NCBI GenBank assembly: GCA_017617125.1
Contig: JAFZWY010000009.1
Span: 62,001 to 126,000 of the forward strand
DNA length: 64,000 nt
Source: Bacteroidales bacterium
GTDB lineage: Bacteria; Bacteroidota; Bacteroidia; Bacteroidales; ML635J-15
Direction: 5' to 3'
Shown here: positions 1-64,000 of the stretch, in pieces
How positions within the stretch are numbered: the stretch's first letter is position 1
Layout of the letters: every line of letters begins with the position of its first letter
Made by a program: the position numbers and the translations under genes
The notes under the pieces: model-generated
Database searches by the model: none
What the model saw: only the letters and a program-made list of their open reading frames with translations
What the model was told of the DNA's origin: nothing

Positions 1-407
1 GCATGCTCATACTTGTCGATTCGATGGAAATGATGAGAAAATATACCGCATCAATTCCCGAAATCGCCGAGGAACTCATCGAAGCTGCCGACCGTCCGCT
101 TACAATAATCTACCCTAAAGCACATAATTTGCCACAAAACCTTGTCGCCGAAGACGGTTCCATAGGTATAAGAATTGTAAACGACGATTTCTGCCGCGAA
201 GTAATTGGCGTTTTCGGCAGACCAATAGTTTCGACTTCCGCCAACCTCTCGGGATGCAATCCTCCGCTCGGTTTCTGCGACATTGCCAACGAAATAAAGA
301 CGGCTGTCGATTACGTCGTTCCGCTTCGTCAGGACGAACTTAGCAAGAACAGGAATTCCGACATTGTAAAGGTTGACGAATCGGGTGACATCCAGGTAAT
401 CAGATAA
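1..407 (+). CDS. Sua5/YrdC-type L-threonylcarbamoyladenylate synthase, 5'-truncated by the window edge
   Basis: Family role: makes threonylcarbamoyl-AMP from threonine, bicarbonate and ATP, the first step of t6A37 formation in ANN-decoding tRNAs (cytosolic). Only the C-terminal part (about 135 codons) is visible. The frame is open to base 1, so the N-terminal 50-60 residues are probably outside the window. Visible family features are the strand DRPLTIIYP and the STSANLSG motif at residues 77-84 counted from the Met at base 3. The stop codon TAA (405-407) directly abuts the ATG of prmC at 408, so the two genes are almost certainly co-transcribed and translationally coupled. Both act on the translation machinery. 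Family assignment is secure; the exact start cannot be given. Confidence 0.88.
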   Translation, partial: MLILVDSMEMMRKYTASIPEIAEELIEAADRPLTIIYPKAHNLPQNLVAEDGSIGIRIVNDDFCREVIGVFGRPIVSTSANLSGCNPPLGFCDIANEIKTAVDYVVPLRQDELSKNRNSDIVKVDESGDIQVIR

Positions 408-1442
408 ATGACTGTCTCTCAATTTATCCGCGACCTTTCGACGCAACTCGAACGTCTCTACGACAGCAACGAGGCTCGCTCGATTGCTACCATATTCGTC
501 TGCGACGAACTGAAACTTTCGCATACACAACTGCTTATGCGCAAGGACGAGGAACTTGCCGCAGCAGACCTCAACCGACTTAACAGCAAAACGAACCGAC
601 TGGCAAACGGAGAACCCGTGCAATATGTCACTGGCATAGCATCTTTCTGCGGTATGGATTTCAAGGTTGACAGCAACGTGCTGATACCAAGGCAGGAAAC
701 GGAGATGCTGGTGGAAACGATATGCGACAGCTCGCTGAGCGTAGTCGAAGTGGCTGGTAATATCCTCGACATTGGCACTGGCAGCGGATGTATTCCAGTT
801 GCAATAAAGAAAACTCATCCCGAAGCAAATGTCTTTGCAGTTGACATTTCCGAAAAGGCATTGGAAATCGCCAGGCAAAATGCTAATGACAACCATGCGG
901 AAGTCAAATTTGCACAATACGACATCCTTTCCGACGGCAAATTTCCATTCGACGAGAAATTTGACATTGTGGTAAGCAATCCGCCATACGTCACAAATAG
1001 CGAGAAATCGCTTATGCACAAGAATGTAACGGATTTTGAACCATCGTTGGCATTATATGTCGACGACAGCGATCCACTACTATTCTACCGCAGCATACTG
1101 ATGTTCATCGAAAGGCATCAACCAGAACACAAGCCTTTGGTTTTCTTTGAGATAAATGAACATCTAGGCAACGAAATGCTTGAACTTTGCCAGTCGTTTG
1201 GCTACGATGCCGAAATCATCAAGGACCTAAATGGAAAAGATAGAATTATACGCTCACTGAGCCTGTCGCTCAAAGAGACGCCCCCTGAGCGTAGTCGAAG
1301 GGGAAGTCGAAGTAACGATGAGCGGCAAACAATCGTAGCAGATACAGAATCTTTAAGTCATCATGAAATTATTTCAGCATTTGGTCATCCTGAACTTGTT
1401 TCAGGATCTATAGCAACAGATGCTGAAATAAATTCAGCATGA
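408..1442 (+). CDS. prmC: PrmC/HemK release-factor glutamine N5-methyltransferase with repeat-derived C-terminal extension
   Basis: Methylates the glutamine of the GGQ motif in peptide-chain release factors RF1/RF2, using S-adenosylmethionine. An N-terminal helical domain (about 1-85) is followed by IPRQETE (93-99), the SAM-binding motif DIGTGSG (121-127) and the catalytic NPPY (191-194). The normal family C-terminus is reached at KDLNGKDRII (272-281). The protein then runs about 60 residues further than usual (344 aa against about 280). This tail is encoded by intergenic-type palindromic repeats (1259-1442) that lack an early in-frame stop. Residues 108-115 (SSLSVVEV), just before the SAM motif, are encoded by a stretch that also matches one of these repeats. 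The start abuts the Sua5 stop codon. Catalytic motifs are intact, so the enzyme is probably functional. Confidence 0.95.
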   Translation: MTVSQFIRDLSTQLERLYDSNEARSIATIFVCDELKLSHTQLLMRKDEELAAADLNRLNSKTNRLANGEPVQYVTGIASFCGMDFKVDSNVLIPRQETEMLVETICDSSLSVVEVAGNILDIGTGSGCIPVAIKKTHPEANVFAVDISEKALEIARQNANDNHAEVKFAQYDILSDGKFPFDEKFDIVVSNPPYVTNSEKSLMHKNVTDFEPSLALYVDDSDPLLFYRSILMFIERHQPEHKPLVFFEINEHLGNEMLELCQSFGYDAEIIKDLNGKDRIIRSLSLSLKETPPERSRRGSRSNDERQTIVADTESLSHHEIISAFGHPELVSGSIATDAEINSA

Positions 1443-1443
1443 C
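1259..1443. repeat. Cluster of intergenic-type palindromic repeats inside the 3' end of prmC
   Basis: Contains a copy of the CCCTGAGCGTAGTCGAAG family (about 1284-1302), followed by two hairpins of the ATCCTGAACTTGTTTCAGG / GCTGAAATAAATTCAGC type (about 1386-1442). The same families occur between genes at 5426, 7594-7680, 8621-8760, 10190-10270 and 31859-31905. Here they are translated as the tail of PrmC. Confidence 0.8.
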
Positions 1444-1475
1444 TGCATTATTATAATTGTTAATTATCAATTGTT

Positions 1476-2672
1476 ATGAAACAAGGAAAAGACAACAAAC
1501 CGCACATAGGAATCTACGGCAGACGCAATGCCGGAAAATCATCGCTGATAAACTGCCTGTCAGGACAGAACATCTCCATAGTCTCCGACCTTAAAGGCAC
1601 AACGACCGACCCGGTGAAGCGTTCGTACGAAATACTTGGCTACGCTCCCGTCATATTCATCGACACTGCAGGAATCGACGACGAAGGCGAAACCGGTCAG
1701 CTAAGAATACAACGTTCGCTCGAAACGCTCAACATTATCGATATTGCCATCATTGTGATTTCCGACAACGAATTCGGTGACTACGAGCGCAAAATCATCG
1801 AGCGGCTGAAGGAACTCAAGACCGTTTTCTTCATCATTCACAACAAGTCGGACATTGCCCCGCTCGACAGCAAACTGAAGCAAAGTCTCGAGGCAGAATA
1901 CAAGGTTCCCGTAATTGACTTCACGACCACCAACCGCGACATGGTGCCGCTGGTATTCGACACCATAAAGCAGATTGCCCCCGAAAGCACATGGACATTC
2001 GGTTCGTTGCTTGGCGACATTGTCGGCGAGAACGACATGGTTCTGCTAATCACGCCAATCGACAGCGAAGCGCCGCAAGGACGAATGATTCTGCCTCAGG
2101 TGCAGGTTCTCCGCGATTGCCTCGACAACCATTGCATAGTAATCACCGTACAGGATACCGAGGTAGAAGAATTCTTCCGCCGTGGAATAAAACCACGTCT
2201 TGCAGTAACCGACTCGCAGGTGTTCCATAAGGTCAAAAATCTGATTCCCAGCGATGTGCCGCTGACAAGTTTCTCCATTGTGCTTGCCCGTAGCAAAGGC
2301 GATTTTGCCAACTACCTGAAAGGTACGCCACACATTGCCGACCTTCGCGACGGCGACAGGATACTGATGCTTGAAAGTTGCAGTCACCATGTATCGTGCG
2401 AGGATATCGGTCGTGTAAAAATTCCGAACGCGCTGCGAAAATTCACAGGCAAAAACCTGGAATTCACCTTTGTCGCCGGGCTCGACCAGATTCCCGACAA
2501 GATTACCGACTACGCCATGCTTATCCAGTGCGGCGGCTGCATGGTCACACGCAAACAACTGCTAAACAGGCTGAAACCAGCAGTAGACGCCGGCATTCCG
2601 ATTTCAAACTACGGAATGACACTCGCATATCTGACTGGAATTTTCGACAAAGCAGTAGAAATATTTAAATAG
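1476..2672 (+). CDS. hydF: HydF, [FeFe]-hydrogenase H-cluster maturation GTPase
   Basis: HydF is the scaffold that carries the 2Fe precursor made by HydE and HydG and transfers it to [FeFe]-hydrogenase. The N-terminal G domain shows the P-loop GRRNAGKS (15-22), a TT switch motif and DTAG. The C-terminal part carries the FeS-ligand pattern C302-x-H-H plus CGGC (C352, C355), matching the family CxH...CxxC signature. Length (398 aa) is normal. The ATG at 1476 lies 33 bp after prmC, so it may be read from the Sua5-prmC transcript. No hydE, hydG or hydrogenase gene is in the window. Presence of this gene implies fermentative H2 metabolism (inference). Confidence 0.95.
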   Translation: MKQGKDNKPHIGIYGRRNAGKSSLINCLSGQNISIVSDLKGTTTDPVKRSYEILGYAPVIFIDTAGIDDEGETGQLRIQRSLETLNIIDIAIIVISDNEFGDYERKIIERLKELKTVFFIIHNKSDIAPLDSKLKQSLEAEYKVPVIDFTTTNRDMVPLVFDTIKQIAPESTWTFGSLLGDIVGENDMVLLITPIDSEAPQGRMILPQVQVLRDCLDNHCIVITVQDTEVEEFFRRGIKPRLAVTDSQVFHKVKNLIPSDVPLTSFSIVLARSKGDFANYLKGTPHIADLRDGDRILMLESCSHHVSCEDIGRVKIPNALRKFTGKNLEFTFVAGLDQIPDKITDYAMLIQCGGCMVTRKQLLNRLKPAVDAGIPISNYGMTLAYLTGIFDKAVEIFK

Positions 2673-2770
2673 TTGAAAGTTGAAAGTTGAAACTCAGTAG
2701 AGTCGTTGCGGGCAACGACTACTAATATTCAAATTTTCAAATCGTAAATCGTACTTCGTAAATCGTAAAT
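2671..2770. repeat. Composite intergenic repeat, copy 1 (hydF-mutS)
   Basis: A run of GTTGAAA units begins inside the hydF stop codon. A near-palindrome follows (2696-2723), with left arm AGTAGAGTCGTTGC and right arm GCAACGACTACT, then AT-rich CGTAAAT units to 2770. Further copies lie at 13835-13926, 34180-34335 and 40703-40858. None encodes a protein. Confidence 0.75.
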
Positions 2771-2777
2771 AATATTG

Positions 2778-2786
2778 TAAATTTGC
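2778..2786 (+). promoter_or_regulatory. -7 box of the mutS promoter
   Basis: TAAATTTGC matches the Bacteroidota TAnnTTTG element and lies about 20 bp before the mutS ATG. No convincing -33 TTTG was found. Confidence 0.5.
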
Positions 2787-2805
2787 AAGCAAAACATTTG
2801 GCTAC

Positions 2806-5409
2806 ATGGCAAAGAATGACACCGAAACCCCTCTGATGAAACAATACTACGAGGTTAAGCGCAAGCATCCCGATGCAATTCTGCTTTTCCGCGTGGGCGA
2901 CTTCTACGAAACCTTTGGCGATGACGCTGTTACGGCAAGCAAGATTCTTGGAATAACACTTACTCAACGTGCTGGTGCGCCATTGGCCGGTGTCCCCTAC
3001 CATGCCATCGACACCTATCTGCCGCGACTAGTCCGTGCTGGTATGCGCGTCGCAATATGCGAACAACTCGAAGACCCCAAGACCACCAAGACAATAGTCA
3101 AGCGCGGCATAACAGAACTCGTCACGCCAGGCATCACAATGGACGACAACGTCCTCGAACAGAAGGAAAACAATTTCCTTGCCAGCATATACAGCGAAAA
3201 CAAAATGTTCGGAATCTCCTTCCTCGACATATCTACAGGCGAATTCCTCGTCTCGCAAGGCAACAAGGACTACGTCGACAAGCTGATACATAATTTCAAG
3301 CCTAAGGAAACAATCTTCGAGAAGGAACAGAAAACGCTCATAACAAGCACTTTTCACGAGCTTCCGTCGACTTACGATTTGCCCGACTGGATGTTCACCG
3401 AGGATAACGCCTTCGAGAAACTTACCAAGCAGTTCAACACCAAATCACTCAAGGGTTTTGGCGTAGAGAATCTCAAAGTCGGCGTTGTGGCCGCCGGTGC
3501 CGTAATCGACTACCTCGACTACACCAAGCACGACTGCTGCGAACATATCAAGAACCTCGCCCGTATCGACGAGGAGAAATATGTATGGCTCGACAAATTC
3601 ACAATCCGCAACCTCGAACTTTTCGATTCGGGATACGAGAACGGACGAAGCCTCATAAATGTAATCGACAGCACACAGACTGGTATGGGTGGACGTCTGC
3701 TAAAACGTTGGCTGTCATTGCCATTAAAAGACGTAAAAGCAATCAACGACAGACTTAACGTTGTTGAGCACTTCATAAAAAACAACGATATAAACGACAG
3801 CATATCCACTCAGCTTTCAATGGTTGGCGACATAGAACGTTTGGCTTCGAAGGTGGCTGTAATGCGTGTAAATCCGCGCGAAATGCTCCAACTCAAATAT
3901 TCGCTCGACGCCATTGAACCCATTATTGAATTATGCTCAAAATCGGAACTTCCGGAACTGCAGGTTATTGGCGAAAAAATGTACGACTGTCGCGAACTGC
4001 GTGAAAAAATCGGCAAATACGTCAATCCCGACTGCCCCAACCTGCTGTCGAAAGGAAACGTTATAAACAACGGCGTTGACGCCGAACTCGACGAACTGCG
4101 CGGCATATCGTCAAACGGCAAGTCATACCTCGAGGATATCGAACGTCGCGAAAGCGAACGCACTGGAATTTCGTCGCTCAAGGTCAACTACAACAACGTT
4201 TTCGGCTACTATTTCGAGGTGCGCAATTCGCACAAGGACAAAGTTCCGCCCGAGTGGACACGCAAGCAAACGCTTGTAAATGCAGAACGCTACATAAACG
4301 AAGAACTGAAGGAATACGAGGAGAAAATCCTTGGCGCCGAAGAAAAAATATCGGCTATAGAATCGCGCCTGTTCAACGAACTTATTGCATACGCCATTTC
4401 ACAAATTGGCAAGGTACAGATAAATGCGGGCATTATCGCACGAATCGACTGCCTGATGTCGTTTGCCAAAGATGCTGTGCGCAACAACTACTGCCGTCCC
4501 GAAGTCAACGAAAGCAACGTAATTGACATAAAGGAAGGTCGTCACCCTGTAATTGAGAAACAACTGAAATTCGGCGAGCCGTATATTTCCAACAACGTAT
4601 TTCTCGACGACAAGACACAGCAGATAATGATGATCACCGGTCCTAACATGTCGGGTAAGTCGGCATTGTTGCGACAGACAGCACTGATATGCATTATGGC
4701 GCAAATAGGTTGCTATGTGCCTGCACAGAAAGCGTCGCTCGGAATAGTTGACAAGATTTTCACCCGCGTAGGTGCATCCGACAATATTTCAATGGGCGAA
4801 TCCACCTTCATGGTCGAGATGACCGAAGCCGCAAGCATAATGAACAACCTCTCCGACCACAGTCTTATACTCCTCGACGAACTCGGACGCGGAACCAGCA
4901 CCTACGACGGTATTTCAATAGCTTGGGCCATAGCAGAATATATTCACGAGCATTCGAAGGCTAAAACATTGTTTGCCACCCACTACCACGAACTAAACGA
5001 GATGGAAAAGGATTTTGCCAGAATACGCAACTACAACGTTTCGGTGCAGGAATCGGGCAACAAGGTGATATTCCTCCGCAAACTTCAGCCGGGAGGCAGC
5101 GAGCACAGTTTTGGTATCCATGTGGCTAAGATGGCGGGAATGCCAAAGTCGATTGTCTATCGTGCCAACAAGATACTCGAGCAATTGGAATCTGCTGGAA
5201 ACGAAGTTAATGGCAATGCAAAAGTCGGAAAGCATGTCGATACCATAGCACAAAACCGCGACGGTTACCAGCTAAGTTTCTTCCAGTTGGACGACCCAGT
5301 GCTTTCGCAGATTAAAAAGGAACTCATGAACCTCGACATCGACCGTCTGAGTCCGCTCGAAGCCCTCAACAAACTTAATGACATTAAGAAACTGGCAGGT
5401 GCAAAATAA
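2806..5409 (+). CDS. mutS: DNA mismatch repair ATPase MutS
   Basis: Recognises base mismatches and small loops in newly replicated DNA and recruits MutL. The N-terminal mismatch-binding domain has the Phe-x-Glu motif inside RVGDFYETF (about 29-37). Connector, lever and clamp regions follow. The C-terminal ABC-type ATPase has Walker A GPNMSGKS (612-619), Walker [13 protein letters not shown] and the ATHYHEL switch. At 867 aa it is full length for MutS1. The ATG at 2806 is preceded by a Bacteroidota -7 box. The gene is closed by a bidirectional hairpin shared with convergent metG. Confidence 0.98.
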
Positions 5410-5465
5410 AAAAAAGGGAACCCGTCATGCTGAACTTGTTTCAGTATCTGGGTTCCCGTTTTTTA
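5410..5465. terminator. Bidirectional terminator between mutS and metG
   Basis: Arms AAAGGGAACCC and GGGTTCCCGTTTTTT enclose a GTCATGCTGAACTTGTTTCAG-like repeat. An A-run precedes and a T-run follows, so it can serve both converging genes. Confidence 0.8.
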
Positions 5466-5478
5466 TCAGTATAAATCC

Positions 5479-7518
5479 CTATCCTACTTTTACGCCGCTC
5501 TTTACCAAATCCTTTGGCTGAAGAAGGACTAAGCGTCCGTCGGCATCCTCGGCAGAGAGAATCATACCTTCAGAAACTACGCCTTTCAGCTTGCGTGGCT
5601 CGAAGTTGGCAATGAAGCAAACCTGAGTACCAACAAGCTTTTCGGGCTCGGTGTAGTATTTTGCAATACCGCTGACGATTGTACGTCCGCCCATGCCGTC
5701 GTCAATCTTGAACTGCAGCAACTTGTCGGCCTTCGGAACCTTGAAGCACTCCAGAACGGTACCAACCCTGATGTCAACCTTCATGAAGTCGTCAAAAGCA
5801 ACGTTTTCCTTCACTGGCTGCGGCTTGTAGTTGTTCTTTTCGTTTTCGACCTTGATGTCGGCAAGACGCTGAAGCTGAGCATCAATAGCAGCATCTTCGA
5901 TGCGTTCGAAAAGAAGTTCTGCCTCGCCAATCTTGTGACCTACAGGAATCAAATCGACCTTTGTCGTACTTTCCCAGTCGGGACGCTCGATATTGAGCAT
6001 CTTGAACAACTTGGCGCTTGTGAACGGCAGGAACGGTTCTGCAAGAGTTGCCGACAAAGCGCACAACTGAAGCGAATAGTACAATATGGTACGGGTACGA
6101 GCTTCGTCGGTCTTGACAAGCTTCCAAGGCTCGGTGTCGGCCAAGTACTTGTTGCCCAGACGACTGACAGCCATAGCGTCCTTCAAAGCCTCGCGGAACT
6201 TATAGTTCTCGATGTTATTCTCAAGACTTTCCTTTATGCGAGCGATTTCGGCACGTATTTCCTTTTCGTAGTCGGTATCTTCGGCCGGCTGAGGAACATT
6301 TCCACCATAATACTTGTGAGTAAGTACAACTGCCCTATTTATGAAATTACCCATAATGGCAACGAGTTCGCTGTTGTTCTTTGTCTGGAAATCCTTCCAC
6401 GAGAAGTCGTTGTCCTTGGTTTCGGGAGCATTGGCAGTAAGAACATATCTCAGCACATCCTGCTTGCCTTCGAAGTCGCGCAGATACTCGTGAAGCCATA
6501 CAGCCCAGTTGCGCGAGGTGCTTATCTTGTCGCCTTCGAGGTTAAGGAATTCGTTTGCTGGAACATTGTCGGGCAAAATGTACGAACCTTCGTGACGAAG
6601 CATCGACGGGAAAATAATGCAGTGGAAAACTATGTTGTCCTTGCCGATGAAATGCACCAGTTTGGTATCCTTGTCCTTCCACCATTTTTCCCAGTCGTTT
6701 GGATAAAGCATCTTGGTATTCGATATATAACCTATAGGTGCATCGAACCACACATACAGCACTTTACCTTCACCTTCCTTAATCGGAACTTTAACACCCC
6801 AATTCAGGTCGCGTGTAACGGCACGCGGGAACAAACCCGAATCGAGCCACGACTTGCACTGTCCGTATACGTTCGATTTCCATTCCTTATGTTCCTCGAG
6901 AATCCAGTGGCGAAGTTCTTCCTCGTACTTGTCGAGAGGAAGATACCAGTGCTTGGTTTCCTTCATCACGGGAGCGTTACCGCTAATCATCGAACGAGGA
7001 TTTACGAGTTCGGTTGGACTAAGCGACGAACCGCACTTTTCGCATTGGTCGCCGTATGCATCCTCGGCACCGCACTTTGGACAAGTACCCATTATGTAGC
7101 GGTCTGCCAGAAACTGATGTTCCTGCTCGTCGTAGAACTGCATGCTGGTCTTTTCAACGAATTCGCCCTTGTTATAAAGCGAAAGGAAAAACTCGGAAGC
7201 GGTCTTGTGGTGGATTTCGGCGCTTGTACGTCCGTAAATATCGAACGAAATGCCAAATTCAGCGAACGATTCCTTAATTATCTTATGGTAACGGTCAACA
7301 ATGTCCTGAGGCGTTACACCTTCCTTGCGAGCCTTCAGAGTGATAGGCACACCGTGTTCGTCGGAACCACCGATAAAGAGTACTTCGCGGTGTTTCAGAC
7401 GGTTGTAACGTGCATAGATGTCAGCTGGAACATATACGCCAGCCAGATGACCGATATGTACAGGGCCGTTTGCGTATGGCAAGGCCGAGGTAATGGTTAT
7501 TCTTTTATAGTCTTTCAT
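5479..7518 (-). CDS. metG: Methionyl-tRNA synthetase MetG
   Basis: Charges initiator and elongator tRNA-Met. The Rossmann domain has HIGH (21-24 within PVHIGHLAG). The zinc knuckle has two CPKC/CEKC-type pairs, followed by the KMSKS-equivalent KISTS (around 330). A C-terminal EMAP/Trbp111-like tRNA-binding domain, from about 570 ([11 protein letters not shown]) to the end, supports dimerisation in long MetRS forms. Length 679 aa is typical for Bacteroidota. The ATG at 7518 is 17 bp from a good -7 box. A long open frame on the opposite strand is a codon-bias shadow. Confidence 0.98.
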
Positions 7519-7534
7519 TTTTCAGAAAATTTGT

Positions 7535-7543
7535 GCAAAAATA
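7535..7543 (-). promoter_or_regulatory. -7 box of the metG promoter
   Basis: On the minus strand this reads TATTTTTGC (TAnnTTTG consensus), 17 bp before the metG start. Confidence 0.6.
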
Positions 7544-7593
7544 ACACATATTTGCGAGTTGCGAATTGTGATTTTTAGATTTTTCTCTTTATA

Positions 7594-7680
7594 GTCATGC
7601 TGAATTTATTTCAGCATCCGTTGCTAAGATCCTGAAACAAGTTCAGGATGACCGAATGCTGAAACAAGTTCAGGATGACT
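7594..7680. repeat. Three tandem hairpin repeats of the TCAGGATGA/TCAGCATGA family
   Basis: Three units at 7594-7619, 7628-7652 and 7655-7680. Each is an imperfect palindrome such as ATCCTGAA-caag-TTCAGGAT. They lie between the M23 peptidase stop codon and the metG promoter and could act as a transcription end for the peptidase. The same units occur in the prmC tail and the mutS-metG terminator loop. Confidence 0.75.
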
Positions 7681-7691
7681 CGTCGTTTTCT

Positions 7692-8546
7692 TTACGGTCT
7701 CAATTTCAACCGCTTGCCGACACTGAGTATCGAGGTTTCCTTTATTCCGTTAAGGTCGCAAATCTGCTTGACGGTAACGTGATACTTGCGAGCAATGGCA
7801 GAGAGCGTATCTCCCGACTTAACTACATGATACTGAGAATTGTCCACAAATTTCATATAGTCGAAATTGCTCGCATACAACGGAATTCTTTCAGCAACCA
7901 GCACTCCTGTCTGCACATTGAAAATCAATTCAGGATCGAAAGCATTGTCTTTCAGACGAGTCTCGAAATGCAGATGGTTCGATGTCTTTCCGCCAACACC
8001 GACAGTTTCGCCAGCATTGACTTTATCATTGACCTTGCATTTTACATCGTCTAGATGTGCATAAACGGTTTCAAGTCCGTTGTAATGTCTGACAACCACG
8101 GCGTTGCCATATTTTGAACCGCTCCATCCTGCGAAACGTACAATGCCGTCAAAGGCAGCGACAACGGCATCGCCAGAATTAAGGGCAATGTCGATTCCAG
8201 TGTGCATCTTTCCGCTACGCATTCCGAAACCCGAAACTAGCTTTCCCTTTGCAGGAAAACTGGATGCGGCATCGCCAAAGTTGATGACGCTGGTCTCTTT
8301 GGTTCGTGCGTAGTCGGGATTCTGTGCATATACCGAGGTAGTAACCCAGTTTTCCGACTTAATGTCTGTGGTATCGATTGTTGCCGATTTTAGATCAGGT
8401 TGTATTTCAATGTATTGCCATGTCTTATCATCGAATATGACTACCGACAGGTTGCCACGCGATATGGTATCAACAGCGACTTTTGCCTGCGAGAACGATA
8501 GTGTGCAGACAGCGCATAATGCAATTGCAAGCGAAATTCTTTTCAT
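7692..8546 (-). CDS. Secreted M23-family peptidoglycan endopeptidase with C-terminal LysM
   Basis: Probable zinc metallopeptidase cutting peptidoglycan cross-links in the periplasm (LytM/NlpD-like). A signal peptide (MKRISLAIALCAVCTLSFSQ) precedes the M23 domain, whose ligands are visible: HTGID (H-x3-D) and HLHFE (H-x-H). All are intact, so it should be catalytic rather than a degenerate activator. A LysM repeat (HVVKSGDTLSAIARKYHVT) forms the last 45 residues and would bind glycan. The ATG at 8546 is chosen because the signal peptide begins there; an upstream GTG/TTG would add an unrelated 21 residues. The -7 box ends only 3-4 nt before this ATG, so the mRNA may be leaderless. Confidence 0.9.
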   Translation of the reverse strand: MKRISLAIALCAVCTLSFSQAKVAVDTISRGNLSVVIFDDKTWQYIEIQPDLKSATIDTTDIKSENWVTTSVYAQNPDYARTKETSVINFGDAASSFPAKGKLVSGFGMRSGKMHTGIDIALNSGDAVVAAFDGIVRFAGWSGSKYGNAVVVRHYNGLETVYAHLDDVKCKVNDKVNAGETVGVGGKTSNHLHFETRLKDNAFDPELIFNVQTGVLVAERIPLYASNFDYMKFVDNSQYHVVKSGDTLSAIARKYHVTVKQICDLNGIKETSILSVGKRLKLRP

Positions 8547-8549
8547 ACT

Positions 8550-8558
8550 GCAAAAGTA
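8550..8558 (-). promoter_or_regulatory. -7 box abutting the M23 peptidase start
   Basis: Minus-strand TACTTTTGC lies only 3 nt from the ATG at 8546. If functional, transcription would start at or inside the start codon. Confidence 0.5.
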
Positions 8559-8620
8559 GGGAATTCTGACGAGAGGGAAAGTTTTTTGTAAAAAAACGTC
8601 ATTCCGCAAGTCGCCCTGCC

Positions 8621-8760
8621 GCCCCCTGAGCGTAGCCGAAGGGTAAGGCGAAGAGAAGTCTATCCGCCCCCTGAGCTTCGCATACTGAGCTTGTCGAAGT
8701 ATCGAAACGAAGAAAACAAAAGTAATAGAAACGCCCCTACGACATGCTCAGGGAGTGGTA
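8621..8760. repeat. Palindromic repeat cluster (CCCTGAGCGTAGCCGAAGGG family)
   Basis: Three related units at 8621-8643, 8666-8702 and 8732-8758 combine CCCCTGAGC, CTTGTCGAAG and GCTCAGGG elements in both orientations. The cluster lies immediately 3' of the first SGNH gene's stop codon. A similar cluster follows the second SGNH gene. No gene is seen in 8560-8770. Confidence 0.75.
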
Positions 8761-8770
8761 AGGAGAACCT

Positions 8771-10057
8771 CTATTCCACTACAAACTTATATCCTACTCC
8801 ATTGATTCTCAGTAGATACATTCCTTGCTTCAACTGCGACACACCAATCTCGCTGCCAGAAACCAAACCGTTAACGAGCAAACGTCCATCCATGGAATAA
8901 ATCTCGTAATCGCCAACTACGTCCATGCCGAACTGGATTTTGCCATTGGTAACTGGATTTGTGAAAGAAAGATTTTCAGATTGAACATTATTAATACCAC
9001 CTAAGACGCAATAATAAAATTCTTCACAAAGGGAATAACTGCATTCTCTACGATATAGTGTAAAACATATATCAACGGTATCATCTTGATCTGCTAGAAA
9101 ATCTTCGACCATAAAATAAAAAGTACTATAATATGTACTATAATCAGCATCCTCTGGCAAAACTGTATAAGTAACTCCATTACCGCTATATACACAAGAA
9201 TCAAAATCCGCAGTAACATTTACACCCATATATTCTGCTCCAATAGCCTTATTAGTCAGCCACACTGGTGCGAAATGTACAAATAGAGATTCTCTAATAT
9301 TACATTCGACCCAATTCCCGCTTACTGCACCCACAGCCCCAATGATTAAATCTCTCCTAGTATTAAAATCAATATTTTCAGGGCAATATGAAAATTCATA
9401 ATCATAACCATATATTACAGAGCAGAAAGTCAATGCTGCCAAATATGTTCCCTCAACTGTCGGGTGGCTTTCGTCCGATTGGTAAAGATTGATTTCGGGA
9501 TAGTTGTCGCGGACATATTTCCACGCCAAGCCTACAGGCACCACAATGGCATTATTGTCGTCGGCCATCTGCACATAGCTTTCGCGAAGACGCTGCTGCA
9601 TACCATCATAGGTACACAATGGCGGATAGTTGGCACAATTGCTCTGGTCGCCGTTTTCGCGTCCCCAAGTCATAAAGAACAATATCTGTGTACACGAATC
9701 GTTGGCTCGTATAGAGTCGCACAGCTGCTTTGCATACGGATAGCACTCCGTCTCTACCTGCGACGGTGGAAACGAAGGCAACTGGCTCTGCTCCTGCAAC
9801 ACAACATAGTCCCACGCCCGCGACCTTATACGGTTGAAGGTCTCGGAATTGTTGCAAAAAGTACTGAAAGATGCCCCACCTGCGGTAAATGATTCAACTT
9901 CCAGAGTATCGCCTTCGGCAAGGGCAATATTCTTCAACATCACATCAACGCCACCATTATAATATGTATAGCTGTTGCCAATGAAAAGTATCGACTTCGT
10001 CTGTGCAAAGCAGAACGACGAAAGTATAACGAATGCTATGAGTACCAATTTCTTCAT
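8771..10057 (-). CDS. Secreted SGNH (DUF4886-like) hydrolase with type IX sorting domain
   Basis: The signal peptide (1-18, ending SFCFAQ) is followed by an SGNH/GDSL-type domain. It shows the nucleophile block IGNSY (Ser29), conserved blocks VVLQEQS and MTWGREN, and the acid/His pair in DESHPT (around 205). This resembles DUF4886 proteins; the substrate is unknown, possibly acetyl or acyl groups on glycans (inference). Residues about 260-350 are less conserved. The last 75 residues form a Por-type sorting domain (NPVTNGKIQF...YEIYSMDGRLL...GMYLLRINGVGYKFVVE), so export is by the type IX system. The start at 10057 places Met directly before the signal peptide. Paralogue of the next gene upstream. 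Confidence 0.82.
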   Translation of the reverse strand: MKKLVLIAFVILSSFCFAQTKSILFIGNSYTYYNGGVDVMLKNIALAEGDTLEVESFTAGGASFSTFCNNSETFNRIRSRAWDYVVLQEQSQLPSFPPSQVETECYPYAKQLCDSIRANDSCTQILFFMTWGRENGDQSNCANYPPLCTYDGMQQRLRESYVQMADDNNAIVVPVGLAWKYVRDNYPEINLYQSDESHPTVEGTYLAALTFCSVIYGYDYEFSYCPENIDFNTRRDLIIGAVGAVSGNWVECNIRESLFVHFAPVWLTNKAIGAEYMGVNVTADFDSCVYSGNGVTYTVLPEDADYSTYYSTFYFMVEDFLADQDDTVDICFTLYRRECSYSLCEEFYYCVLGGINNVQSENLSFTNPVTNGKIQFGMDVVGDYEIYSMDGRLLVNGLVSGSEIGVSQLKQGMYLLRINGVGYKFVVE

Positions 10058-10079
10058 AATACACATTTTTTATTCTTGA

Positions 10080-10087
10080 CAAATATA
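10080..10087 (-). promoter_or_regulatory. -7 box of the first SGNH gene
   Basis: Minus-strand TATATTTG, 22 bp before the start at 10057. The two tandem paralogues therefore appear to have separate promoters. Confidence 0.5.
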
Positions 10088-10189
10088 ATGCAATTTTCGC
10101 GCCGAGCAAACAATATTTGTTGGGAATATACGAACAGCAAAAAAAAAGTACATTTTGCAATGGGTGTTATATTATCCGGATGCTAACCT

Positions 10190-10272
10190 TCGACCCCTCG
10201 ACTTACCCTTCGGCTACGCTTACTTCGACAAGCTCAGTACGGCGCAGGGGGCGTCTCAGGGAGCGACAAGTA
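10190..10272. repeat. Palindromic repeat cluster 3' of the second SGNH gene
   Basis: Contains ACCCTTCGGCTACGC, TTCGACAAGCTCAGTA and CGCAGGGGGCG elements of the same family as 8621-8760. It sits just after the stop codon of the 10278 gene (minus strand). Confidence 0.7.
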
Positions 10273-10277
10273 GACCT

Positions 10278-11291
10278 CTATTCCACTACGAACTTAAAAG
10301 TTTCGCCGTTGGCAAGCTTGATGAGGTAAAGTCCAGAACGGAAATCGGAAACATCTATTGTACTGCCATGGAGAGTACCATGCTTGCACATCATTCCAGT
10401 GTATGTGTAAATTGAATAGTTGACTACAATATTCCTGTCGAATGTCAGTTTGCCATCGACAACAATGTTGCAGAACGAAGCGCGATTACGTTTTCCAGTT
10501 ACATATTCCTCGCATCTTGGCTTAAGGTTCAACCGCCACTCGTCCATGCTTCTGAACACAACTATCGAAGCGGCCTGCTGAAGAATAGCAGCTTCTGTCT
10601 GTTCGAGTCCATATGTAAACGATGCTCCCTCTGGCGACTCCTTGAAAATTGACGCATAAAATACGCAAGCTGCCAAATATGTTCCTTGCGGACTCGGATG
10701 ACTTTTGTCTTCGGTGTATAGTTCAATTTCAGGATAATTGTCGCGCACGTATTTCCAAGCCATTCCCACAGGAGCCACCGAGCCATCATTGTCGACTGCC
10801 ATTTCGCAGTAGCTTTCGGCAAGACGTTTCTGCATTCCGTTGAAGGTTGTCAGCGGCATATAGGAAGTATCGCAGGTGTAGCCGTTCCTTCTTCCCCAGG
10901 TCATGTAGAACATAAGATTCGTGCAAATGCTGTTGTCGTGAACCATATCGCTAAGAATCTTTGCATAAGGATACGTCAGCGTATCGACAGCCTCGGGCGG
11001 ATAACATGGATTTAGGCTGAGTTCCTGCAGTACAACATAGTCCCATGCCTTCGACTTTATCTTGTCGAGAGTCTGCTGGTTGTCACAATGCCTTTGCAAC
11101 GAATAACCACCAATTGCCGACGACTCGGCATAAATTTCGATTCCTTTCGACGCAGCAAGCGACATAAGCATTTTATCTACGCCGCCGTTGCACTGGGTAT
11201 AACTATTACCGACAAACAAAATGCTCTTAGTCTGAGCGAAACCGCACAGGCTAATCAGCATCATCGATATCGACAGAACCAAATTCCTCAT
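10278..11291 (-). CDS. Secreted SGNH (DUF4886-like) hydrolase with type IX sorting domain, paralogue
   Basis: Shorter paralogue (337 aa) of the 8771 protein. It has a signal peptide (1-20), VGNSYTQCNGG with nucleophile Ser30, VVLQELS, MTWGRRNG and the DKSHPSPQG block containing the putative catalytic Asp/His. A short C-terminal region ends in a sorting-domain-like tail (VVNYSIYTYTGMM...FRSGLYLIKLANGETFKFVVE). The two proteins share almost every SGNH block and the terminal KFVVE, so they arose by tandem duplication. The longer copy gained or kept an extra ~90-residue segment. Start ATG 11291; no clear -7 box. Confidence 0.8.
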   Translation of the reverse strand: MRNLVLSISMMLISLCGFAQTKSILFVGNSYTQCNGGVDKMLMSLAASKGIEIYAESSAIGGYSLQRHCDNQQTLDKIKSKAWDYVVLQELSLNPCYPPEAVDTLTYPYAKILSDMVHDNSICTNLMFYMTWGRRNGYTCDTSYMPLTTFNGMQKRLAESYCEMAVDNDGSVAPVGMAWKYVRDNYPEIELYTEDKSHPSPQGTYLAACVFYASIFKESPEGASFTYGLEQTEAAILQQAASIVVFRSMDEWRLNLKPRCEEYVTGKRNRASFCNIVVDGKLTFDRNIVVNYSIYTYTGMMCKHGTLHGSTIDVSDFRSGLYLIKLANGETFKFVVE

Positions 11292-11417
11292 GACTATTAA
11301 AAATTCACAGTCTATTATCTTTCGTTATTTTTTTCTAAAATTTGTGACGACGCTGATCACGCCGCCACAATAAAAATTTTCAATCTAAATTCGTAAATCT
11401 AAAATCGTAAATCGATT

Positions 11418-12719
11418 TTATCTTGTCTTTCCGTAATTGTCGTGTACTCTCCTAACTCGTGCACGTAGTTGCAACTTATATTCATCCCAGTCGGTAATGT
11501 TGCGACGTGCAACGCCAGTTTCCATTGCGGCCTTTGCCACAGCTGGTGCCACACACTCGATTACGCGCAAATCCAAAGGCTTCGGGATTATGTACTCGCG
11601 ACCGAATTCAATCTTATCGACATTGTAAGCCTCGCAAACATAGTCGGGAACTGGTTCCATTGCCAGTTCTGCCAAAGCGTGCGATGCGGCAATCTTCATC
11701 TCCTCGTTGATCTGGGTTGCACAAACGTCCAAAGCACCACGGAAAATGAACGGGAAACCGAGAACATTGTTCACCTGGTTCGGATAATCGCTTCTGCCTG
11801 TTGCTATAATAACATCGGGACGTGCTTCCTTTGCATCCTCGTACGAAATTTCGGGAGTTGGATTTGCCATAGCGAACACAACCGGGTCCTTTGCCATAGT
11901 CTTCATCATTTCCTTCGAAACGACATTGCCGACCGAAACACCTGCGAAAACATCGGCACCGACCATTGCCTCGGCCAAAGTGTGCAAGTCGCGTGTAGTT
12001 GCAAACTCGCGCTTCTGCTCGGTAAGTTTCGGATTGTCGGCACGAACAACGCCCTTGCTGTCGCAAAGGACAATGTTTTCGCGCTTTACGCCCAAGGTAC
12101 AGAACAAACGTGCGCAGCTTATACCTGCAGCACCTGCCCCGTTGAACACGACCTTAACCTCGTCGATTTTCTTGCCTGCAATCTTCAGTGCGTTGAGCAA
12201 GGCTGCACCCGAAATAATAGCAGTTCCGTGCTGGTCGTCGTGGAAAACAGGAATATTCATCTGCTTCTTGAGTTCGGTCTCGATGTAGAAACATTCTGGA
12301 GCCTTGATATCCTCTAGGTTTATACCGCCAAAAGTAGGTTCAAGCGACTTAACAATCTCCACAACTTTCTGTGGATCCTTCTCGTTGATTTCAATGTCGA
12401 ACACGTCTACGTCGGCGAACGACTTGAACAGCAATCCCTTGCCTTCCATAACCGGCTTTCCGGCCTCGGGACCTATATCGCCAAGACCAAGAACTGCAGT
12501 TCCGTTGCTAATAACTGCTACCAAGTTTCCCTTTGCCGTATAGTCGTAAACCTTCTGCTTGTCGGCCTTTATTTCGAGGCATGGTTCTGCCACACCTGGC
12601 GTATATGCAAGCGACAAGTCCTTCTGAGTGCGGAAGTCCTTTGTCGAAACAACCTCTATCTTTCCTTTTCTGCCTTGGCTATGATAGTCGAGGGCATCCT
12701 GTTTTGTGTATAAGCTCAT
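11418..12719 (-). CDS. NAD(P)-dependent malic enzyme, single-domain form
   Basis: Oxidative decarboxylation of malate to pyruvate with reduction of NAD(P)+, in central carbon metabolism. N-terminal malic domain motifs [12 protein letters not shown] and [20 protein letters not shown] are present, followed by [11 protein letters not shown] and the Rossmann motif [16 protein letters not shown]. At 433 aa it lacks the C-terminal phosphotransacetylase-like domain found in the ~760-aa MaeB forms. It lies 6 bp downstream of pdxA in the same orientation, so the two are probably one operon. Cofactor preference is not evident from sequence. Confidence 0.95.
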
Positions 12720-12725
12720 AATTAT

Positions 12726-13790
12726 TTATTCGTCAACTTCATTTATTTCGTTAATATTGTAGTCGTCAACATTGTGACGCGATTCTTCAAGGTCAACAAG
12801 CGAACGCCTATTGTTGAAAATATCGACAGCCATACGTATTGCATTGCACATCGGCAAATAGTTAGCCTGGTTCTTGCCAGCAATCTCGTATGCAGTTCCG
12901 TGTGCCGGCGAAGTGCGTACTATCGGCAATCCTGCTGTAAAGTTTACACCGTCGTCGAAAGTCAATGCCTTGAACGGAGCAAGACCCTGGTCGTGGTACA
13001 TTGCGAGTACTGCATCGAACTTCTTGAAGTCGCCTGAGCCGAAGAAACCGTCGGCAGAATATGGACCGAATGCCAGAATATCCTTTTCCTTGGCTTCGTT
13101 TATGGCTGGAATTATTATCTTTTCTTCCTCGTTGCCTATTACGCCATGGTCGCCGCAATGCGGATTGAGACCAAGGACTGCAATGCGAGGCTTGCGAATT
13201 GTGAAGTCGCGCTTTAGCGAATCGTTGAGCAATTCAAGTTTCTCGAGTATGAGTTCCTTTGTCAGGCACTTCGAAACTTCCGAAATAGGAATATGGCCAG
13301 TTGCCACACCTACGCGCAAAGCCTCGCTGCACATGAGCATCAGGCACTTGTCGGCATTGAACTGCTGTGCAAGATATTCGGTATGACCGGGGAAATTGAA
13401 GCCAGCCGACTGAATGTTCCATTTATTAATAGGTCCAGTGACAAGAATATCGATCTCCTTGTTCTTAAGGTCGGCGACTGCCTTCTCGAGAGCCTGGTAC
13501 GAAGCCAAGCCTGCTATTTCGTTCGACTTGCCCACTTCGACGCGAATTTCCTCGCTGTTGCAGTTGATGACATAGATTCCGATATTTTTGGCTTCTTCTG
13601 CCGAATTTATCGTAGTTGTATTCACATTGCTTCCCAAATTCTTCTTGTAGTATGCAAGGATTTTAGGCGAACCATATATTATTGTCACGGCGTTGGGGAT
13701 ATTCTTTATGTCAATTAACGACTTGAGAATCACTTCGTAGCCGATTCCGTTAATATCACCAGGGGTAAAACCTATTTTTATTTTAGTCAT
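12726..13790 (-). CDS. pdxA: 4-hydroxythreonine-4-phosphate dehydrogenase PdxA
   Basis: Oxidises 4-phosphohydroxy-L-threonine in the DXP-independent route to pyridoxal phosphate. Family blocks are present: GFTPGDINGIGYEVI at the N-terminus, VTGPINKW, FPGHTEYLA with metal-ligand His, GLNPHCGDHG, AMYHDQGLAPFK, and TSPAHGTAYEIAGK near the C-terminus. Length 354 aa is slightly above usual because of an Asn/Glu-rich tail. First gene of a two-gene unit with malic enzyme; the promoter box is 27 bp upstream. Confidence 0.96.
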   Translation of the reverse strand: MTKIKIGFTPGDINGIGYEVILKSLIDIKNIPNAVTIIYGSPKILAYYKKNLGSNVNTTTINSAEEAKNIGIYVINCNSEEIRVEVGKSNEIAGLASYQALEKAVADLKNKEIDILVTGPINKWNIQSAGFNFPGHTEYLAQQFNADKCLMLMCSEALRVGVATGHIPISEVSKCLTKELILEKLELLNDSLKRDFTIRKPRIAVLGLNPHCGDHGVIGNEEEKIIIPAINEAKEKDILAFGPYSADGFFGSGDFKKFDAVLAMYHDQGLAPFKALTFDDGVNFTAGLPIVRTSPAHGTAYEIAGKNQANYLPMCNAIRMAVDIFNNRRSLVDLEESRHNVDDYNINEINEVDE

Positions 13791-13816
13791 AGTGTTATGT
13801 TTTCAAAAATTTTGGT

Positions 13817-13825
13817 GCAAAAATA
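13817..13825 (-). promoter_or_regulatory. -7 box of the pdxA-malic enzyme promoter
   Basis: Minus-strand TATTTTTGC, 26 bp before the pdxA ATG. Confidence 0.55.
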
Positions 13826-13834
13826 ATTTAATTT

Positions 13835-13926
13835 ACGATTTGCGATGATTTGATAATTTGAAAATTCGAAGATTTGAAAATTTGAAAATTTGAATAGTAG
13901 AGTCGTTGCGTGCAACGACTCTACTG
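13835..13926. repeat. Composite intergenic repeat, copy 2, with a perfect palindrome
   Basis: An array of ATTTGAAA units (13850-13896) leads into a perfect inverted repeat at 13897-13926. Each arm is 14 bp (AGTAGAGTCGTTGC and its complement) around a 2-nt loop. It lies between the pepA stop codon and the pdxA promoter. Confidence 0.85.
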
Positions 13927-13935
13927 ATTATCGTA

Positions 13936-15351
13936 TTATCCTTTCTTTGTCAATTTATTAAAAAATTTGAACAATAGTCTCGTCGGTACCGATGTTCCGC
14001 CATTGCCACGATACGAATCCTTCTTTTCAGTGAAGGCCGGTCCGGCAATGTCGAGGTGAACCCACTTGTAGTCGGTGAAGTGCTTGAGGAACATTGCAGC
14101 GGTAATTGTTCCACCAGAACGTTTTCCGCAGTTCTTCATGTCGGCAATGGGCGATTCGAGCTGTTCTGCAAAATCTTCCCACAATGGCAGTTCTATCAGT
14201 CGTTCCCACACGTTGAAGCCGCATTCCTTGAGTTTTGCTATATCGTCGGGCGAATTGCCAAGCACAGCGGTATTCTTGTCGCCAACGGCAACAATGGCTG
14301 CACCAGTGAGCGTCGCCATGTCGATTACCAGCTCGGGGTTGTACTTCTTTGCATACGAAAGTGCATCGGCAAGAATCAGACGACCTTCGGCATCAGTGTT
14401 GGCGATCTCAACAGTAGTGCCGTCGTACATTGTAATAATGTCCTCGGGAACGTAGGCGGTTGCTCCTATCCTATTTTCGGTTGCAGGCACAAGTCCGTAA
14501 ACCTTTACGGGAACCTTAGCCAGCGCCAATGCTGCGATAGTTCCGACCACAGCTGCACCACCAGACTTGTCGCTCTTCATGGTATCCATCGAACTCGACG
14601 GCTTAAGGTCGTAGCCACCAGTATCGAACACAAGCCCCTTGCCTACAAGAACGTACGGACGTTCGTTTATTGCATCGGCAGGCTCCCATTTCAGGATGCT
14701 GAAAGTTGGTGGCTCGACGCTTCCACGGTTTACAGCAAGAAGTCCACCCATCTTCAGGCTTTCGATTTGCATCTTGTCAAGGATTTCGGTCTTGAAACCG
14801 CACGACTTGCCAACCTCCTCTATCGTTTCGGCCAATTTCTTGGCTGTCATGTACGACAATGGCTCGTTAATAATGTCGCGGGCAACGAAAACGCCTTTAA
14901 CAAGGCTGTTGAGACGAGCAATAGCCTTTTCGCAGACATCGCCGCAAATCTTTACCTCTGTCAGCGACACCTCTTTTTTCTTAGTCAGATACTTATCGAA
15001 ACGATAGTTGGCGAGTTCTATTCCTTCGGCCAGATCGTAGGCAAAATCTTTTCCTGTATTATCGACTATGCTTACCGAGTTGCATTTCTGTGCGTTCAAG
15101 GCGTCAGAAATCGTACAGCCGTTCATTCTAACCTTCTCGCGCTGCTCGTCGACCGACTTGTCGGCATCGGGCATTACGAAAAAGCAGAATCTGTCGTACT
15201 GGTTAAGTGCGGCATAATTCTTCTTTGCAAGGGTTTTGCACAAATATTCGGTTTCCTTTTCCGAGAAACCTAACGATTTTACTTTTTCTTCATCAGCGAC
15301 AATATAGGCGACATTTCCGCAATTGTCGTATTTTTCAATCTTTGTAACCAT
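13936..15351 (-). CDS. pepA: M17 leucyl aminopeptidase
   Basis: Cytosolic two-metal aminopeptidase removing N-terminal residues from peptides. The catalytic C-terminal domain shows VGKGLVFDTGGYDLKP (metal-ligand Lys and Asp), MKSDKSGGAAV and the M17 signature NTDAEGRLILADAL. The N-terminal macro-like domain (about 1-150) is divergent, as usual. Length 471 aa is normal. The start is 5 bp after the stop of the zinc-ribbon gene upstream, so the two form an operon. M17 enzymes in some bacteria also bind DNA; nothing here supports or excludes that. Confidence 0.94.
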   Translation of the reverse strand: MVTKIEKYDNCGNVAYIVADEEKVKSLGFSEKETEYLCKTLAKKNYAALNQYDRFCFFVMPDADKSVDEQREKVRMNGCTISDALNAQKCNSVSIVDNTGKDFAYDLAEGIELANYRFDKYLTKKKEVSLTEVKICGDVCEKAIARLNSLVKGVFVARDIINEPLSYMTAKKLAETIEEVGKSCGFKTEILDKMQIESLKMGGLLAVNRGSVEPPTFSILKWEPADAINERPYVLVGKGLVFDTGGYDLKPSSSMDTMKSDKSGGAAVVGTIAALALAKVPVKVYGLVPATENRIGATAYVPEDIITMYDGTTVEIANTDAEGRLILADALSYAKKYNPELVIDMATLTGAAIVAVGDKNTAVLGNSPDDIAKLKECGFNVWERLIELPLWEDFAEQLESPIADMKNCGKRSGGTITAAMFLKHFTDYKWVHLDIAGPAFTEKKDSYRGNGGTSVPTRLLFKFFNKLTKKG

Positions 15352-15356
15352 ATATC

Positions 15357-15731
15357 TTAATCAACGTAATCTTTCTTTTGTACAATAACTACGAAATCGT
15401 TGTCGATGTAATATCCGTAGTCGTAACAATAATAGTATACCTTGTCCGTCTTTGTACGGTAGATGTTTGTCATGTAGTCGAACTTGAAGCCTTCCCTTAC
15501 CAGTTTGTCCTTCTGTACCGAATGTCTTTCCTTTTCCGGCTTTTCGGCCTTGGTGTACAAGTCGCACAATATCTGGCGGTTTTTCTTCAGCACACGGTTA
15601 ATCTTATATGTGATGCTGTTGTCTTCCTGCTTCAACTGATTATTATAAGTGTTACGGCACTGGTCGCAGCAGAATTTCTTGTCGGCACGACCATCGAACT
15701 CCGTATGACATACTGGACAAACTCTTTTCAT
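15357..15731 (-). CDS. Zinc-ribbon protein of unknown function
   Basis: A 124-aa protein beginning with a treble-clef/zinc-ribbon-like finger: CPVCHTEF near residue 5 and FCCDQCRNTY near residue 20. A basic, helical middle (about 35-80) follows, then a Tyr-rich C-terminus (YYYCYDYGYYIDNDFVV). The finger resembles those at the N-terminus of small Bacteroidota hypothetical proteins, and I infer nucleic-acid or protein binding only. It has its own -7 box and is co-directional with pepA, 5 bp apart. Confidence 0.75.
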   Translation of the reverse strand: MKRVCPVCHTEFDGRADKKFCCDQCRNTYNNQLKQEDNSITYKINRVLKKNRQILCDLYTKAEKPEKERHSVQKDKLVREGFKFDYMTNIYRTKTDKVYYYCYDYGYYIDNDFVVIVQKKDYVD

Positions 15732-15752
15732 ATCAATCCTTGTTAAGCAGTG

Positions 15753-15761
15753 GCAAATTTA
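15753..15761 (-). promoter_or_regulatory. -7 box of the zinc-ribbon/pepA operon
   Basis: Minus-strand TAAATTTGC, 21 bp before the ATG at 15731. Confidence 0.55.
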
Positions 15762-15893
15762 AACAATTTTTTCCGACTTGCTGGTATTCGCAAAAAACAT
15801 TATTTTCGCTGTTGAAAAATAAATTTGAGTTTGTAACGTTTTATCCCTGTATTGTAAGGATTTAATAAAACAAAGAGTATATATCTACGCCTG

Positions 15894-18353
15894 ATGAAAC
15901 GCATTATCTTGTCAATATCGTTGATTTTTGTGGCAGTAATATGCCTGTCGCAAAAAATTACTGGCGTAGTAACCGACAACGATGGTGCCCCGTTGTATTG
16001 TGCAAAAGTCATGATTGGCGGCTCAACCCAAAGCTGCACAACAAAAAGCGACGGTAGTTTTGCCGTCAAGTGCAAGAAAGGTACGCAAAGACTTGTGATC
16101 AGCCATACCGGATGTGAACCGTACGACGAAAAAATAGCTGTCGAAACCGACATGAATCTTGGCACAATAGTATTGCAACCAGAATACAGGCCAACCGACA
16201 GCCTACATGTGCTCGACAAGATTTCGGACCAGCGCACACCGATGACTACCGAAACTTACGACCACAAATACATAACCACAAAAAACATTGTCCGCGACAT
16301 GCCATATAACCTCGGGCAAACGCCATCGTTTGTAGCGCTGTCGGAGAATGGACTCGGCATCGGTTTTACCGACCTGCGCCTCCGAGGAATGAACAGCGAA
16401 GCTATAAATATCACACTCAACGGCATTCAACTCAGTGATCCCGAATCGAGGCACACGCTGTGGCATCATCTGCCAGATATTGCAAGTTCGGCAGACCATA
16501 TAAAAATAACACGGGGCGCAGGCTCGTCGACAGACGGACCGCTCGCCTATGGCTCGAGCATCGACATAACCACCGAATCGCCAAGCACCAAACCATACGG
16601 CGACTTAACGGTAATGGGTGGTTCGTACAACACAATAAAGGCCAGCATCTCGGCAGGCACCGGAATTATGAAGAACGGCTTTTCCATCGACCTCAGGATG
16701 GCAAAGATAAAGAGCGACGGATATATCGACAGGTCGGGCATAAACCACAACACCGTAATGGTTAGTGCAATTTGGCGCGGCAAGAACAACTCGCTGGCCG
16801 CCAATATCATTTACGGCAAGCAAAAATCCGGGATTACAATGTGGGGATGTCCGTCGAACATAATCGACAACAACCGGTTGTACAATGCCGCAGGAGAATA
16901 TTTCGACATCAACGGCAGAAAGAAATATTACGAAGACGAAGCCGAGAACTACACTCAGACGCACGTACAACTCATATACTCGCAAAAAATATGGAGCAAT
17001 GTCGAACTTAACATCAAGCTGCACTACAACCATGGCGACGGATATGTAGAGGAATACAAGAACGGACAGTCCTTCTCGAGCTATATGCTTCCCGACCTAT
17101 CGTTGCCGGTCACAATTGTCGAAAACGGAAACATTTACAATACTACTACGACAATCACAAAAACCGACCTTATCAGGCGCAGGATGACAAACGGCAACTT
17201 CTACAACGGCATTATATACGCGACCCACAAGATAGGAAACTTTGTAAACACCTTCGGTGGCTCGGGCAGCATTCTGGCGGGTCAGTATTTCGGCAACCTG
17301 ATATGGACGCAATATGCAGGCAACAGCTACAAAGATTACGAATGGTACCACAACCGAAGCAACAAGACAGAATTCTGTGCATACTACAAGGCCGGATACA
17401 CCTTTATCGACAAGATTACATTGTACGCCGACCTGCAGTACAGAATCATAAACTACGAAATGAACGGCTACGACTGCAATCTGTTGCCAAACGAACAGAT
17501 GATACTTCTGAACGAGGACAACGACTACAACTTCTTTAATCCTAAAGGCGGTATAAACTACCAGATTACGCCCAAAATGAGACTTTATGCATCGGTAGCC
17601 CGCGCAAACAGAGAACCGTCGCGAAACAGCATAAAGGATGTTATTGGAACAAAAAAGACAATAGAGCACGAAACTCTGATTGACTACGAACTAGGATATT
17701 CGTACAAGTCGAAGATTTTCTCGGGCGAACTGAACCTATATTATATGGATTTCGAAAACCAGATAGTGCCAACTGGAGAATTTTCGCAAAACGGATATTA
17801 CATAATGACCAACGTCGACAAGAGCTACCGCAGCGGAATAGAGCTGTCGGCACTGGTAAAACCACATCGCAAGCTCAGCCTCGAAGCCAACGCCACTTTC
17901 AGCAGAAACAGAATAAAAGATTACGTTTACCAGGCCCATACATACGACGAAAACTTGAACGAAAGCCTCGAAGAATATCACACTGGAGAAACCTGCACTG
18001 CATATTCACCCGAAATAATTGCCGCAGGAAACATCACTTACAACGTCTTTGGTAACTTCGATATGTACTACAATGTGAAATATGTAGGCAAGCAATACAT
18101 CGACAACACATCGAGCATCGACAGAATGCTAAAGCCATATTGCATAAGCAGCCTTGGCATCGACTACGAAATTGCCGGACGATATGTAAAGTCGCTACGC
18201 TTCAAGTTTGAGATAAGCAACCTGTTCAACACACAGTTATGCGACAACGCCTACGGCGGACTATGGTACGAACAGGGCGTACAGAAATCGTGGGTAACAT
18301 ATTTTCCACAGGCAGGGATAACATTCTCGGGCGGTGTAACTATCAGTTTCTAA
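15894..18353 (+). CDS. TonB-dependent outer-membrane receptor
   Basis: Energised outer-membrane transporter. A signal peptide (1-19, ending ICLSQ) precedes a carboxypeptidase-regulatory-like beta-sandwich (KITGVVTDNDGAPLYCAKV..., about 20-100). A plug domain follows (about 110-220, LRLRGMNSEAINITLNGIQL and ITRGAGSS), then a long 22-strand-type beta-barrel ending in Phe (GVTISF). At 819 aa it is smaller than SusC proteins (about 1000 aa) and has no SusD partner beside it. This argues for a metal-chelate or vitamin receptor rather than a polysaccharide-utilisation locus (inference). No riboswitch or Fur-like box was recognised upstream. Convincing family call; substrate unknown. Confidence 0.92.
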   Translation: MKRIILSISLIFVAVICLSQKITGVVTDNDGAPLYCAKVMIGGSTQSCTTKSDGSFAVKCKKGTQRLVISHTGCEPYDEKIAVETDMNLGTIVLQPEYRPTDSLHVLDKISDQRTPMTTETYDHKYITTKNIVRDMPYNLGQTPSFVALSENGLGIGFTDLRLRGMNSEAINITLNGIQLSDPESRHTLWHHLPDIASSADHIKITRGAGSSTDGPLAYGSSIDITTESPSTKPYGDLTVMGGSYNTIKASISAGTGIMKNGFSIDLRMAKIKSDGYIDRSGINHNTVMVSAIWRGKNNSLAANIIYGKQKSGITMWGCPSNIIDNNRLYNAAGEYFDINGRKKYYEDEAENYTQTHVQLIYSQKIWSNVELNIKLHYNHGDGYVEEYKNGQSFSSYMLPDLSLPVTIVENGNIYNTTTTITKTDLIRRRMTNGNFYNGIIYATHKIGNFVNTFGGSGSILAGQYFGNLIWTQYAGNSYKDYEWYHNRSNKTEFCAYYKAGYTFIDKITLYADLQYRIINYEMNGYDCNLLPNEQMILLNEDNDYNFFNPKGGINYQITPKMRLYASVARANREPSRNSIKDVIGTKKTIEHETLIDYELGYSYKSKIFSGELNLYYMDFENQIVPTGEFSQNGYYIMTNVDKSYRSGIELSALVKPHRKLSLEANATFSRNRIKDYVYQAHTYDENLNESLEEYHTGETCTAYSPEIIAAGNITYNVFGNFDMYYNVKYVGKQYIDNTSSIDRMLKPYCISSLGIDYEIAGRYVKSLRFKFEISNLFNTQLCDNAYGGLWYEQGVQKSWVTYFPQAGITFSGGVTISF

Positions 18354-18450
18354 AAATGAGAATATTTTCTACATCGCTCTATATGCGCAAACTAACCGTT
18401 GTTGTTAAAAAAACTGAGAAAAAATTTCTTTGTTTTAAAAATTCATGCAC

Positions 18451-18459
18451 TACTTTTGC
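18451..18459 (+). promoter_or_regulatory. -7 box of the DUF5606 gene promoter
   Basis: TACTTTTGC, 28 bp before the ATG at 18488. Confidence 0.6.
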
Positions 18460-18487
18460 AACCTAAATTTTAAATGATATTGTAACT

Positions 18488-18958
18488 ATGTTTTTAGAAG
18501 GAATTTTGTCAATAGCTGGACAGCCCGGACTATTGAAGCTTGTATCGAGAAAAAACACCAGTGTCATTGTTGAATCGTTAATCACTGGCAAACGCATGCC
18601 GGCATTCTCAACATCACGCATAAGCACACTTGAAGACATTACCGTTTACACATACGACAACGACACTCCTCTTAAGGATGTCTTTGTAAACATTTTCAAC
18701 CAGTACAAAGGTGCCATCACCGACGTAACAGCAAAGTCGGCAAACACCGAACTCGTTGCATTCTTCGAGAAGGTTCTCCCCAACTACGAAAAGGAAAAGG
18801 TATATATGTCCGACATCAAGAAAATCGTTTCTTGGTACAACCTGCTTGTCGAAAAGGGAATCATAACCGAAGACTCGATAAAGGCTTACTTGGAAGAAAA
18901 GGCAAACGCCGAGAAAGAAGCTGCCGAAGCTGAAGCAAAGGAAGAAAAAGCTGAATAA
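18488..18958 (+). CDS. DUF5606 family protein
   Basis: A 156-aa soluble protein opening with LEGILSIAGQPGLLKLVSRKN, the characteristic N-terminus of DUF5606 proteins that are nearly universal in Bacteroidota. A second conserved helical block (LPNYEKEKVYMSDIKKIVSWYNLLVEKGII) follows. The last 25 residues are an Ala/Glu/Lys-rich tail of low complexity. No catalytic motif is visible and the function is unknown. Own promoter and terminator, so apparently monocistronic. Confidence 0.85.
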   Translation: MFLEGILSIAGQPGLLKLVSRKNTSVIVESLITGKRMPAFSTSRISTLEDITVYTYDNDTPLKDVFVNIFNQYKGAITDVTAKSANTELVAFFEKVLPNYEKEKVYMSDIKKIVSWYNLLVEKGIITEDSIKAYLEEKANAEKEAAEAEAKEEKAE

Positions 18959-18980
18959 CTAAAAGCTAAAAATAAACGAG

Positions 18981-19014
18981 TATGGCAAAGGCAAGTGTCT
19001 TTGCCATATTTTTC
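18981..19014 (+). terminator. Intrinsic terminator after the DUF5606 gene
   Basis: Perfect arms TATGGCAAAG and CTTTGCCATA around an 8-nt loop, followed by TTTTTCT. Confidence 0.85.
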
Positions 19015-19032
19015 TAAACCGATCTTAATTAT

Positions 19033-20094
19033 ATGAAAAATGACAAAAGGAATGTGCCCATCGCGCAACTGATAAAAAACTACACTAATAAAAAAAGCGG
19101 GAAAGTATCCGAATCGCGCAAAGAAATACAATGGAGATTTAAATATCTAGACTGGAAAGACCAGAAGAAAATTATCCTAGCATTCCTTGATTCTTGCAAA
19201 ACTGACCGGCAATGGGCATACACAATGGCTCTTGGCCTATGGGACAAGTCATTCGAACCCAAAATAAAGGAACTCTGGGAAAAATTCCACGAAGAAAGAT
19301 GCTCTTGGATTGTAGTCCGCTACTTCCCCACCGAGTACATTTCCGAGAATATCGAGAAGTTTACTCATAGAAGAAACTACTTTTTCATATGCATGAGACT
19401 GGCAAATGACAAAAATTTCGTCCTCGAAAAGGACAAACTTTTCAACACGGAATACCTTGCTGTCGCTTATCACACAGGAAGGTGCATTAAGGAAGATGAA
19501 GGCCGGGACATATTATACAACATAATACACGATGTGTGTCTGGATAACAATAATTTTTCTTTGGACAGGAATGCATACTATGACGATGTCAAAGCAATAA
19601 CACCTATTCTTTTCCATGATGTCAGTCTTGCTGTGTACTATCTTCAGAAATTAAACTGCCAGCAAACTGTTAGACAGTTTTACGACTGGAATAACCTTGT
19701 AACAAAAAGCATCTCTGAAAGCCAGGAATTAAAGGATTTGGATAAAGACGATTATTCATATAGATACTTATGCATTAATGTGGCAAAAAAATATGCATAC
19801 TTAGCACTTGACAACAAGTACAAGAAAACATCCAACCTGATAATCGAAGATGTATTAAAGCCTGAAGGCTGGTATTCTATCGTGCAAGAACAAGACACAA
19901 CATTGAGAGAAAAAGAACGTATGGCATATAAAAAAGTAAAATCAGATGCTCTGAACGAAATAAAAGACAACAATCCCAACGTTGAGAAGTTGATTTCAAA
20001 TATAGGGCTTGAAATTTTTGAAGATTTTTCAACCTTTCCACCGACCAAAGCATTAGAAGACTTTCCTTTCGACCCAACAGACGTGCCTTTCTAA
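19033..20094 (+). CDS. Protein of unknown function, 353 aa
   Basis: I do not recognise a family. The product is cytosolic in appearance (no signal peptide or membrane segment), rich in Lys, Tyr and Trp, and probably all-helical. The first 60 residues are basic. A Pro/Asp/Phe-rich C-terminus (TFPPTKALEDFPFDPTDVPF) follows a helical 'EIKDNNPNVEKLISNIGLEIFEDF' region that I could not place. Base composition is more AT-rich than the flanking housekeeping genes. The ATG at 19033 is the first in frame and the gene ends at a strong bidirectional terminator. A real gene judging by length and terminator; function open. Confidence 0.7.
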   Translation: MKNDKRNVPIAQLIKNYTNKKSGKVSESRKEIQWRFKYLDWKDQKKIILAFLDSCKTDRQWAYTMALGLWDKSFEPKIKELWEKFHEERCSWIVVRYFPTEYISENIEKFTHRRNYFFICMRLANDKNFVLEKDKLFNTEYLAVAYHTGRCIKEDEGRDILYNIIHDVCLDNNNFSLDRNAYYDDVKAITPILFHDVSLAVYYLQKLNCQQTVRQFYDWNNLVTKSISESQELKDLDKDDYSYRYLCINVAKKYAYLALDNKYKKTSNLIIEDVLKPEGWYSIVQEQDTTLREKERMAYKKVKSDALNEIKDNNPNVEKLISNIGLEIFEDFSTFPPTKALEDFPFDPTDVPF

Positions 20095-20100
20095 AATACA

Positions 20101-20128
20101 AAAAGCGGATTTTCATCCGCTTTTTTTG
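20101..20128. terminator. Bidirectional terminator between the 353-aa gene and glpK
   Basis: AAAAGCGGAT and ATCCGCTTTT arms around TTTC, with A- and T-runs on either side, placed between converging genes. Confidence 0.85.
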
Positions 20129-20131
20129 TAT

Positions 20132-21622
20132 CTACTTTTCACAATTTCTTTCTAGGTCGGCGACTGCCTTGCACCAACCGCTGTACTTATCCTTGGCATC
20201 CTTCGGTTTCATCGTGGGCGAAAACGTATGTTCTAGTTCTCGCGTCGAAGCCAAGTCCTTCATTGTACACCAGCCAATTGCAAGTGCTGCAAGGTAGGCA
20301 GCTCCTAGTGATGTCGATTCCACAATCTTCGGTCTCTGCACATCAATCTGCAGAATGTCGGACTGGAACTGCATAAGGAAATTGTTAACCGAAGCGCCAC
20401 CATCCACATTAAGAGCTGTAATCTTGATTCCAGAATCCTTTTCCATTGCATCGAGCACATCCTTGGTCTGGTAGGCCATTGCTTCGAGTGCGGCACGTAC
20501 AATATGCTTGTATGTAACTCCACCGGTTATACCGCTAATGCTGCCACGAACATTCATATTCCAGTACGGAGCGCCAAGTCCTGCAAACGCAGGCACGAAG
20601 TACACGCCATTTGTGTTGCTTACCGACATTGCAATAGATTCGGTTTCGGCAGCGGTCTTGATAAGTCCCATCTTGTCGCGCAACCATTTTAATGCAGCGC
20701 CTGCCACAAAGACAGATCCCTCGAGAGCATACGAAACCTTGCCTCCAATTCGCCATGCTATTGTGGTGACAAGTCCGCATTCGCTACGCACTTCCTTGCT
20801 GCCTGTATTCATAAGAAGGAAACAACCTGTACCATAGGTGTTCTTTACAGAGCCTTCTTCGTAGCAAGCCTGACCGAAAAGTGCTGCCTGCTGGTCGCCA
20901 GCGATACCGCAGATTGGAATTTCGGCATCGAAGACAAGCTTGTCGGTTACGCCGATTTCGCACGATGAATCGACCACATTCGGAAGCATGCTCAGCGGAA
21001 TATCAAACTCGTCGATGATGTTCTCGTCCCATTCCTGCGTCTTGATATTGAACATCATAGTACGCGAAGCGTTTGAGCAGTCGGTGACGTGGCACTTGCC
21101 GCTTGTGAGCCTCCAGATAAGCCAGGTGTCGATAGTTCCGAAAAGCAGGTCTCCACGGCGAGCCATTTCGCGGGCATTGGGAACATTGTCGAGAATCCAT
21201 TTAAGCTTGGTAGCCGAAAAGTACGAATCGACCACAAGACCGGTAACTGCATTTATGTATTTGCCGAAATCCTTTTTCTTGATTTTTGAGCATAGGTCTT
21301 CGGTGCGCTTGTCCTGCCAAATTATAGCATTGTATATCGGCTTACCCGTGTTGCGGTTCCATACTACGGTTGTTTCGCGCTGGTTTGTAATTCCAATTGC
21401 AGCTACATCCGAAAACGAAATACCACACTTGTTTATAAGCTGGCGAGCCGTAGCTATCTGGTTGCGGTATATTTCGTTGGCATCCTGCTCAACCCAGCCT
21501 GGCTTTGGAAAATATTGCGTAGTCTCCTGCTGTTCGATGCCTACAATGTTGAACTTCTTGTCGAACAATATGGCACGCGAACTAGTAGTTCCCTGGTCAA
21601 ACGATAGAATGTACTTTTTCAT
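20132..21622 (-). CDS. glpK: Glycerol kinase GlpK
   Basis: Phosphorylates glycerol to sn-glycerol 3-phosphate. FGGY-family signatures: SFDQGTTSSRAILFD at the N-terminus, WQDKRTEDLC, GIAGDQQAALFGQ, NTYGTGCFLLMNTG, and the C-terminal DGGASVNNFLMQFQSDIL. Length is 496 aa from the ATG at 21622; an upstream TTG would add one residue only. No glpF or glpD is adjacent, so the gene stands alone here. The FGGY family includes other sugar kinases, but the overall motif set is that of GlpK. Confidence 0.95.
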   Translation of the reverse strand: MKKYILSFDQGTTSSRAILFDKKFNIVGIEQQETTQYFPKPGWVEQDANEIYRNQIATARQLINKCGISFSDVAAIGITNQRETTVVWNRNTGKPIYNAIIWQDKRTEDLCSKIKKKDFGKYINAVTGLVVDSYFSATKLKWILDNVPNAREMARRGDLLFGTIDTWLIWRLTSGKCHVTDCSNASRTMMFNIKTQEWDENIIDEFDIPLSMLPNVVDSSCEIGVTDKLVFDAEIPICGIAGDQQAALFGQACYEEGSVKNTYGTGCFLLMNTGSKEVRSECGLVTTIAWRIGGKVSYALEGSVFVAGAALKWLRDKMGLIKTAAETESIAMSVSNTNGVYFVPAFAGLGAPYWNMNVRGSISGITGGVTYKHIVRAALEAMAYQTKDVLDAMEKDSGIKITALNVDGGASVNNFLMQFQSDILQIDVQRPKIVESTSLGAAYLAALAIGWCTMKDLASTRELEHTFSPTMKPKDAKDKYSGWCKAVADLERNCEK

Positions 21623-21710
21623 CAAATAAAATTTTCTGCAAAATTACAGAAAATATAAATGGAGAAGGAAAGAGAATCAGGCAAAAATTTCAACAATCGG
21701 TAGGCGAAGT

Positions 21711-22625
21711 TTACTGGGCGGAGATTATCCAGTTCAGAATATCGTTGTAGACTTCTTCCCTATTGATTTCGTTGAGAATTTCGTGGCGGGCATTGGGATA
21801 CAACTTAAGCTGGATGTTTGCAATGCGCTGGTCGCGGTAAAACTCCACAGCCTCCTCTACACCACGTCCGCAATTTCCAACAGGATCCTTTTCGCCCGAA
21901 ACGAAGAGCATCTTCAGGTTCTTGTTTATCATTGCTCCCGACGAGCGCTTGTTTATGTATATCAAGCCTTTGAAAAATCCACGGTAGAACGAATTGGAGA
22001 ACAATCCTCCACAAAGTTCGTCGGCAATGTACTTCTTAACCTGCGCATCGTCGCGCGAAAGCCACTGGTAAGGAGCATTGTAGCCTTTGTTGTAACCGCC
22101 GAACGACAGTTTGTCGAGCAACTTGGCCTTGGAGCGGCAGCCCTCGAAAGTGCAGGCGACATTGGCAATGAACTTGCCAAAACGCAGCACTGCTGTCGGA
22201 TTAGTGCCCGTACCGCTGATTATTACGCCCGAAATCTCGGTGCTGTACCTTGTTATGAATGTACGTGCAAGAAACGAACCCATGCTATGTCCCAGCACAT
22301 AATATGGAAGACCAGGATTTTCAGTCGATGCAATATCTTTCAGCAACTTAAGGTCGCCGATTATACGCCACCACTCGTCACGATGCGGCCACACGCCATA
22401 GTCTTTCATGTCGGTTATGGTTCTTCCATGTCCACGATGGTCGCTCACATAGACGGCGATTCCGTTGTCGGTCAAAAACTTAGCAAAATCGGCATAGCGA
22501 GCCGAATGTTCCGCCATTCCATGAAATATCTGTAGTATTGCTTTTGTTTCACCATCGGGCAGAAACCTGCGGTAAAATATTTTTGCGCCATCCGACGATT
22601 TGAATGCATGTTCCGTAAATCTCAT
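21711..22625 (-). CDS. Alpha/beta hydrolase, lysophospholipase/monoacylglycerol lipase-like
   Basis: A 304-aa serine hydrolase of the Hydrolase_4 (PldB-like) group. It has an HG motif (IFHGMAEHS), the DHRGHGRT block, the nucleophile elbow GHSMGS, the acid in VSGEKDPVGN and the catalytic His in PNARHEIL. No signal peptide, so cytosolic. Likely cleaves monoacyl-glycerols or lysophospholipids (family inference). Placement next to glpK, whose substrate such lipases release, is suggestive but the two genes are separated by about 90 bp and have separate starts. Confidence 0.88.
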   Translation of the reverse strand: MRFTEHAFKSSDGAKIFYRRFLPDGETKAILQIFHGMAEHSARYADFAKFLTDNGIAVYVSDHRGHGRTITDMKDYGVWPHRDEWWRIIGDLKLLKDIASTENPGLPYYVLGHSMGSFLARTFITRYSTEISGVIISGTGTNPTAVLRFGKFIANVACTFEGCRSKAKLLDKLSFGGYNKGYNAPYQWLSRDDAQVKKYIADELCGGLFSNSFYRGFFKGLIYINKRSSGAMINKNLKMLFVSGEKDPVGNCGRGVEEAVEFYRDQRIANIQLKLYPNARHEILNEINREEVYNDILNWIISAQ

Positions 22626-22651
22626 ATCTCAAAATTATTAACAAGGTGGCA

Positions 22652-22659
22652 CAAAGATA
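22652..22659 (-). promoter_or_regulatory. -7 box of the alpha/beta hydrolase gene
   Basis: Minus-strand TATCTTTG, 26 bp before the ATG at 22625. Confidence 0.5.
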
Positions 22660-22705
22660 ATTAAAGTTTTTAAACCGACAAGCAATTTCGGAAAATTTTC
22701 ACAAA

Positions 22706-23554
22706 TTATAGTAAAAAAGTCAACCCGAACGCCACGACGTAAACCGCATCGAGCAGAACAAACCGGAACAGGCATTTGTTGTACTTCTTGCCTTCGGCCT
22801 TTACCAGCAGCACATACAGAAGCACTGCAGGAACCAACAAAACCAACAGCCACAACGTTCCGAAACCAAGCACAGCAAAAGCCACCGAAGCCAGAAGTAT
22901 CAGCGCAACACCGACCAACGCAGCTATCTTTCCGAAACGCACAGGGAAAGTTCGCTTGCCGACTGCACGGTCATCTTCGATGTCACGTATATTGTTGGAT
23001 GCCAGCACGCAAACCGCGATGCAACCGCAGGCGCAACCTGCATAAAAAGCAGCAAGCGAAAACTCATGGCACTGCAAGAAAACAGTTCCTGCCGATGCTA
23101 CTGGTCCATAGAACAAAAAGCAAATGATGTCGGCAATGCCAAGATAAGCCAATGAGAAGCGCGTTGCTGTGTAAAGCCAGGCAAAAAGAGCCGACAATAC
23201 ACCTACAAGCAGAATCACCCAGCCGCCTACCCACACAAGGTAAGCACCAAGCAGCAATGCCACCGACAAAGCGACTATACAGGCAGTTCGCATCTGCTTT
23301 TCGTTTACAATTCCTTCAGCAAGTGGACGTTGCGGACCGGAACGGCCAGCCTTGTCGCAACCGCGGACAAAATCGTAGTAGTCGTTCACGAGATTTGAAA
23401 ACACCTGCAACGACATGGCGCACAACAAGGTAACCACAGCCGTCGGAATATCGAGAACTTGTCCGAACGCCAGCAGTCCCGCAATTACCGGACTAGCCGA
23501 CACAAACAGCGAATAAGGGCGACAAACGCCAAACCAAAGCTTTATCTTTTGCAT
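22706..23554 (-). CDS. menA: 1,4-dihydroxy-2-naphthoate polyprenyltransferase MenA
   Basis: Attaches the polyprenyl chain to 1,4-dihydroxy-2-naphthoate, giving demethylmenaquinone, in the inner membrane. UbiA-family protein of 282 aa with about eight hydrophobic helices. It has the first Asp-rich motif NLVNDYYDFVRGCD (N-x3-D-x-x-x-x-x-x-D type), RPLAEG, and a second motif around NNIRDIEDD. The ATG overlaps the 3' end of ubiE by 13 bp, so translation is coupled. The pair carries out the last two steps of menaquinone synthesis. Confidence 0.94.
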   Translation of the reverse strand: MQKIKLWFGVCRPYSLFVSASPVIAGLLAFGQVLDIPTAVVTLLCAMSLQVFSNLVNDYYDFVRGCDKAGRSGPQRPLAEGIVNEKQMRTACIVALSVALLLGAYLVWVGGWVILLVGVLSALFAWLYTATRFSLAYLGIADIICFLFYGPVASAGTVFLQCHEFSLAAFYAGCACGCIAVCVLASNNIRDIEDDRAVGKRTFPVRFGKIAALVGVALILLASVAFAVLGFGTLWLLVLLVPAVLLYVLLVKAEGKKYNKCLFRFVLLDAVYVVAFGLTFLL

Positions 23555-24225
23555 CCTTTGTATAATGTTGAAATTCCAAATGTTTGACTCTTATAACTCG
23601 TTTCACGGAAGCCGTTCTTTTCGAGAATGGCGACAAAATCGCGTCCTTTGGCGAAACTCTTCACACTTTGCATGAAATACACAAATGCTTCGCCGTTGTC
23701 GGTAAGACGTTTCCCAATGCGCGGAACAATACGCGTGAAATAGAAATCGTAGAAGAAGCGCACCAACTTGTTTGTCGGATAGGTAAACTCGAGAATGCGC
23801 AGTTGTCCGCCAGGTTTCAGTACACGGAAAATTTCGGCAAGGCTCTGGTCCAATTCTGCGAAATTGCGCACACCGTAGCCACAGGTGACTGCATCGAAAG
23901 TATTGTCGTCGAAAGGCAAATGAGCACAATCGGCGACAAGCAGTTCTATTTTGTCCGACATACCCTTCCTGCGCACCTTCTCGCGGCCGACGCCGAGCAT
24001 TCCTTCGGAAATATCCACGCCTATTACCTTTTGCGATTTTCCTCGTCTGATAGCTTCGATGCATAGGTCGGCGGTACCGGCGGCCACATCGAGAACCGAA
24101 TCGCACTTGGGCAACGACTTTATTGCACGGCGACGCCAGCAACGGTCGATTCCCATCGATGCCGTATGGTTAAACCGATCGTAACGGTTGGAAATGCTGT
24201 CGAATAGTCTGCCTATGTCTTTCAT
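23542..24225 (-). CDS. ubiE: Demethylmenaquinone methyltransferase UbiE/MenG
   Basis: SAM-dependent C-methylation of demethylmenaquinone to menaquinone. The N-terminus RLFDSISNRYDRFNHTASMGID matches the UbiE signature. SAM motif I is VLDVAAGTADLC, and GYGVRNFAELDQSLAEIFRVLKPGG is the second UbiE signature. The ATG at 24225 is preferred over an upstream TTG because it sits directly before the conserved region. The protein (227 aa) has a shorter N-terminal leader than E. coli UbiE. Overlaps menA by 13 bp. Confidence 0.95.
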   Translation of the reverse strand: MKDIGRLFDSISNRYDRFNHTASMGIDRCWRRRAIKSLPKCDSVLDVAAGTADLCIEAIRRGKSQKVIGVDISEGMLGVGREKVRRKGMSDKIELLVADCAHLPFDDNTFDAVTCGYGVRNFAELDQSLAEIFRVLKPGGQLRILEFTYPTNKLVRFFYDFYFTRIVPRIGKRLTDNGEAFVYFMQSVKSFAKGRDFVAILEKNGFRETSYKSQTFGISTLYKGCKR

Positions 24226-24232
24226 TTTAAAA

Positions 24233-24262
24233 AAGGGCAAAGAATAATCTTTGCCCTTGTAT
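24233..24262 (-). terminator. Intrinsic terminator between the 24281 gene and ubiE
   Basis: Arms AAGGGCAAAG and CTTTGCCCTT around a 6-nt loop, followed on the minus strand by TTTTTT. It ends the 26425-24281 operon just before the ubiE start. Confidence 0.8.
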
Positions 24263-24280
24263 TTTTGTAGCTTATTATCT

Positions 24281-25312
24281 TTACTTTATTGCATTGATGG
24301 TCTTATAGGTGTTGGCATCGCTTACGTCCAAACCTTTAGACTTCATTTCTGCAGCCATCTTCGAAGCGTAAACACCTTTTTCGACTGGACTGAGCGACTT
24401 TACATAGTCGAGAACGTACTTGTACTCGTTGAGTTCGCGGCCCATATTATGTGCGTGATACAAATACTGGTATGCCTGTTCCGGCTTTCCAATCTTAATG
24501 TAGTTCTTTGCTATTTCGGAAGCAAGCTGCATCGAGAAACGCTTCTTTTCGACGTCGTTGTAACCTTTCTGCTTAAGTTCGGAAACCAAACGTCTGTAAG
24601 CACCGCCAAAAGCAGCGATTGCATCGCGGTTCTGATCGAACTCGGTATAGTTCTGGCCCTGGCTGTAAAGCAGGTTTGCATTGCGCTTTTCGAGAATAGC
24701 AAAGTCCGACTCACTGAAACCTTCGGTCGATTCGTTCTGCTTGGCAAGTATAGGTGCGCAAATCTCGTTGAATTTCTTCACGGCTTCCGCCCTGTCCTGA
24801 TAGTCGTAGGCGACAAGGAAATTCTTTGTCGAGTAGCCCTTTTCGAACATATCCGACATCACTGTGATATTCCTGTACATCGACTTGCCGGCAGCACCCG
24901 AAGCATTGCAAGCATAGAAAATTATGTCGCCGAACGACTTACCGCCGACAGTACCTTCAACTACAATCATATAGTCGGCAATGTCGAAGCGTACATCGCC
25001 ACCAGTCACCATCTTCACAGGCGAAAGAATGTCGAACTTGCGTATGTCGTCGGCAACCTCGATGGTCGTAACCTTCGACTGGCTGAGTAAAGACATCTTC
25101 TTCAGTTCCAGAGTCTTACCCTTGAACAAAACGTCGAGCACCTCGCCCATGGTAACGTCCTTCGAACCATTGGCGGCAAAGCGCAACGAAGCGTCCTGCA
25201 TATTGAACGAACATTCCTGCGGAAGCCAGTACTTGTCAACCGCATCATATTTCTGCGCACTTGCGAAAGCGCAGATCAACGAAAAACAGAAAACTATATA
25301 TAACTTCTTCAT
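24281..25312 (-). CDS. Secreted protein of unknown function (second gene of a pair)
   Basis: A 343-aa exported protein: signal peptide MKKLYIVFCFSLICAFASAQ, then a beta-rich N-terminal half and an alpha-helical C-terminal half (about 200-343). The helical half contains a TPR-like segment (AKNYIKIGKPEQAYQYLYHAHNMGR). No catalytic motif, lipobox or sorting domain is seen, so it is probably periplasmic. The start at 25312 coincides with the signal peptide. It follows the 25325 gene by 12 bp and shares its general plan (signal peptide, beta-rich part, helical TPR-like C-terminus), so the two may form a complex (inference). Confidence 0.72.
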   Translation of the reverse strand: MKKLYIVFCFSLICAFASAQKYDAVDKYWLPQECSFNMQDASLRFAANGSKDVTMGEVLDVLFKGKTLELKKMSLLSQSKVTTIEVADDIRKFDILSPVKMVTGGDVRFDIADYMIVVEGTVGGKSFGDIIFYACNASGAAGKSMYRNITVMSDMFEKGYSTKNFLVAYDYQDRAEAVKKFNEICAPILAKQNESTEGFSESDFAILEKRNANLLYSQGQNYTEFDQNRDAIAAFGGAYRRLVSELKQKGYNDVEKKRFSMQLASEIAKNYIKIGKPEQAYQYLYHAHNMGRELNEYKYVLDYVKSLSPVEKGVYASKMAAEMKSKGLDVSDANTYKTINAIK

Positions 25313-25324
25313 TGTTAGCATTTT

Positions 25325-26425
25325 TTAGTTCGACATTTTGTTCAAATTGTCCATGCACTCCGAAATCTTGGCGGTGTATCTCTTTGCCGTGTCAATCGTA
25401 GTTGCCTTCTGGTAGCATTCCTTAGCCTTATCGACCTTCTTCTGTGCGGCATAAATTTCGCCACGAGCGATACAAGCCTTTATTACACAGTCGAGGTCGC
25501 GGGCATCCATCTTTGGATTTGTCTGGTGAGCAAGGATAATCTTGTCGTACACATCCGAATTGTCGAGGTTCAGCTTGTCGAGGCATTCGGCGAGTTTTAT
25601 GTTGCACGATACCGCATACTTTTCGCCAGCCGAATTACGTGATACGAAAGCAAGATACGACAATGCGCGATGGTACATTCCTACGGTGCAATAACCGCGA
25701 CCGACATTGTATGCAGCCTTCGACATCATCGACAATTCCTGCGGGGTAATCGCTGCGCCCTTCTTCTGGAAATATTCGAAGATTGCCTTGTTCATATAAA
25801 GCGCATCCCAATGAACATCAAGCTGGTGCAAGTTCTTTGCAGCATCGAAGCCGCGTGGAATACCGTAAATGTTCACAAAAATAGGATACTCGTGTATAGG
25901 CAGGTTATAGATTCGCACTGCCGAAAGGTCGCCGGCAACCTCGTATTCGTACTTCGACGACGGATAACATATCGTAGCCATCTTCTCGCCCACACCGTCC
26001 TTTACGGTTTCGACGTTGATAATAATCACGTTAGCCGTTGTTGTTGACGACTGATCGGCATAATCCTCGCTGCCGCCCTTGCGGTATTTCACCTGCACGA
26101 TGTACTTGTCCTTTCCGCTTGCGATTGTACTCTGCGGATTTGCGAGGTCGATTTCCGAGACTGCCTTCGAGCCTTCGTAGACCTTGAACTTCTTGTCGCA
26201 GATAACTGTAGCCTCGCTCAATTCCTTAGGCTCCAAGCCGTAAAGTTCGTTCAGGATTGTTCCAATCTTGTGCCAGTCGCTATATTCGGTTCTTTCAACC
26301 TTAAAATCCATATATGCGCTATCTGACGGTGCAAAACCAATCACATATCCGTCGTCCTCGGCATTTTGCGAAAACAACGCCATGCTACTGATTATAAGCG
26401 CTATTAGCAAAAAAGACTTCTTCAT
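25325..26425 (-). CDS. Secreted TPR-like protein of unknown function (first gene of a pair)
   Basis: 366 aa from the ATG at 26425, where a clear signal peptide begins (MKKSFLLIALIISSMALFSQ). The first ~200 residues are beta-rich with no recognised fold. The last ~150 are helical with TPR-like repeats (YNVGRGYCTVGMYHRALSYL, ARGEIYAAQKKVDKAKECYQKA). Expected location is the periplasm. Promoter box 18 bp upstream of the ATG; the next gene is 12 bp downstream. I do not recognise the family. Confidence 0.72.
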   Translation of the reverse strand: MKKSFLLIALIISSMALFSQNAEDDGYVIGFAPSDSAYMDFKVERTEYSDWHKIGTILNELYGLEPKELSEATVICDKKFKVYEGSKAVSEIDLANPQSTIASGKDKYIVQVKYRKGGSEDYADQSSTTTANVIIINVETVKDGVGEKMATICYPSSKYEYEVAGDLSAVRIYNLPIHEYPIFVNIYGIPRGFDAAKNLHQLDVHWDALYMNKAIFEYFQKKGAAITPQELSMMSKAAYNVGRGYCTVGMYHRALSYLAFVSRNSAGEKYAVSCNIKLAECLDKLNLDNSDVYDKIILAHQTNPKMDARDLDCVIKACIARGEIYAAQKKVDKAKECYQKATTIDTAKRYTAKISECMDNLNKMSN

Positions 26426-26443
26426 AGCAATGAAATTTACGAT

Positions 26444-26452
26444 GCAAAAATA
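26444..26452 (-). promoter_or_regulatory. -7 box of the 26425-24281 operon
   Basis: Minus-strand TATTTTTGC, 18 bp before the ATG at 26425. Confidence 0.55.
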
Positions 26453-26547
26453 ACATTTTCCAAAACAAAACACACATATATAAGCATCCTTTTCAACTTT
26501 TGTGCCAACATTGAGGTGTTGAAAGGTTGGGATGACGGGAATCGCAA

Positions 26548-27534
26548 TTATTTATTCGGCAGTGTTTTTATGTTATCCAAGAAGTCTTTCTCCACTTGGC
26601 TCAGTGTACGTTGCTGGTATTTTTTGTATTCGTTGGTTGCGTGATCAATAGCTTGTTGGTGTGATACTTGACCTGCACCTTGAAGCAATTTTTCTCCGCT
26701 CATTGTCAGGATTTTGTCCAGATGCATTGCCCAGTCACTCATAGTCATTGTTTGTTGACGTTCGGCCTGGCGTTCGGCAAAGTCAAGGTAACCGGAAACT
26801 ATCTGCCCCATCGCACGTAATTCGTTTTCGTTCAGATAGTTTTTCGCAACGACAGCATCTTTAAGATGCGGCCTGTCGCCCTCGAAAGTTGTAAGGCCCA
26901 TGAATTCCTTTTCAGCATCAGCTCGGCCTACAATGACTTCGGCTGCTGTTTGTCCATGTACAGCGTAATGAATCTTGTTCTGTACCCGCTTGAAAAATTC
27001 TATTGAGATTTCTGCTTTGGGATTATAATCTATGCTTGTTGCGTAAATGTCAAGGATTTGCCTGTAAAATACTTTTTCTGAAGAACGGATATCGCGTATG
27101 CGTTCGATAAGTTCTTTCCAGTATCCGCCACCACCAAGATTTTTAAGCCTTGTATCGTCAAGGGTAAATCCTTTTCTTATGTATTCGTTCAAACGTTTGG
27201 TAGCCCAAATGCGGAACTGGGTAGCAACGGATGATTTCACACGGTAACCTAATGAGATTATCATGTCTAGGTTATAGAATGCTGTATTGTAATTTTTCCC
27301 ATCCGAAGCAGTTGTTCGGAATTTCCGAACAACTGAATTTTCTTGCAATTCGCCTTCTTCGAAAATATGCTTAATGTGTTCACTAACATTAGATTTTGAC
27401 GTCTGATATAATTCAGCCATCTGCTGTTGTGTCAGCCAAACCGTATCGTCGGACATCTGAACATCTATCTTTACCGCGCCATCATCGGTCTGGTAAATGA
27501 TTATTTCCTGTGTATTGTTATTTTTCTCTTCCAT
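26548..27534 (-). CDS. RhuM family protein (orphan)
   Basis: Member of the Virulence_RhuM family, named for a Salmonella pathogenicity-island gene and usually found on accessory elements; its biochemical role is not established. The N-terminal region has a helix-turn-helix (VWLTQQQMAELYQTSKSNVSEHIKHI, about 35-60). The RhuM core follows (AFYNLDMIISLGYRVKSSVATQFRIWATKRLNEYI...), then the C-terminal block with IHYAVHGQTAAEVI and MGLTTFEGDRP. 328 aa from the ATG at 27534. No restriction-modification or toxin partner is adjacent, unlike many RhuM genes. A 27-bp perfect inverted repeat lies about 100 bp upstream. Confidence 0.88.
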   Translation of the reverse strand: MEEKNNNTQEIIIYQTDDGAVKIDVQMSDDTVWLTQQQMAELYQTSKSNVSEHIKHIFEEGELQENSVVRKFRTTASDGKNYNTAFYNLDMIISLGYRVKSSVATQFRIWATKRLNEYIRKGFTLDDTRLKNLGGGGYWKELIERIRDIRSSEKVFYRQILDIYATSIDYNPKAEISIEFFKRVQNKIHYAVHGQTAAEVIVGRADAEKEFMGLTTFEGDRPHLKDAVVAKNYLNENELRAMGQIVSGYLDFAERQAERQQTMTMSDWAMHLDKILTMSGEKLLQGAGQVSHQQAIDHATNEYKKYQQRTLSQVEKDFLDNIKTLPNK

Positions 27535-27571
27535 ATTCGTTCTTTTCCATCTTCCCAACATCTATTACTTC

Positions 27572-27580
27572 GCAAATTTA
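27572..27580 (-). promoter_or_regulatory. -7 box of the rhuM-like gene
   Basis: Minus-strand TAAATTTGC, 37 bp before the ATG at 27534. Confidence 0.5.
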
Positions 27581-27632
27581 CACAAACTCCTTTTTTTTCA
27601 TAATAAACTTATCAACATTCTACAATATATTC

Positions 27633-27659
27633 AAATCGGCAGATATCATCTGCCGATTT
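27633..27659. promoter_or_regulatory. Perfect 27-bp inverted repeat upstream of the RhuM gene
   Basis: Arms AAATCGGCAGAT and ATCTGCCGATTT around ATC. No T-run follows on the minus strand, so it does not look like a terminator for the CapA operon. An operator for the RhuM protein's HTH is one possibility. Confidence 0.5.
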
Positions 27660-27751
27660 AGCAACTCGTTTCCATTCTGCAATATAACTAATTAGCAGTT
27701 TTCATTCGAGTAGGGGGACAAATTGTACCCCACCTAGGAAGCAAAACCCTC

Positions 27752-28747
27752 CTATTCCTCCACCAGCCTAGGAACGCACCCTTCTATCTCAATCGGCAGC
27801 ATCTCAAAACTAGCCGTATCCTTTGATATTGCGAGAGTTACAACTGCCGCACGGGTATTTATTGGGTTCTTCTGGTCGAAGATGAAATTGCCGATGCTAT
27901 AATATATGGGGACACCTTTATAAGTTTCCACAGTCTGCAGGCAATGCGGATGATGGCCCACAATGCAGTCGGCACCGGCGGCAACCAGCCTATGGGCATC
28001 GCGCACCTGATACGACGAAGGCTCCGTAATATGCTCAACGCCCCAGTGCAGCATCACAATCACAAAGCACTTTGAATCAATATGTTTCAGGCTGTCAATC
28101 TGCGATTCGATAACAGAAATTCCACTCTCCGAAACGCAAGGCACACTGTCGAGATACGACCAGTTTTCGGATGGCACACGAAGCGAAGTTATCAGATATA
28201 CCTTGCGCGGTGTTTCTGCAAGCAACTGCGGCTCAATGGATTCGGCAATAGTGGTGCCATAACCAATGGGAATCATTCCGTGCTTACGGATTTGGCTTTC
28301 GGTGTCGGCAAGTCCGCGCCGACCTTGGTCCATAGAATGGTTGTTGGCCAAATTAAGATGGGTTATTCCGTGCTCACAAAGAGCCTGTAACCAATCTGGT
28401 TCGCCACGGAATATAAAGCGCTTGTTTATCGGAGACACTATGCTCGTAGCAGGGCATTCAAGGTTGGCAACAACCATATCGCAGCTTGCAAAAAGAGAAT
28501 CTATTTCGGGAGCAAAAAGTGAATCAACTCCACGCCTCTCTATAACCTTGCGTACACCTCTGTCAAGAAGAACATCGCCAGTATAAGCAATACGCAAAGT
28601 ATCGTAGATTGGAGCGTTAGATTCTTTTACTTGAACTTTTCGTTCATCACATCCCTGCAGCAAAAAAATCGCTAGCAGCGCACAAATAGCAAAGGAGACA
28701 CAGCGAGCCGTGCCTCCTTTTGCAAAATATGTACTGCAAATATTCAT
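27752..28747 (-). CDS. CapA-family (poly-gamma-glutamate synthesis-type) lipoprotein phosphoesterase
   Basis: A 331-aa protein with a lipoprotein signal (hydrophobic stretch ending FLLQGC) and a calcineurin-like CapA fold. Metal-site blocks are visible: YTGDVLLDRG, VANLECP, NLANNHSMDQG, VMLHWGVEH, GHHPHCLQ and IGNFIFDQ. The family was named for poly-gamma-glutamate capsule assembly, but most Bacteroidota members are of unknown role and no capB/capC is present. The ATG (28745-28747) overlaps the stop codon of the DUF3160 gene as TAATG, giving strict translational coupling. Likely acts on a cell-envelope substrate (inference). Confidence 0.88.
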   Translation of the reverse strand: MNICSTYFAKGGTARCVSFAICALLAIFLLQGCDERKVQVKESNAPIYDTLRIAYTGDVLLDRGVRKVIERRGVDSLFAPEIDSLFASCDMVVANLECPATSIVSPINKRFIFRGEPDWLQALCEHGITHLNLANNHSMDQGRRGLADTESQIRKHGMIPIGYGTTIAESIEPQLLAETPRKVYLITSLRVPSENWSYLDSVPCVSESGISVIESQIDSLKHIDSKCFVIVMLHWGVEHITEPSSYQVRDAHRLVAAGADCIVGHHPHCLQTVETYKGVPIYYSIGNFIFDQKNPINTRAAVVTLAISKDTASFEMLPIEIEGCVPRLVEE

Positions 28748-31215
28748 TAGCAACCAGAGCTATAGAATATTATATCGTTGCCCTTAGGAGCCTTGCCCGG
28801 AGCAATAATTTCCTTTATCCACTCAGGAACACCGTGGCTCGGTGACTGCTCAAGCATTTCCTGCCACTCCTCGTCGGTAAGTCTTGGATTGCCTAACGGA
28901 ACATCAAACTCCCTGTACGACAGAACAGCACCGCGTGTCAACCAAAGTTTTCCTTCAATCTCCACAATGACATAAATCGTATTGACATTACCAGTAGCAA
29001 CATACAATATCGACTTATCGGGATTGTTGCCCGAATTTGCCGTATAAACATCGGCGACAACTGCAACCTTACGGTCTGCGCCCTTTACTTCGTACCAATC
29101 ATAAATCCTTTCTTCAGCACCAGAATTCAGCATATCGAGTGTAAGCCATTCGTAGTCGCTACCAATTATTTCAATCTGCTGGTATTCTTTTTCGGTCAGC
29201 TTCTTGCCAGCCAGTTCCTTCTCGCTTATCGACTTGAGGAACTGAGCCTTTTCGCGCATACTTTCTGTCATTTGTTGTGCCTTCGAAGTGTACATATCGT
29301 TGGCAATCAACACCTTTTCGGTCATATCGAGCAAATCGAGAGCCTTGTTCCAATAAGCAAGATTCGGCTCAACATAACCTACGACAATTGGCTCTGGCAG
29401 TTCGTCGCCACCACCACACTCAGCACCCATAGGCTGCTCGCCGTAAAGTATGCAGTCGTGCTTTAGCTCGGCCCACGAAGCAAGTGCAGCATTGATATTC
29501 TTCTTTGCCCACTGGTAGGTCTTCATAAAGTAAGGCTGACGCGAATCCTTCTCCAGCAAGGTGTTGAGCGACTGCATCCACTTGTTGTACATCGTAGCGT
29601 CCCAGTTGACCTTCTTCATAGTCTTCTTAACATTTTCGAACTCAGTGACATAATCAGGCCATTCCTTATCTTCCTGATATTCATCAATAAGAATCTTGTA
29701 GGCATCGTCGCTACCGAAAGCGGCAAGCACATCCAAACCTTTGGGTAATGCACGCTGAGTTGGTTTATTGATAACATCAACGAGTTCCTGAAGAATCTCG
29801 TTATCAGCCAAATACCTCTGCGGCATAAGATTAATCTTATCCTTGCACGAAACAAGTTGCTTAGGTGAAATACGGTTCTGCTGGTCGGCAATTTTCTTTA
29901 TCGTTGAGCGGAACTTTGACATTTCAGAATTGCTGCCAAAAATCTTTTCGGCAGAGAGATTCGACTTTGCCATTTCCTCCGAAAGTTGCATAACCGACAC
30001 ATTGTCAGGCTCTCCAACAATGAAAGTAATAGGCTCGACTATGCCCTTGTACCTTTTCTGCAAGTCGGCACTCTTCCTGATGACATCGGCATTAAGAACT
30101 GCCCTGCCGAACTGAATATCATCATCAAGACAGAACGAAACATACTGGAACCACATCATAGACTTGAAGTAACGCTTAAAATCATCGCTGCGAGTGTAGT
30201 GACCACGCGGACGGAACAAACTATATGGGAACATAACATCTTCCCATCCTAGAAATTCCGAAAAATTGTCGGATGCCTTATTTACACTGCCGATTTCAAC
30301 ATCAAAGTCCTCCTTGTATTTGGCAGGAACTTCATAATTCTTGTTGTCTGTCAACAGGCTAAGACCTATAGCATAGAAAGTTGCATTGTATTCTGCTGCA
30401 TCCTTTATTACAGGGTTGGAAGCGCTTTTTGCAATCTTCTGCATTTCGGAATGCATGGTGGTGGCAAAACTTTTCAGTTCGCCCATCAGCTTGGTCTGCT
30501 CCAGGTCACGAAGCAGGAAGTCGAAATACATATGATACAACTGCAAGTACATGTCGGTGGTCACAAAGCTCGGAAAATCAGAGTAGTCGTTCTTCTCGTA
30601 AATATGGAACAACTGCTCGTCCATACCTTCCACAATTGCAAAACCGTTCCTCGAAATCAAATCCTTGAGAGCATTTTCGGCGCTATCGAGCTGATACATA
30701 TTGACAACATTATTATAATTAGTCAGATAGCCTTCGAGCGGATTGTAATTTGATTTCAGCAACTCCTCTTCGCGAGCCTTGATTCTTTCGATAAACTTAT
30801 TCTGCTCATCTGTATATTTCACCTTCACTGGGTCACCATAAGCCTTCTCAATTGCAATATCAAAGTACCATGACGTGGCGCCATAGACATGCCTCAAAAA
30901 AGCGTCGGTAAAGCAATAGCCCTGCTGTGCCGCAAAGATGTTACGCAAAATACGCAAGTCGGCAAGGTTCAGCTGAGAAATATCCATATCCAGGTCAACC
31001 TTATCCTTCATGTTCTCAATATCGACATGGCAGCCACAAATATAAGTCGGCAAGTCGCAGTCGAACGACAATTTCGGTCCATTTGGATTCACCGCATTCG
31101 CAGTTTCTTCCGCTTTTACATCTTCGCCATCCTTGTTTTCCTTCGACTTGCATCCGAAAAGTAACATCGAAGCAGCCATCATTACGCATAATGCGTTGAT
31201 ACAAAATCTCTTCAT
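28747..31215 (-). CDS. DUF3160 lipoprotein with N-terminal YARHG domain
   Basis: An 822-aa lipoprotein (signal peptide ending LLFGC). Residues about 85-115 form a YARHG-type domain (LRILRNIFAAQQGYCF...TSWY). The rest is a large, mostly helical DUF3160 domain (VEGMDEQLFHIYEKNDYSDFPSFVTTDMYLQLYHMYFD...). The C-terminus contains a small beta domain and an Asn/Asp/Ser-Gly-Cys end. YARHG domains are extracellular and are often paired with peptidases or cell-wall proteins; DUF3160 has no known function. Middle gene of a three-gene operon: its ATG is 1 nt from the upstream lipoprotein's stop, and its stop overlaps the CapA ATG. Confidence 0.85.
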   Translation of the reverse strand: MKRFCINALCVMMAASMLLFGCKSKENKDGEDVKAEETANAVNPNGPKLSFDCDLPTYICGCHVDIENMKDKVDLDMDISQLNLADLRILRNIFAAQQGYCFTDAFLRHVYGATSWYFDIAIEKAYGDPVKVKYTDEQNKFIERIKAREEELLKSNYNPLEGYLTNYNNVVNMYQLDSAENALKDLISRNGFAIVEGMDEQLFHIYEKNDYSDFPSFVTTDMYLQLYHMYFDFLLRDLEQTKLMGELKSFATTMHSEMQKIAKSASNPVIKDAAEYNATFYAIGLSLLTDNKNYEVPAKYKEDFDVEIGSVNKASDNFSEFLGWEDVMFPYSLFRPRGHYTRSDDFKRYFKSMMWFQYVSFCLDDDIQFGRAVLNADVIRKSADLQKRYKGIVEPITFIVGEPDNVSVMQLSEEMAKSNLSAEKIFGSNSEMSKFRSTIKKIADQQNRISPKQLVSCKDKINLMPQRYLADNEILQELVDVINKPTQRALPKGLDVLAAFGSDDAYKILIDEYQEDKEWPDYVTEFENVKKTMKKVNWDATMYNKWMQSLNTLLEKDSRQPYFMKTYQWAKKNINAALASWAELKHDCILYGEQPMGAECGGGDELPEPIVVGYVEPNLAYWNKALDLLDMTEKVLIANDMYTSKAQQMTESMREKAQFLKSISEKELAGKKLTEKEYQQIEIIGSDYEWLTLDMLNSGAEERIYDWYEVKGADRKVAVVADVYTANSGNNPDKSILYVATGNVNTIYVIVEIEGKLWLTRGAVLSYREFDVPLGNPRLTDEEWQEMLEQSPSHGVPEWIKEIIAPGKAPKGNDIIFYSSGC

Positions 31216-31216
31216 A

Positions 31217-31735
31217 TTATTTATCATTTAAAATTTCCATTGAGTTGTCAAATTCAAAATCACGGCAAATATACCTAATAAATTTCACACCGAAAGAACT
31301 CCACCGATATTCGGCGACCAAAAATTTTCCGTTTTTCTCCTCCTCCACACTACGGAGCCTCGTCTCGCCATCGACCTGCACTACGCGGAAATCGACAACC
31401 GGCTGTCCCAACCTCGATCCCATCCACAGCGGACGCACCTTGCCGCCAATATTGCGGAACATAAACACGCGTCGGCGCACTACAGGGTCGAAACGGGTAG
31501 TCTTCTCAACTCCCACTATGGCATCCACAATACTGTCGCCGTCCATATCGCCAGTGCAGAAGCGATAGACGGGATAACGCAGTTCCCAAACATCGCAACT
31601 GCTGTCGGTTTCGAGTATTAAATTATATAAGGTGTCGTTTTCCTTTGCTATCGAAAAACCGCCATTGTCGCTATCGATCGCTCGGCACGACACCAGCAAC
31701 ACGGCCATAAACGCTATTAGCAATCTTATTCTCAT
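31217..31735 (-). CDS. Small lipoprotein, first gene of the DUF3160-CapA operon
   Basis: A 172-aa lipoprotein: MRIRLLIAFMAVLLVSC is a lipobox-containing signal. The mature part has a calcium-loop-like DMDGDSIVDAIVGV (FG-GAP/VCBS-like element) followed by beta strands. No known family was recognised. The ATG at 31735 is chosen because the signal starts there. The stop codon is 1 nt from the DUF3160 start, so the three products (small lipoprotein, DUF3160, CapA) should be made together at the cell envelope. Confidence 0.78.
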   Translation of the reverse strand: MRIRLLIAFMAVLLVSCRAIDSDNGGFSIAKENDTLYNLILETDSSCDVWELRYPVYRFCTGDMDGDSIVDAIVGVEKTTRFDPVVRRRVFMFRNIGGKVRPLWMGSRLGQPVVDFRVVQVDGETRLRSVEEEKNGKFLVAEYRWSSFGVKFIRYICRDFEFDNSMEILNDK

Positions 31736-31756
31736 ACAGCAAAAGCAAATCCGAGA

Positions 31757-31764
31757 CAAAGATA
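31757..31764 (-). promoter_or_regulatory. -7 box of the lipoprotein-DUF3160-CapA operon
   Basis: Minus-strand TATCTTTG, 21 bp before the ATG at 31735. Confidence 0.55.
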
Positions 31765-31858
31765 ACACTTTTCCGTCATTACTCGCAAACTTCGTACATT
31801 AAAGGATCCGCAAGCAAGAATAATAACGCGACACAGAACTTGAAGCGTTGTAGCCGCT

Positions 31859-31905
31859 CACTGAGCATTTCGCCCCCTGAGCGGAGTCGAAGGGTCGAAG
31901 TGCGG
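31859..31905. repeat. Palindromic repeat of the CCCTGAGCGGAGTCGAAGGG family
   Basis: One unit in the 310-bp gap between the CapA operon promoter and tRNA-Asp. The rest of the gap holds the two promoters and AT-rich DNA only. Confidence 0.7.
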
Positions 31906-32011
31906 CAATCTTTAGAAAATCGCAACATACTGATAATAAACAAACAACAAGAAACATAAAACTTTTTTCAAAAAAAATTAAAAAATCTATTGCAGAGTTC
32001 GAAAAAAGCAG

Positions 32012-32020
32012 TACTTTTGC
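32012..32020 (+). promoter_or_regulatory. Promoter of tRNA-Asp
   Basis: TACTTTTGC, with TTG 19 bp upstream at 31990-31992 fitting the Bacteroidota -33 element. The tRNA begins 25 bp downstream. Confidence 0.7.
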
Positions 32021-32045
32021 ATCGCTTTTCACGAAGCAATCAGCT

Positions 32046-32119
32046 GGTGTGGTAGTTCAGCTGGTTAGAATACCGGCCTGTCACGCCGGGGGTCGAGGGT
32101 TCGAGTCCCTTCCACACCG
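32046..32119 (+). tRNA. tRNA-Asp (GTC)
   Basis: 74 nt. Acceptor arms GGTGTGG/CCACACC with G73; D arm GTTC...GAAT; anticodon stem CCGGC/GCCGG with loop CTGTCAC, so anticodon GTC; T arm GAGGG-TTCGAGT-CCCTT. The 3' CCA is not encoded. Confidence 0.96.
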
Positions 32120-32123
32120 CAGA

Positions 32124-32152
32124 GAAGACAGATTAACAGTCTGTCTTTTTTG
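32124..32152 (+). terminator. Terminator of tRNA-Asp
   Basis: AAGACAGA and TCTGTCTT arms with a T-run, 5 bp after the tRNA. Confidence 0.85.
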
Positions 32153-32215
32153 TTTTTTATACCCCAACAAATAACATTCATTTCCTCAAATCAATCCGAA
32201 ATCGCAAATTAATTT

Positions 32216-32224
32216 TATCTTTGC
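32216..32224 (+). promoter_or_regulatory. -7 box of the elbB promoter
   Basis: TATCTTTGC, 21 bp before the elbB ATG. Confidence 0.6.
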
Positions 32225-32245
32225 AAAAAATTTATAACACACAAC

Positions 32246-32890
32246 ATGAAGAAAATTGCAGTAATACTTTCGGGTTGCGGAACACGCGACGGCAGTGAAA
32301 TACACGAGTCAACACTTTCGTTATTGGCTCTCGACATGAACGGATGCAAGTACCAGTGCTTTGCCCCCGACAGAAATCAGACCGAAACCGTAAACCACTT
32401 CACGCAAAAGCAGGAAAGCGAAAAAAGAAACATGCTTGCCGAAGCCGCTCGTATTGCACGTTGCGACATAAAGCCGCTTAACGCAATCAACGCTGCCGAC
32501 TACGATGCATTGTGGATTCCTGGCGGACTTGGCGCAGCCAAGAACCTCTGCTCCTATTTCTACGAAGGCGAAAACATGAAGGTCGATTCCGAAGTCGAGG
32601 CTGCAATCAAGGCTTTCAACAAGGCTGGTAAGCCAATTGTGGCGCTCTGCATTGCTCCTGTCATCGTCGCCAAGGTTCTTGGAGCCAACGTAACATCGGG
32701 TAAGGATGCCGGCACTGCCGCAAAAATCGAAGCCATGGGCGGAAAAAACACTGTCTGCAACTTCGACGAAATAGCCTACGATGCCGAAAAACGCGTAATT
32801 ACCGCTCCCTGCTATATGCTCGATGCATCAATCTCGCAGATTTGGCTGGGTATTAAGAAGGCTGCCGACAAGCTCGTTGAACTGATATAA
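32246..32890 (+). CDS. elbB: ElbB/GlxIII-like DJ-1/PfpI-family protein
   Basis: 214-aa protein closely following the E. coli ElbB pattern: KKIAVILSGCGTRDGSEIHESTLSLLAL, CFAPDRNQTETVNHFT, WIPGGLGAAKNL, ALCIAPVIVAKVLG and APCYMLDASISQIW. ElbB proteins belong to the DJ-1/PfpI class I glutamine-amidotransferase-like superfamily. They were first linked to isoprenoid synthesis and later to glyoxalase (methylglyoxal to lactate) activity; the physiological role is not settled. A MATE transporter gene starts 1 nt after its stop, so the two are one operon. Confidence 0.93.
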   Translation: MKKIAVILSGCGTRDGSEIHESTLSLLALDMNGCKYQCFAPDRNQTETVNHFTQKQESEKRNMLAEAARIARCDIKPLNAINAADYDALWIPGGLGAAKNLCSYFYEGENMKVDSEVEAAIKAFNKAGKPIVALCIAPVIVAKVLGANVTSGKDAGTAAKIEAMGGKNTVCNFDEIAYDAEKRVITAPCYMLDASISQIWLGIKKAADKLVELI

Positions 32891-32891
32891 G

Positions 32892-34193
32892 GTGAACAAG
32901 GAAATCCTAAGGCTTGCACTGCCAAACATAATTACCAACATCACCGTTCCTCTGCTCGGAATGGTCGATTTGGCTATTGTCGGCCATATCGGCAACGAGA
33001 CCTATATTGGTGCAATTGCCTTAGGCACAACTATCTTCAATCTGATATACTGGAATTTCGGTTTCCTGCGCATGGGCACCAGCGGACTTGCCGCGCAAGC
33101 CTATGGTGCAGGCGACAAAGAGGAAGCGATGCGCATACTTGTCCGCGGACTTACCATCGCCCTTTGCGCAGCCGCTCTCCTTATAGCCCTGCAATACCCT
33201 ATTGCATTGCTATCCGATGCCATATTGAACTGCAGCGACGAAACGCTAAACCTAACATTGTCGTATTTTTATGTGCGCATTTGGGCGGCACCAGCGACAC
33301 TAGGGCTATACGCCATAAAAGGCTGGTTCATAGGAATGCAGAATTCGAAAACACCTATGGTTGTTGCCATTGTGCTGAATATCGTCAACATTTTCGCCAG
33401 CCTTGCCTTTGTAATCTGGCTCAAGATGGACATAGTTGGTGTGGCTCTCGGAACGGTAATAGCGCAATACTCGGGACTGGCATTGTCCATAATCTTGTGG
33501 TTCAAGCACTACGGCAACATGCGTCACCTTATCGACATTCGCGGAAGCCTGCACAAAGCCGAGATGAAACGCTTTTTCAAGCTTAATCGCGACATCTTCC
33601 TGCGCACACTCTGCCTCTGTGCCGTATTCACCTTCATTCCTGCAATATCGGCCAGCATGGGCGACCTTATACTTGCCGCCAACACCCTGATAATGCAGCT
33701 GTTCACCTTGTTCTCGTACATTCTCGACGGTTTTGCCTACGCTGGCGAATCGCTTGTTGGCAAGTACATAGGTGCCAAGAATCGCGAATCGCTTATTAAG
33801 GCGATACGACATCTCGTTTATTGGGGATTGATTTTCACAGCATTATTCACGGTGATATACTTCTTCTGGAGCGAAAACATCTACTATATACTCACCAACG
33901 ACAGCAATGTTGTCGGCGAGGCCATGGGCTACAACCTTTGGACTATGCTGATACCGCTCTGCGGATTCGCCGCCTTCCTGTTCGACGGTATTTATATAGG
34001 TGCGACAGCTGCGAAGTCGATGCGCAACATAATGTTTATCGCCACTGCTGTTTTCTTCGTCGGATATTTCATATTGCAGCCAATACTCGGCAACGACGGA
34101 CTCTGGATAGCATTCCTGCTATTCCTGGTTTTCCGTGGAGGATTGATGTGGATAAGGTACAAGAAAAACGTGGTGGAATCAGTTGAGAGTTGA
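32892..34193 (+). CDS. MATE-family multidrug/cation antiporter
   Basis: 433 aa with about 12 hydrophobic helices. The N-terminal region LALPNIITNITVPLLGMVDLAIVGHIG and the matching second-half region SMGDLILAANTLIMQLFTLFSYILDGFAYAGESLVGKYIGAKN are hallmarks of the MATE fold (DinF-like branch). Start codon is GTG at 32892, one base after the elbB stop. The last codons and stop (GTTGAGAGTTGA) merge into the GTTGAAA repeat array that follows, so the C-terminus may be repeat-derived. Substrate unknown; drug or metabolite export by Na+/H+ antiport is the family role. Confidence 0.9.
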   Translation: MNKEILRLALPNIITNITVPLLGMVDLAIVGHIGNETYIGAIALGTTIFNLIYWNFGFLRMGTSGLAAQAYGAGDKEEAMRILVRGLTIALCAAALLIALQYPIALLSDAILNCSDETLNLTLSYFYVRIWAAPATLGLYAIKGWFIGMQNSKTPMVVAIVLNIVNIFASLAFVIWLKMDIVGVALGTVIAQYSGLALSIILWFKHYGNMRHLIDIRGSLHKAEMKRFFKLNRDIFLRTLCLCAVFTFIPAISASMGDLILAANTLIMQLFTLFSYILDGFAYAGESLVGKYIGAKNRESLIKAIRHLVYWGLIFTALFTVIYFFWSENIYYILTNDSNVVGEAMGYNLWTMLIPLCGFAAFLFDGIYIGATAAKSMRNIMFIATAVFFVGYFILQPILGNDGLWIAFLLFLVFRGGLMWIRYKKNVVESVES

Positions 34194-34335
34194 AAGTTGA
34201 AAGGCTGTAGAGTCGTTGCGAGCAACGGCCTCTACTATTCAAATCTTCAACCTTTAGCTCGACGCAGTCAAATCATCAAATTATCGAATCATCAAATCAT
34301 CAAATCTTCAAATATAAAATCGCAAATCATCCTTA
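34180..34335. repeat. Composite intergenic repeat, copy 3
   Basis: GTTGAAAG units from the end of the MATE gene, then an imperfect palindrome at 34206-34236 (TGTAGAGTCGTTGC...GCAACGGCCTCTACT). A CTTTAGCTCGACGCAGTCAA element follows, then ATCATCAAAT units up to the rhodanese promoter. Confidence 0.75.
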
Positions 34336-34342
34336 TATTTGC
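34334..34342 (+). promoter_or_regulatory. -7 box abutting the rhodanese start
   Basis: TATATTTGC ends 3 nt before the ATG at 34346, implying a leaderless transcript. Confidence 0.5.
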
Positions 34343-34345
34343 AAA

Positions 34346-34750
34346 ATGAAACGAATCATTATAATATTAATTGTCATTGCCGTAATTGCAGCGGGCGTGA
34401 CAGCCATAATTTATTTCAGCAATATGAACGACAAATTTACCACATTGAGTGCCAACGACTTTGAAAATGCCATCGCCGACGACCAGACCATAATCCTCGA
34501 TGTACGCACCGCCGACGAATATGCTGGCGGACACATTCCCAACGCCATAAATATCGACGTCAACCGCGCAGGCTTTCTCTACGAAGCCGACGAAAAGCTT
34601 CCCAAGGACAAGACCATTGCCGTATATTGCCATGGTGGTGTGCGCAGCCGCAAGGCCGCATCTCTCCTCTCCGACAACGGCTACACCATCCTAAACCTCG
34701 ACGGCGGCTTCAAGGAATGGCAGAGCGCAGGAAAAGAAACGGAGCAGTAG
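34346..34750 (+). CDS. Membrane-anchored rhodanese-like protein
   Basis: 134 aa. An N-terminal hydrophobic segment (KRIIIILIVIAVIAAGVTAII) forms a signal anchor. A single rhodanese domain follows: ILDVRTADEYAGGHIPNAINI, active-site loop YCHGGVRSRKAA with the catalytic Cys, and LDGGFKEW at the end. Family role is sulfane-sulfur transfer; the loop is of the single-domain GlpE/PspE-like type. Expected to face the periplasm. The promoter box is almost on top of the start codon. Confidence 0.9.
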   Translation: MKRIIIILIVIAVIAAGVTAIIYFSNMNDKFTTLSANDFENAIADDQTIILDVRTADEYAGGHIPNAINIDVNRAGFLYEADEKLPKDKTIAVYCHGGVRSRKAASLLSDNGYTILNLDGGFKEWQSAGKETEQ

Positions 34751-34807
34751 AAGGAAAACGACAACAGGAACAACATCAAACAACCATAAACTATTTCAAG
34801 CAACACA

Positions 34808-34915
34808 GACGCATGTTCTTGCGTCTCAACAATCTTAATTTATTACATTGCACAAAGTCCTGAAGGGACGACACAAAACAATCGGGAGTACAATCCAGGG
34901 ATTGCGCATGCCTGG
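34808..34915. repeat. String of small hairpins at the left edge of the AT-rich island
   Basis: Short inverted repeats in series: AGACGC...GCGTCT (about 34808-34828), AGTCCTGAAGGGAC (about 34856-34869), and CCAGGGATTGCGCATGCCTGG (about 34896-34916). The 34751-35132 gap holds these plus AT-rich DNA with a possible -7 box TAATTTTG near 35030. No gene seen. Confidence 0.5.
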
Positions 34916-35132
34916 GCGAAAGAAAGATATACGAGATTATAGGATCAAAGATTATAACAACTGATTCTCAGTTATTTGTAAATACATAAAATTATAATTA
35001 TAAATCTTGTTTCTACAAATTTAATTTAGTAATTTTGTACACGATATTTATGAGGTAATATCTATAACCATGCATGCAATAGCATTTTATTATCTCATTG
35101 AATTATTTTTATAACGAATAATTGTAATTGAC

Positions 35133-36170
35133 ATGAATAAAAATGAAGGAAATAAAGACAAAAAAAAGTTTAAAGAAAGATTCTATAATAAGTATAATTA
35201 CTATGAAAATTACAAAAAAGATGCTAAAATATTCTTTAAAAACCATAGCATAGAAAAATTTATATTAATCAGTTTAGTATTTCTTATTTTATATAATTGC
35301 GAAAATTTATTCACTAATTATATTTTCTACAATTATCCGAATTGGTTAGATAAGATATTTGATGTTTTTCATTTATCACCTTTTTTGAATTATACGACCT
35401 TTTTTATTGCAATACTCAGTTTCATCACAATATTATATAAAGCTATAAAACGCAAAAACATATCTCCTTTTTTATTCATTTTTTTGAGTTTTTTACTGTT
35501 TTCATATCATAGTAGTGAAAAATGGGAATATTTAAACCTACCTTTTTCTCAGAAATTAGATTATAGACATTTATTATGTTTATTTTTGGTTGTATTTTTA
35601 TCTATTGAATCACTAAAATTTATATACCCTATTATTATCCGTCCTATACGGATATTAATACACACATCAATAACATCACCATTATTAACGTTAATAAGAT
35701 ATTCAACAAAACTTCCATTAAGACATTTTTTAAAAAAAATTAAAGCTAAATTTATAAAACAAAGCAACAATGAGTCTAGTTATATAGGTTTTTTACAAAA
35801 TACAAAAAAAGAAGATTGTCGAAATGTTGGATGGGGAAATTATGCAAAATCTATTACTATTAAGATTAAGGAGATGTCCGAGAAAAAAATCGAAGAAAGT
35901 TTTGCTATCGGAATTTCTGGGCTTTGGGGATCTGGAAAAACAACATTTATGAATCATATAAAGAGTAATCTATCCTCTTATGAATTCATAAAAATATATG
36001 ATTTTAAACCATGGGCATGCTCAGACCCGAAACAGATATCAAAAGAATTTTTCAACTCTCTTATCCATAATATTAATCCTAATGATAATAATCTAGCAAA
36101 AAGATTATTAAAATATGCCGACATTATTGAAAATATAAACAAACTTTCCTGGATTGCAAAAATTGTATAA
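35133..36170 (+). CDS. N-terminal part of the KAP NTPase (up to the internal stop)
   Basis: 345 codons. A Lys/Asn-rich cytosolic start (1-40) is followed by about four hydrophobic segments, around residues 43-57, 84-103, 109-125 and 146-170. A basic linker precedes the NTPase core, where Walker A reads GLWGSGKTT (263-271). After it comes the KAP-typical IYDFKPWACSDPKQISKEFFNSL. The fragment ends before Walker B, so alone it could bind a nucleotide at best and would not hydrolyse it. ATG at 35133. Confidence 0.7.
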   Translation: MNKNEGNKDKKKFKERFYNKYNYYENYKKDAKIFFKNHSIEKFILISLVFLILYNCENLFTNYIFYNYPNWLDKIFDVFHLSPFLNYTTFFIAILSFITILYKAIKRKNISPFLFIFLSFLLFSYHSSEKWEYLNLPFSQKLDYRHLLCLFLVVFLSIESLKFIYPIIIRPIRILIHTSITSPLLTLIRYSTKLPLRHFLKKIKAKFIKQSNNESSYIGFLQNTKKEDCRNVGWGNYAKSITIKIKEMSEKKIEESFAIGISGLWGSGKTTFMNHIKSNLSSYEFIKIYDFKPWACSDPKQISKEFFNSLIHNINPNDNNLAKRLLKYADIIENINKLSWIAKIV

Positions 36171-36278
36171 ACACTAAAATACCCAAAGAAAAATTCTGTC
36201 TCAGAACTAAAAGACAAAGTTGAGGATAGAATAAAAGAGAGTAATACTATTGTTTTTTTTATAGACGATTTAGACAGA

Positions 36279-37943
36279 TTGGGCTCTGAAGAATTGTACG
36301 AAGTAATAAAACTCATTCGTATCACTGCAAATTTCAAAAACATTATATATATAGTTGCATATGATCCAGTATATATAGATAAATTACTAGAAGAAAAAGG
36401 GATAAAAGAAGGTTCTGCATTTATGAAAAAAATTATAAATGTGGAAATATCTCTTCCAGCCTATGAAAAACTTCACATTCCAGAATTATTGTATGATGAA
36501 ATATCTAGATTGTTTAAAAAGCCCAGCCAAACACTTAAAGATTTAATACACGAGGCGATTTTTTATACAGACGATAATTCATATGTATCATCTTTGCATT
36601 TATCAGGATTCCGAGATGTAAAAAGATTTGCAAACATTTTTGCTTTGAATTTTTCATATATCTATATAAACAAGAACTTAAATAATATAAATATAAGAGA
36701 TTTCTATTTGATAGAGTTACTACATTACACATATCCAAGAACACACAATGCTTTAATTGTAAATTCTGATGCATTCTTTAAACAAAGAATTGATAATCGT
36801 ACATATGAGTTAGTAGATGATTTGTATAATGACGAGAAAAATGAAGATACCATAAAAATGATAAAATCAATAGCAAATGACTTCTCTAAAAATACATTAT
36901 TATTATTACGTTTGCTATTCCCTAAAAAAATAAAACAAGAAAACAGCATTCAATACAAGGATAATTTCTTAGAGTATTTTTGCTATAGAAACCTTGATGA
37001 CATATTAAGTCTTGATGAATTCGACAAAGTATTATTTGCCAAATCAGATAATGAAATAGAAAAAACTATTAAAAATTGGCATGAACAAAAGAGAGGATAT
37101 TGGTTTGACGAATCTATTAGCAATAGGTTCAAAACATATAATACAGATTCATTTTCAGAACAAAAAGCAAAGAATTATTTGTCAACCATAATTAAACTTA
37201 CAAGATATATTCGTTCAGAAAAAATTATTAAAGAACTTATGTCTTTTTGTATTGATAAAAGGAAATACAATAAAACTATCTCTTCAACAATTCTTTCAAT
37301 TTATATAAAAGATGAAATAGAAAAAGAAGTCACAAAAAATGATAATCCAATGATATGGAATATGATTTTTAATACTATTTATACAGCACAACCAGAACCT
37401 GATTTTGAGAATTGGGAAAATCATTCATTGTTATCAAACAAAGACATCGAAGAATTAAAAAAACTTTTTTTTGATTTTTTGATTAAAAATGATTATTTCA
37501 AATCATCTTTCAATTTTAATAATATACTAAATGAGAATAGTTATGCATACCAATATTTAAAATTTTCAGTAGTCTTAGATTGGTTTGATCCTCTTGTTGA
37601 CGAGAGGATGGGTTATGTATTATTAGGTAAAGAATACATATTTAATCATTTGGAATGTTTAAATATAACAGATTTCGAATCTTATGACAATCAAATTACA
37701 GAATATACAAAAGACATGCCTAATGATAGATTTAATGATATTGATGAATTTGGTGAATACAATTGTGAACACATCATTAGTGAACTATTTGCTAACAAAG
37801 AAACATATATTGAATTTATTATAAAATGCGTCAAATGTTTAGATGAAAATAGAATAAAAGACCACTTAAGGCGTGTTGGAATAAGCAAAAACGAATATGA
37901 AACATATATAAACACAGAAAATAGATATCCTATTATTACATAG
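36279..37943 (+). CDS. C-terminal part of the KAP NTPase (after the internal stop)
   Basis: 554 codons in the same frame as the upstream fragment. Its earliest start after the stop is the TTG at 36279; the first ATG is at 36423. Either start would leave out the Walker B aspartates encoded at 36264-36269, so independent translation would not give an active NTPase. The start region (LYEVIKLIRITANFKNIIYIVAYD) is the conserved strand-helix after Walker B in KAP proteins. The rest is a long helical region without a recognised domain, rich in Asn, Lys, Tyr and Phe. Confidence 0.65.
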   Translation: MGSEELYEVIKLIRITANFKNIIYIVAYDPVYIDKLLEEKGIKEGSAFMKKIINVEISLPAYEKLHIPELLYDEISRLFKKPSQTLKDLIHEAIFYTDDNSYVSSLHLSGFRDVKRFANIFALNFSYIYINKNLNNINIRDFYLIELLHYTYPRTHNALIVNSDAFFKQRIDNRTYELVDDLYNDEKNEDTIKMIKSIANDFSKNTLLLLRLLFPKKIKQENSIQYKDNFLEYFCYRNLDDILSLDEFDKVLFAKSDNEIEKTIKNWHEQKRGYWFDESISNRFKTYNTDSFSEQKAKNYLSTIIKLTRYIRSEKIIKELMSFCIDKRKYNKTISSTILSIYIKDEIEKEVTKNDNPMIWNMIFNTIYTAQPEPDFENWENHSLLSNKDIEELKKLFFDFLIKNDYFKSSFNFNNILNENSYAYQYLKFSVVLDWFDPLVDERMGYVLLGKEYIFNHLECLNITDFESYDNQITEYTKDMPNDRFNDIDEFGEYNCEHIISELFANKETYIEFIIKCVKCLDENRIKDHLRRVGISKNEYETYINTENRYPIIT

Positions 37944-37984
37944 ACGATATGCCACCAAACCTATTCTCTCTGAACATAGAATCT

Positions 37985-38085
37985 TTAGTCAACTTCACTC
38001 AAACATCACGACTAAATTTTCAAATCTTTGAATCATCAACCTTTAGCTCAACGAAGTTAAATTTTCAATTTTTTGAATCTTTCCT
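37985..38085. repeat. AT-rich TTTTCAAATC array with a CTTTAGCTCAACGAAGTTAA element
   Basis: Marks the right edge of the AT-rich island. The element is an imperfect palindrome also found at 34245, 59325-59360 and, inverted, near 56722. It ends at the rmuC promoter. No gene. Confidence 0.6.
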
Positions 38086-38086
38086 T

Positions 38087-38094
38087 ATCTTTGT
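38087..38094 (+). promoter_or_regulatory. -7 box of the rmuC promoter
   Basis: TATCTTTG, 17 bp before the rmuC ATG. Confidence 0.55.
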
Positions 38095-38111
38095 AGCAAA
38101 TTCGTGCGTAT

Positions 38112-39521
38112 ATGTTAATAGGTATTTTAATCGGAATAGTGATTGCTGGAATAGCTGCAGCAATAATAATAGTAGTGTTGAAAAACAATGCAAAAAAGGA
38201 TCTCGAGCAAACCAAGGAAATTATGTCGGCAAACGCCGCAGCCGAACACTCGCGACTCGAGACCGAACTCAACAATACCAACCGCAGAATAGGCGAACTC
38301 ACAGATGAAAACAATAGTCTGAAAAACGAAAAAAAATCGTTACAAACAGAAAACACCAATCTACAAGTGAGCCTGCAAGAAGCCAACACACGTCTTGTAG
38401 AACAAAACAATAAAAACGAACAGCTGAAAGCCGAACGCGAAGAACAACAGAAACAGCAGATGGAACTTCTGCGCCAGCAGTTCGAAAATACATCGCAGAC
38501 ATTGCTCAAGCAACGCCAGGAGGAATTTGCAAAGACAAACACCGAAAACATGGGCAATATAGTAGCCCCGTTACGCGACGAACTCGAAAATATGCGCAAG
38601 CAGCTTTCGGAAGCAAAGTCATCGAACGAAAAGAACATATCGTCGCTCGAAGGCGCACTCAAGAACATGATTGAACAGTCGCAGGCCATAGGCCGAAACG
38701 CCGACAATCTAGCCGACGCACTCAAGAACCGCGGTAAAGTACATGGAGACTGGGGCGAACAGGTGCTTGCCAACATCCTTTCGGAAAGCGGACTGCGCGA
38801 AGGTACCGAATTCTCGTGCCAGGAAAGCTTCAAGGGCGAGAAAGGCAACGAACTGCGTCCCGACGTTGTGGTAAACTGCGCCGATGGTAGCCGCATAATC
38901 ATCGACTCGAAGGTTTCGCTTACCGCATATTCGGAATACAACGGAGCCGAAAACGAGGAACAGCGCAAAGCCGCTATCAAGGCAAACTACGAATCGGTAA
39001 TCAACCACGTGAAGGAGCTCGCAAACAAGGAATATCCAAAATACGTCGAGAATTCGATAAAATACGTGATGATGTTCATTCCCAACGAAGGCTCGTACAT
39101 TCTGGCTACAAACTACAAGTCGGAACTTTCGATGGAAGCCTTCCGCATGGGCGTCATAATATTGAACCCCACAAACCTGATGCTGGCCCTGCACCTTGTA
39201 CTGCAGACATGGCACAACAGCCGTCAGGAAGACAACTGCAAGAACATCATCAATGCCGCCAACAGCATGTACGACAAGTTCGTATCGTTTGCCGACAGCT
39301 ACAATACCCTTGGCAATCAGCTCGAAACAGCACGCCGAACCTACGACAAGGCCATGGGACAGCTGCAGACTGGAAACGCAAACCTGCTAAAGCAGATGGA
39401 CTCGCTGCGGAATCTTGGCGTAAACACAACAAAACGTATCAAGTCGCGCGAACCAAAATCGCTGACACAGAACATCGAAAGCATCGAGACGGCAGAAACA
39501 CAAGCCGACGACGAAGCATAA
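38112..39521 (+). CDS. rmuC: DNA recombination protein RmuC
   Basis: Named from E. coli, where loss raises inversion between short inverted repeats; predicted nuclease. N-terminal transmembrane anchor (residues 2-23), long coiled coil (about 27-165) and an RmuC core. The core has GDWGEQVLANILSESGL and a PD-(D/E)xK-like active site: RPDVVVNCADG followed by RIIIDSKVSL. The conserved block KYVMMFIPNEGSYILA and the C-terminal helical region are present. Length 469 aa is typical. The genome is rich in short inverted repeats, the proposed substrate type, but a link is speculation. Confidence 0.94.
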   Translation: MLIGILIGIVIAGIAAAIIIVVLKNNAKKDLEQTKEIMSANAAAEHSRLETELNNTNRRIGELTDENNSLKNEKKSLQTENTNLQVSLQEANTRLVEQNNKNEQLKAEREEQQKQQMELLRQQFENTSQTLLKQRQEEFAKTNTENMGNIVAPLRDELENMRKQLSEAKSSNEKNISSLEGALKNMIEQSQAIGRNADNLADALKNRGKVHGDWGEQVLANILSESGLREGTEFSCQESFKGEKGNELRPDVVVNCADGSRIIIDSKVSLTAYSEYNGAENEEQRKAAIKANYESVINHVKELANKEYPKYVENSIKYVMMFIPNEGSYILATNYKSELSMEAFRMGVIILNPTNLMLALHLVLQTWHNSRQEDNCKNIINAANSMYDKFVSFADSYNTLGNQLETARRTYDKAMGQLQTGNANLLKQMDSLRNLGVNTTKRIKSREPKSLTQNIESIETAETQADDEA

Positions 39522-39545
39522 ACTTGCGATTTTTCCAAAATAACA

Positions 39546-39554
39546 TATCTTTGC
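39546..39554 (+). promoter_or_regulatory. -7 box of the thioesterase operon
   Basis: TATCTTTGC, 25 bp before the ATG at 39580. Confidence 0.6.
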
Positions 39555-39579
39555 GCGCGAATAATAAAGACACACAACT

Positions 39580-39990
39580 ATGCACACTTACAAGCACGAA
39601 GTAAAATACCACGAATGCGACAGGATGGGTATCACCCACCATTCGAACTATGTGCGCTTCATGGAGGAGGCCCGCGTTGACTGGCTCGACCAGATAGGTT
39701 ACGGATTCGAAAAGGTTGAGGCCGATGGAGTTTTCTCGCCAGTACTGGCAATTGCATGCAACTACAAGAACCCGTCAACATTCAAAGACGTAATCGAAAT
39801 AGAAGTGTCGGTTAGCAAAATGAGCGAGATAAAATTCGAATTTGCCTACACAATGCGCGTAGGCGAAAAAATTGTATGCACCGCGCAAAGTACACACTGC
39901 TTCATCGAAAACAACCGTCCTGTAGCTCTCTCGAAAAGGCTGCCCGAACTCTATAAGGCCATACAGGAAGCATACGAAGCAAATCAATAA
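39580..39990 (+). CDS. YbgC-like acyl-CoA thioesterase (hot-dog fold)
   Basis: 136 aa, single 4HBT hot-dog domain. The active-site block HECDRMGITHHSNYVRFMEEARVDWL aligns with the family YxTDxxGxxHHxxYxxxxExAR, with the catalytic Asp kept. Hydrolyses acyl-CoA or acyl-ACP thioesters, in E. coli linked to phospholipid metabolism. First gene of a small cluster: the DUF2752 gene starts 9 bp downstream. No tol-pal genes are adjacent. Confidence 0.9.
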   Translation: MHTYKHEVKYHECDRMGITHHSNYVRFMEEARVDWLDQIGYGFEKVEADGVFSPVLAIACNYKNPSTFKDVIEIEVSVSKMSEIKFEFAYTMRVGEKIVCTAQSTHCFIENNRPVALSKRLPELYKAIQEAYEANQ

Positions 39991-39999
39991 AGCGACACT

Positions 40000-40287
40000 A
40001 TGTTTCTCGACTGGCTCGAACATCACCTTCTGCCCTGCCCGACAAAATTCTTTTTCGGCGTGGAATGTCCCGGTTGCGGAATGCAAAGGGCGATTATAGA
40101 ATTGTTGAGAGGCAACCTTGTCGAGAGCATAAAGCTTTACCCGCCACTGATTCCAATGCTGCTAATGCTGGTGGTTTTAGTAATAAACCTTAAAGTCAAT
40201 TCGGCAGTATGGCAAAAAGTGCTGAAATACTTTTTCATAGCCAACGTGGCAATAATATTGATAAACTACATATTTAAATTCATATAA
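40000..40287 (+). CDS. DUF2752 small membrane protein
   Basis: 95 aa with the DUF2752 signature CPTKFFFGVECPGCGMQRAIIELLRGN near the N-terminus and two hydrophobic helices (about 48-62 and 75-94). The CPGCG motif suggests metal or redox chemistry, but no function is known. The downstream CCC-motif membrane gene starts 1 nt after its stop. A paralogue is at 44780, again next to CCC-motif genes. Confidence 0.85.
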   Translation: MFLDWLEHHLLPCPTKFFFGVECPGCGMQRAIIELLRGNLVESIKLYPPLIPMLLMLVVLVINLKVNSAVWQKVLKYFFIANVAIILINYIFKFI

Positions 40288-40288
40288 C

Positions 40289-40702
40289 ATGGAAACGACC
40301 TACGAGAATAACAACAATTTCAATGTCAACGAAAACCCGGAAAACGAAGTAAAGCAAACTCCGAAAAGCAACGGCATGAAAATGAATGTCCCCAACGCAA
40401 ATCTAGTCCTGACATTCGGCATTATATCTATTGTCACATTCTGCTGCTGCAGCGGAATCGTGGGAATAATATTCGCAATAGTAGCGCTGATTCTGTCAAT
40501 CAAAAGCAAGAGAGAATTCAGAGCCAACAGCGACCTATACGACGAAGCATCGTACAGCAAGGTATCTGCAGGAAAAACCTGCGCAATTATCGGTCTTGTA
40601 CTTGGACTTATAATGCTGATAATCGCTATTGTAGCCGTGAATTTATTAAGTACCGACGAACTCATGCACATTGATGGAGGCTGGAACCAGATGGGATACT
40701 AG
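40289..40702 (+). CDS. CCC-motif (DUF4190-like) membrane protein
   Basis: 137 aa: an Asn/Glu-rich N-terminal tail (1-35) and two transmembrane hairpins. The first is VLTFGIISIVTFCCCSGIVGIIFAIVALILS with the CCC motif; the second is SAGKTCAIIGLVLGLIMLIIAIVAV. The intervening loop DLYDEASYSKVSAGK matches the loop of the two smaller paralogues at 43968 and 44365. Function unknown. The stop is followed directly by composite repeat copy 4. Confidence 0.8.
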   Translation: METTYENNNNFNVNENPENEVKQTPKSNGMKMNVPNANLVLTFGIISIVTFCCCSGIVGIIFAIVALILSIKSKREFRANSDLYDEASYSKVSAGKTCAIIGLVLGLIMLIIAIVAVNLLSTDELMHIDGGWNQMGY

Positions 40703-40858
40703 ATGAAAGTTAAAAGTTGAAAGTTAAGAGTTAAAAGTTGAGAGTTGAAAGGCTGTAGAGCCGTTGCGAGCAACGACATCTAGTATTTGAATCCTTGAAT
40801 CTTTGAATCTTTGAATTTTTAAATCTTCAAATCTTCGAATTATCTAATTATCAAAACA
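40703..40858. repeat. Composite intergenic repeat, copy 4
   Basis: GTTGAAAG/GTTAAAAG units from 40705, an imperfect palindrome at 40754-40784 (TGTAGAGCCGTTGC...GCAACGACATCTAGTA), then TTGAATC units up to the LuxC-like gene's ATG. Confidence 0.75.
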
Positions 40859-40859
40859 A

Positions 40860-41894
40860 ATGACACTAAACGACAGAATAGAAATTCTCACATCTTTCGG
40901 CAACGACCTTGCTGCTATTTGCAACGGAACCGAAATAGATGGATTCCCTGGATTTGAAAAGATAAAGGTCTACAATCCGTGGTTTACCGAGGAAAATGTG
41001 AGATTTTGCCTACAAAACTGGCATTCGCAGCTCGACAGGAAATCATTGTCCGACTTTTGCTCACACTACCCTATCGTCGACAAGCCGTCGGATTTCCGCG
41101 TGGCAATAGTGATGGCCGGCAACATCCCGATGGTCGGCTTCCACGACTTCGCCTGCGCATTCTTGTGCGGAGTGAAGATTGTCGCCAAGCTGTCGAGCAA
41201 GGACAACGTGCTGATGAAATGGGCAATAGACAGGATTGTAGCCAAGTCACCCGAACTAGTCGACCGCATAACATATACCGAGGAAAGACTTCCCGACTTC
41301 GACGCTGTAATCGCAACAGGTAGCAACAACACCAACCGCTATTTCGAATACTATTTCGGCAAGTACGACAAGATTCTGCGCCACAACCGCAACTCTGTGG
41401 CGATTCTCACTGGTAACGAAACCGACAAGGAACTTGAAGGTCTCGCCGACGATGTTTTTATGTATTTCGGTCTTGGTTGCCGCAGCGTATCAAAATTCTA
41501 CCTCCCAGAAGGTTACGACTTCAACAAAATGGGTGAAGCCTTCCAGAAATACGCCGACATAATAAACCACAACAAGTACAACAACAACTACAGTTACCAA
41601 TATGCCGTAATGGGAATGAACAAGATAGAGCACGTCAATTTCGGACACCTGCTGCTCACCGAGAAGAAAGACCTCAACTCTCCTATCGGCGTAGTACATT
41701 TCGAATACTACAACGACATAAACAAACTGGCGACCGAACTTGCACAACAGAGCGACAATATCCAATGCATAGTATCGAAAAACAAGATTTTTGAAAATTG
41801 CATAAACTTTGGTGAAACACAAATGCCAAATATTTATAACTTTGCAGATAATATTGACACAATTAAATTCATTACAGGACTATGCAGAAAATAA
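40860..41894 (+). CDS. LuxC-like acyl-CoA reductase
   Basis: 344 aa of the LuxC/acyl-CoA reductase family, which reduces activated fatty acyl groups to aldehydes with NADPH. Family blocks: VAIVMAGNIPMVGFHDFACAFLCG, IVAKLSSKD, VIATGSNNTNRYFEYYFGK and the catalytic-Cys region MYFGLGCRSVSKFYLPEGYD. Shorter than LuxC of luminous bacteria (about 480 aa), as in other Bacteroidota. No luxD/luxE or luciferase genes, so bioluminescence is not implied. Overlaps the next gene by 13 bp. Confidence 0.87.
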   Translation: MTLNDRIEILTSFGNDLAAICNGTEIDGFPGFEKIKVYNPWFTEENVRFCLQNWHSQLDRKSLSDFCSHYPIVDKPSDFRVAIVMAGNIPMVGFHDFACAFLCGVKIVAKLSSKDNVLMKWAIDRIVAKSPELVDRITYTEERLPDFDAVIATGSNNTNRYFEYYFGKYDKILRHNRNSVAILTGNETDKELEGLADDVFMYFGLGCRSVSKFYLPEGYDFNKMGEAFQKYADIINHNKYNNNYSYQYAVMGMNKIEHVNFGHLLLTEKKDLNSPIGVVHFEYYNDINKLATELAQQSDNIQCIVSKNKIFENCINFGETQMPNIYNFADNIDTIKFITGLCRK

Positions 41895-42463
41895 TAAAAT
41901 ACAAAATCTCAGACGATCTCGAATTCGTAAGGGAAATAGAAATGAAGGATGACTCTACTTTCAAGGACCTTCACACAGCAATACAAAAAGCTTGTAAATA
42001 CGACCCTACACTCATAACAATGTTCTACATTGCCGACGAGAACTGGGAAGTGGACGATGAGCCCGAGAACGAAATCCTACTCGAACGCATGGACGAGAAG
42101 ACACAGCAGGACTGCCGTCTGATGGAAGACACTCCGCTGAATTTCGTCAAACCCGAAAAAGGACAGAAATACCTGTACCTGTACGACCTGCTTGGCGAAA
42201 ACAGTTTCTTCGTAGAGGTTGTCGATGTGCGCAACTTCACCAAGAAGGACGAGAAGACGAAATTCCCCAAATGCACCCTGGCCGAAGGACTTCCACCGAA
42301 GCAGCTGGAACTCGACGACTTAGGCGAAGAATTCAACGAAAACGAACCTCTCGAAGACTTCGACGATTTTGACGAAGAAGAGGAAAATCCGTACTACGAC
42401 AATGAATTCGAAGACGGATACGATGAATTCGGTGGCGGCTACAACGACGACTACAACTACTAA
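41882..42463 (+). CDS. Plasmid pRiA4b ORF-3-like protein with acidic tail
   Basis: 193 aa. The N-terminal 140 residues follow the pRiA4b ORF-3/IS1096 TnpR-like fold (YKISDDLEFVREIEMKDDSTFKDLHTAIQKACKYD, MFYIADENWEV..., YLYLYDLLGENSFFVEV). This is now a common stand-alone chromosomal protein, with no transposase alongside. The last 50 residues are Asp/Glu/Tyr/Gly-rich (DFDDFDEEEENPYYDNEF). Function unknown. ATG overlaps the end of the LuxC-like gene; miaA starts 12 bp downstream. Confidence 0.83.
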   Translation: MQKIIKYKISDDLEFVREIEMKDDSTFKDLHTAIQKACKYDPTLITMFYIADENWEVDDEPENEILLERMDEKTQQDCRLMEDTPLNFVKPEKGQKYLYLYDLLGENSFFVEVVDVRNFTKKDEKTKFPKCTLAEGLPPKQLELDDLGEEFNENEPLEDFDDFDEEEENPYYDNEFEDGYDEFGGGYNDDYNY

Positions 42464-42475
42464 AACCGTCTGCTC

Positions 42476-43375
42476 TTGGCTAAATACCTTATAATAATAG
42501 CAGGTCCTACCGGAGTTGGAAAAACCGACCTTAGCATAGGTATTGCCAAGCATTTCAATTCCGAAATATTGTCGTGCGACTCACGACAGTTCTACCGCGA
42601 GCTGGGTATCGGTGTTGCCAAGCCCACAACCGAGCAGATGAAGGAAGTAAAGCATCACTTTGTCGACAATGTTTCGGTAACCGAACGCTATAGCATCTGG
42701 CAGTACGAAGACGATGCCATAAAACTGCTCGACGATTATTACAAAACACACGATTATGCCGTAATGTGCGGAGGTTCTGGACTTTACATAGACGCCGTAT
42801 GCAACGGAATCGACCTTATGCCCGACCCCGACCCAGTAATCAGGCAGGAAGTCATCGATATGTACAACGAAAAGGGAATCGAAGCCCTGCGTTTCGAACT
42901 GCAGCGCATCGACCCCGAATATTATGCACAAGTCGACCTCAAAAATCCGCAGCGCATAATGCGAGGTATCGAAATGACCAGGCAGACAGGCAAGCCTTTT
43001 TCGCAGTTCAGGACTAGCACCCGACGCAAGCGCGACTTCGAAACCATAAAGATACTTGTCAACACCGACCGTAAAGTCCTGTACGACAGAATAAACCGCC
43101 GTGTAGACATAATGCTCGAACGCGGACTAGTTGACGAAGCTCGCTCGCTGATGCAGTATCGCGACATGATTGCGCTCAAGACTATCGGCTACACCGAACT
43201 GTTCGACCATTTCGACGGAAACACCAGCCTCGACGAAGCTATAGAACTCATCAAGCGTAATTCGCGCCGCTATGCACGCCGGCAGATAACGTGGTTTCAC
43301 CGAAACAACGAATACGTCGAATGCGAACCCGATGCCGAAACCATTTTAACTGAAATATCAGAGAGAATTAAATAA
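42476..43375 (+). CDS. miaA: tRNA dimethylallyltransferase MiaA, TTG start
   Basis: Adds the dimethylallyl group to A37 of UNN-decoding tRNAs. P-loop GPTGVGKTDLS (about 9-19), the DSRQFYRELGIGVAKPT block, GGSGLYIDAVCNGID and the C-terminal YARRQITWFHR are all present. 299 aa. The start must be TTG at 42476: the previous gene's stop codon lies in the same frame 12 nt upstream, there is no ATG between, and the next in-frame ATG would delete the P-loop. Confidence 0.95.
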   Translation: MAKYLIIIAGPTGVGKTDLSIGIAKHFNSEILSCDSRQFYRELGIGVAKPTTEQMKEVKHHFVDNVSVTERYSIWQYEDDAIKLLDDYYKTHDYAVMCGGSGLYIDAVCNGIDLMPDPDPVIRQEVIDMYNEKGIEALRFELQRIDPEYYAQVDLKNPQRIMRGIEMTRQTGKPFSQFRTSTRRKRDFETIKILVNTDRKVLYDRINRRVDIMLERGLVDEARSLMQYRDMIALKTIGYTELFDHFDGNTSLDEAIELIKRNSRRYARRQITWFHRNNEYVECEPDAETILTEISERIK

Positions 43376-43399
43376 GGTACTAACGAAAATTATACGAGT

Positions 43400-43918
43400 A
43401 TGAAAAAGAACATTCTTTTAGCAATCAGTTTTGCACTAGGTCTGACAGCCATGGTATCGTGCAACCAGACTCAGGCAAACAACGAAACAGAAACAAACAA
43501 CAAAGAGACTGTCGCACAGACCGAGGCTCCCAAGGAAATAGAGAAACTTGCCAACGACTTGATGTCGGACCAGACTAGCACTGAAGCCGAGAAAGAAAAA
43601 GGAGAAGTCGTTACCCTCGACGAAAAGAATTTCAGCAAAGCCATTGCTAAAGGCCTGGTACTTGTCGACTTTTATGCGACCTGGTGCGGTCCATGCAAGA
43701 TGCAGAAGCCAGTTCTTGCCGAAGTTGCCAAGGATAACGCCGACAATCTTACAGTCGGCACAGTCGACACCGACAAATGTCAAAACCTGTCGAGCAGATA
43801 CAACATTCGCTCAATTCCATGCATGATACTTTTCGAAAACGGCAAAGAAGTTAAGCGCATAATCGGCTATCACGACAAGCAGGAACTTATGAAAGAACTT
43901 ATCGGATATATAGAATAA
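43400..43918 (+). CDS. Thioredoxin-fold lipoprotein
   Basis: 172 aa: lipoprotein signal ending TAMVSC, a Thr/Glu/Asn-rich linker (about 22-75), then a complete thioredoxin domain with active site WCGPC and the cis-Pro segment RSIPCMILF. The extra Cys next to the cis-Pro is not standard. Expected at the periplasmic membrane face as a thiol-disulfide reductase or oxidase. Follows miaA by 24 bp; ends at a strong terminator. Confidence 0.9.
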   Translation: MKKNILLAISFALGLTAMVSCNQTQANNETETNNKETVAQTEAPKEIEKLANDLMSDQTSTEAEKEKGEVVTLDEKNFSKAIAKGLVLVDFYATWCGPCKMQKPVLAEVAKDNADNLTVGTVDTDKCQNLSSRYNIRSIPCMILFENGKEVKRIIGYHDKQELMKELIGYIE

Positions 43919-43919
43919 C

Positions 43920-43951
43920 AAAAAAGCCCAGAAAATTCTGGGCTTTTTTGT
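43920..43951. terminator. Bidirectional terminator after the thioredoxin lipoprotein
   Basis: AAAAGCCCAG and CTGGGCTTTT arms around AAAATT-type loop, with A- and T-runs; converging gene at 43968. Confidence 0.85.
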
Positions 43952-43967
43952 TTGTTAAATGTAGCTT

Positions 43968-44276
43968 TTACATCAGTGATGACCAGAGGCTTGCGTAAGC
44001 TGTTCCAAGTATTGCTACCCAGATAATCCAGTATACAATATACAAAGCGCTGAGGATAATACCAATAATAGATGTAATCTTACCAGCCTTCAACATACCT
44101 TCGCCAGTGTACTGGTCTGGAGCTTCATTGTATGCTTCAGTACCCTTCTTTGCAAGTACAAGACCAATAATACCGCAAATTAAACCTACGAACATGCATC
44201 CAAATACGATGGAGCAAATACCCAATACCATTGCAGCTACTGCATATGGTGCATTCTGTTTTACTTGATCAGTCAT
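43968..44276 (-). CDS. CCC-motif/DUF4190-like membrane protein, paralogue
   Basis: 102 aa with two transmembrane hairpins: YAVAAMVLGICSIVFGCMFVGLICGIIGLVLAKKG and AGKITSIIGIILSALYIVYWIIWVAIL. A short loop NEAPDQYTGEGMLKAGK connects them. Very similar to the 44365 product; likely a recent tandem duplication. Own -7 box (TAATTTTG on the minus strand at 44304-44311). Function unknown. Confidence 0.8.
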   Translation of the reverse strand: MTDQVKQNAPYAVAAMVLGICSIVFGCMFVGLICGIIGLVLAKKGTEAYNEAPDQYTGEGMLKAGKITSIIGIILSALYIVYWIIWVAILGTAYASLWSSLM

Positions 44277-44364
44277 ATTATTAAATGTTTAAAATATTTG
44301 TTACAAAATTATGCATTTTGCAATATACAGCAAAATGTTTTTTATAAATTTAATACGATAAAAC

Positions 44365-44694
44365 TTATTGAATAGAAATATTTCCTATTGCAGAACCACA
44401 CATTCCTGCACATAAGGCGCCTAATATTATTACCCAAACAATCCAGTATACTATATGTATAGCACTGAAGACTATGCCTATAATAGACGTTACCCTACCT
44501 GCTGACAACATTCCTTTGCCTGTGTACCTGTCAGGATCTGCATTATATGCATCAAAACCTTTTCTGGCAAGCACAAGACCAATTATACCACATACCAAAC
44601 CGATAAAAAGGCAGCCGAAAACGATGGAACATATTCCCAAAACCATTGCAGCTACTGCATACGGAGCATTCTGTCTTAGAAATTGATCTGTCAT
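44365..44694 (-). CDS. CCC-motif/DUF4190-like membrane protein, paralogue
   Basis: 109 aa, same architecture as 43968 (YAVAAMVLGICSIVFGCLFIGLVCGIIGLVLARKG ... AGRVTSIIGIVFSAIHIVYWIVW). Both genes share the leader TTTAATAATATG, and this one has a minus-strand -7 box TATATTTG at 44720-44727. Separate promoters imply independent control after duplication. Confidence 0.8.
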   Translation of the reverse strand: MTDQFLRQNAPYAVAAMVLGICSIVFGCLFIGLVCGIIGLVLARKGFDAYNADPDRYTGKGMLSAGRVTSIIGIVFSAIHIVYWIVWVIILGALCAGMCGSAIGNISIQ

Positions 44695-44779
44695 ATTATT
44701 AAACGTTTAATTATCGTCACAAATATATGTATTTGGAACTAACTGGCAATAAGTTTTTTCGCTACCAAACTAATCGATC

Positions 44780-45076
44780 CTAGAACATTATATTCTGATA
44801 CACCCAGTTGAAAGCAAACGCAGCCAGGTTTACAATTACCAGTATCCAGACAACCTTTTTTGTCATCATATGCTTAACCGACAAAACTATGCATGCAATT
44901 ATCGTAAGAACCCATACCACAATAGGCGGAAACTGAACTATACAACCCAATACATCGCCACGCAGCAACGATATCAGAGAACGTTGAAATCCACACATCG
45001 GACAGCTAATGCCGAACATCTGCTTGTATGCACAAGGCAGCATGTGTTCGCTCAACCAGTTGATTATTTGTTCCAA
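44780..45076 (-). CDS. DUF2752 small membrane protein, paralogue, TTG start
   Basis: 98 aa with CAYKQMFGISCPMCGFQRSLISLLRGD and two hydrophobic helices. Start is a TTG at 45076. This choice aligns its N-terminus (MEQIINWLSEHMLPC) with the ATG-started paralogue at 40000 (MFLDWLEHHLLPC), and the TTG lies 1 nt after the LRR gene's stop, giving coupling. The next Met (residue 12) would remove the conserved start. Confidence 0.82.
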   Translation of the reverse strand: MEQIINWLSEHMLPCAYKQMFGISCPMCGFQRSLISLLRGDVLGCIVQFPPIVVWVLTIIACIVLSVKHMMTKKVVWILVIVNLAAFAFNWVYQNIMF

Positions 45077-45077
45077 A

Positions 45078-46142
45078 TTATTTCTTTTTATTCTTGGTAT
45101 TCTTCCTTACGCCGATATCCTTGCGGGCCCTCTCAACGGTCTCGCTGGTGCGCAGGCGCGTCGCATTGCTTACCCCGCCAGCCTCTTCATCCTCAAATTC
45201 GGCTTCGCCCTTCTTGCGCTTTGCCACGCTTGGGTCCGAAATCGGCTTGCCACCATACAATACATTGTCGACGTTGAACTTACAGTCGGTGAATGCCTCT
45301 TCGTGAAACAAGACATCCTTAACATTGCCTATGCGGCTGGTGTTGCAAGCAACAGTCGTCAGCGATCGGCACTCGGCAAACGCATTCCGCGAAACTATAG
45401 TCTTCACATACGATTCCTGCACTTTTGTAAAAATAACGGTAGTAAGGCTACGGCACGACATAAAAGCACCTTCCTCAACCCTACGCACGTTGTCGTAAAG
45501 CGACACCGTCTTCAGTGCCCAGCAATTCGAAAATGCCTCCTTTCCTATAATGCGCAAAGATTTCGGAAAACGCACAGCTGCAAGAGCCTTGCACCCCTCG
45601 AAGGCATACGAACAAATCTCCTGCAAGCCCTCGGGCAAAACAATCTCCATAAGTCCGCTAGCCCTGAATGCACCTGGGCTAATTACTGTAAGACCGCTAG
45701 GAAAATGGAAACTCCTAAGGTTGGTACAATTTCGGAAACAATCGGGACCTATACGTTTCACATTGCTCGAAATACCTAAATTAGAAAGATTTACGCACCA
45801 GCGGAAAGCACTGCTATCGATAATCTCCACGTTATCGGGAATAGTGACGCAGGTAATGTTTCGACAGCCGTAAAACGCCTTAGCTCCTATCCTCTTTACG
45901 GGATAGAACTTGCCGTTAATCTTTATCTGACGCATTATGTTTACCTGTGTCGGCGTTTCCTCGTTGTAGTTGATGTCGACATACAATGACCTTTTGTTCT
46001 CCTCGAATGCATATCTTATTCCACAATACTTGAAATGCATCGAATCGACCACTTCAGCCTCCTGGGATTCAGTATCCTGGGCATAAGTGCCGGCGCCGAA
46101 AACGAGCAGCATTAATATCGACAACAGAAAGAAGCGTTTCAT
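45078..46142 (-). CDS. Secreted BspA-like leucine-rich repeat protein
   Basis: 354 aa: signal peptide MKRFFLLSILMLLVFGAGTYAQ, then an array of LRR_5 (BspA-type) repeats of about 23 residues. These carry the pattern xIxxxAFxxCxxLxxVxIPxxV, for example VKRIGAKAFYGCRNITCVTIPDNV and LQEICSYAFEGCKALAAVRFPKSL (about 85-270). The C-terminal 60 residues are charged and Lys-rich with no sorting domain, so attachment or secretion route is unclear. Such repeats mediate adhesion in some Bacteroidota. Coupled to the DUF2752 gene downstream. Confidence 0.88.
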   Translation of the reverse strand: MKRFFLLSILMLLVFGAGTYAQDTESQEAEVVDSMHFKYCGIRYAFEENKRSLYVDINYNEETPTQVNIMRQIKINGKFYPVKRIGAKAFYGCRNITCVTIPDNVEIIDSSAFRWCVNLSNLGISSNVKRIGPDCFRNCTNLRSFHFPSGLTVISPGAFRASGLMEIVLPEGLQEICSYAFEGCKALAAVRFPKSLRIIGKEAFSNCWALKTVSLYDNVRRVEEGAFMSCRSLTTVIFTKVQESYVKTIVSRNAFAECRSLTTVACNTSRIGNVKDVLFHEEAFTDCKFNVDNVLYGGKPISDPSVAKRKKGEAEFEDEEAGGVSNATRLRTSETVERARKDIGVRKNTKNKKK

Positions 46143-46160
46143 ACGACAAACATTTAGGGT

Positions 46161-46169
46161 GCAAAGTTA
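46161..46169 (-). promoter_or_regulatory. -7 box of the LRR-DUF2752 operon
   Basis: Minus-strand TAACTTTGC, 18 bp before the ATG at 46142. Confidence 0.55.
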
Positions 46170-46201
46170 AGAATTGTTTTCAAAATTAATGCCAAGCCGA
46201 T

Positions 46202-47104
46202 TCAACTTCGTGGATGATGCATGAGAACCTCCTCGAGCAAGGTCTGCTTGTTGATGTGAGTATAGATTTCGGTCGTGGTAATAGACTCGTGGCCAAGCAT
46301 TTCCTGCACGACCCTAAGGTCGGCGCCTCGTTCAATAAGATGTGTTGCAAACGAATGGCGGAAAGTATGCGGAGAAACGGTCTTCTCTATTCCTGCAGCC
46401 TTACACGTCTGCTTGATTATGGTGAAAATCATCGCACGCGTCAGCTTTTTGCCGTTGCGGTTAAGAAAGAGAATGTCGCCACTGCCCTTCTGCGGCACAA
46501 TATGGTTGCGGAACGACTTCATATAGTTGTCAATTTCCTGCATGGCCTTGTGACCTATCGGCACAAGCCTCTGCTTGTCGCCCTTGCCTACAACACGGAT
46601 AAATTCCTCGCCAAAAAACAAGTCCGACAGCCGCAAGCCCACAAGTTCCGACACCCGCAGGCCGCAACCGTATAGCACCTCGATTATCGCCCTGTTGCGA
46701 TGTCCTAGTTCTGTGCTTACATCAATGGCGCGGATTATAGACTCTATTTCCTCGACTGTAAGCACTGTCGGCAAATGACGGGCAAGCTTTGGCGTCTCAA
46801 TAAGTTCGGTCGGGTCATCATCTATCTGGTCATCTACAAGCAGGAACTTGTACAGCGACTTTATTGCCGAAATGGCGTGTGACTGCGAAGTTGCGGCTAT
46901 ATCCTGCGATGCAATATGGCGTATGTATTCGCGAAGCATATCGGTATCGACCTCGGCGAAATTGCCAGAGAATCCGATTTTGTCAAGATACAGGTCGAAT
47001 TTTTGTAATTCCTGCATGTACGACACTCGCGTATTCTCAGAAAGAGAGCGCTCAAGCACTATGTACGATTCGTATTCCTTGAGTGTATTTTTGCGCGAGT
47101 CCAT
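46202..47104 (-). CDS. xerD: Tyrosine recombinase XerD/XerC type
   Basis: 300 aa. The N-terminal SAM-like core-binding domain is at about 5-90 and the catalytic domain at about 110-300. Catalytic residues are visible: Arg in YGCGLRVSELVGL, Lys in VVGKGDKQRLVP, HTFRHSFATHL (H-x-x-R), LGHESITTTEIY (His and nucleophile Tyr). Resolves chromosome dimers at dif. Full length, stand-alone and divergent from aroQ, with no phage genes nearby, so the housekeeping Xer recombinase is likelier than an integrase. No dif-like site was identified. Confidence 0.93.
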   Translation of the reverse strand: MDSRKNTLKEYESYIVLERSLSENTRVSYMQELQKFDLYLDKIGFSGNFAEVDTDMLREYIRHIASQDIAATSQSHAISAIKSLYKFLLVDDQIDDDPTELIETPKLARHLPTVLTVEEIESIIRAIDVSTELGHRNRAIIEVLYGCGLRVSELVGLRLSDLFFGEEFIRVVGKGDKQRLVPIGHKAMQEIDNYMKSFRNHIVPQKGSGDILFLNRNGKKLTRAMIFTIIKQTCKAAGIEKTVSPHTFRHSFATHLIERGADLRVVQEMLGHESITTTEIYTHINKQTLLEEVLMHHPRS

Positions 47105-47132
47105 TTTTATTCCCTGTTTCGCAAATAAGTTT

Positions 47133-47148
47133 TACCTTTGCAAAAATA
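47133..47148. promoter_or_regulatory. Overlapping divergent -7 boxes between xerD and aroQ
   Basis: TACCTTTGCAAAAATA reads TACCTTTGC on the plus strand (aroQ) and TATTTTTGC on the minus strand (xerD), sharing the palindrome TTTGCAAA. Start codons are 18 bp (aroQ) and 29 bp (xerD) away, so both transcripts would arise from one symmetric site. Confidence 0.6.
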
Positions 47149-47158
47149 ATAAAAACTG

Positions 47159-47587
47159 ATGAAACTGCTTATCATAAATGGTCCAAACCTCGGAAACATT
47201 GGCCGCCGCGAACCGGAAATCTACGGACACGAGGACTTTGATTCTTACCAAGAGTCGCTGAAGAAAGAATTTAGCGAACACGAAATACATTATTTCCAGT
47301 CGCACCACGAAGGTGAGATTGTTGCAAAATTACACAAGGCTGCCGAAGATGGCTACGATGGCATAATACTCAATGCTGGAGCCTACTCGCACACCTCCTA
47401 CGCTATCCGCGATGCTGTTGCAGCAATCGAAACGCCAGTGGTCATGGTTCACATCTCGAACGTATATGCCCGCGAAAATTTCCGCCACGGGAATGTAATT
47501 GCTGCCAAATGCAAGGGTGTGATAACAGGATTTGGACTAAAGTCGTATGAATTGGCGGTGAGAAGTTTTGCGACAAGCAACGAATAG
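47159..47587 (+). CDS. aroQ: Type II 3-dehydroquinate dehydratase AroQ
   Basis: Dehydrates 3-dehydroquinate to 3-dehydroshikimate in the shikimate pathway. 142 aa with NGPNLGNIGRREPEIYG (the usual second Asn of GPNLNLLG is Gly here, while the catalytic Arg and Tyr region is kept). Also present are FQSHHEGEIV, LNAGAYSHTSYAIRDAV, VHISNVYARENFRH and ITGFGLKSYELA. Length is right for the dodecameric type II enzyme. Divergent from xerD with a shared promoter region. Confidence 0.95.
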   Translation: MKLLIINGPNLGNIGRREPEIYGHEDFDSYQESLKKEFSEHEIHYFQSHHEGEIVAKLHKAAEDGYDGIILNAGAYSHTSYAIRDAVAAIETPVVMVHISNVYARENFRHGNVIAAKCKGVITGFGLKSYELAVRSFATSNE

Positions 47588-47622
47588 AAAATTTGATTTC
47601 ATCGAAAAAGAAAAAAAAGCAT

Positions 47623-47631
47623 TAGTTTTGC
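47623..47631 (+). promoter_or_regulatory. -7 box of tRNA-Arg
   Basis: TAGTTTTGC, 10 bp before the tRNA. Confidence 0.55.
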
Positions 47632-47641
47632 AAACACAATC

Positions 47642-47713
47642 GGCCCCTTAGTTTAATGGATAAAATTTGGGATTCCGGTTCCTACGATAGGCGTTCGATT
47701 CGCCTAGGGGTCA
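47642..47713 (+). tRNA. tRNA-Arg (CCG)
   Basis: 72 nt. Acceptor GGCCCCT/AGGGGTC with A73; D stem GTTT/AAAT; anticodon stem TGGGA/TCCTA with loop TTCCGGT, so anticodon CCG (codon CGG); T arm AGGCG-TTCGATT-CGCCT. CCA not encoded. Confidence 0.93.
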
Positions 47714-47716
47714 CAA

Positions 47717-47750
47717 AAGAAGCGTCTCGTCGAGGCGCTTCTTTTTTTTG
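47717..47750 (+). terminator. Terminator of tRNA-Arg
   Basis: AGAAGCGTCT and AGGCGCTTCT arms (one G.T pair) followed by a run of eight T. Confidence 0.85.
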
Positions 47751-47751
47751 A

Positions 47752-47785
47752 CACAAAAAAAGGCCGCAGCAAAGCTGCGACCTCA
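47752..47785 (-). terminator. Terminator of the 961-aa type IX cargo gene
   Basis: Minus-strand arms GGTCGCAGC and GCTGCGGCC around TTT, followed by TTTTTTT. Confidence 0.85.
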
Positions 47786-47805
47786 TAATCTTATGAAAAC
47801 TAATT

Positions 47806-50691
47806 TTATTCCTTTACAAGCTTTCTCATTGCCGAACCATTTTCGGTTTCAATCGAGAAGAAGTAAACGCCAGCTTCCAGATCTGAAATATCGATTGTGG
47901 TTTCGTTAGCAACCGACTTCATCATACGGCCGGTAACGTCGAATACTACGACATTGGTCAAGCCTTCTGCTTCGATGTTTACGATTCCGGATGTCGGGTT
48001 CGGGTAAACAGCAATGCTATTAACCATATTTTCGTCGACAGCATTATAGTCCGGATCAACAGCAAATGTTGCCCTGTATGTCTTATTTCCTGTTACGGTA
48101 ATAGTTCTAGTGCTGTTTGTATCATTATCGTTCCACTTAACGAATAGATATCCAGGATTTGGTGTTGCAGAAATTTCAACTTCTGCCAAATATTCAAATT
48201 GACCGCCTTCGGATACTGTACCCATAGTTTCGTTTGCCGATACAACAGTGATGGTATATACATCAGGTGCAAATGTAGCGGTAAAGGTAGTATCGTCAGT
48301 AACAACTATATCTCTTGAAGCATCAGTATTTTCATCGTTCCACTGTACGAAGTGGTAATGCTGGAAAGCTGTAGCAGTAATATGAGCTGTTCCACCTGGT
48401 GCATAATAACCTTCGCCAGATACCCTACCCATAGTTGGGTTGCCAGAAACAACTGTAACGTGCTTAGCTGCAATAAAACTTGCTGTAAATTCCTTGTCCG
48501 AATCTACAAGAACTGTCCTTGGGTTATCAGTGTTGTGATCCTGCCATTCTGAGAAAACATAACCTGGATTTGCAGCAGCATACACAATAGCATTTGTATT
48601 ATACATATATTGTCCAGAGCCAGATGCTGTACCCTGAGATGCATTATCAGAAGTTACTGTAACTGTATATTGGTCTAGTGCAAAATATGCAGTGTATGTT
48701 GCATCATCGGTAACTGTTACATTTCTTGGATTGTCGGTGTTACCATCGTTCCAGAACATGAAATGGTAATGCTCTGCTGGTGTAGCTGAAATTTCAGCAA
48801 CTGCATTATAATTGTATGTATTTGCACCAGCAACAGAACCTTGGTTAGCATCAGCAGAAATTACTGCAATTTCATACTGGTTGATTGCAAAGAAAGCTGT
48901 CAAGACAGTGTCAGCGCCCAGAACAACTGTTCTTGGATTGTCGGTAACGTTATCATTCCATTCTGTAAAATGATATCCGGTATTAGCTATAGCTAAAACC
49001 TGAACACTTGCACCATCTACGAAAGTACCAGCACCAGCAACGCTACCCATATCGGTGCAGCTTGCATCAACATTCAAGGTTATTGTATGTGTTGTTGCTG
49101 TAGCAGTTTCAACAAACGATGCTGTCAAAGTAACATTTTCATTAACAATGATTGTACGAGGATTTGTAGCATCGTCGTCGCTCCACTTTTCAAATACATA
49201 ACCATCAGCAGGAGTTGCTGTCAATGTTACTTCAGATAACATCGGATAAGAACCTCCGCCAGTTACTGTACCATGTTCAGCATCGTCCGGTGTTGCATTA
49301 ATAGTGTATGTAGGGATATTCTCTGTTAATCTCAAATCATCAACAACAAGATAATATTGATAATTTGCATTGTAGTTGATCATGAAATACTTAGCATTTG
49401 CTGGGATTTCACATGTATAAGTCAACCATGATGTATTTGTTACGGTAACGTTAGAACCAATAGCAGTAAAGTGTGTTGGTTGATTATCGGTTGTAGAATA
49501 CTTAACAACGAATTGCTCGCTACCACTATCCGACAATTTCTTATATTTGAACGAAAGTGCTAATGTTCCAATATGATCCAATTCTGGTGAAATCATATAC
49601 TGGTTGTAGTTGCTTGCGCTATTATAACTATTGAACACCGCACCATGCATACCGTCATCATACTCCAGAACGCCAAACGCGCCATTGTTAGAAGTATTCA
49701 TGCTTACGAAATTCCAGCAACCCTCACCATTCTCGAAGTCCTCAACAAATGGGAATTCATCGATAAGTGTAGTCGAGCAGTCATATACGTCAACATTCTT
49801 TGTTGCTGTTGCAATTCCATATTCATTTGCAACCGTTACATTTACTGTTTTTGTACCAAGAGTATTCCATGTAACATTTACATTATTAGTAGAAGCCAAA
49901 GCCGGCGAACCATCGTCAAACGACCACTGGTACGAAACTACATTGCTTGTACTAACAACCGTAGAAGTTATACGTGTCGATTCACCAAGAACAACACGGT
50001 CCGGTGCATTTATATCAACCATTGGTAATGATGTTTCGTCAGGACAATTGCCAATTGCATAGTTGTATATATTTGTTGCACCTGCCGAAGCAGAAAGAAA
50101 TGCCGTTCCTTGAGCATTATAGAAGCATCCATAAATATCTGCTACGTATCCGGATGGACAAAATACATAAATCGAAGGCACAGAACCACTATATAATGAA
50201 ACCTTACCAGCGAGATTAGATGTTGCATCAATCATAGGGATAGGATTTGTACCTCCATTTGTAAAGTCACCCTGCGAAGCACCTGCGTATGTATTAGCAA
50301 CATGAGTTCCTGTTATCTGAGCAGCGGTATTCGAAGTTTCCGATTCGACCAACAAAACGACAAACTCACCTGTGCCACCCTGTCCATAAGTTTCGTACAA
50401 AGCCTCAAGTATTCCACTTTGGTGAACACGCCAGCATGGAGAACACCAAGCACAGAAAAAGTCAATTACAACATACTTTCCCTGATCCAGATAATTCTGG
50501 ATATTATGGGAATTACCATTCATGTCGGTAGCTGTAAAATTGGTAAAAGTACCCCAATCGGATGCGGCACGAGTACCACGCTCAATTCTTGCATTATGAT
50601 CTAAGCACTGAATTTCGCCTTTTGCTGCCGTCTGTGCAAACATTGCTACAGAAACGAGCAACGACACAACAATAAGTAAAAGTCTCTTCAT
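47806..50691 (-). CDS. Type IX-secreted multidomain protein: thioredoxin-like, PKD, jelly-roll, six InlB-type repeats
   Basis: 961 aa. A signal peptide (1-20) is followed by a TlpA/AhpC-like thioredoxin domain (about 45-210) with CxxC active site CSPC at 83-86. Next come a PKD domain (about 225-305, YQWSFDDGSP), a MAM/concanavalin-like domain (about 315-455, FPFVEDFENGEGCWNF), and six divergent InlB-B/Listeria-Bacteroides repeats of about 70 residues (about 460-885, each with YxFxxWxDxxTxNPRxxxVxxDxxxTAxF). A Por-type C-terminal sorting domain ends the protein (VYPNPTSGIVNIEAEG...ETENGSAMRKLVKE). A redox domain on a surface-exported repeat protein is unusual. Own promoter and terminator. Confidence 0.88.
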   Translation of the reverse strand: MKRLLLIVVSLLVSVAMFAQTAAKGEIQCLDHNARIERGTRAASDWGTFTNFTATDMNGNSHNIQNYLDQGKYVVIDFFCAWCSPCWRVHQSGILEALYETYGQGGTGEFVVLLVESETSNTAAQITGTHVANTYAGASQGDFTNGGTNPIPMIDATSNLAGKVSLYSGSVPSIYVFCPSGYVADIYGCFYNAQGTAFLSASAGATNIYNYAIGNCPDETSLPMVDINAPDRVVLGESTRITSTVVSTSNVVSYQWSFDDGSPALASTNNVNVTWNTLGTKTVNVTVANEYGIATATKNVDVYDCSTTLIDEFPFVEDFENGEGCWNFVSMNTSNNGAFGVLEYDDGMHGAVFNSYNSASNYNQYMISPELDHIGTLALSFKYKKLSDSGSEQFVVKYSTTDNQPTHFTAIGSNVTVTNTSWLTYTCEIPANAKYFMINYNANYQYYLVVDDLRLTENIPTYTINATPDDAEHGTVTGGGSYPMLSEVTLTATPADGYVFEKWSDDDATNPRTIIVNENVTLTASFVETATATTHTITLNVDASCTDMGSVAGAGTFVDGASVQVLAIANTGYHFTEWNDNVTDNPRTVVLGADTVLTAFFAINQYEIAVISADANQGSVAGANTYNYNAVAEISATPAEHYHFMFWNDGNTDNPRNVTVTDDATYTAYFALDQYTVTVTSDNASQGTASGSGQYMYNTNAIVYAAANPGYVFSEWQDHNTDNPRTVLVDSDKEFTASFIAAKHVTVVSGNPTMGRVSGEGYYAPGGTAHITATAFQHYHFVQWNDENTDASRDIVVTDDTTFTATFAPDVYTITVVSANETMGTVSEGGQFEYLAEVEISATPNPGYLFVKWNDNDTNSTRTITVTGNKTYRATFAVDPDYNAVDENMVNSIAVYPNPTSGIVNIEAEGLTNVVVFDVTGRMMKSVANETTIDISDLEAGVYFFSIETENGSAMRKLVKE

Positions 50692-50755
50692 ATAATATAT
50701 GCCAGGTTATATGCCATCAGGCCCATCGGCTTTTAATTACAATTTTTCAAGATGA

Positions 50756-50763
50756 CAAATTTA
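50756..50763 (-). promoter_or_regulatory. -7 box of the 961-aa cargo gene
   Basis: Minus-strand TAAATTTG, about 64 bp before the ATG. The leader contains GCCATCAGGCCCATCGGC-like inverted elements. Confidence 0.45.
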
Positions 50764-50876
50764 AATATTTTTTTTATGCTACAAAGCACTTTATTAAAAA
50801 AAATGGCATTTGAAACGCACTAACATGTTCTGCATGACAAATACCATATTTTATATACATTACATAAAAACAGCCA

Positions 50877-51122
50877 TCATTTCTTGGTTGTCCTTATTGC
50901 TCGGCACAACTGGTCGGGACAAGAAGTATCCTTGTAACCACAGCGAATTCCGCTCAATTTGTCCAGCACTTCTTCGGTTGGCATACCCTCGACCAACTTG
51001 CATATCCCTTGCAAATTGCCGTGACATCCTCCATAAAACTGAACATTATGCAATTTGCCGCCAACTATCTCAAATTCAATCATTTCAGAGCAGGTTCCCT
51101 GCGTTATGTACTGATATTTCAT
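50877..51122 (-). CDS. TSCPD-domain protein (TIGR03905-like)
   Basis: 81 aa with the pattern of small TSCPD proteins: QGTCSEMIEFEIVGGKLHNVQFYGGCHGNLQGICKLVEGM...CGYKDTSCPDQLCRAI. It carries six cysteines, two in the TSCPDQLC motif. TSCPD domains also occur at the end of some ribonucleotide reductases and probably bind metal; the stand-alone form is uncharacterised. Starts 2 nt after the GT9 gene's stop (TAG-AT-ATG), so co-translated. Confidence 0.85.
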   Translation of the reverse strand: MKYQYITQGTCSEMIEFEIVGGKLHNVQFYGGCHGNLQGICKLVEGMPTEEVLDKLSGIRCGYKDTSCPDQLCRAIRTTKK

Positions 51123-51124
51123 AT

Positions 51125-52120
51125 CTAAATGCTATTACAATATTCAACAATCTCGTCAATGTTCTGCTCGCTCATGCAACGGAAATGTCCGCGCGGACAC
51201 TTTTCGTAACCAAGCTTCGAGCACGGACGGCACCGCAAATTCTTCACTTCAAAAATCCTTGATTTTTCTCCAGCCATATAGGGCGTCATACCGAACTGAG
51301 GAATGGTATTGCCCCATATCGACACAATGTCCTTCTTGAAAGCTGCCGCTATATGCATAAGTCCAGTGTCGTGAGTAATTACATACTTTGCCTGCCTTAC
51401 CACCGATGCCGACTGCGACAGCGAAAACATTCCGCACAGATTAATGCAGTTCTCATTCTCTGCACAAATATACTCAGCTGCATCTACGTCCGAATTTCCG
51501 CCCAGCAGAACCACAAAGGCGTTAACCTTACCGCACAACTTGGAAATCAACTCCTTGGGCATACGTTTCGTTGCATGCTGGCCTCCTATCGCATAAGCTA
51601 CGTAGGAACCTGGTTCCAGTCCAAAAGCAGACTTGGTGTCAACTTCTTCGCCTTCGGGGATAAAATAGTCGAGTCCCTTTCCATCGTTGTGTACATCAAA
51701 CAGACGCGTGGAAGTCATATACCTATCTACAATATGTATATCTGGCAACTTATTGATCTTCAAGCACGATGTTGCAAGCCATTTCTTAAAGTTCAACTTT
51801 GGAAACGTAAAATCCAGAATCTTCAACTTGTTGATTATTCGCTTCGAACGCAGATTTTTCTGCAAGTCAATCACATAGTCGAAAGGAATTTCGCGCAGTT
51901 CGTCAATGGTTTCAGCGTAGGTGTCTTTCAGCGTATGAACCTCGTCTATATAAGGATTAGGCTCTAGGATTGCGGCATTTGCCGGTTTTGTAAGGAAATG
52001 TACCTCGGCATTCTCAACCTGCTGCTTCAGGCAGCGTACCACTGGCGTTGTAAGCACAATGTCGCCTATGCTGCTAAACCGTATCACAAGGTAACGGACA
52101 ATGTATTTTTCTTCTTCCAT
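51125..52120 (-). CDS. Glycosyltransferase family 9 (heptosyltransferase-like)
   Basis: 331 aa of the ADP-heptose:LPS heptosyltransferase family (GT-B fold), acting in lipopolysaccharide core assembly at the inner-membrane face. Visible: RFSSIGDIVLTTPVVRCLK at the N-terminus, FDYVIDLQKNLRSK, YAIGGQHATKRMP and the sugar-nucleotide region THDTGLMHIAAAFKKDIVSIWGNT. The ATG at 52120 is chosen; an upstream start adds 7 residues without support. Alone here apart from the coupled TSCPD gene. Confidence 0.9.
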   Translation of the reverse strand: MEEEKYIVRYLVIRFSSIGDIVLTTPVVRCLKQQVENAEVHFLTKPANAAILEPNPYIDEVHTLKDTYAETIDELREIPFDYVIDLQKNLRSKRIINKLKILDFTFPKLNFKKWLATSCLKINKLPDIHIVDRYMTSTRLFDVHNDGKGLDYFIPEGEEVDTKSAFGLEPGSYVAYAIGGQHATKRMPKELISKLCGKVNAFVVLLGGNSDVDAAEYICAENENCINLCGMFSLSQSASVVRQAKYVITHDTGLMHIAAAFKKDIVSIWGNTIPQFGMTPYMAGEKSRIFEVKNLRCRPCSKLGYEKCPRGHFRCMSEQNIDEIVEYCNSI

Positions 52121-52138
52121 AACAATAATACGAAAGCA

Positions 52139-52146
52139 CAAATATA
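52139..52146 (-). promoter_or_regulatory. -7 box of the GT9-TSCPD operon
   Basis: Minus-strand TATATTTG, 18 bp before the ATG at 52120. Confidence 0.5.
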
Positions 52147-52220
52147 TAAGAATTATTTTGGATTTAGGTAATGAGAATGAAAGGTTGTATATTTGTATGG
52201 GCAGGTTTGCGGTCAGTAAT

Positions 52221-52298
52221 CCGCAAAATATGCGGTTTATTTTTATTTATTAACCGCAAAATATGCGGATAAAATTTTGTTGTTAACCGCAATTTTGC
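52221..52298. repeat. 33-bp-period iterons carrying a 15-bp palindrome
   Basis: CCGCAAAATATGCGG occurs at 52221-52235 and 52254-52268. A degenerate third copy CCGCAATTTTGC lies at 52287-52298. The start-to-start spacing is exactly 33 bp both times. Located in the 332-bp gap between the GT9 gene and the 52453 lipoprotein gene; otherwise the gap holds only promoters and AT-rich DNA. Confidence 0.75.
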
Positions 52299-52418
52299 TT
52301 GGAAAATCGAAGACTAGGCTTTTCGAGATTGTGACTTATATCAGTTTCGGGGAATTGTGACATAATTGTAGATTTTTATTATTTTTTTTACAAGATGTAA
52401 GTCCAATAGATTTTTTTC

Positions 52419-52427
52419 TATATTTGC
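52419..52427 (+). promoter_or_regulatory. -7 box of the 52453 lipoprotein gene
   Basis: TATATTTGC, 25 bp before the ATG. Confidence 0.6.
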
Positions 52428-52452
52428 AGCGTTAAACAAATATCAAAATATT

Positions 52453-52956
52453 ATGAGAAATTTAGGAATAATCGTTTTAAGCATCATTCTGCTCGCATCA
52501 TTAGGTTCATGCACAAAGGAAGAAAACTGGGCATTTAAAACAGACCAACTTTACCAAAAAAACAAAAAAAGCGTAACAATAAAACAAGGCGTTTGGGGTA
52601 CCGTAACAGAACGCACAGGAGACTGGATGCCTGATATTTACCAAACTGCAAAACAAGCTCCTATAAAATGTACGATTAGATTTTACGAACCAGTAACATT
52701 CGACGATTTTCAAAGAGAAGGTATTTCTATATACAACATTACAGACGTACCAACAAAACTCATTGCAGAGACAACATCCAACAAAAATGGATTTTTTCAA
52801 ATGAAACTTGAACCTGGAGAATATTCTATTTTCGTAGTTTATAAGGGAGAAATATACGCATGTGGGTTTGATGGAGTCGGAAACATTGGAAAATTTTCTA
52901 TTTCAGAAAAAAATAAAACAGAATACAATTTCGTTGTAAATAATGCAGCTGATTAA
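52453..52956 (+). CDS. Small lipoprotein of unknown function
   Basis: 167 aa: lipobox signal MRNLGIIVLSIILLASLGSC, then a beta-rich mature part with prealbumin/Cna-B-like character (KQGVWGTVTERTGDWMPDIY, LIAETTSNKNGFFQMKLEPGEYSIFVVYKGEIYACG). 'GxFxxxLxPGxYxIxV' is typical of carboxypeptidase-regulatory-like folds. No enzyme motif. Monocistronic, with a shared terminator downstream and the 33-bp iterons about 150-230 bp upstream. Confidence 0.8.
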   Translation: MRNLGIIVLSIILLASLGSCTKEENWAFKTDQLYQKNKKSVTIKQGVWGTVTERTGDWMPDIYQTAKQAPIKCTIRFYEPVTFDDFQREGISIYNITDVPTKLIAETTSNKNGFFQMKLEPGEYSIFVVYKGEIYACGFDGVGNIGKFSISEKNKTEYNFVVNNAAD

Positions 52957-53009
52957 TTTTAGATGTAAATTGGGATGTTATTGAGCATCTGACCTATGAA
53001 TTAAACAAA

Positions 53010-53038
53010 AATGCCGATGGAGAAATTCATCGGCATTC
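53010..53038. terminator. Bidirectional terminator between the lipoprotein gene and ileS
   Basis: AATGCCGATG and CATCGGCATT arms with a short loop, located between converging genes; flanking A/T runs are weak. Confidence 0.7.
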
Positions 53039-53061
53039 TATGAAATGTAAATACCTTATTC

Positions 53062-56000
53062 CTATTCTCTTACAACCGAAATGTTTACATTCACATCGTT
53101 GACATCAATTTCAGTTCCGTTTTCAACATTGGCAACAATCTCGATTGAGTTTGCCAAAGTCTGTCCGCAGATGTAGTCGCGGTAATGGTTGACAGCGGTG
53201 TCGAGTTCTGCTGTCGAACTGATTTTCACGCGGATGCGGTCGGTAATGTCGAAGTTGCTGTCCTTACGAATGTTCTGGATACGGTTGACGAATTCGCGGG
53301 CAATACCTTCCTCAACGAGTTCGGGCGTTACATTGATGTCGAGGGCAACAGTGTATTTGCCTTCGTTAGCAACGAGCCAGCCAGGAATGTCCTCGGAGTT
53401 GATTTCAACATCGGCAGTTGTTATTACAACTTCCTGTCCTTCAACATTCAAAGTAAAGGTATCGTTGCGCTCGAGCGAAGTAATGTCCTTCTGCGACATC
53501 TCTGCAATAGCATTTGCAACTTGCTTCATGATCTTGCCGTAACGCGGACCAAGAACCTTGAAGTTTGCTTTAATCTTCTTTACCAGGAAGTCTGATGAAT
53601 CGTCGAGAATCTGGATTTCCTTGATGTTGGTTTCGGTCTTGATAATCTGCTCAACCTTAGCCATTTGCTCAGCAAAGTCGTCAGAAACCGACGGAACCAT
53701 AATCTTCTGCAACGGCTGGCGAACCTTGATGCTGACCTTGCGGCGCAAACCGAGAATCATAGATGAAATTGTCTGTGCCATTTCCATCCTTTCCTCAAGG
53801 CTCTTGTCGATGATCTGCTCGTTAACCTTCGGGAAATAAGCAAGATGAACCGATTCATAGTTTTCCTTGCCAGTAACGGCATTGAGGTCGCGATACATCT
53901 TGTCCATATAGAATGGTGCAATCGGCGAAGCAATTTTTGCAATGGTTATCAAGCAGGTATAAAGTGTCTGGTAAGCCGAAATCTTGTCTTCGTCGTACTC
54001 GCCGCCCCAGTAACGCTTTCTGCCGAGACGAACATACCAGTTGCTCAGGTGGTCCATCACGAAAGTCTGAATCAGACGGCCTGCCTTTGTATTTTCGTAT
54101 GTCTCGTAAGCCTCGCCGACTTCCTTTACCAAGGTGTTCAACAAACTGAGAATCCAGCGGTCGAGTTCGGGACGCTTCTCGAACGGAACATCTGGCTCTG
54201 CGTATGTGAAATTGTCGGTGTTGGCGTACATTGCAAAGAAATTGTAGGTATTGTACAAAGTTCCGAAGAATTTGCGCTTAACCTCGTCAACTCCAGCAAT
54301 GTCGAACTTAAGGTTGTCCCAAGCCTGTGCGTTGGTAATCATATACCAGCGAACCGGGTCGGCACCATATTTGTCGATAGTTTCGAACGGATTTACAGCA
54401 TTGCCAAGTCGCTTCGACATCTTATTGCCGTTCTTGTCGAGTACCAAACCGTTGGAAATGATGTTCTTGTATGCTACGCTGTCGAAAATCATTGTTGCAA
54501 TTGCGTGCAAGGTAAAGAACCAACCACGAGTCTGGTCAACGCCTTCTGCAATGAAATCAGCTGGGAACAACTTGTCGAACCTATCCTTGTTCTCGAACGG
54601 ATAGTGCCACTGTGCGTAAGGCATTGCACCCGAGTCGAACCAAACATCAATAAGGTCGGGTTCGCGGAACATCTTGCGGCCATCCGATGCAACAAGCACA
54701 ATCTCATCAACATACGGACGATGCAAGTCGAGTTTTTCGTAGTTTTCCTTGGTGTATTTTCCAACCTCGAAGTTCTTCCACGGATATTCCTTCATGTATC
54801 CCTTGGCGATTGACTTGTCCATTTCGGCGTAAAGTTCCTCGACAGAACCTATGCACTTGCGTTCGCTTGCGTCCTCGGTGCTCCAAATTGGCAGCGGAGT
54901 TCCCCAGTAGCGCGAACGGCTGAGGTTCCAGTCAACAAGGTTTTCGAGCCATTTTCCGAAACGGCCTTCGCCAGTGCTCTGCGGCTTCCAGTTAATGGTC
55001 TTGTTGAGTTCAATCATGCGGTCGCGCATTGCGGTTGACTTAATAAACCATGAATCAAGTGGATAATACAAAACGGGCTTGTCGGTACGCCAGCAGTGCG
55101 GATAGTTGTGCAAGTGCTTTTCAATCTTGAAAGCCTTGCCGTCCTGCTTCATCTCGATGCAAAGGCGAATGTTCAAATCCTCGTCCTTGGCTGCAGCTTC
55201 GGCATCGTACTTTCCATCGACATTGTACTTCGGGTCGTAGGCGTTCTTTACGAAACAGCCTTCGTACTTCGAATACAAGTCAAAATTTATGTTGTTCTTT
55301 ACAAATTCTGGGTCGAGGTCGCTCATGAGGAAGAACTTTCCTGTACGGTCAACCATCGGACGGAAATCGCCCTTGCTGTTGATAATCATTACCAGAGGTG
55401 GAATTCCAGCAGCCTTTGCAACCTTGTTATCGTCGGCACCGAAAGTCGGGGCAATGTGAACGATACCAGTACCATCCTCGGTGGTTACATAGTCGCCAGG
55501 AATTACGCGGAAAGCACCGTCGGCGGGCTTTACCCACGGGAAAATCTGCTCGTAGTGCATATCGAGAAGGTCTTCGCCAGTGTATTCGGCAACGATTCTG
55601 TAAGGAATAACCTTGTCGCCGTGCTTGTATTCCTCGAGCGGAAGTTCTGCGCCCTGCGGATTCAGATAAGCGCCTACCCTTTCCTTTGCCATTACGACTG
55701 TAACAGGCTCGCCAGTATACATATTATAGGTGCGAACTGCAACATATTCAATCTTGCGGCCAACGCAGAGAGCGGTGTTTGAAGGCAAAGTCCACGGCGT
55801 GGTTGTCCAAGCGATGAAATAAGGTTTTCCCCAGCCTGTCATTTCGGGCTTCGGGTCAACGATTGCGAACTGAGCGGTTACGGTTGTGTCCTTCACATCG
55901 CGGTAGCAACCCGGCTGGTTAAGTTCGTGGGTGCTAAGTCCAGTACCTGCTGCCGGCGAATACGGCTGAATGGTGTAGCCCTTGTAAAGCAAGTTCTTGT

Positions 56001-56508
56001 TGTACAACTGCTTGAGCAGCCACCACAAAGTCTCGATGTAGCGGTTATCGTATGTAATGTACGGATTTTCGAGGTCAACCCAGTAGCCGACGCGCTCGGT
56101 GAGGTCGGTCCAGTGGCTTGTGTATTTCATAACTTCGCGACGGCAAGTGTCGTTGTAGTCTTTTACGGAAATCTTCTTGCCGATGTCTTCCTTTGTGATG
56201 CCTAGGGTCTTTTCTACGCCAAGTTCCACTGGCAGACCATGGGTATCCCAACCAGCCTTGCGGTCAACCTTGTGACCAGTCAAAGTCTTGTAACGGCAGA
56301 CAACGTCCTTGATTGTACGTGCCATGACGTGATGGATACCAGGCATTCCGTTTGCCGATGGCGGGCCTTCGAAGAAGATGAAAGGCTTGCAGCCTTCGCG
56401 GGTTTCTATACTTTTGTGAAAGGTATCCTCCTTTGACCAGAGGTCCTTCATTTCGTTGTTAATCTCAAACAAATCGAGTTGCTTATACTCGGAAAACTTC
56501 TTTGTCAT
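53062..56508 (-). CDS. ileS: Isoleucyl-tRNA synthetase IleS
   Basis: 1148 aa from the ATG at 56508. Class I signature as GMPGIHH (HIGH equivalent) preceded by FFEGPPSANG. The CP1 editing domain has WTTTPWTLPSNTAL and GTGIVHIAPTFGADD. DVWFDSGAMPYAQWHYPF and KMSKR (NGNKMSKRLGN) follow, then the anticodon-binding domain and a long C-terminal extension (about 960-1148). Length and domain layout match the larger IleRS type rather than the ~940-aa E. coli type; this type is often relatively mupirocin-insensitive (family knowledge, not testable here). The start is preceded by a good -7 box. Confidence 0.97.
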   Translation of the reverse strand: MTKKFSEYKQLDLFEINNEMKDLWSKEDTFHKSIETREGCKPFIFFEGPPSANGMPGIHHVMARTIKDVVCRYKTLTGHKVDRKAGWDTHGLPVELGVEKTLGITKEDIGKKISVKDYNDTCRREVMKYTSHWTDLTERVGYWVDLENPYITYDNRYIETLWWLLKQLYNKNLLYKGYTIQPYSPAAGTGLSTHELNQPGCYRDVKDTTVTAQFAIVDPKPEMTGWGKPYFIAWTTTPWTLPSNTALCVGRKIEYVAVRTYNMYTGEPVTVVMAKERVGAYLNPQGAELPLEEYKHGDKVIPYRIVAEYTGEDLLDMHYEQIFPWVKPADGAFRVIPGDYVTTEDGTGIVHIAPTFGADDNKVAKAAGIPPLVMIINSKGDFRPMVDRTGKFFLMSDLDPEFVKNNINFDLYSKYEGCFVKNAYDPKYNVDGKYDAEAAAKDEDLNIRLCIEMKQDGKAFKIEKHLHNYPHCWRTDKPVLYYPLDSWFIKSTAMRDRMIELNKTINWKPQSTGEGRFGKWLENLVDWNLSRSRYWGTPLPIWSTEDASERKCIGSVEELYAEMDKSIAKGYMKEYPWKNFEVGKYTKENYEKLDLHRPYVDEIVLVASDGRKMFREPDLIDVWFDSGAMPYAQWHYPFENKDRFDKLFPADFIAEGVDQTRGWFFTLHAIATMIFDSVAYKNIISNGLVLDKNGNKMSKRLGNAVNPFETIDKYGADPVRWYMITNAQAWDNLKFDIAGVDEVKRKFFGTLYNTYNFFAMYANTDNFTYAEPDVPFEKRPELDRWILSLLNTLVKEVGEAYETYENTKAGRLIQTFVMDHLSNWYVRLGRKRYWGGEYDEDKISAYQTLYTCLITIAKIASPIAPFYMDKMYRDLNAVTGKENYESVHLAYFPKVNEQIIDKSLEERMEMAQTISSMILGLRRKVSIKVRQPLQKIMVPSVSDDFAEQMAKVEQIIKTETNIKEIQILDDSSDFLVKKIKANFKVLGPRYGKIMKQVANAIAEMSQKDITSLERNDTFTLNVEGQEVVITTADVEINSEDIPGWLVANEGKYTVALDINVTPELVEEGIAREFVNRIQNIRKDSNFDITDRIRVKISSTAELDTAVNHYRDYICGQTLANSIEIVANVENGTEIDVNDVNVNISVVRE

Positions 56509-56529
56509 TGTACACTTTTTTAAAGTGGT

Positions 56530-56538
56530 GCAAAAATA
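56530..56538 (-). promoter_or_regulatory. -7 box of the ileS promoter
   Basis: Minus-strand TATTTTTGC, 21 bp before the ileS ATG. The region beyond (56545-56800) contains CGATTTACGA repeats and a CTGTCTGCAAGACAG hairpin but no gene. Confidence 0.55.
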
Positions 56539-56804
56539 CAATTTATTTACGATTTACGAATGACGATTTACGATTTTGCTGACAAGATGCGAAAAATAGT
56601 TTCTAAGTTTCTGGGGTTCTATGGCTTCGCCGTTTCTGGGGTTTGGGGTTTCAGATTGCGGGTTAGCAGGAGACCTGTTCAATGGAAGACCAGCCTATCT
56701 GTCTGCAAGACAGTCAGACTGCAAGCCCTCAACGAAGTTAAAGGCGCCAGCCATAAATATTCGATTGTACAGATGAAAAAAATTGCGTCTTCTAGCGTAG
56801 CCAT

Positions 56805-57977
56805 CTATTCCACCCATACAGCTCGCACAGGTTGTCCGCAGTAACGGGCACCGAAGTCCAATATGCATCTATCAGAATCGAAAAAAAGAATCCTAATAAT
56901 AGAAGGAAAATCTGGGACAATTGAACTAGTATGATAACTACTATATGATCCAGCACCTGCAAATGTGTTATCATAGCGATTGCCGGCTGTCGGCAGAAAA
57001 ATTGAGTTACCATTAGGTCCTGTAAACAAACGTCCGTTCACACCTTTTTGGGTCGTCCGCGTTACGGTGCAGTGATTTCTCAGTTCTGACATTTCATTAT
57101 AGGTCGGCGTCCTCCACCCTGCATTCCAGTTGACAGTGGCAGCATCGTCTTCGGGTAGCAATGACATAATATTGTCAGTAAAACCGTTGTTGCCAAAGTT
57201 AGGGTTATCGCAATACTTTGTCAGTACATCTTCATCGTTATTACACCATATATAATTAGCACAACTGTAGGTTTCCTTAGGAGAAGTTTCTCCCCATGCG
57301 AAGTAGTCGCCATATGCAACTGGGGAATCTGCCCCCACATTACAGGTTGCCCATTTCATGCCGCTCGGAAGACCCAGGTCGACATAGTCATGCCCGCCCG
57401 CATTTCCGGTAACACCCAAACTCCACTGCGCAAACAAAGTGACACTTTCCGTTACCGCAACTTCTGCAGAATCAGCATATGCAGTACCGCTTCCGTCTGT
57501 CGACGTATTCCATCCTGTAAACCAGTAGTTTTCCTTTGAGAATGCATTTGCCGTAAGATGATGTGTTTCGCCAGACGCAAAAGACATCGGCGCCATTTCG
57601 CCGGTTCCACCGTTAGCGTCGAAAGTTATTGTTACCGAATCGACTGGCTCTGGACCAGACGTCGGATTTGTACATTTCCACTGCGCGTACAAGGTCATAT
57701 TGAAGGTAACAGTTATGGTTTCTCCGTCACGGTAACTTGTTCCGTTGCCATCCTTCATAACGCTCCAGTTTATAAAAGCGTAATCTTCTCGTGTGAATGT
57801 ATTCAGTGTCAGAGCTTGTGATTCGCCTTCAGTGAAGATCTGCTCGACCATAACACCTGTTCCGCCATTGGGATCAAAAGTCACTGTGTAGGTTGTCTTA
57901 TCCTTGCAACCACTTATTGCCAACATTCCAATCATAATTATGGCAATAATCATTAATGTGCGCTTCGGTGTTCTCAT
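56805..57977 (-). CDS. Lipoprotein with two InlB-type repeats and FISUMP-like C-terminal domain (copy A)
   Basis: 390 aa. Lipobox ISGC (Cys24); first Listeria-Bacteroides repeat about 30-100 (TVTFDPNGGTG...WSVMKDG...YAQW); second about 115-186 (ITFDANGGTGEM...LFAQW). The C-terminal domain (about 196-390) has GHDYVDLGLPSGMKWATCNVG and GWRTPTYNEMSELRNHC, and ends RAVWVE. It resembles the Fibrobacter succinogenes major paralogous (FISUMP) domain with a C-type-lectin/FGE-like fold. Nearly identical to copy B over the first 234 residues but very different at the variable positions of the last 156. It lies 45 bp downstream of copy B without its own clear promoter. Confidence 0.85.
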   Translation of the reverse strand: MRTPKRTLMIIAIIMIGMLAISGCKDKTTYTVTFDPNGGTGVMVEQIFTEGESQALTLNTFTREDYAFINWSVMKDGNGTSYRDGETITVTFNMTLYAQWKCTNPTSGPEPVDSVTITFDANGGTGEMAPMSFASGETHHLTANAFSKENYWFTGWNTSTDGSGTAYADSAEVAVTESVTLFAQWSLGVTGNAGGHDYVDLGLPSGMKWATCNVGADSPVAYGDYFAWGETSPKETYSCANYIWCNNDEDVLTKYCDNPNFGNNGFTDNIMSLLPEDDAATVNWNAGWRTPTYNEMSELRNHCTVTRTTQKGVNGRLFTGPNGNSIFLPTAGNRYDNTFAGAGSYSSYHTSSIVPDFPSIIRILFFDSDRCILDFGARYCGQPVRAVWVE

Positions 57978-58022
57978 ATTATTAAACTATCAGGACAACA
58001 ATCATTTAATTATTATCACAAA

Positions 58023-59195
58023 TTATTCGTCATAAACTGCACGCACCTGCTGTCCGACAAAACGATAACCATTTTCCAACACGCAATTATCCGAATCTAA
58101 AAACAACATCCTTGCACCAGTCGGAAAACCAGTAGTGAAATTACTGCTCCAATAACTACCATAAGTCCCGGCACCACCGCATGTGTTATCATAGCGATTG
58201 CCAGTTGCTGGCAGGAAAATCGAATTACCGTTTGGCCCTGTAAGCAAGCGTCCGTTCACACCATTCTGGGTTGTCCACGTTACGGTGCAATGATTTCTCA
58301 GTTCTGACATTTCATTATAGGTCGGCGTCCTCCACCCAGCATTCCAATTGACAGTGGCAGCATCGTCTTCGGGCAGCAAAGTCCTAAGATTGTCAGTAAA
58401 ACCGTTGTAACCTTCGTTTGGATTATCTGAATACTTTGTTATAGTCGATTCTTCTCCGTTGCACCAAATATAAGACACCCAGTCGTAGACATCCTTAGGA
58501 GAAGTCTCGCCCCAGGCAAAGTAGTCGCCATATGCAACTGGGGAATCTGCTCCCACATTGCAGGTCGCCCATTTCATGCCGCTCGGAAGACCCAGGTCGA
58601 CATAATTATGCCCATTTGCATTTCCTGTCACGCCCAAACTCCACTGCGCAAACAAAGTGATACTTTCCGTTACCGCAACTTCTGCAGAATCAGCATATGC
58701 AGTACCGCTTCCGTCTGTCGACGTATTCCATCCTGTAAACCAGTAGTTTTCCTTTGAGAATGCATTTGCTGTAAGATGATGTGTTTCGCCAGACACAAAA
58801 GACATCGGCGCCATTTCGCCGGTTCCACCGTTAGCGTCGAAAGTTATTGTTACCGAATCGACTGGCTCTGGACCTGGCGTCGGATTTGTACATTTCCACT
58901 GCGCGTACAAGGTCATATTGAAGGTAACAGTTATGGTTTCGCCGTCACGGTAGCTTGTTCCGATGCCATCCTTCATAACGCTCCAGTTTATAAAAGCGTA
59001 ATCTTCTCGTGTGAATGTATTCAGTGTCAGAGCTTGCGATTCGCCTTCAGTGAAGATCTGCTCGCTCATAGCACCTGTTCCGCCATTGGGATCAAAAGTC
59101 ACTGTGTAGGTTGTCTTATCCTTGCAACCGCTTATTGCCAACATTCCAATCATAATTATGGCAATAATCATTAATGTGCGCTTCGGTGTTCTCAT
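58023..59195 (-). CDS. Lipoprotein with two InlB-type repeats and FISUMP-like C-terminal domain (copy B)
   Basis: 390 aa, same length and architecture as copy A. By eye about 8 differences in residues 1-234 and about 48 in 235-390, with an identical island LLPEDDAATVNWNAGWRTPTYNEMSELRNHC between variable blocks. The C-terminal motif SYWSSNFTTG...DSDNCVLENGYRFVGQQVRAV is typical of FISUMP domains (GYYWSS...VRPV). Surface ligand binding is inferred from the fold. Read from a TATATTTGC box; copy A probably follows on the same transcript. Confidence 0.85.
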   Translation of the reverse strand: MRTPKRTLMIIAIIMIGMLAISGCKDKTTYTVTFDPNGGTGAMSEQIFTEGESQALTLNTFTREDYAFINWSVMKDGIGTSYRDGETITVTFNMTLYAQWKCTNPTPGPEPVDSVTITFDANGGTGEMAPMSFVSGETHHLTANAFSKENYWFTGWNTSTDGSGTAYADSAEVAVTESITLFAQWSLGVTGNANGHNYVDLGLPSGMKWATCNVGADSPVAYGDYFAWGETSPKDVYDWVSYIWCNGEESTITKYSDNPNEGYNGFTDNLRTLLPEDDAATVNWNAGWRTPTYNEMSELRNHCTVTWTTQNGVNGRLLTGPNGNSIFLPATGNRYDNTCGGAGTYGSYWSSNFTTGFPTGARMLFLDSDNCVLENGYRFVGQQVRAVYDE

Positions 59196-59217
59196 ATTAT
59201 TAAACTATTAAATTTCT

Positions 59218-59226
59218 GCAAATATA
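59218..59226 (-). promoter_or_regulatory. -7 box of the tandem InlB-repeat lipoprotein operon
   Basis: Minus-strand TATATTTGC, 22 bp before the copy B ATG. Confidence 0.6.
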
Positions 59227-59282
59227 ATGATTATTTGGAACTAACCAAATATTTTTTTCATAACGGCACAACGCATGGTACC

Positions 59283-59372
59283 GCTACAAATCTTTGAATA
59301 ATTAAATTTTTAAATCAGCATAGCTAACCTTCAGCTCGACGCAGTCAACCTTTAGCTCAGCGAAGCTATATC
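59283..59372. repeat. AT-rich array with two CTTTAGCTCRRCGNAG elements
   Basis: Two tandem imperfect palindromes (CTTCAGCTCGACGCAGTCAA and CTTTAGCTCAGCGAAGCTA) of the family also seen at 34245 and 38040, overlapping the 3' end of the cupin gene. Confidence 0.55.
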
Positions 59373-59734
59373 TTCAAACAACTCAAATCCACCCCCACAA
59401 CACCGGCATAAAACATATATAATATAGTATCTTCATCTGTCAGATTCTCGCCATAGTGCAATTTGTCGACACACTCAAGCACTGGATCTCCTTCTTGTAA
59501 AGTTATTTCGTTGCCATCGCAATCGACCACATGCAGCTCGCCCTTCACTATGACACCTGCATTCATCATAGGATGAGTATGCTCGGGTAATCGTGTATGC
59601 GGCGGTACTATTATTTTCAAGATTGTACACTGCGGGATGCCTTTCAGATATGATGGCATGGGCTGGTTGTTCCAACTTTTAGAACTCTGAAGCAAAACCT
59701 CGCTCATAACTTTTCTCGACAATTCTTTTTGCAT
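59366..59734 (-). CDS. Cupin-domain protein
   Basis: 122 aa from the ATG at 59734. One cupin barrel: ILKIIVPPHTRLPEHTHPMMNAGVIVKGEL (motif 1 with two of the usual His ligands, EHTH) and VLECVDKLHYGEN (motif 2 with one His). Metal binding is probable; substrate unknown. A Met at residue 10 is an alternative start and would remove only a few charged residues. Monocistronic, with no helpful neighbours. Confidence 0.82.
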   Translation of the reverse strand: MQKELSRKVMSEVLLQSSKSWNNQPMPSYLKGIPQCTILKIIVPPHTRLPEHTHPMMNAGVIVKGELHVVDCDGNEITLQEGDPVLECVDKLHYGENLTDEDTILYMFYAGVVGVDLSCLKI

Positions 59735-60011
59735 AAACACTAAACAATATAATGACCGAGTAAAAATAATAAAATTTATTGTTGGTTGACTAATCTGCGA
59801 TGTTTTTTGACTTTTGACAATCGTGGATTTCGTTAATAATAGTGGTACATTTTTCCCTCAAACAAACCAGACCGCGCAATAGGCAGCATAATATACTAAA
59901 TATCAACACTTTATCAAAAATGCATTTTTTTTCATTTTTTTTATCGTAGTAAAAAAATTTTTTTCACTTTTACCACCGAAAACAAATGCTCAAAAACTTA
60001 ACAAAAAAACA

Positions 60012-60737
60012 ATGGCAACAACAAACAAACCAAGGGTAATCAAGGACTACGACAAGTTAGACAAGGAAGTCAAGGACCTTATTAAAGCGACTTATCCACA
60101 AGGCTTTGCTGAAAAGTTGATTCAATATCCAAACAAGGATGGAATGCTCGTCAGCGCACTACCATTCGAAACCGAAGACAAGATGTATCTCGTACGAATC
60201 AACAACGACGAGGTTAAGATTGTTTATTCGGATGTCGAAGATTATGATGAAGACGAAGAAGACATCAAGGAAAACGAACTGAATGCTGAAAAAATTGAAG
60301 GTCTTGAAGAAGAGACCTCCGATGATGACGACTTCGATGAAAAATACGGAGAAGAAAGGACATTTGGTCCCGGCATAGAAGACGACGGAGAAGACGATGA
60401 CGACGATGAAGACGAAGAAGAAAACGATGACTTCGACGACGATGATTTTGATGATGATGATTTTGATGATGACGATGACTTCGAAGAAGATGTAAAAGAA
60501 ACCAAAAGCAAAAAAAAGGAATCAGCCCCTGCAAAGGCAAAAACAAAAACACCAGCAGCAAAAAAGTCAAAAGCATCGGATAGCAAGAAAAAAGAAACTG
60601 CTGTCAAGGAAAAGAAGACAACAAAAGAAACTCCTGCGAAAGAAAAAAAGGCAGCAAAAACAACAAAGGCTGCCGAACCAAAAGCTAAGACAGCGACAAA
60701 AACGACAACTAAAAAGACCACAAAGAAAGACAAATAA
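60012..60737 (+). CDS. Protein with conserved N-terminal domain, acidic middle and lysine-rich histone-like tail
   Basis: 241 aa in three parts. Residues 1-75 form a conserved Bacteroidota domain (PRVIKDYDKLDKEVKDLIKATYPQGF...FETEDKMYLVRI), in some genomes mislabelled as DNA primase. Residues about 76-160 are almost all Asp/Glu (runs such as DDDDFDDDDF). Residues about 161-241 are Lys/Ala/Thr-rich with KKxxA repeats, like the basic tails of histone-H1-like proteins. The tail suggests nucleic-acid binding and the acidic segment charge balance or partner binding (inference). The 270-bp gap upstream is very AT-rich and shows no gene. Confidence 0.82.
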   Translation: MATTNKPRVIKDYDKLDKEVKDLIKATYPQGFAEKLIQYPNKDGMLVSALPFETEDKMYLVRINNDEVKIVYSDVEDYDEDEEDIKENELNAEKIEGLEEETSDDDDFDEKYGEERTFGPGIEDDGEDDDDDEDEEENDDFDDDDFDDDDFDDDDDFEEDVKETKSKKKESAPAKAKTKTPAAKKSKASDSKKKETAVKEKKTTKETPAKEKKAAKTTKAAEPKAKTATKTTTKKTTKKDK

Positions 60738-60820
60738 CACTTAGTACCAACAAGTTACTAAATAGAGAAATATTTTTTCATAAAAAATTTGAAAAAGGAA
60801 TTTCCAATTAAAAAAAAGTG

Positions 60821-60829
60821 TATCTTTGC
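60821..60829 (+). promoter_or_regulatory. -7 box of tRNA-His
   Basis: TATCTTTGC, 11 bp before the tRNA. Confidence 0.65.
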
Positions 60830-60840
60830 GGTCACAAAAT

Positions 60841-60915
60841 GGTGGATGTAGCTCAGCTGGTTAGAGTACCGGATTGTGGTTCCGAGGGTCGAGGGTTCGA
60901 ATCCCTTCTTCCACC
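60841..60915 (+). tRNA. tRNA-His (GTG)
   Basis: Includes encoded G-1 (60841) opposite C73, the tRNA-His identity pair. Anticodon loop TTGTGGT gives GTG. D arm GCTC/GAGT and T arm GAGGG-TTCGAAT-CCCTT are good. Two stem mismatches are visible: T6-T67 in the acceptor and C27-A43 in the anticodon stem. CCA not encoded. Confidence 0.93.
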
Positions 60916-60918
60916 CAC

Positions 60919-60950
60919 AAAAAAAGCGAACTTCTGTTCGCTTTTTTTAT
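60919..60950 (+). terminator. Terminator of tRNA-His
   Basis: AAAAGCGAA and TTCGCTTTTTT arms, usable in both directions with the converging 60957 gene. Confidence 0.85.
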
Positions 60951-60956
60951 TTTACC

Positions 60957-61850
60957 TTATCTCGAAAATCTTACAAATGTCCCCAATGGCAACCTCCGTC
61001 CTGCCCTGTCGGTAAAGAACATCTCGCCACATTTGGTATCGGCATCCTTGAAATGCGTCCTTACTACATTATCGGACACCAATGCCGACAAGCCCATCGA
61101 ATACATATTAAGTATGAAAAATGCATTTTTCTCCTTGAGCAACTGCGATGCCAAGTCGACAATCTCGTCTATCGAATCCTCGAGAATCCATTTTTCGCCT
61201 GCCGGACCACGGCCAAAGGCTGGCGGATCCATTATTATTCCGCTGTACTTGTTACCACGACGGATTTCTCGCTTAACAAACTTCATGGCGTCTTCCACAA
61301 CCCAATGAATGTCGGCAAGGCCACTGGCAGTCTGGTTTTCCGAAGCCCAATTTACAACCTGGCGTACCGAATCGACATGATAAACCTTTGCTCCTGCAGC
61401 CCTTGCCGCAAGACTTGCACCTCCAGTATAGGCAAACAGATTAAGCACATTGCAGTCGGGCGACGAAATTCGTTTCACATTGTCGTAAATGAAATTCCAG
61501 TTGTCGGCTTGCTCGGGGAATACACCTATATGCTTGAAAGTGTTGAACTTCATAACAAACGAAAGGCTCATGTCGCCATGCTTGTATCCGATAGTCCATT
61601 CGTCGGGCATGTTGCGTCGAGTCCAGCGACCTTTTTCTCCGTTCGAATTCTGCACGTCGAGCACAAAGCGGGCATCGGCCTTTTTCCATTCTTCCGCGCC
61701 AAGCGACTTTTGCCACACAGCCTGAGGTTCGGGACGACAGATTACAAACTTACCGAAACGTTCCAGCTTCTCGAAATCGCCACTGTCGATAAGTTCGTAG
61801 TCGCTCCACAATCCAGCATCAACCAGTTGATATTCCGTAGTATGTGCCAT
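60957..61850 (-). CDS. RlmI-like class I SAM-dependent methyltransferase
   Basis: 297 aa. SAM motif I reads VLNLFAYTGGASLAARAAGAKVYHVD, and the catalytic region is IIMDPPAFGRGPAGEKW. The layout matches the RlmI/RlmK-like rRNA methyltransferase group (PF10672-type), which here lacks a PUA domain at the N-terminus. The motif DPPAFGRG suggests an RNA or protein base substrate; 23S rRNA methylation is the most likely role but is inferred. The ATG at 61850 lies 13 bp after a good -7 box. Confidence 0.87.
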   Translation of the reverse strand: MAHTTEYQLVDAGLWSDYELIDSGDFEKLERFGKFVICRPEPQAVWQKSLGAEEWKKADARFVLDVQNSNGEKGRWTRRNMPDEWTIGYKHGDMSLSFVMKFNTFKHIGVFPEQADNWNFIYDNVKRISSPDCNVLNLFAYTGGASLAARAAGAKVYHVDSVRQVVNWASENQTASGLADIHWVVEDAMKFVKREIRRGNKYSGIIMDPPAFGRGPAGEKWILEDSIDEIVDLASQLLKEKNAFFILNMYSMGLSALVSDNVVRTHFKDADTKCGEMFFTDRAGRRLPLGTFVRFSR

Positions 61851-61863
61851 AAATATGTTTTTT

Positions 61864-61872
61864 GCAAAGGTA
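61864..61872 (-). promoter_or_regulatory. -7 box of the RlmI-like gene
   Basis: Minus-strand TACCTTTGC, 13 bp before the ATG. Confidence 0.55.
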
Positions 61873-61917
61873 ATTCGTTTTTGCGGGTTATAATGCAATG
61901 TTTCTAGATTTTTATAA

Positions 61918-62150
61918 TGAAACCCCTACGGGGTAATTGAAAAACAATTGTTTTTCTATTTATATGCATGCCCTAATGGGCATGATGAGATAACGTTTTA
62001 ACCATATATATTCCAACCTGTTATTATAATGAATTTTGACAACACCGAGCTTTGGTTGCAGATATGTAAAAAAATCACTAACCAACCTCGTTAGAGGTTG
62101 CATATAAATAACCTCCACAAATAAAATACACCAACCCCATAGGGGTTTCA
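61918..62150. repeat. MITE-like element with terminal inverted repeats and internal hairpins
   Basis: Left end TGAAACCCCTACGGGGT (61918-61934); the right end (62133-62150) reads TGAAACCCCTATGGGGTT on the other strand, one mismatch over 17 bp. Inside lie GCCCTAATGGGC and AACCTCGTTAGAGGTT hairpins. 233 bp, no open frame of note. It fills most of the 372-bp gap between the RlmI-like and SpoU genes. Confidence 0.6.
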
Positions 62151-62222
62151 CAAAGATGAAAATCATTTTTTCATTGATGTTCCACTAAAAAAACATAACT
62201 TTACACCCACAATTTTTTCGCA

Positions 62223-63029
62223 ATGACAACAATAACCAGCATAAAGAACCCACTGATAAAGAAAATAGTAGCTTATCAGTCGAAATCGAAGGAACGCAAA
62301 GCCGACAACGTAGTGCTGATTGAAGGCAAAAAGGAAACAGAAATTGCAGTAAGTGCAAACATCCGCTTCTCGAAAATACTTTTCTGTCCCGAAATCATAA
62401 GCGAAAACGACGCTCGCAAACTTGTTGGCCGACAATTCGACACTGCAGAGATATATGAAGTCACCGAGGAAGTGTTCTCCAAGATTTCGTACCGCGAAAC
62501 CACAGGCGGACTATATATAATAGGTGAAATTGCAGAAAAGAAACTCTCAGACCTTCCCGTACGCGAAGACTCGCTTTTCATAATCCTCGAGGCTGTCGAA
62601 AAGCCAGGCAACCTTGGCGCGATATGCCGAATTGGCGATGCTGCGAAAGTCGACGGCATAATCATCTGCGACCCGCATACCGACGTATACAATCCAAACT
62701 CGGTAAGGTCGAGCCTTGGTTGTGTGTTCAGCAACAATGTTGTCAGCACCGACTTCGAAAGTACAATAAAGTGGCTCCGCGAAAACAACATAACAAGTTA
62801 CGCCGCAGAACTTCGCGCTTCAGAATTCTACCACAAATACGACTACCGTGGCAAGACTGCTCTCGTTTTCGGAACCGAAGCCACTGGATTAACGGAAAAA
62901 TGGATACAGAATGCCGACCATAGGATAAAAATCCCAATGCTTGGCGTAATAGACTCGCTAAACGTTTCGACATCGGTGTCGGCCATGGTATTCGAAGCAT
63001 TAAGACAACGTAACTTTTACATGAAATAG
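62223..63029 (+). CDS. SpoU/TrmH-family tRNA/rRNA methyltransferase
   Basis: 268 aa: N-terminal substrate-binding domain (about 1-100) followed by a SPOUT knot domain. Motif 1 is EKPGNLGAICRIGDA, motif 2 is LVFGTEATGLTEKW and motif 3 is IPMLGVIDSLNVSTSVSAMVFEALRQR, giving a 2'-O-methyltransferase. Motif 1 has Ile-Gly where many members have Thr-Ala. Substrate (tRNA or 23S rRNA) cannot be decided. The next gene starts 2 nt after its stop. Confidence 0.92.
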   Translation: MTTITSIKNPLIKKIVAYQSKSKERKADNVVLIEGKKETEIAVSANIRFSKILFCPEIISENDARKLVGRQFDTAEIYEVTEEVFSKISYRETTGGLYIIGEIAEKKLSDLPVREDSLFIILEAVEKPGNLGAICRIGDAAKVDGIIICDPHTDVYNPNSVRSSLGCVFSNNVVSTDFESTIKWLRENNITSYAAELRASEFYHKYDYRGKTALVFGTEATGLTEKWIQNADHRIKIPMLGVIDSLNVSTSVSAMVFEALRQRNFYMK

Positions 63030-63031
63030 CC

Positions 63032-63487
63032 ATGAAGAAACTGATTTTTACAATAATAGCAGCCACATTGTGCTTTTTCGCCGTTCAGGCGCAAAATACA
63101 AATTTCGAAAAGTACGTTTCGAAGGTTCAGCAAAGTTTCGAAGACAAGGGATACAAACTTGCCAGCCAAACTATCGGAAAAACTTGCGACACATTGCCCC
63201 TTGTATCAGATACACTTTATCTCGAAGCCGAAACCTACTACAATGTAGTAGTCGCTTCCGACAACTGCTCGTACTGCGTAGTCAAGTTATTTTTTGTCGA
63301 CTCTGAAAACAACATGACACAACTCGAATTCGAGGTCATCGAAAACGATCCTGAAGGCTGGTACAACTACCGTGTCTACAAGAACAGAAATACGCAATAT
63401 GGATTCGGACGATACGTAATCATGGTAAACTCGGAACTGCCATACGACATGAGCCTATTGGTATACAAGAAGATATTACCTAGATAA
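63032..63487 (+). CDS. Small secreted protein of unknown function
   Basis: 151 aa with a clear signal peptide (MKKLIFTIIAATLCFFAVQAQ). The mature part is beta-rich and Tyr/Val-rich (LYLEAETYYNVVVASDNCSYCVVKLFFVDSENN, YGFGRYVIMVNSELPYDMSLLVYKKIL), with a Cys pair NCSYC. No lipobox, sorting domain or known family. It follows the SpoU gene by 2 nt, so it is co-transcribed though functionally unrelated in appearance. Converges on the FAD-dehydrogenase gene with no spacer. Confidence 0.75.
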   Translation: MKKLIFTIIAATLCFFAVQAQNTNFEKYVSKVQQSFEDKGYKLASQTIGKTCDTLPLVSDTLYLEAETYYNVVVASDNCSYCVVKLFFVDSENNMTQLEFEVIENDPEGWYNYRVYKNRNTQYGFGRYVIMVNSELPYDMSLLVYKKILPR

Positions 63488-64000
63488 TTATATTTGCCCA
63501 GCTATACGCTTTACAGCCTCCATTCCGTCGATAGCCGACGAAACAATTCCACCAGCATAACCAGCACCTTCTCCGCACGGATAAAGGTTTTCGACAGATG
63601 CACTGCGCATAGTCTCGACATCGCGGACTATCTGCACAGGACTGCTTGTGCGCGACTCCACTCCTACCACTACGGCCTCATTTGTCAGAAAACCATGCAT
63701 CTGCCTGTCGAACTGGCGGAAACCTTCGCGCAGACGAAGCGACAGAAATTCGGGCATCCAGAAATGCATCGGACTGCTGACGACTCCAGGTTCGTACGAG
63801 ATCCTTGGCAAATTCGCCGAAATCTTTCCAGACACAAAATCGGCAAGTCTCTGCGCCGGTGCGACAACAGCGCCACCTCCATTCCTATAAGCCAACGCTT
63901 CAAGCGATTTTTGGAATTCTAGTCCGGAAAATATCTTGTTGTCGCAACAATGAGCGAAATCTTCGGGACGAAGTTCCACAACAATGCCCGAATTTGCATA
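63488..64000 (-). CDS. FAD-dependent dehydrogenase (COG2509-like), 5'-truncated by the window edge
   Basis: The frame is open to base 64000, giving 170 C-terminal residues of a protein normally over 500 aa. Visible: YANSGIVVELRPEDF..., FWMPEFLSLRLREGFRQFDRQMHGF and the FAD-binding C-terminal segment VGVESRTSSPVQIVRD...NLYPCGEGAGYAGGIVSSAIDGM. This is the family of uncharacterised NAD(P)/FAD-dependent oxidoreductases; substrate unknown. Its stop is adjacent to the stop of the small secreted-protein gene. Confidence 0.9.
   Translation of the reverse strand, partial: YANSGIVVELRPEDFAHCCDNKIFSGLEFQKSLEALAYRNGGGAVVAPAQRLADFVSGKISANLPRISYEPGVVSSPMHFWMPEFLSLRLREGFRQFDRQMHGFLTNEAVVVGVESRTSSPVQIVRDVETMRSASVENLYPCGEGAGYAGGIVSSAIDGMEAVKRIAGQI

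What the first reader, a model, noticed from the sequence alone, without database searches (positions are those of the whole stretch)
35133..37943. AT-rich KAP NTPase gene split by a single in-frame TAA between Walker A and Walker B
Seen: one long frame of 936 codons with one stop (36168-36170). Walker A (GLWGSGKTT) lies upstream and FFIDDLDRL downstream, in the same frame. No ATG allows the second part to be made with Walker B. The island is sharply more AT-rich than rmuC and the rhodanese gene on each side. Known: KAP NTPases are patchily distributed, and F-plasmid PifA (anti-T7) belongs to them. Inference: a transferred, possibly defence-related gene that is decaying, phase-varying or read through.
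Basis: partly seen in the sequence, partly recalled or inferred. Interest (0 to 1): 0.62.

Follow-up and report, generated by a model that had tools for sequence, protein, structure and literature searches.

The report
Transferred KAP NTPase gene, freshly broken
A Bacteroidales genome carries one foreign, AT-rich gene for a membrane-bound ATPase of a family linked to virus defence; a single stop codon cuts it in two, which looks like an ordinary recent loss of function (or an assembly base error), not a new mechanism.

Summary
One 936-codon frame (35133-37943, +) holds one in-frame TAA (36168-36170) between an intact Walker A and an intact Walker B, and both halves match Pfam KAP_NTPase contiguously. 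Two sister species have rhodanese directly next to rmuC, so about 3.3 kb (roughly 34773-38056) holding only this gene is an insertion. No close homologue was found in the 25 other genomes held for the genus. Distant relatives (about 20-36% identity) occur in about 5% of sampled Bacteroidales. They are continuous single-chain proteins with similar Walker A to Walker B spacing, so the gene is not naturally split. Of 62 KAP matches in 393 Bacteroidales genomes, two carry an in-frame stop. All 14 residues invariant in 22 membrane-type homologues are kept, with no frameshift or second stop. The stop is therefore young (about 1-3% neutral divergence at most) or a consensus error in a draft assembly. 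Read-through and phase variation have no support: neighbouring genes end in TAA, no repeat lies at the site, and no homologue shares the stop. A defence role is plausible (some homologues sit near Qat, Hachiman, IetS and DpdF-like genes) but untested, and this copy stands alone. Ordinary; low interest.

The parts
34773..38056 (.). Inserted AT-rich island holding only the KAP gene (borders approximate, within repetitive intergenic DNA)
   Evidence: L051 (UBA1184) and L052 (RUG14538) have rhodanese followed directly by rmuC; L051 aligns to window 31919-34772 and then 38057-44356 with about 45 bp between; no copy of the island body in 25 other genomes of the genus.
35007..35037 (+). Possible Bacteroidota-type promoter (TTG-N20-TAnnTTTG)
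   Evidence: only match in the window, but 1.4 are expected by chance, so suggestive only.
35133..37943 (+). KAP NTPase reading frame, 936 codons with one internal stop
35133..36170 (+). First half (345 aa): hydrophobic N-terminal region and Walker A; would end before Walker B
   Evidence: PF07693 positions 3-106; hydrophobic segments at residues 43-61, 84-102, 147-165.
35919..35945 (+). Walker A GLWGSGKTT
   Evidence: G266, G268 and K269 are invariant in homologues.
36168..36170 (+). In-frame TAA
   Evidence: It lies in the poorly conserved linker between Walker A and Walker B.
36171..37943 (+). Second half (590 codons): Walker B and C-terminal region, with no usable start before Walker B
   Evidence: PF07693 positions 131-287.
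36255..36281 (+). Walker B FFIDDLDRL
   Evidence: D378, D379, D381, R382 and L383 are invariant in homologues.

Best explanation
A single-gene island carrying a membrane-anchored KAP P-loop NTPase was acquired between the rhodanese gene and rmuC in this lineage. Intact relatives are one polypeptide: N-terminal membrane helices, then the KAP ATPase domain, then a long C-terminal region. They most likely act as an ATP-driven sensor or effector against phages or other mobile DNA. Here one recent nonsense substitution cuts the frame between Walker A and Walker B, so the product is a 345-residue membrane stub without Walker B, and the second half has no start that includes Walker B. The gene is therefore most likely a fresh pseudogene, as expected when a transferred and costly accessory gene is no longer kept. 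Shown: the frame and stop, the insertion, continuity and spacing against homologues, retention of invariant residues. Inferred: that the loss is real rather than an assembly error, and that the ancestral role was defence.
For: (single stop, both halves KAP, no start before Walker B, neighbours also end in TAA). (empty site in two sister species). (no close relative in the genus). (homologues continuous across the site; Walker A to Walker B 105-119 aa in most, 109 here). (14 of 14 invariant residues kept). (2 of 62 KAP matches with an in-frame stop: an uncommon, scattered event). (about 5% of random substitutions here make a stop; one stop implies about 0.7% neutral divergence, at most about 3.4%). 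(homologue in G130 beside HamA/HamB and near QatC/QatD; G612 beside IetS; G702 near a DpdF-like helicase).
Against: No reads or second strain were available, so a consensus error in this draft assembly cannot be excluded. Preservation of every invariant residue fits a functional gene equally well. Most homologue loci examined (7 of 10) had no clear defence gene beside the KAP gene, and this copy has none.
Confidence: 0.65

Rival explanations
1. The TAA is a consensus or polymorphism error in a draft, probably metagenome-assembled genome, and the gene is intact in the organism or in most of its cells.
For: Draft of 57 contigs, 91% complete, and both named sister genomes are MAGs. A single isolated substitution-type change with every invariant residue intact and no other lesion.
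Against: An error landing exactly on a stop is a priori uncommon; about 5% of random substitutions in this gene do so. No other clear split of this kind was identified in the window, though two of the same-frame pairs stayed unresolved.
Confidence: 0.27
2. The stop is functional: UAA is read through or recoded to give a small amount of full-length KAP NTPase.
For: The frame continues for 590 open codons with conserved residues kept.
Against: No homologue has the stop. Of seven neighbouring genes checked, five end in TAA, one in TGA and one in TAG. No recoding element was recognised by eye, and a young pseudogene looks the same.
Confidence: 0.03
3. Phase-variable ON/OFF allele of a costly defence gene.
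For: Only the general expectation that costly defence genes may be switched.
Against: The lesion is an in-frame stop, not a length change in a repeat. Repeats across the gene are short chance-level pairs. No second KAP copy in this genome could recombine with it.
Confidence: 0.03
4. The two halves are naturally separate subunits that rejoin into an ATPase.
For: Two consecutive frames, each carrying half of the domain.
Against: Homologues are one chain with similar spacing. No start codon in the second half would include Walker B, so the second subunit would lack it.
Confidence: 0.02

Closest known systems
KAP family P-loop NTPases (Pfam PF07693)
   Same: Both halves match the profile contiguously; Walker A, Walker B (FFIDDLDRL) and all residues invariant in 22 relatives are present.
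   Different: Interrupted by a stop. Hydrophobic segments lie before the P-loop; from general knowledge, many KAP proteins carry them inserted inside the domain.
PifA of the F plasmid (PADLOC PDLC02361)
   Same: Best PADLOC match of both halves (E 3e-13 and 5e-27), over the ATPase domain.
   Different: Walker A of the PADLOC PifA profile is near the N terminus (window residue 231 aligns to profile position 18), whereas here about 230 residues with hydrophobic segments precede it. Only the ATPase part matches, so it is not shown to be an orthologue.
QatA, the ATPase of the Qat anti-phage system
   Same: Weak KAP-domain match.
   Different: Far below the NCBIfam cut-off (23.5 against 600 bits). 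No QatB, C or D is beside it.
Unnamed membrane-type KAP NTPases of Bacteroidota (e.g. L003, L009, L010, L011)
   Same: Same layout: about 3-5 predicted N-terminal hydrophobic segments, KAP domain, long C-terminal region.
   Different: Intact frames; only about 25-36% identical to this one.

Membership tests
KAP NTPase family (PF07693) | Profile match over the P-loop domain above the curated cut-off | tested here: met
   140 bits over positions 3-287 against a cut-off of 20; for each half.
KAP NTPase family (PF07693) | Walker A and Walker B motifs with conserved residues | tested here: met
KAP NTPase family (PF07693) | Single uninterrupted polypeptide | tested here: not met
   TAA at 36168. Descent from the family is clear, but a working member is not shown.
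PifA anti-T7 exclusion protein | Full-length match to PifA, including the region outside the ATPase domain | tested here: not met
   only profile positions 18-107 and 162-344 of 720 match.
QatABCD system | QatB, QatC and QatD genes adjacent | tested here: not met
   neighbours are rhodanese-like and RmuC genes; QatA score far below cut-off.
Horizontally acquired island | Empty site in close relatives | tested here: met
   (L051, L052).
Horizontally acquired island | Own integrase or clear target-site duplication | tested here: not met
   one gene only; no clean flanking duplication found.
Anti-phage defence gene | Protects against phage | not testable with these tools
   Needs an infection assay with an intact homologue.

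The most novel reading that the evidence does not exclude
The stop-bearing allele segregates with intact alleles in the same species, so that a costly membrane KAP defence ATPase is repeatedly switched off by nonsense mutation when phage pressure falls.
Probability: 0.06. Interest if true: 0.4.

Novelty: new member of a known kind. Interest (0 to 1): 0.15.

Why it matters
It documents one more patchily distributed, single-gene acquisition of a membrane KAP NTPase in Bacteroidales, with the empty site in sister species, and shows the copy to be disrupted. The membrane-type KAP subfamily, some members of which sit near Qat, Hachiman, IetS and DpdF-like genes, may deserve a phage assay; the stop itself carries no new biology unless reads show otherwise.

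Tried and rejected
Close relatives in named genome contigs and viral contigs: none. Phage records: none. Plasmids: only distant KAP-domain hits under 35% identity. Solved structures by sequence: none. Extra Pfam domain in the C-terminal region of this or 22 related proteins: nothing convincing. Duplicated DNA or an inverted repeat that could switch the stop: only short, chance-like pairs. A second copy of the island's left flank in the genome: none. Whether other same-frame pairs of long open stretches in the window (stops at 12726, 21627, 25325, 32888) are broken genes: 12726 separates two different proteins (PdxA and malic enzyme), 32888 ends one gene (32246-32890) in front of another, and the other two were not resolved.

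Full report
Observation. The frame 35133-37943 on the + strand encodes 936 residues with one stop, TAA at 36168-36170. Pfam KAP_NTPase matches the first half at profile positions 3-106 and the second at 131-287; scored together in the source genome the match is 140 bits against a cut-off of 20, with '1 TAA' inside. With about 25% GC, 936 random codons would hold about 87 stops, and the other five frames hold 16-80 per half, so the long frame is real coding sequence. No ATG, GTG or TTG lies in frame between the stop and Walker B; the first is TTG 36279, at the end of the motif.

Surroundings. GC falls to 0.21-0.28 inside and is 0.44-0.52 in the flanking genes; third-position GC is 0.20 against 0.56-0.62. 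In two sister species with 93-94% identical RmuC (L051, UBA1184; L052, RUG14538) the rhodanese gene is followed directly by rmuC, while genes on both sides stay collinear. In L051 only about 45 bp lie between the two aligned blocks. The window therefore has an insertion of about 3.3 kb carrying one gene. No integrase or clean target duplication was found; both borders lie in variable, repetitive intergenic DNA. No close homologue is in the other 25 genomes held for the genus; the best congeneric hits have E of 8e-6 or worse and are other KAP proteins. Whether sisters lost it or this lineage gained it is not strictly decided by the empty site, but composition and absence from the genus favour gain (inference).

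Homologues. In 393 Bacteroidales genomes, 20 (including this one) have a match at E 1e-10 or better, and a phylum-wide sample gives a similar share. All except this one are listed with no internal stop. In my alignment the Walker A to Walker B distance is 109 residues here and 105-119 in most relatives, and the stop falls in a poorly conserved linker that homologues cross without a break. The natural-split explanation is thus contradicted. Using the Pfam model, 62 KAP matches in 393 Bacteroidales genomes include two with an in-frame stop, this one (TAA) and one in G092 (TAG), so interruption is uncommon and scattered.

State of the gene. All 14 residues invariant among 22 membrane-type homologues (apart from the initial Met) are present, on both sides of the stop. 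About 5% of random substitutions in this sequence make a stop, so one stop corresponds to about 20 neutral substitutions (0.7%), with a rough 95% upper bound of 3.4% (a simple model). The lesion is young or is not real. The assembly is a 57-contig draft at 91% completeness; that it is metagenome-derived is an inference from this and from its sister genomes, which are MAGs. Without reads, error and mutation cannot be separated, so I put about 27% on error.

Function. The predicted layout is hydrophobic N-terminal segments, KAP ATPase, then a long C-terminal region without a known domain. PADLOC's best model is PifA, only over the ATPase part. Among ten homologue neighbourhoods fetched, three have defence genes beside or very near the KAP gene: G130 with HamA/HamB adjacent and QatC/QatD a few kb away, G612 with IetS, and G702 with a DpdF-like helicase. 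Other neighbours were housekeeping or unknown; no control set was run, so this is an indication only. [quoted passage not shown] That PifA excludes phage T7 is from general knowledge.

Alternatives to decay. Read-through: neighbouring genes use TAA as a normal stop, no homologue shares the stop, and no recoding element was seen. Phase variation: no repeat tract, no useful repeats and no second copy. Both remain possible only in the weak sense that they were not tested experimentally.

Verdict. Observation confirmed; the interpretation as a transferred, possibly defence-related and decaying gene is partly supported; the more exotic fates are not. Ordinary finding, interest 0.15.

Noticed in passing
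window 34254-34270, 38043-38059, 59331-59368 (and genus-wide): A short dispersed repeat, CCTTTAGCTCNNCGNAG followed by a partly palindromic YTAA, occurs 18 times in this genome and in 19 of 26 genomes of the genus, while the reversed control pattern occurs 0 times. One copy lies at the right border of the island. It looks like a REP-type element.
   Followed up: partly
window 34268-34313, 38020-38079, 40795-40841: AT-rich intergenic octamer-like repeats (TCAAATCATCAAATC...) recur between genes here and in sister species, and blur the island borders.
   Followed up: no
L072 (G130:C16:27001-47000): A compact defence island: QatC and QatD, a second KAP gene of QatA size (46086-47123 of the contig), a membrane-type KAP NTPase, HamA and HamB.
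   Followed up: partly
G092:C64:40438-41283: Another Bacteroidales KAP match with one in-frame TAG; not examined further.
   Followed up: no
window 44017-44759: Stretches cross-match each other's positions in sister locus L052, suggesting a local duplicated gene pair.
   Followed up: no
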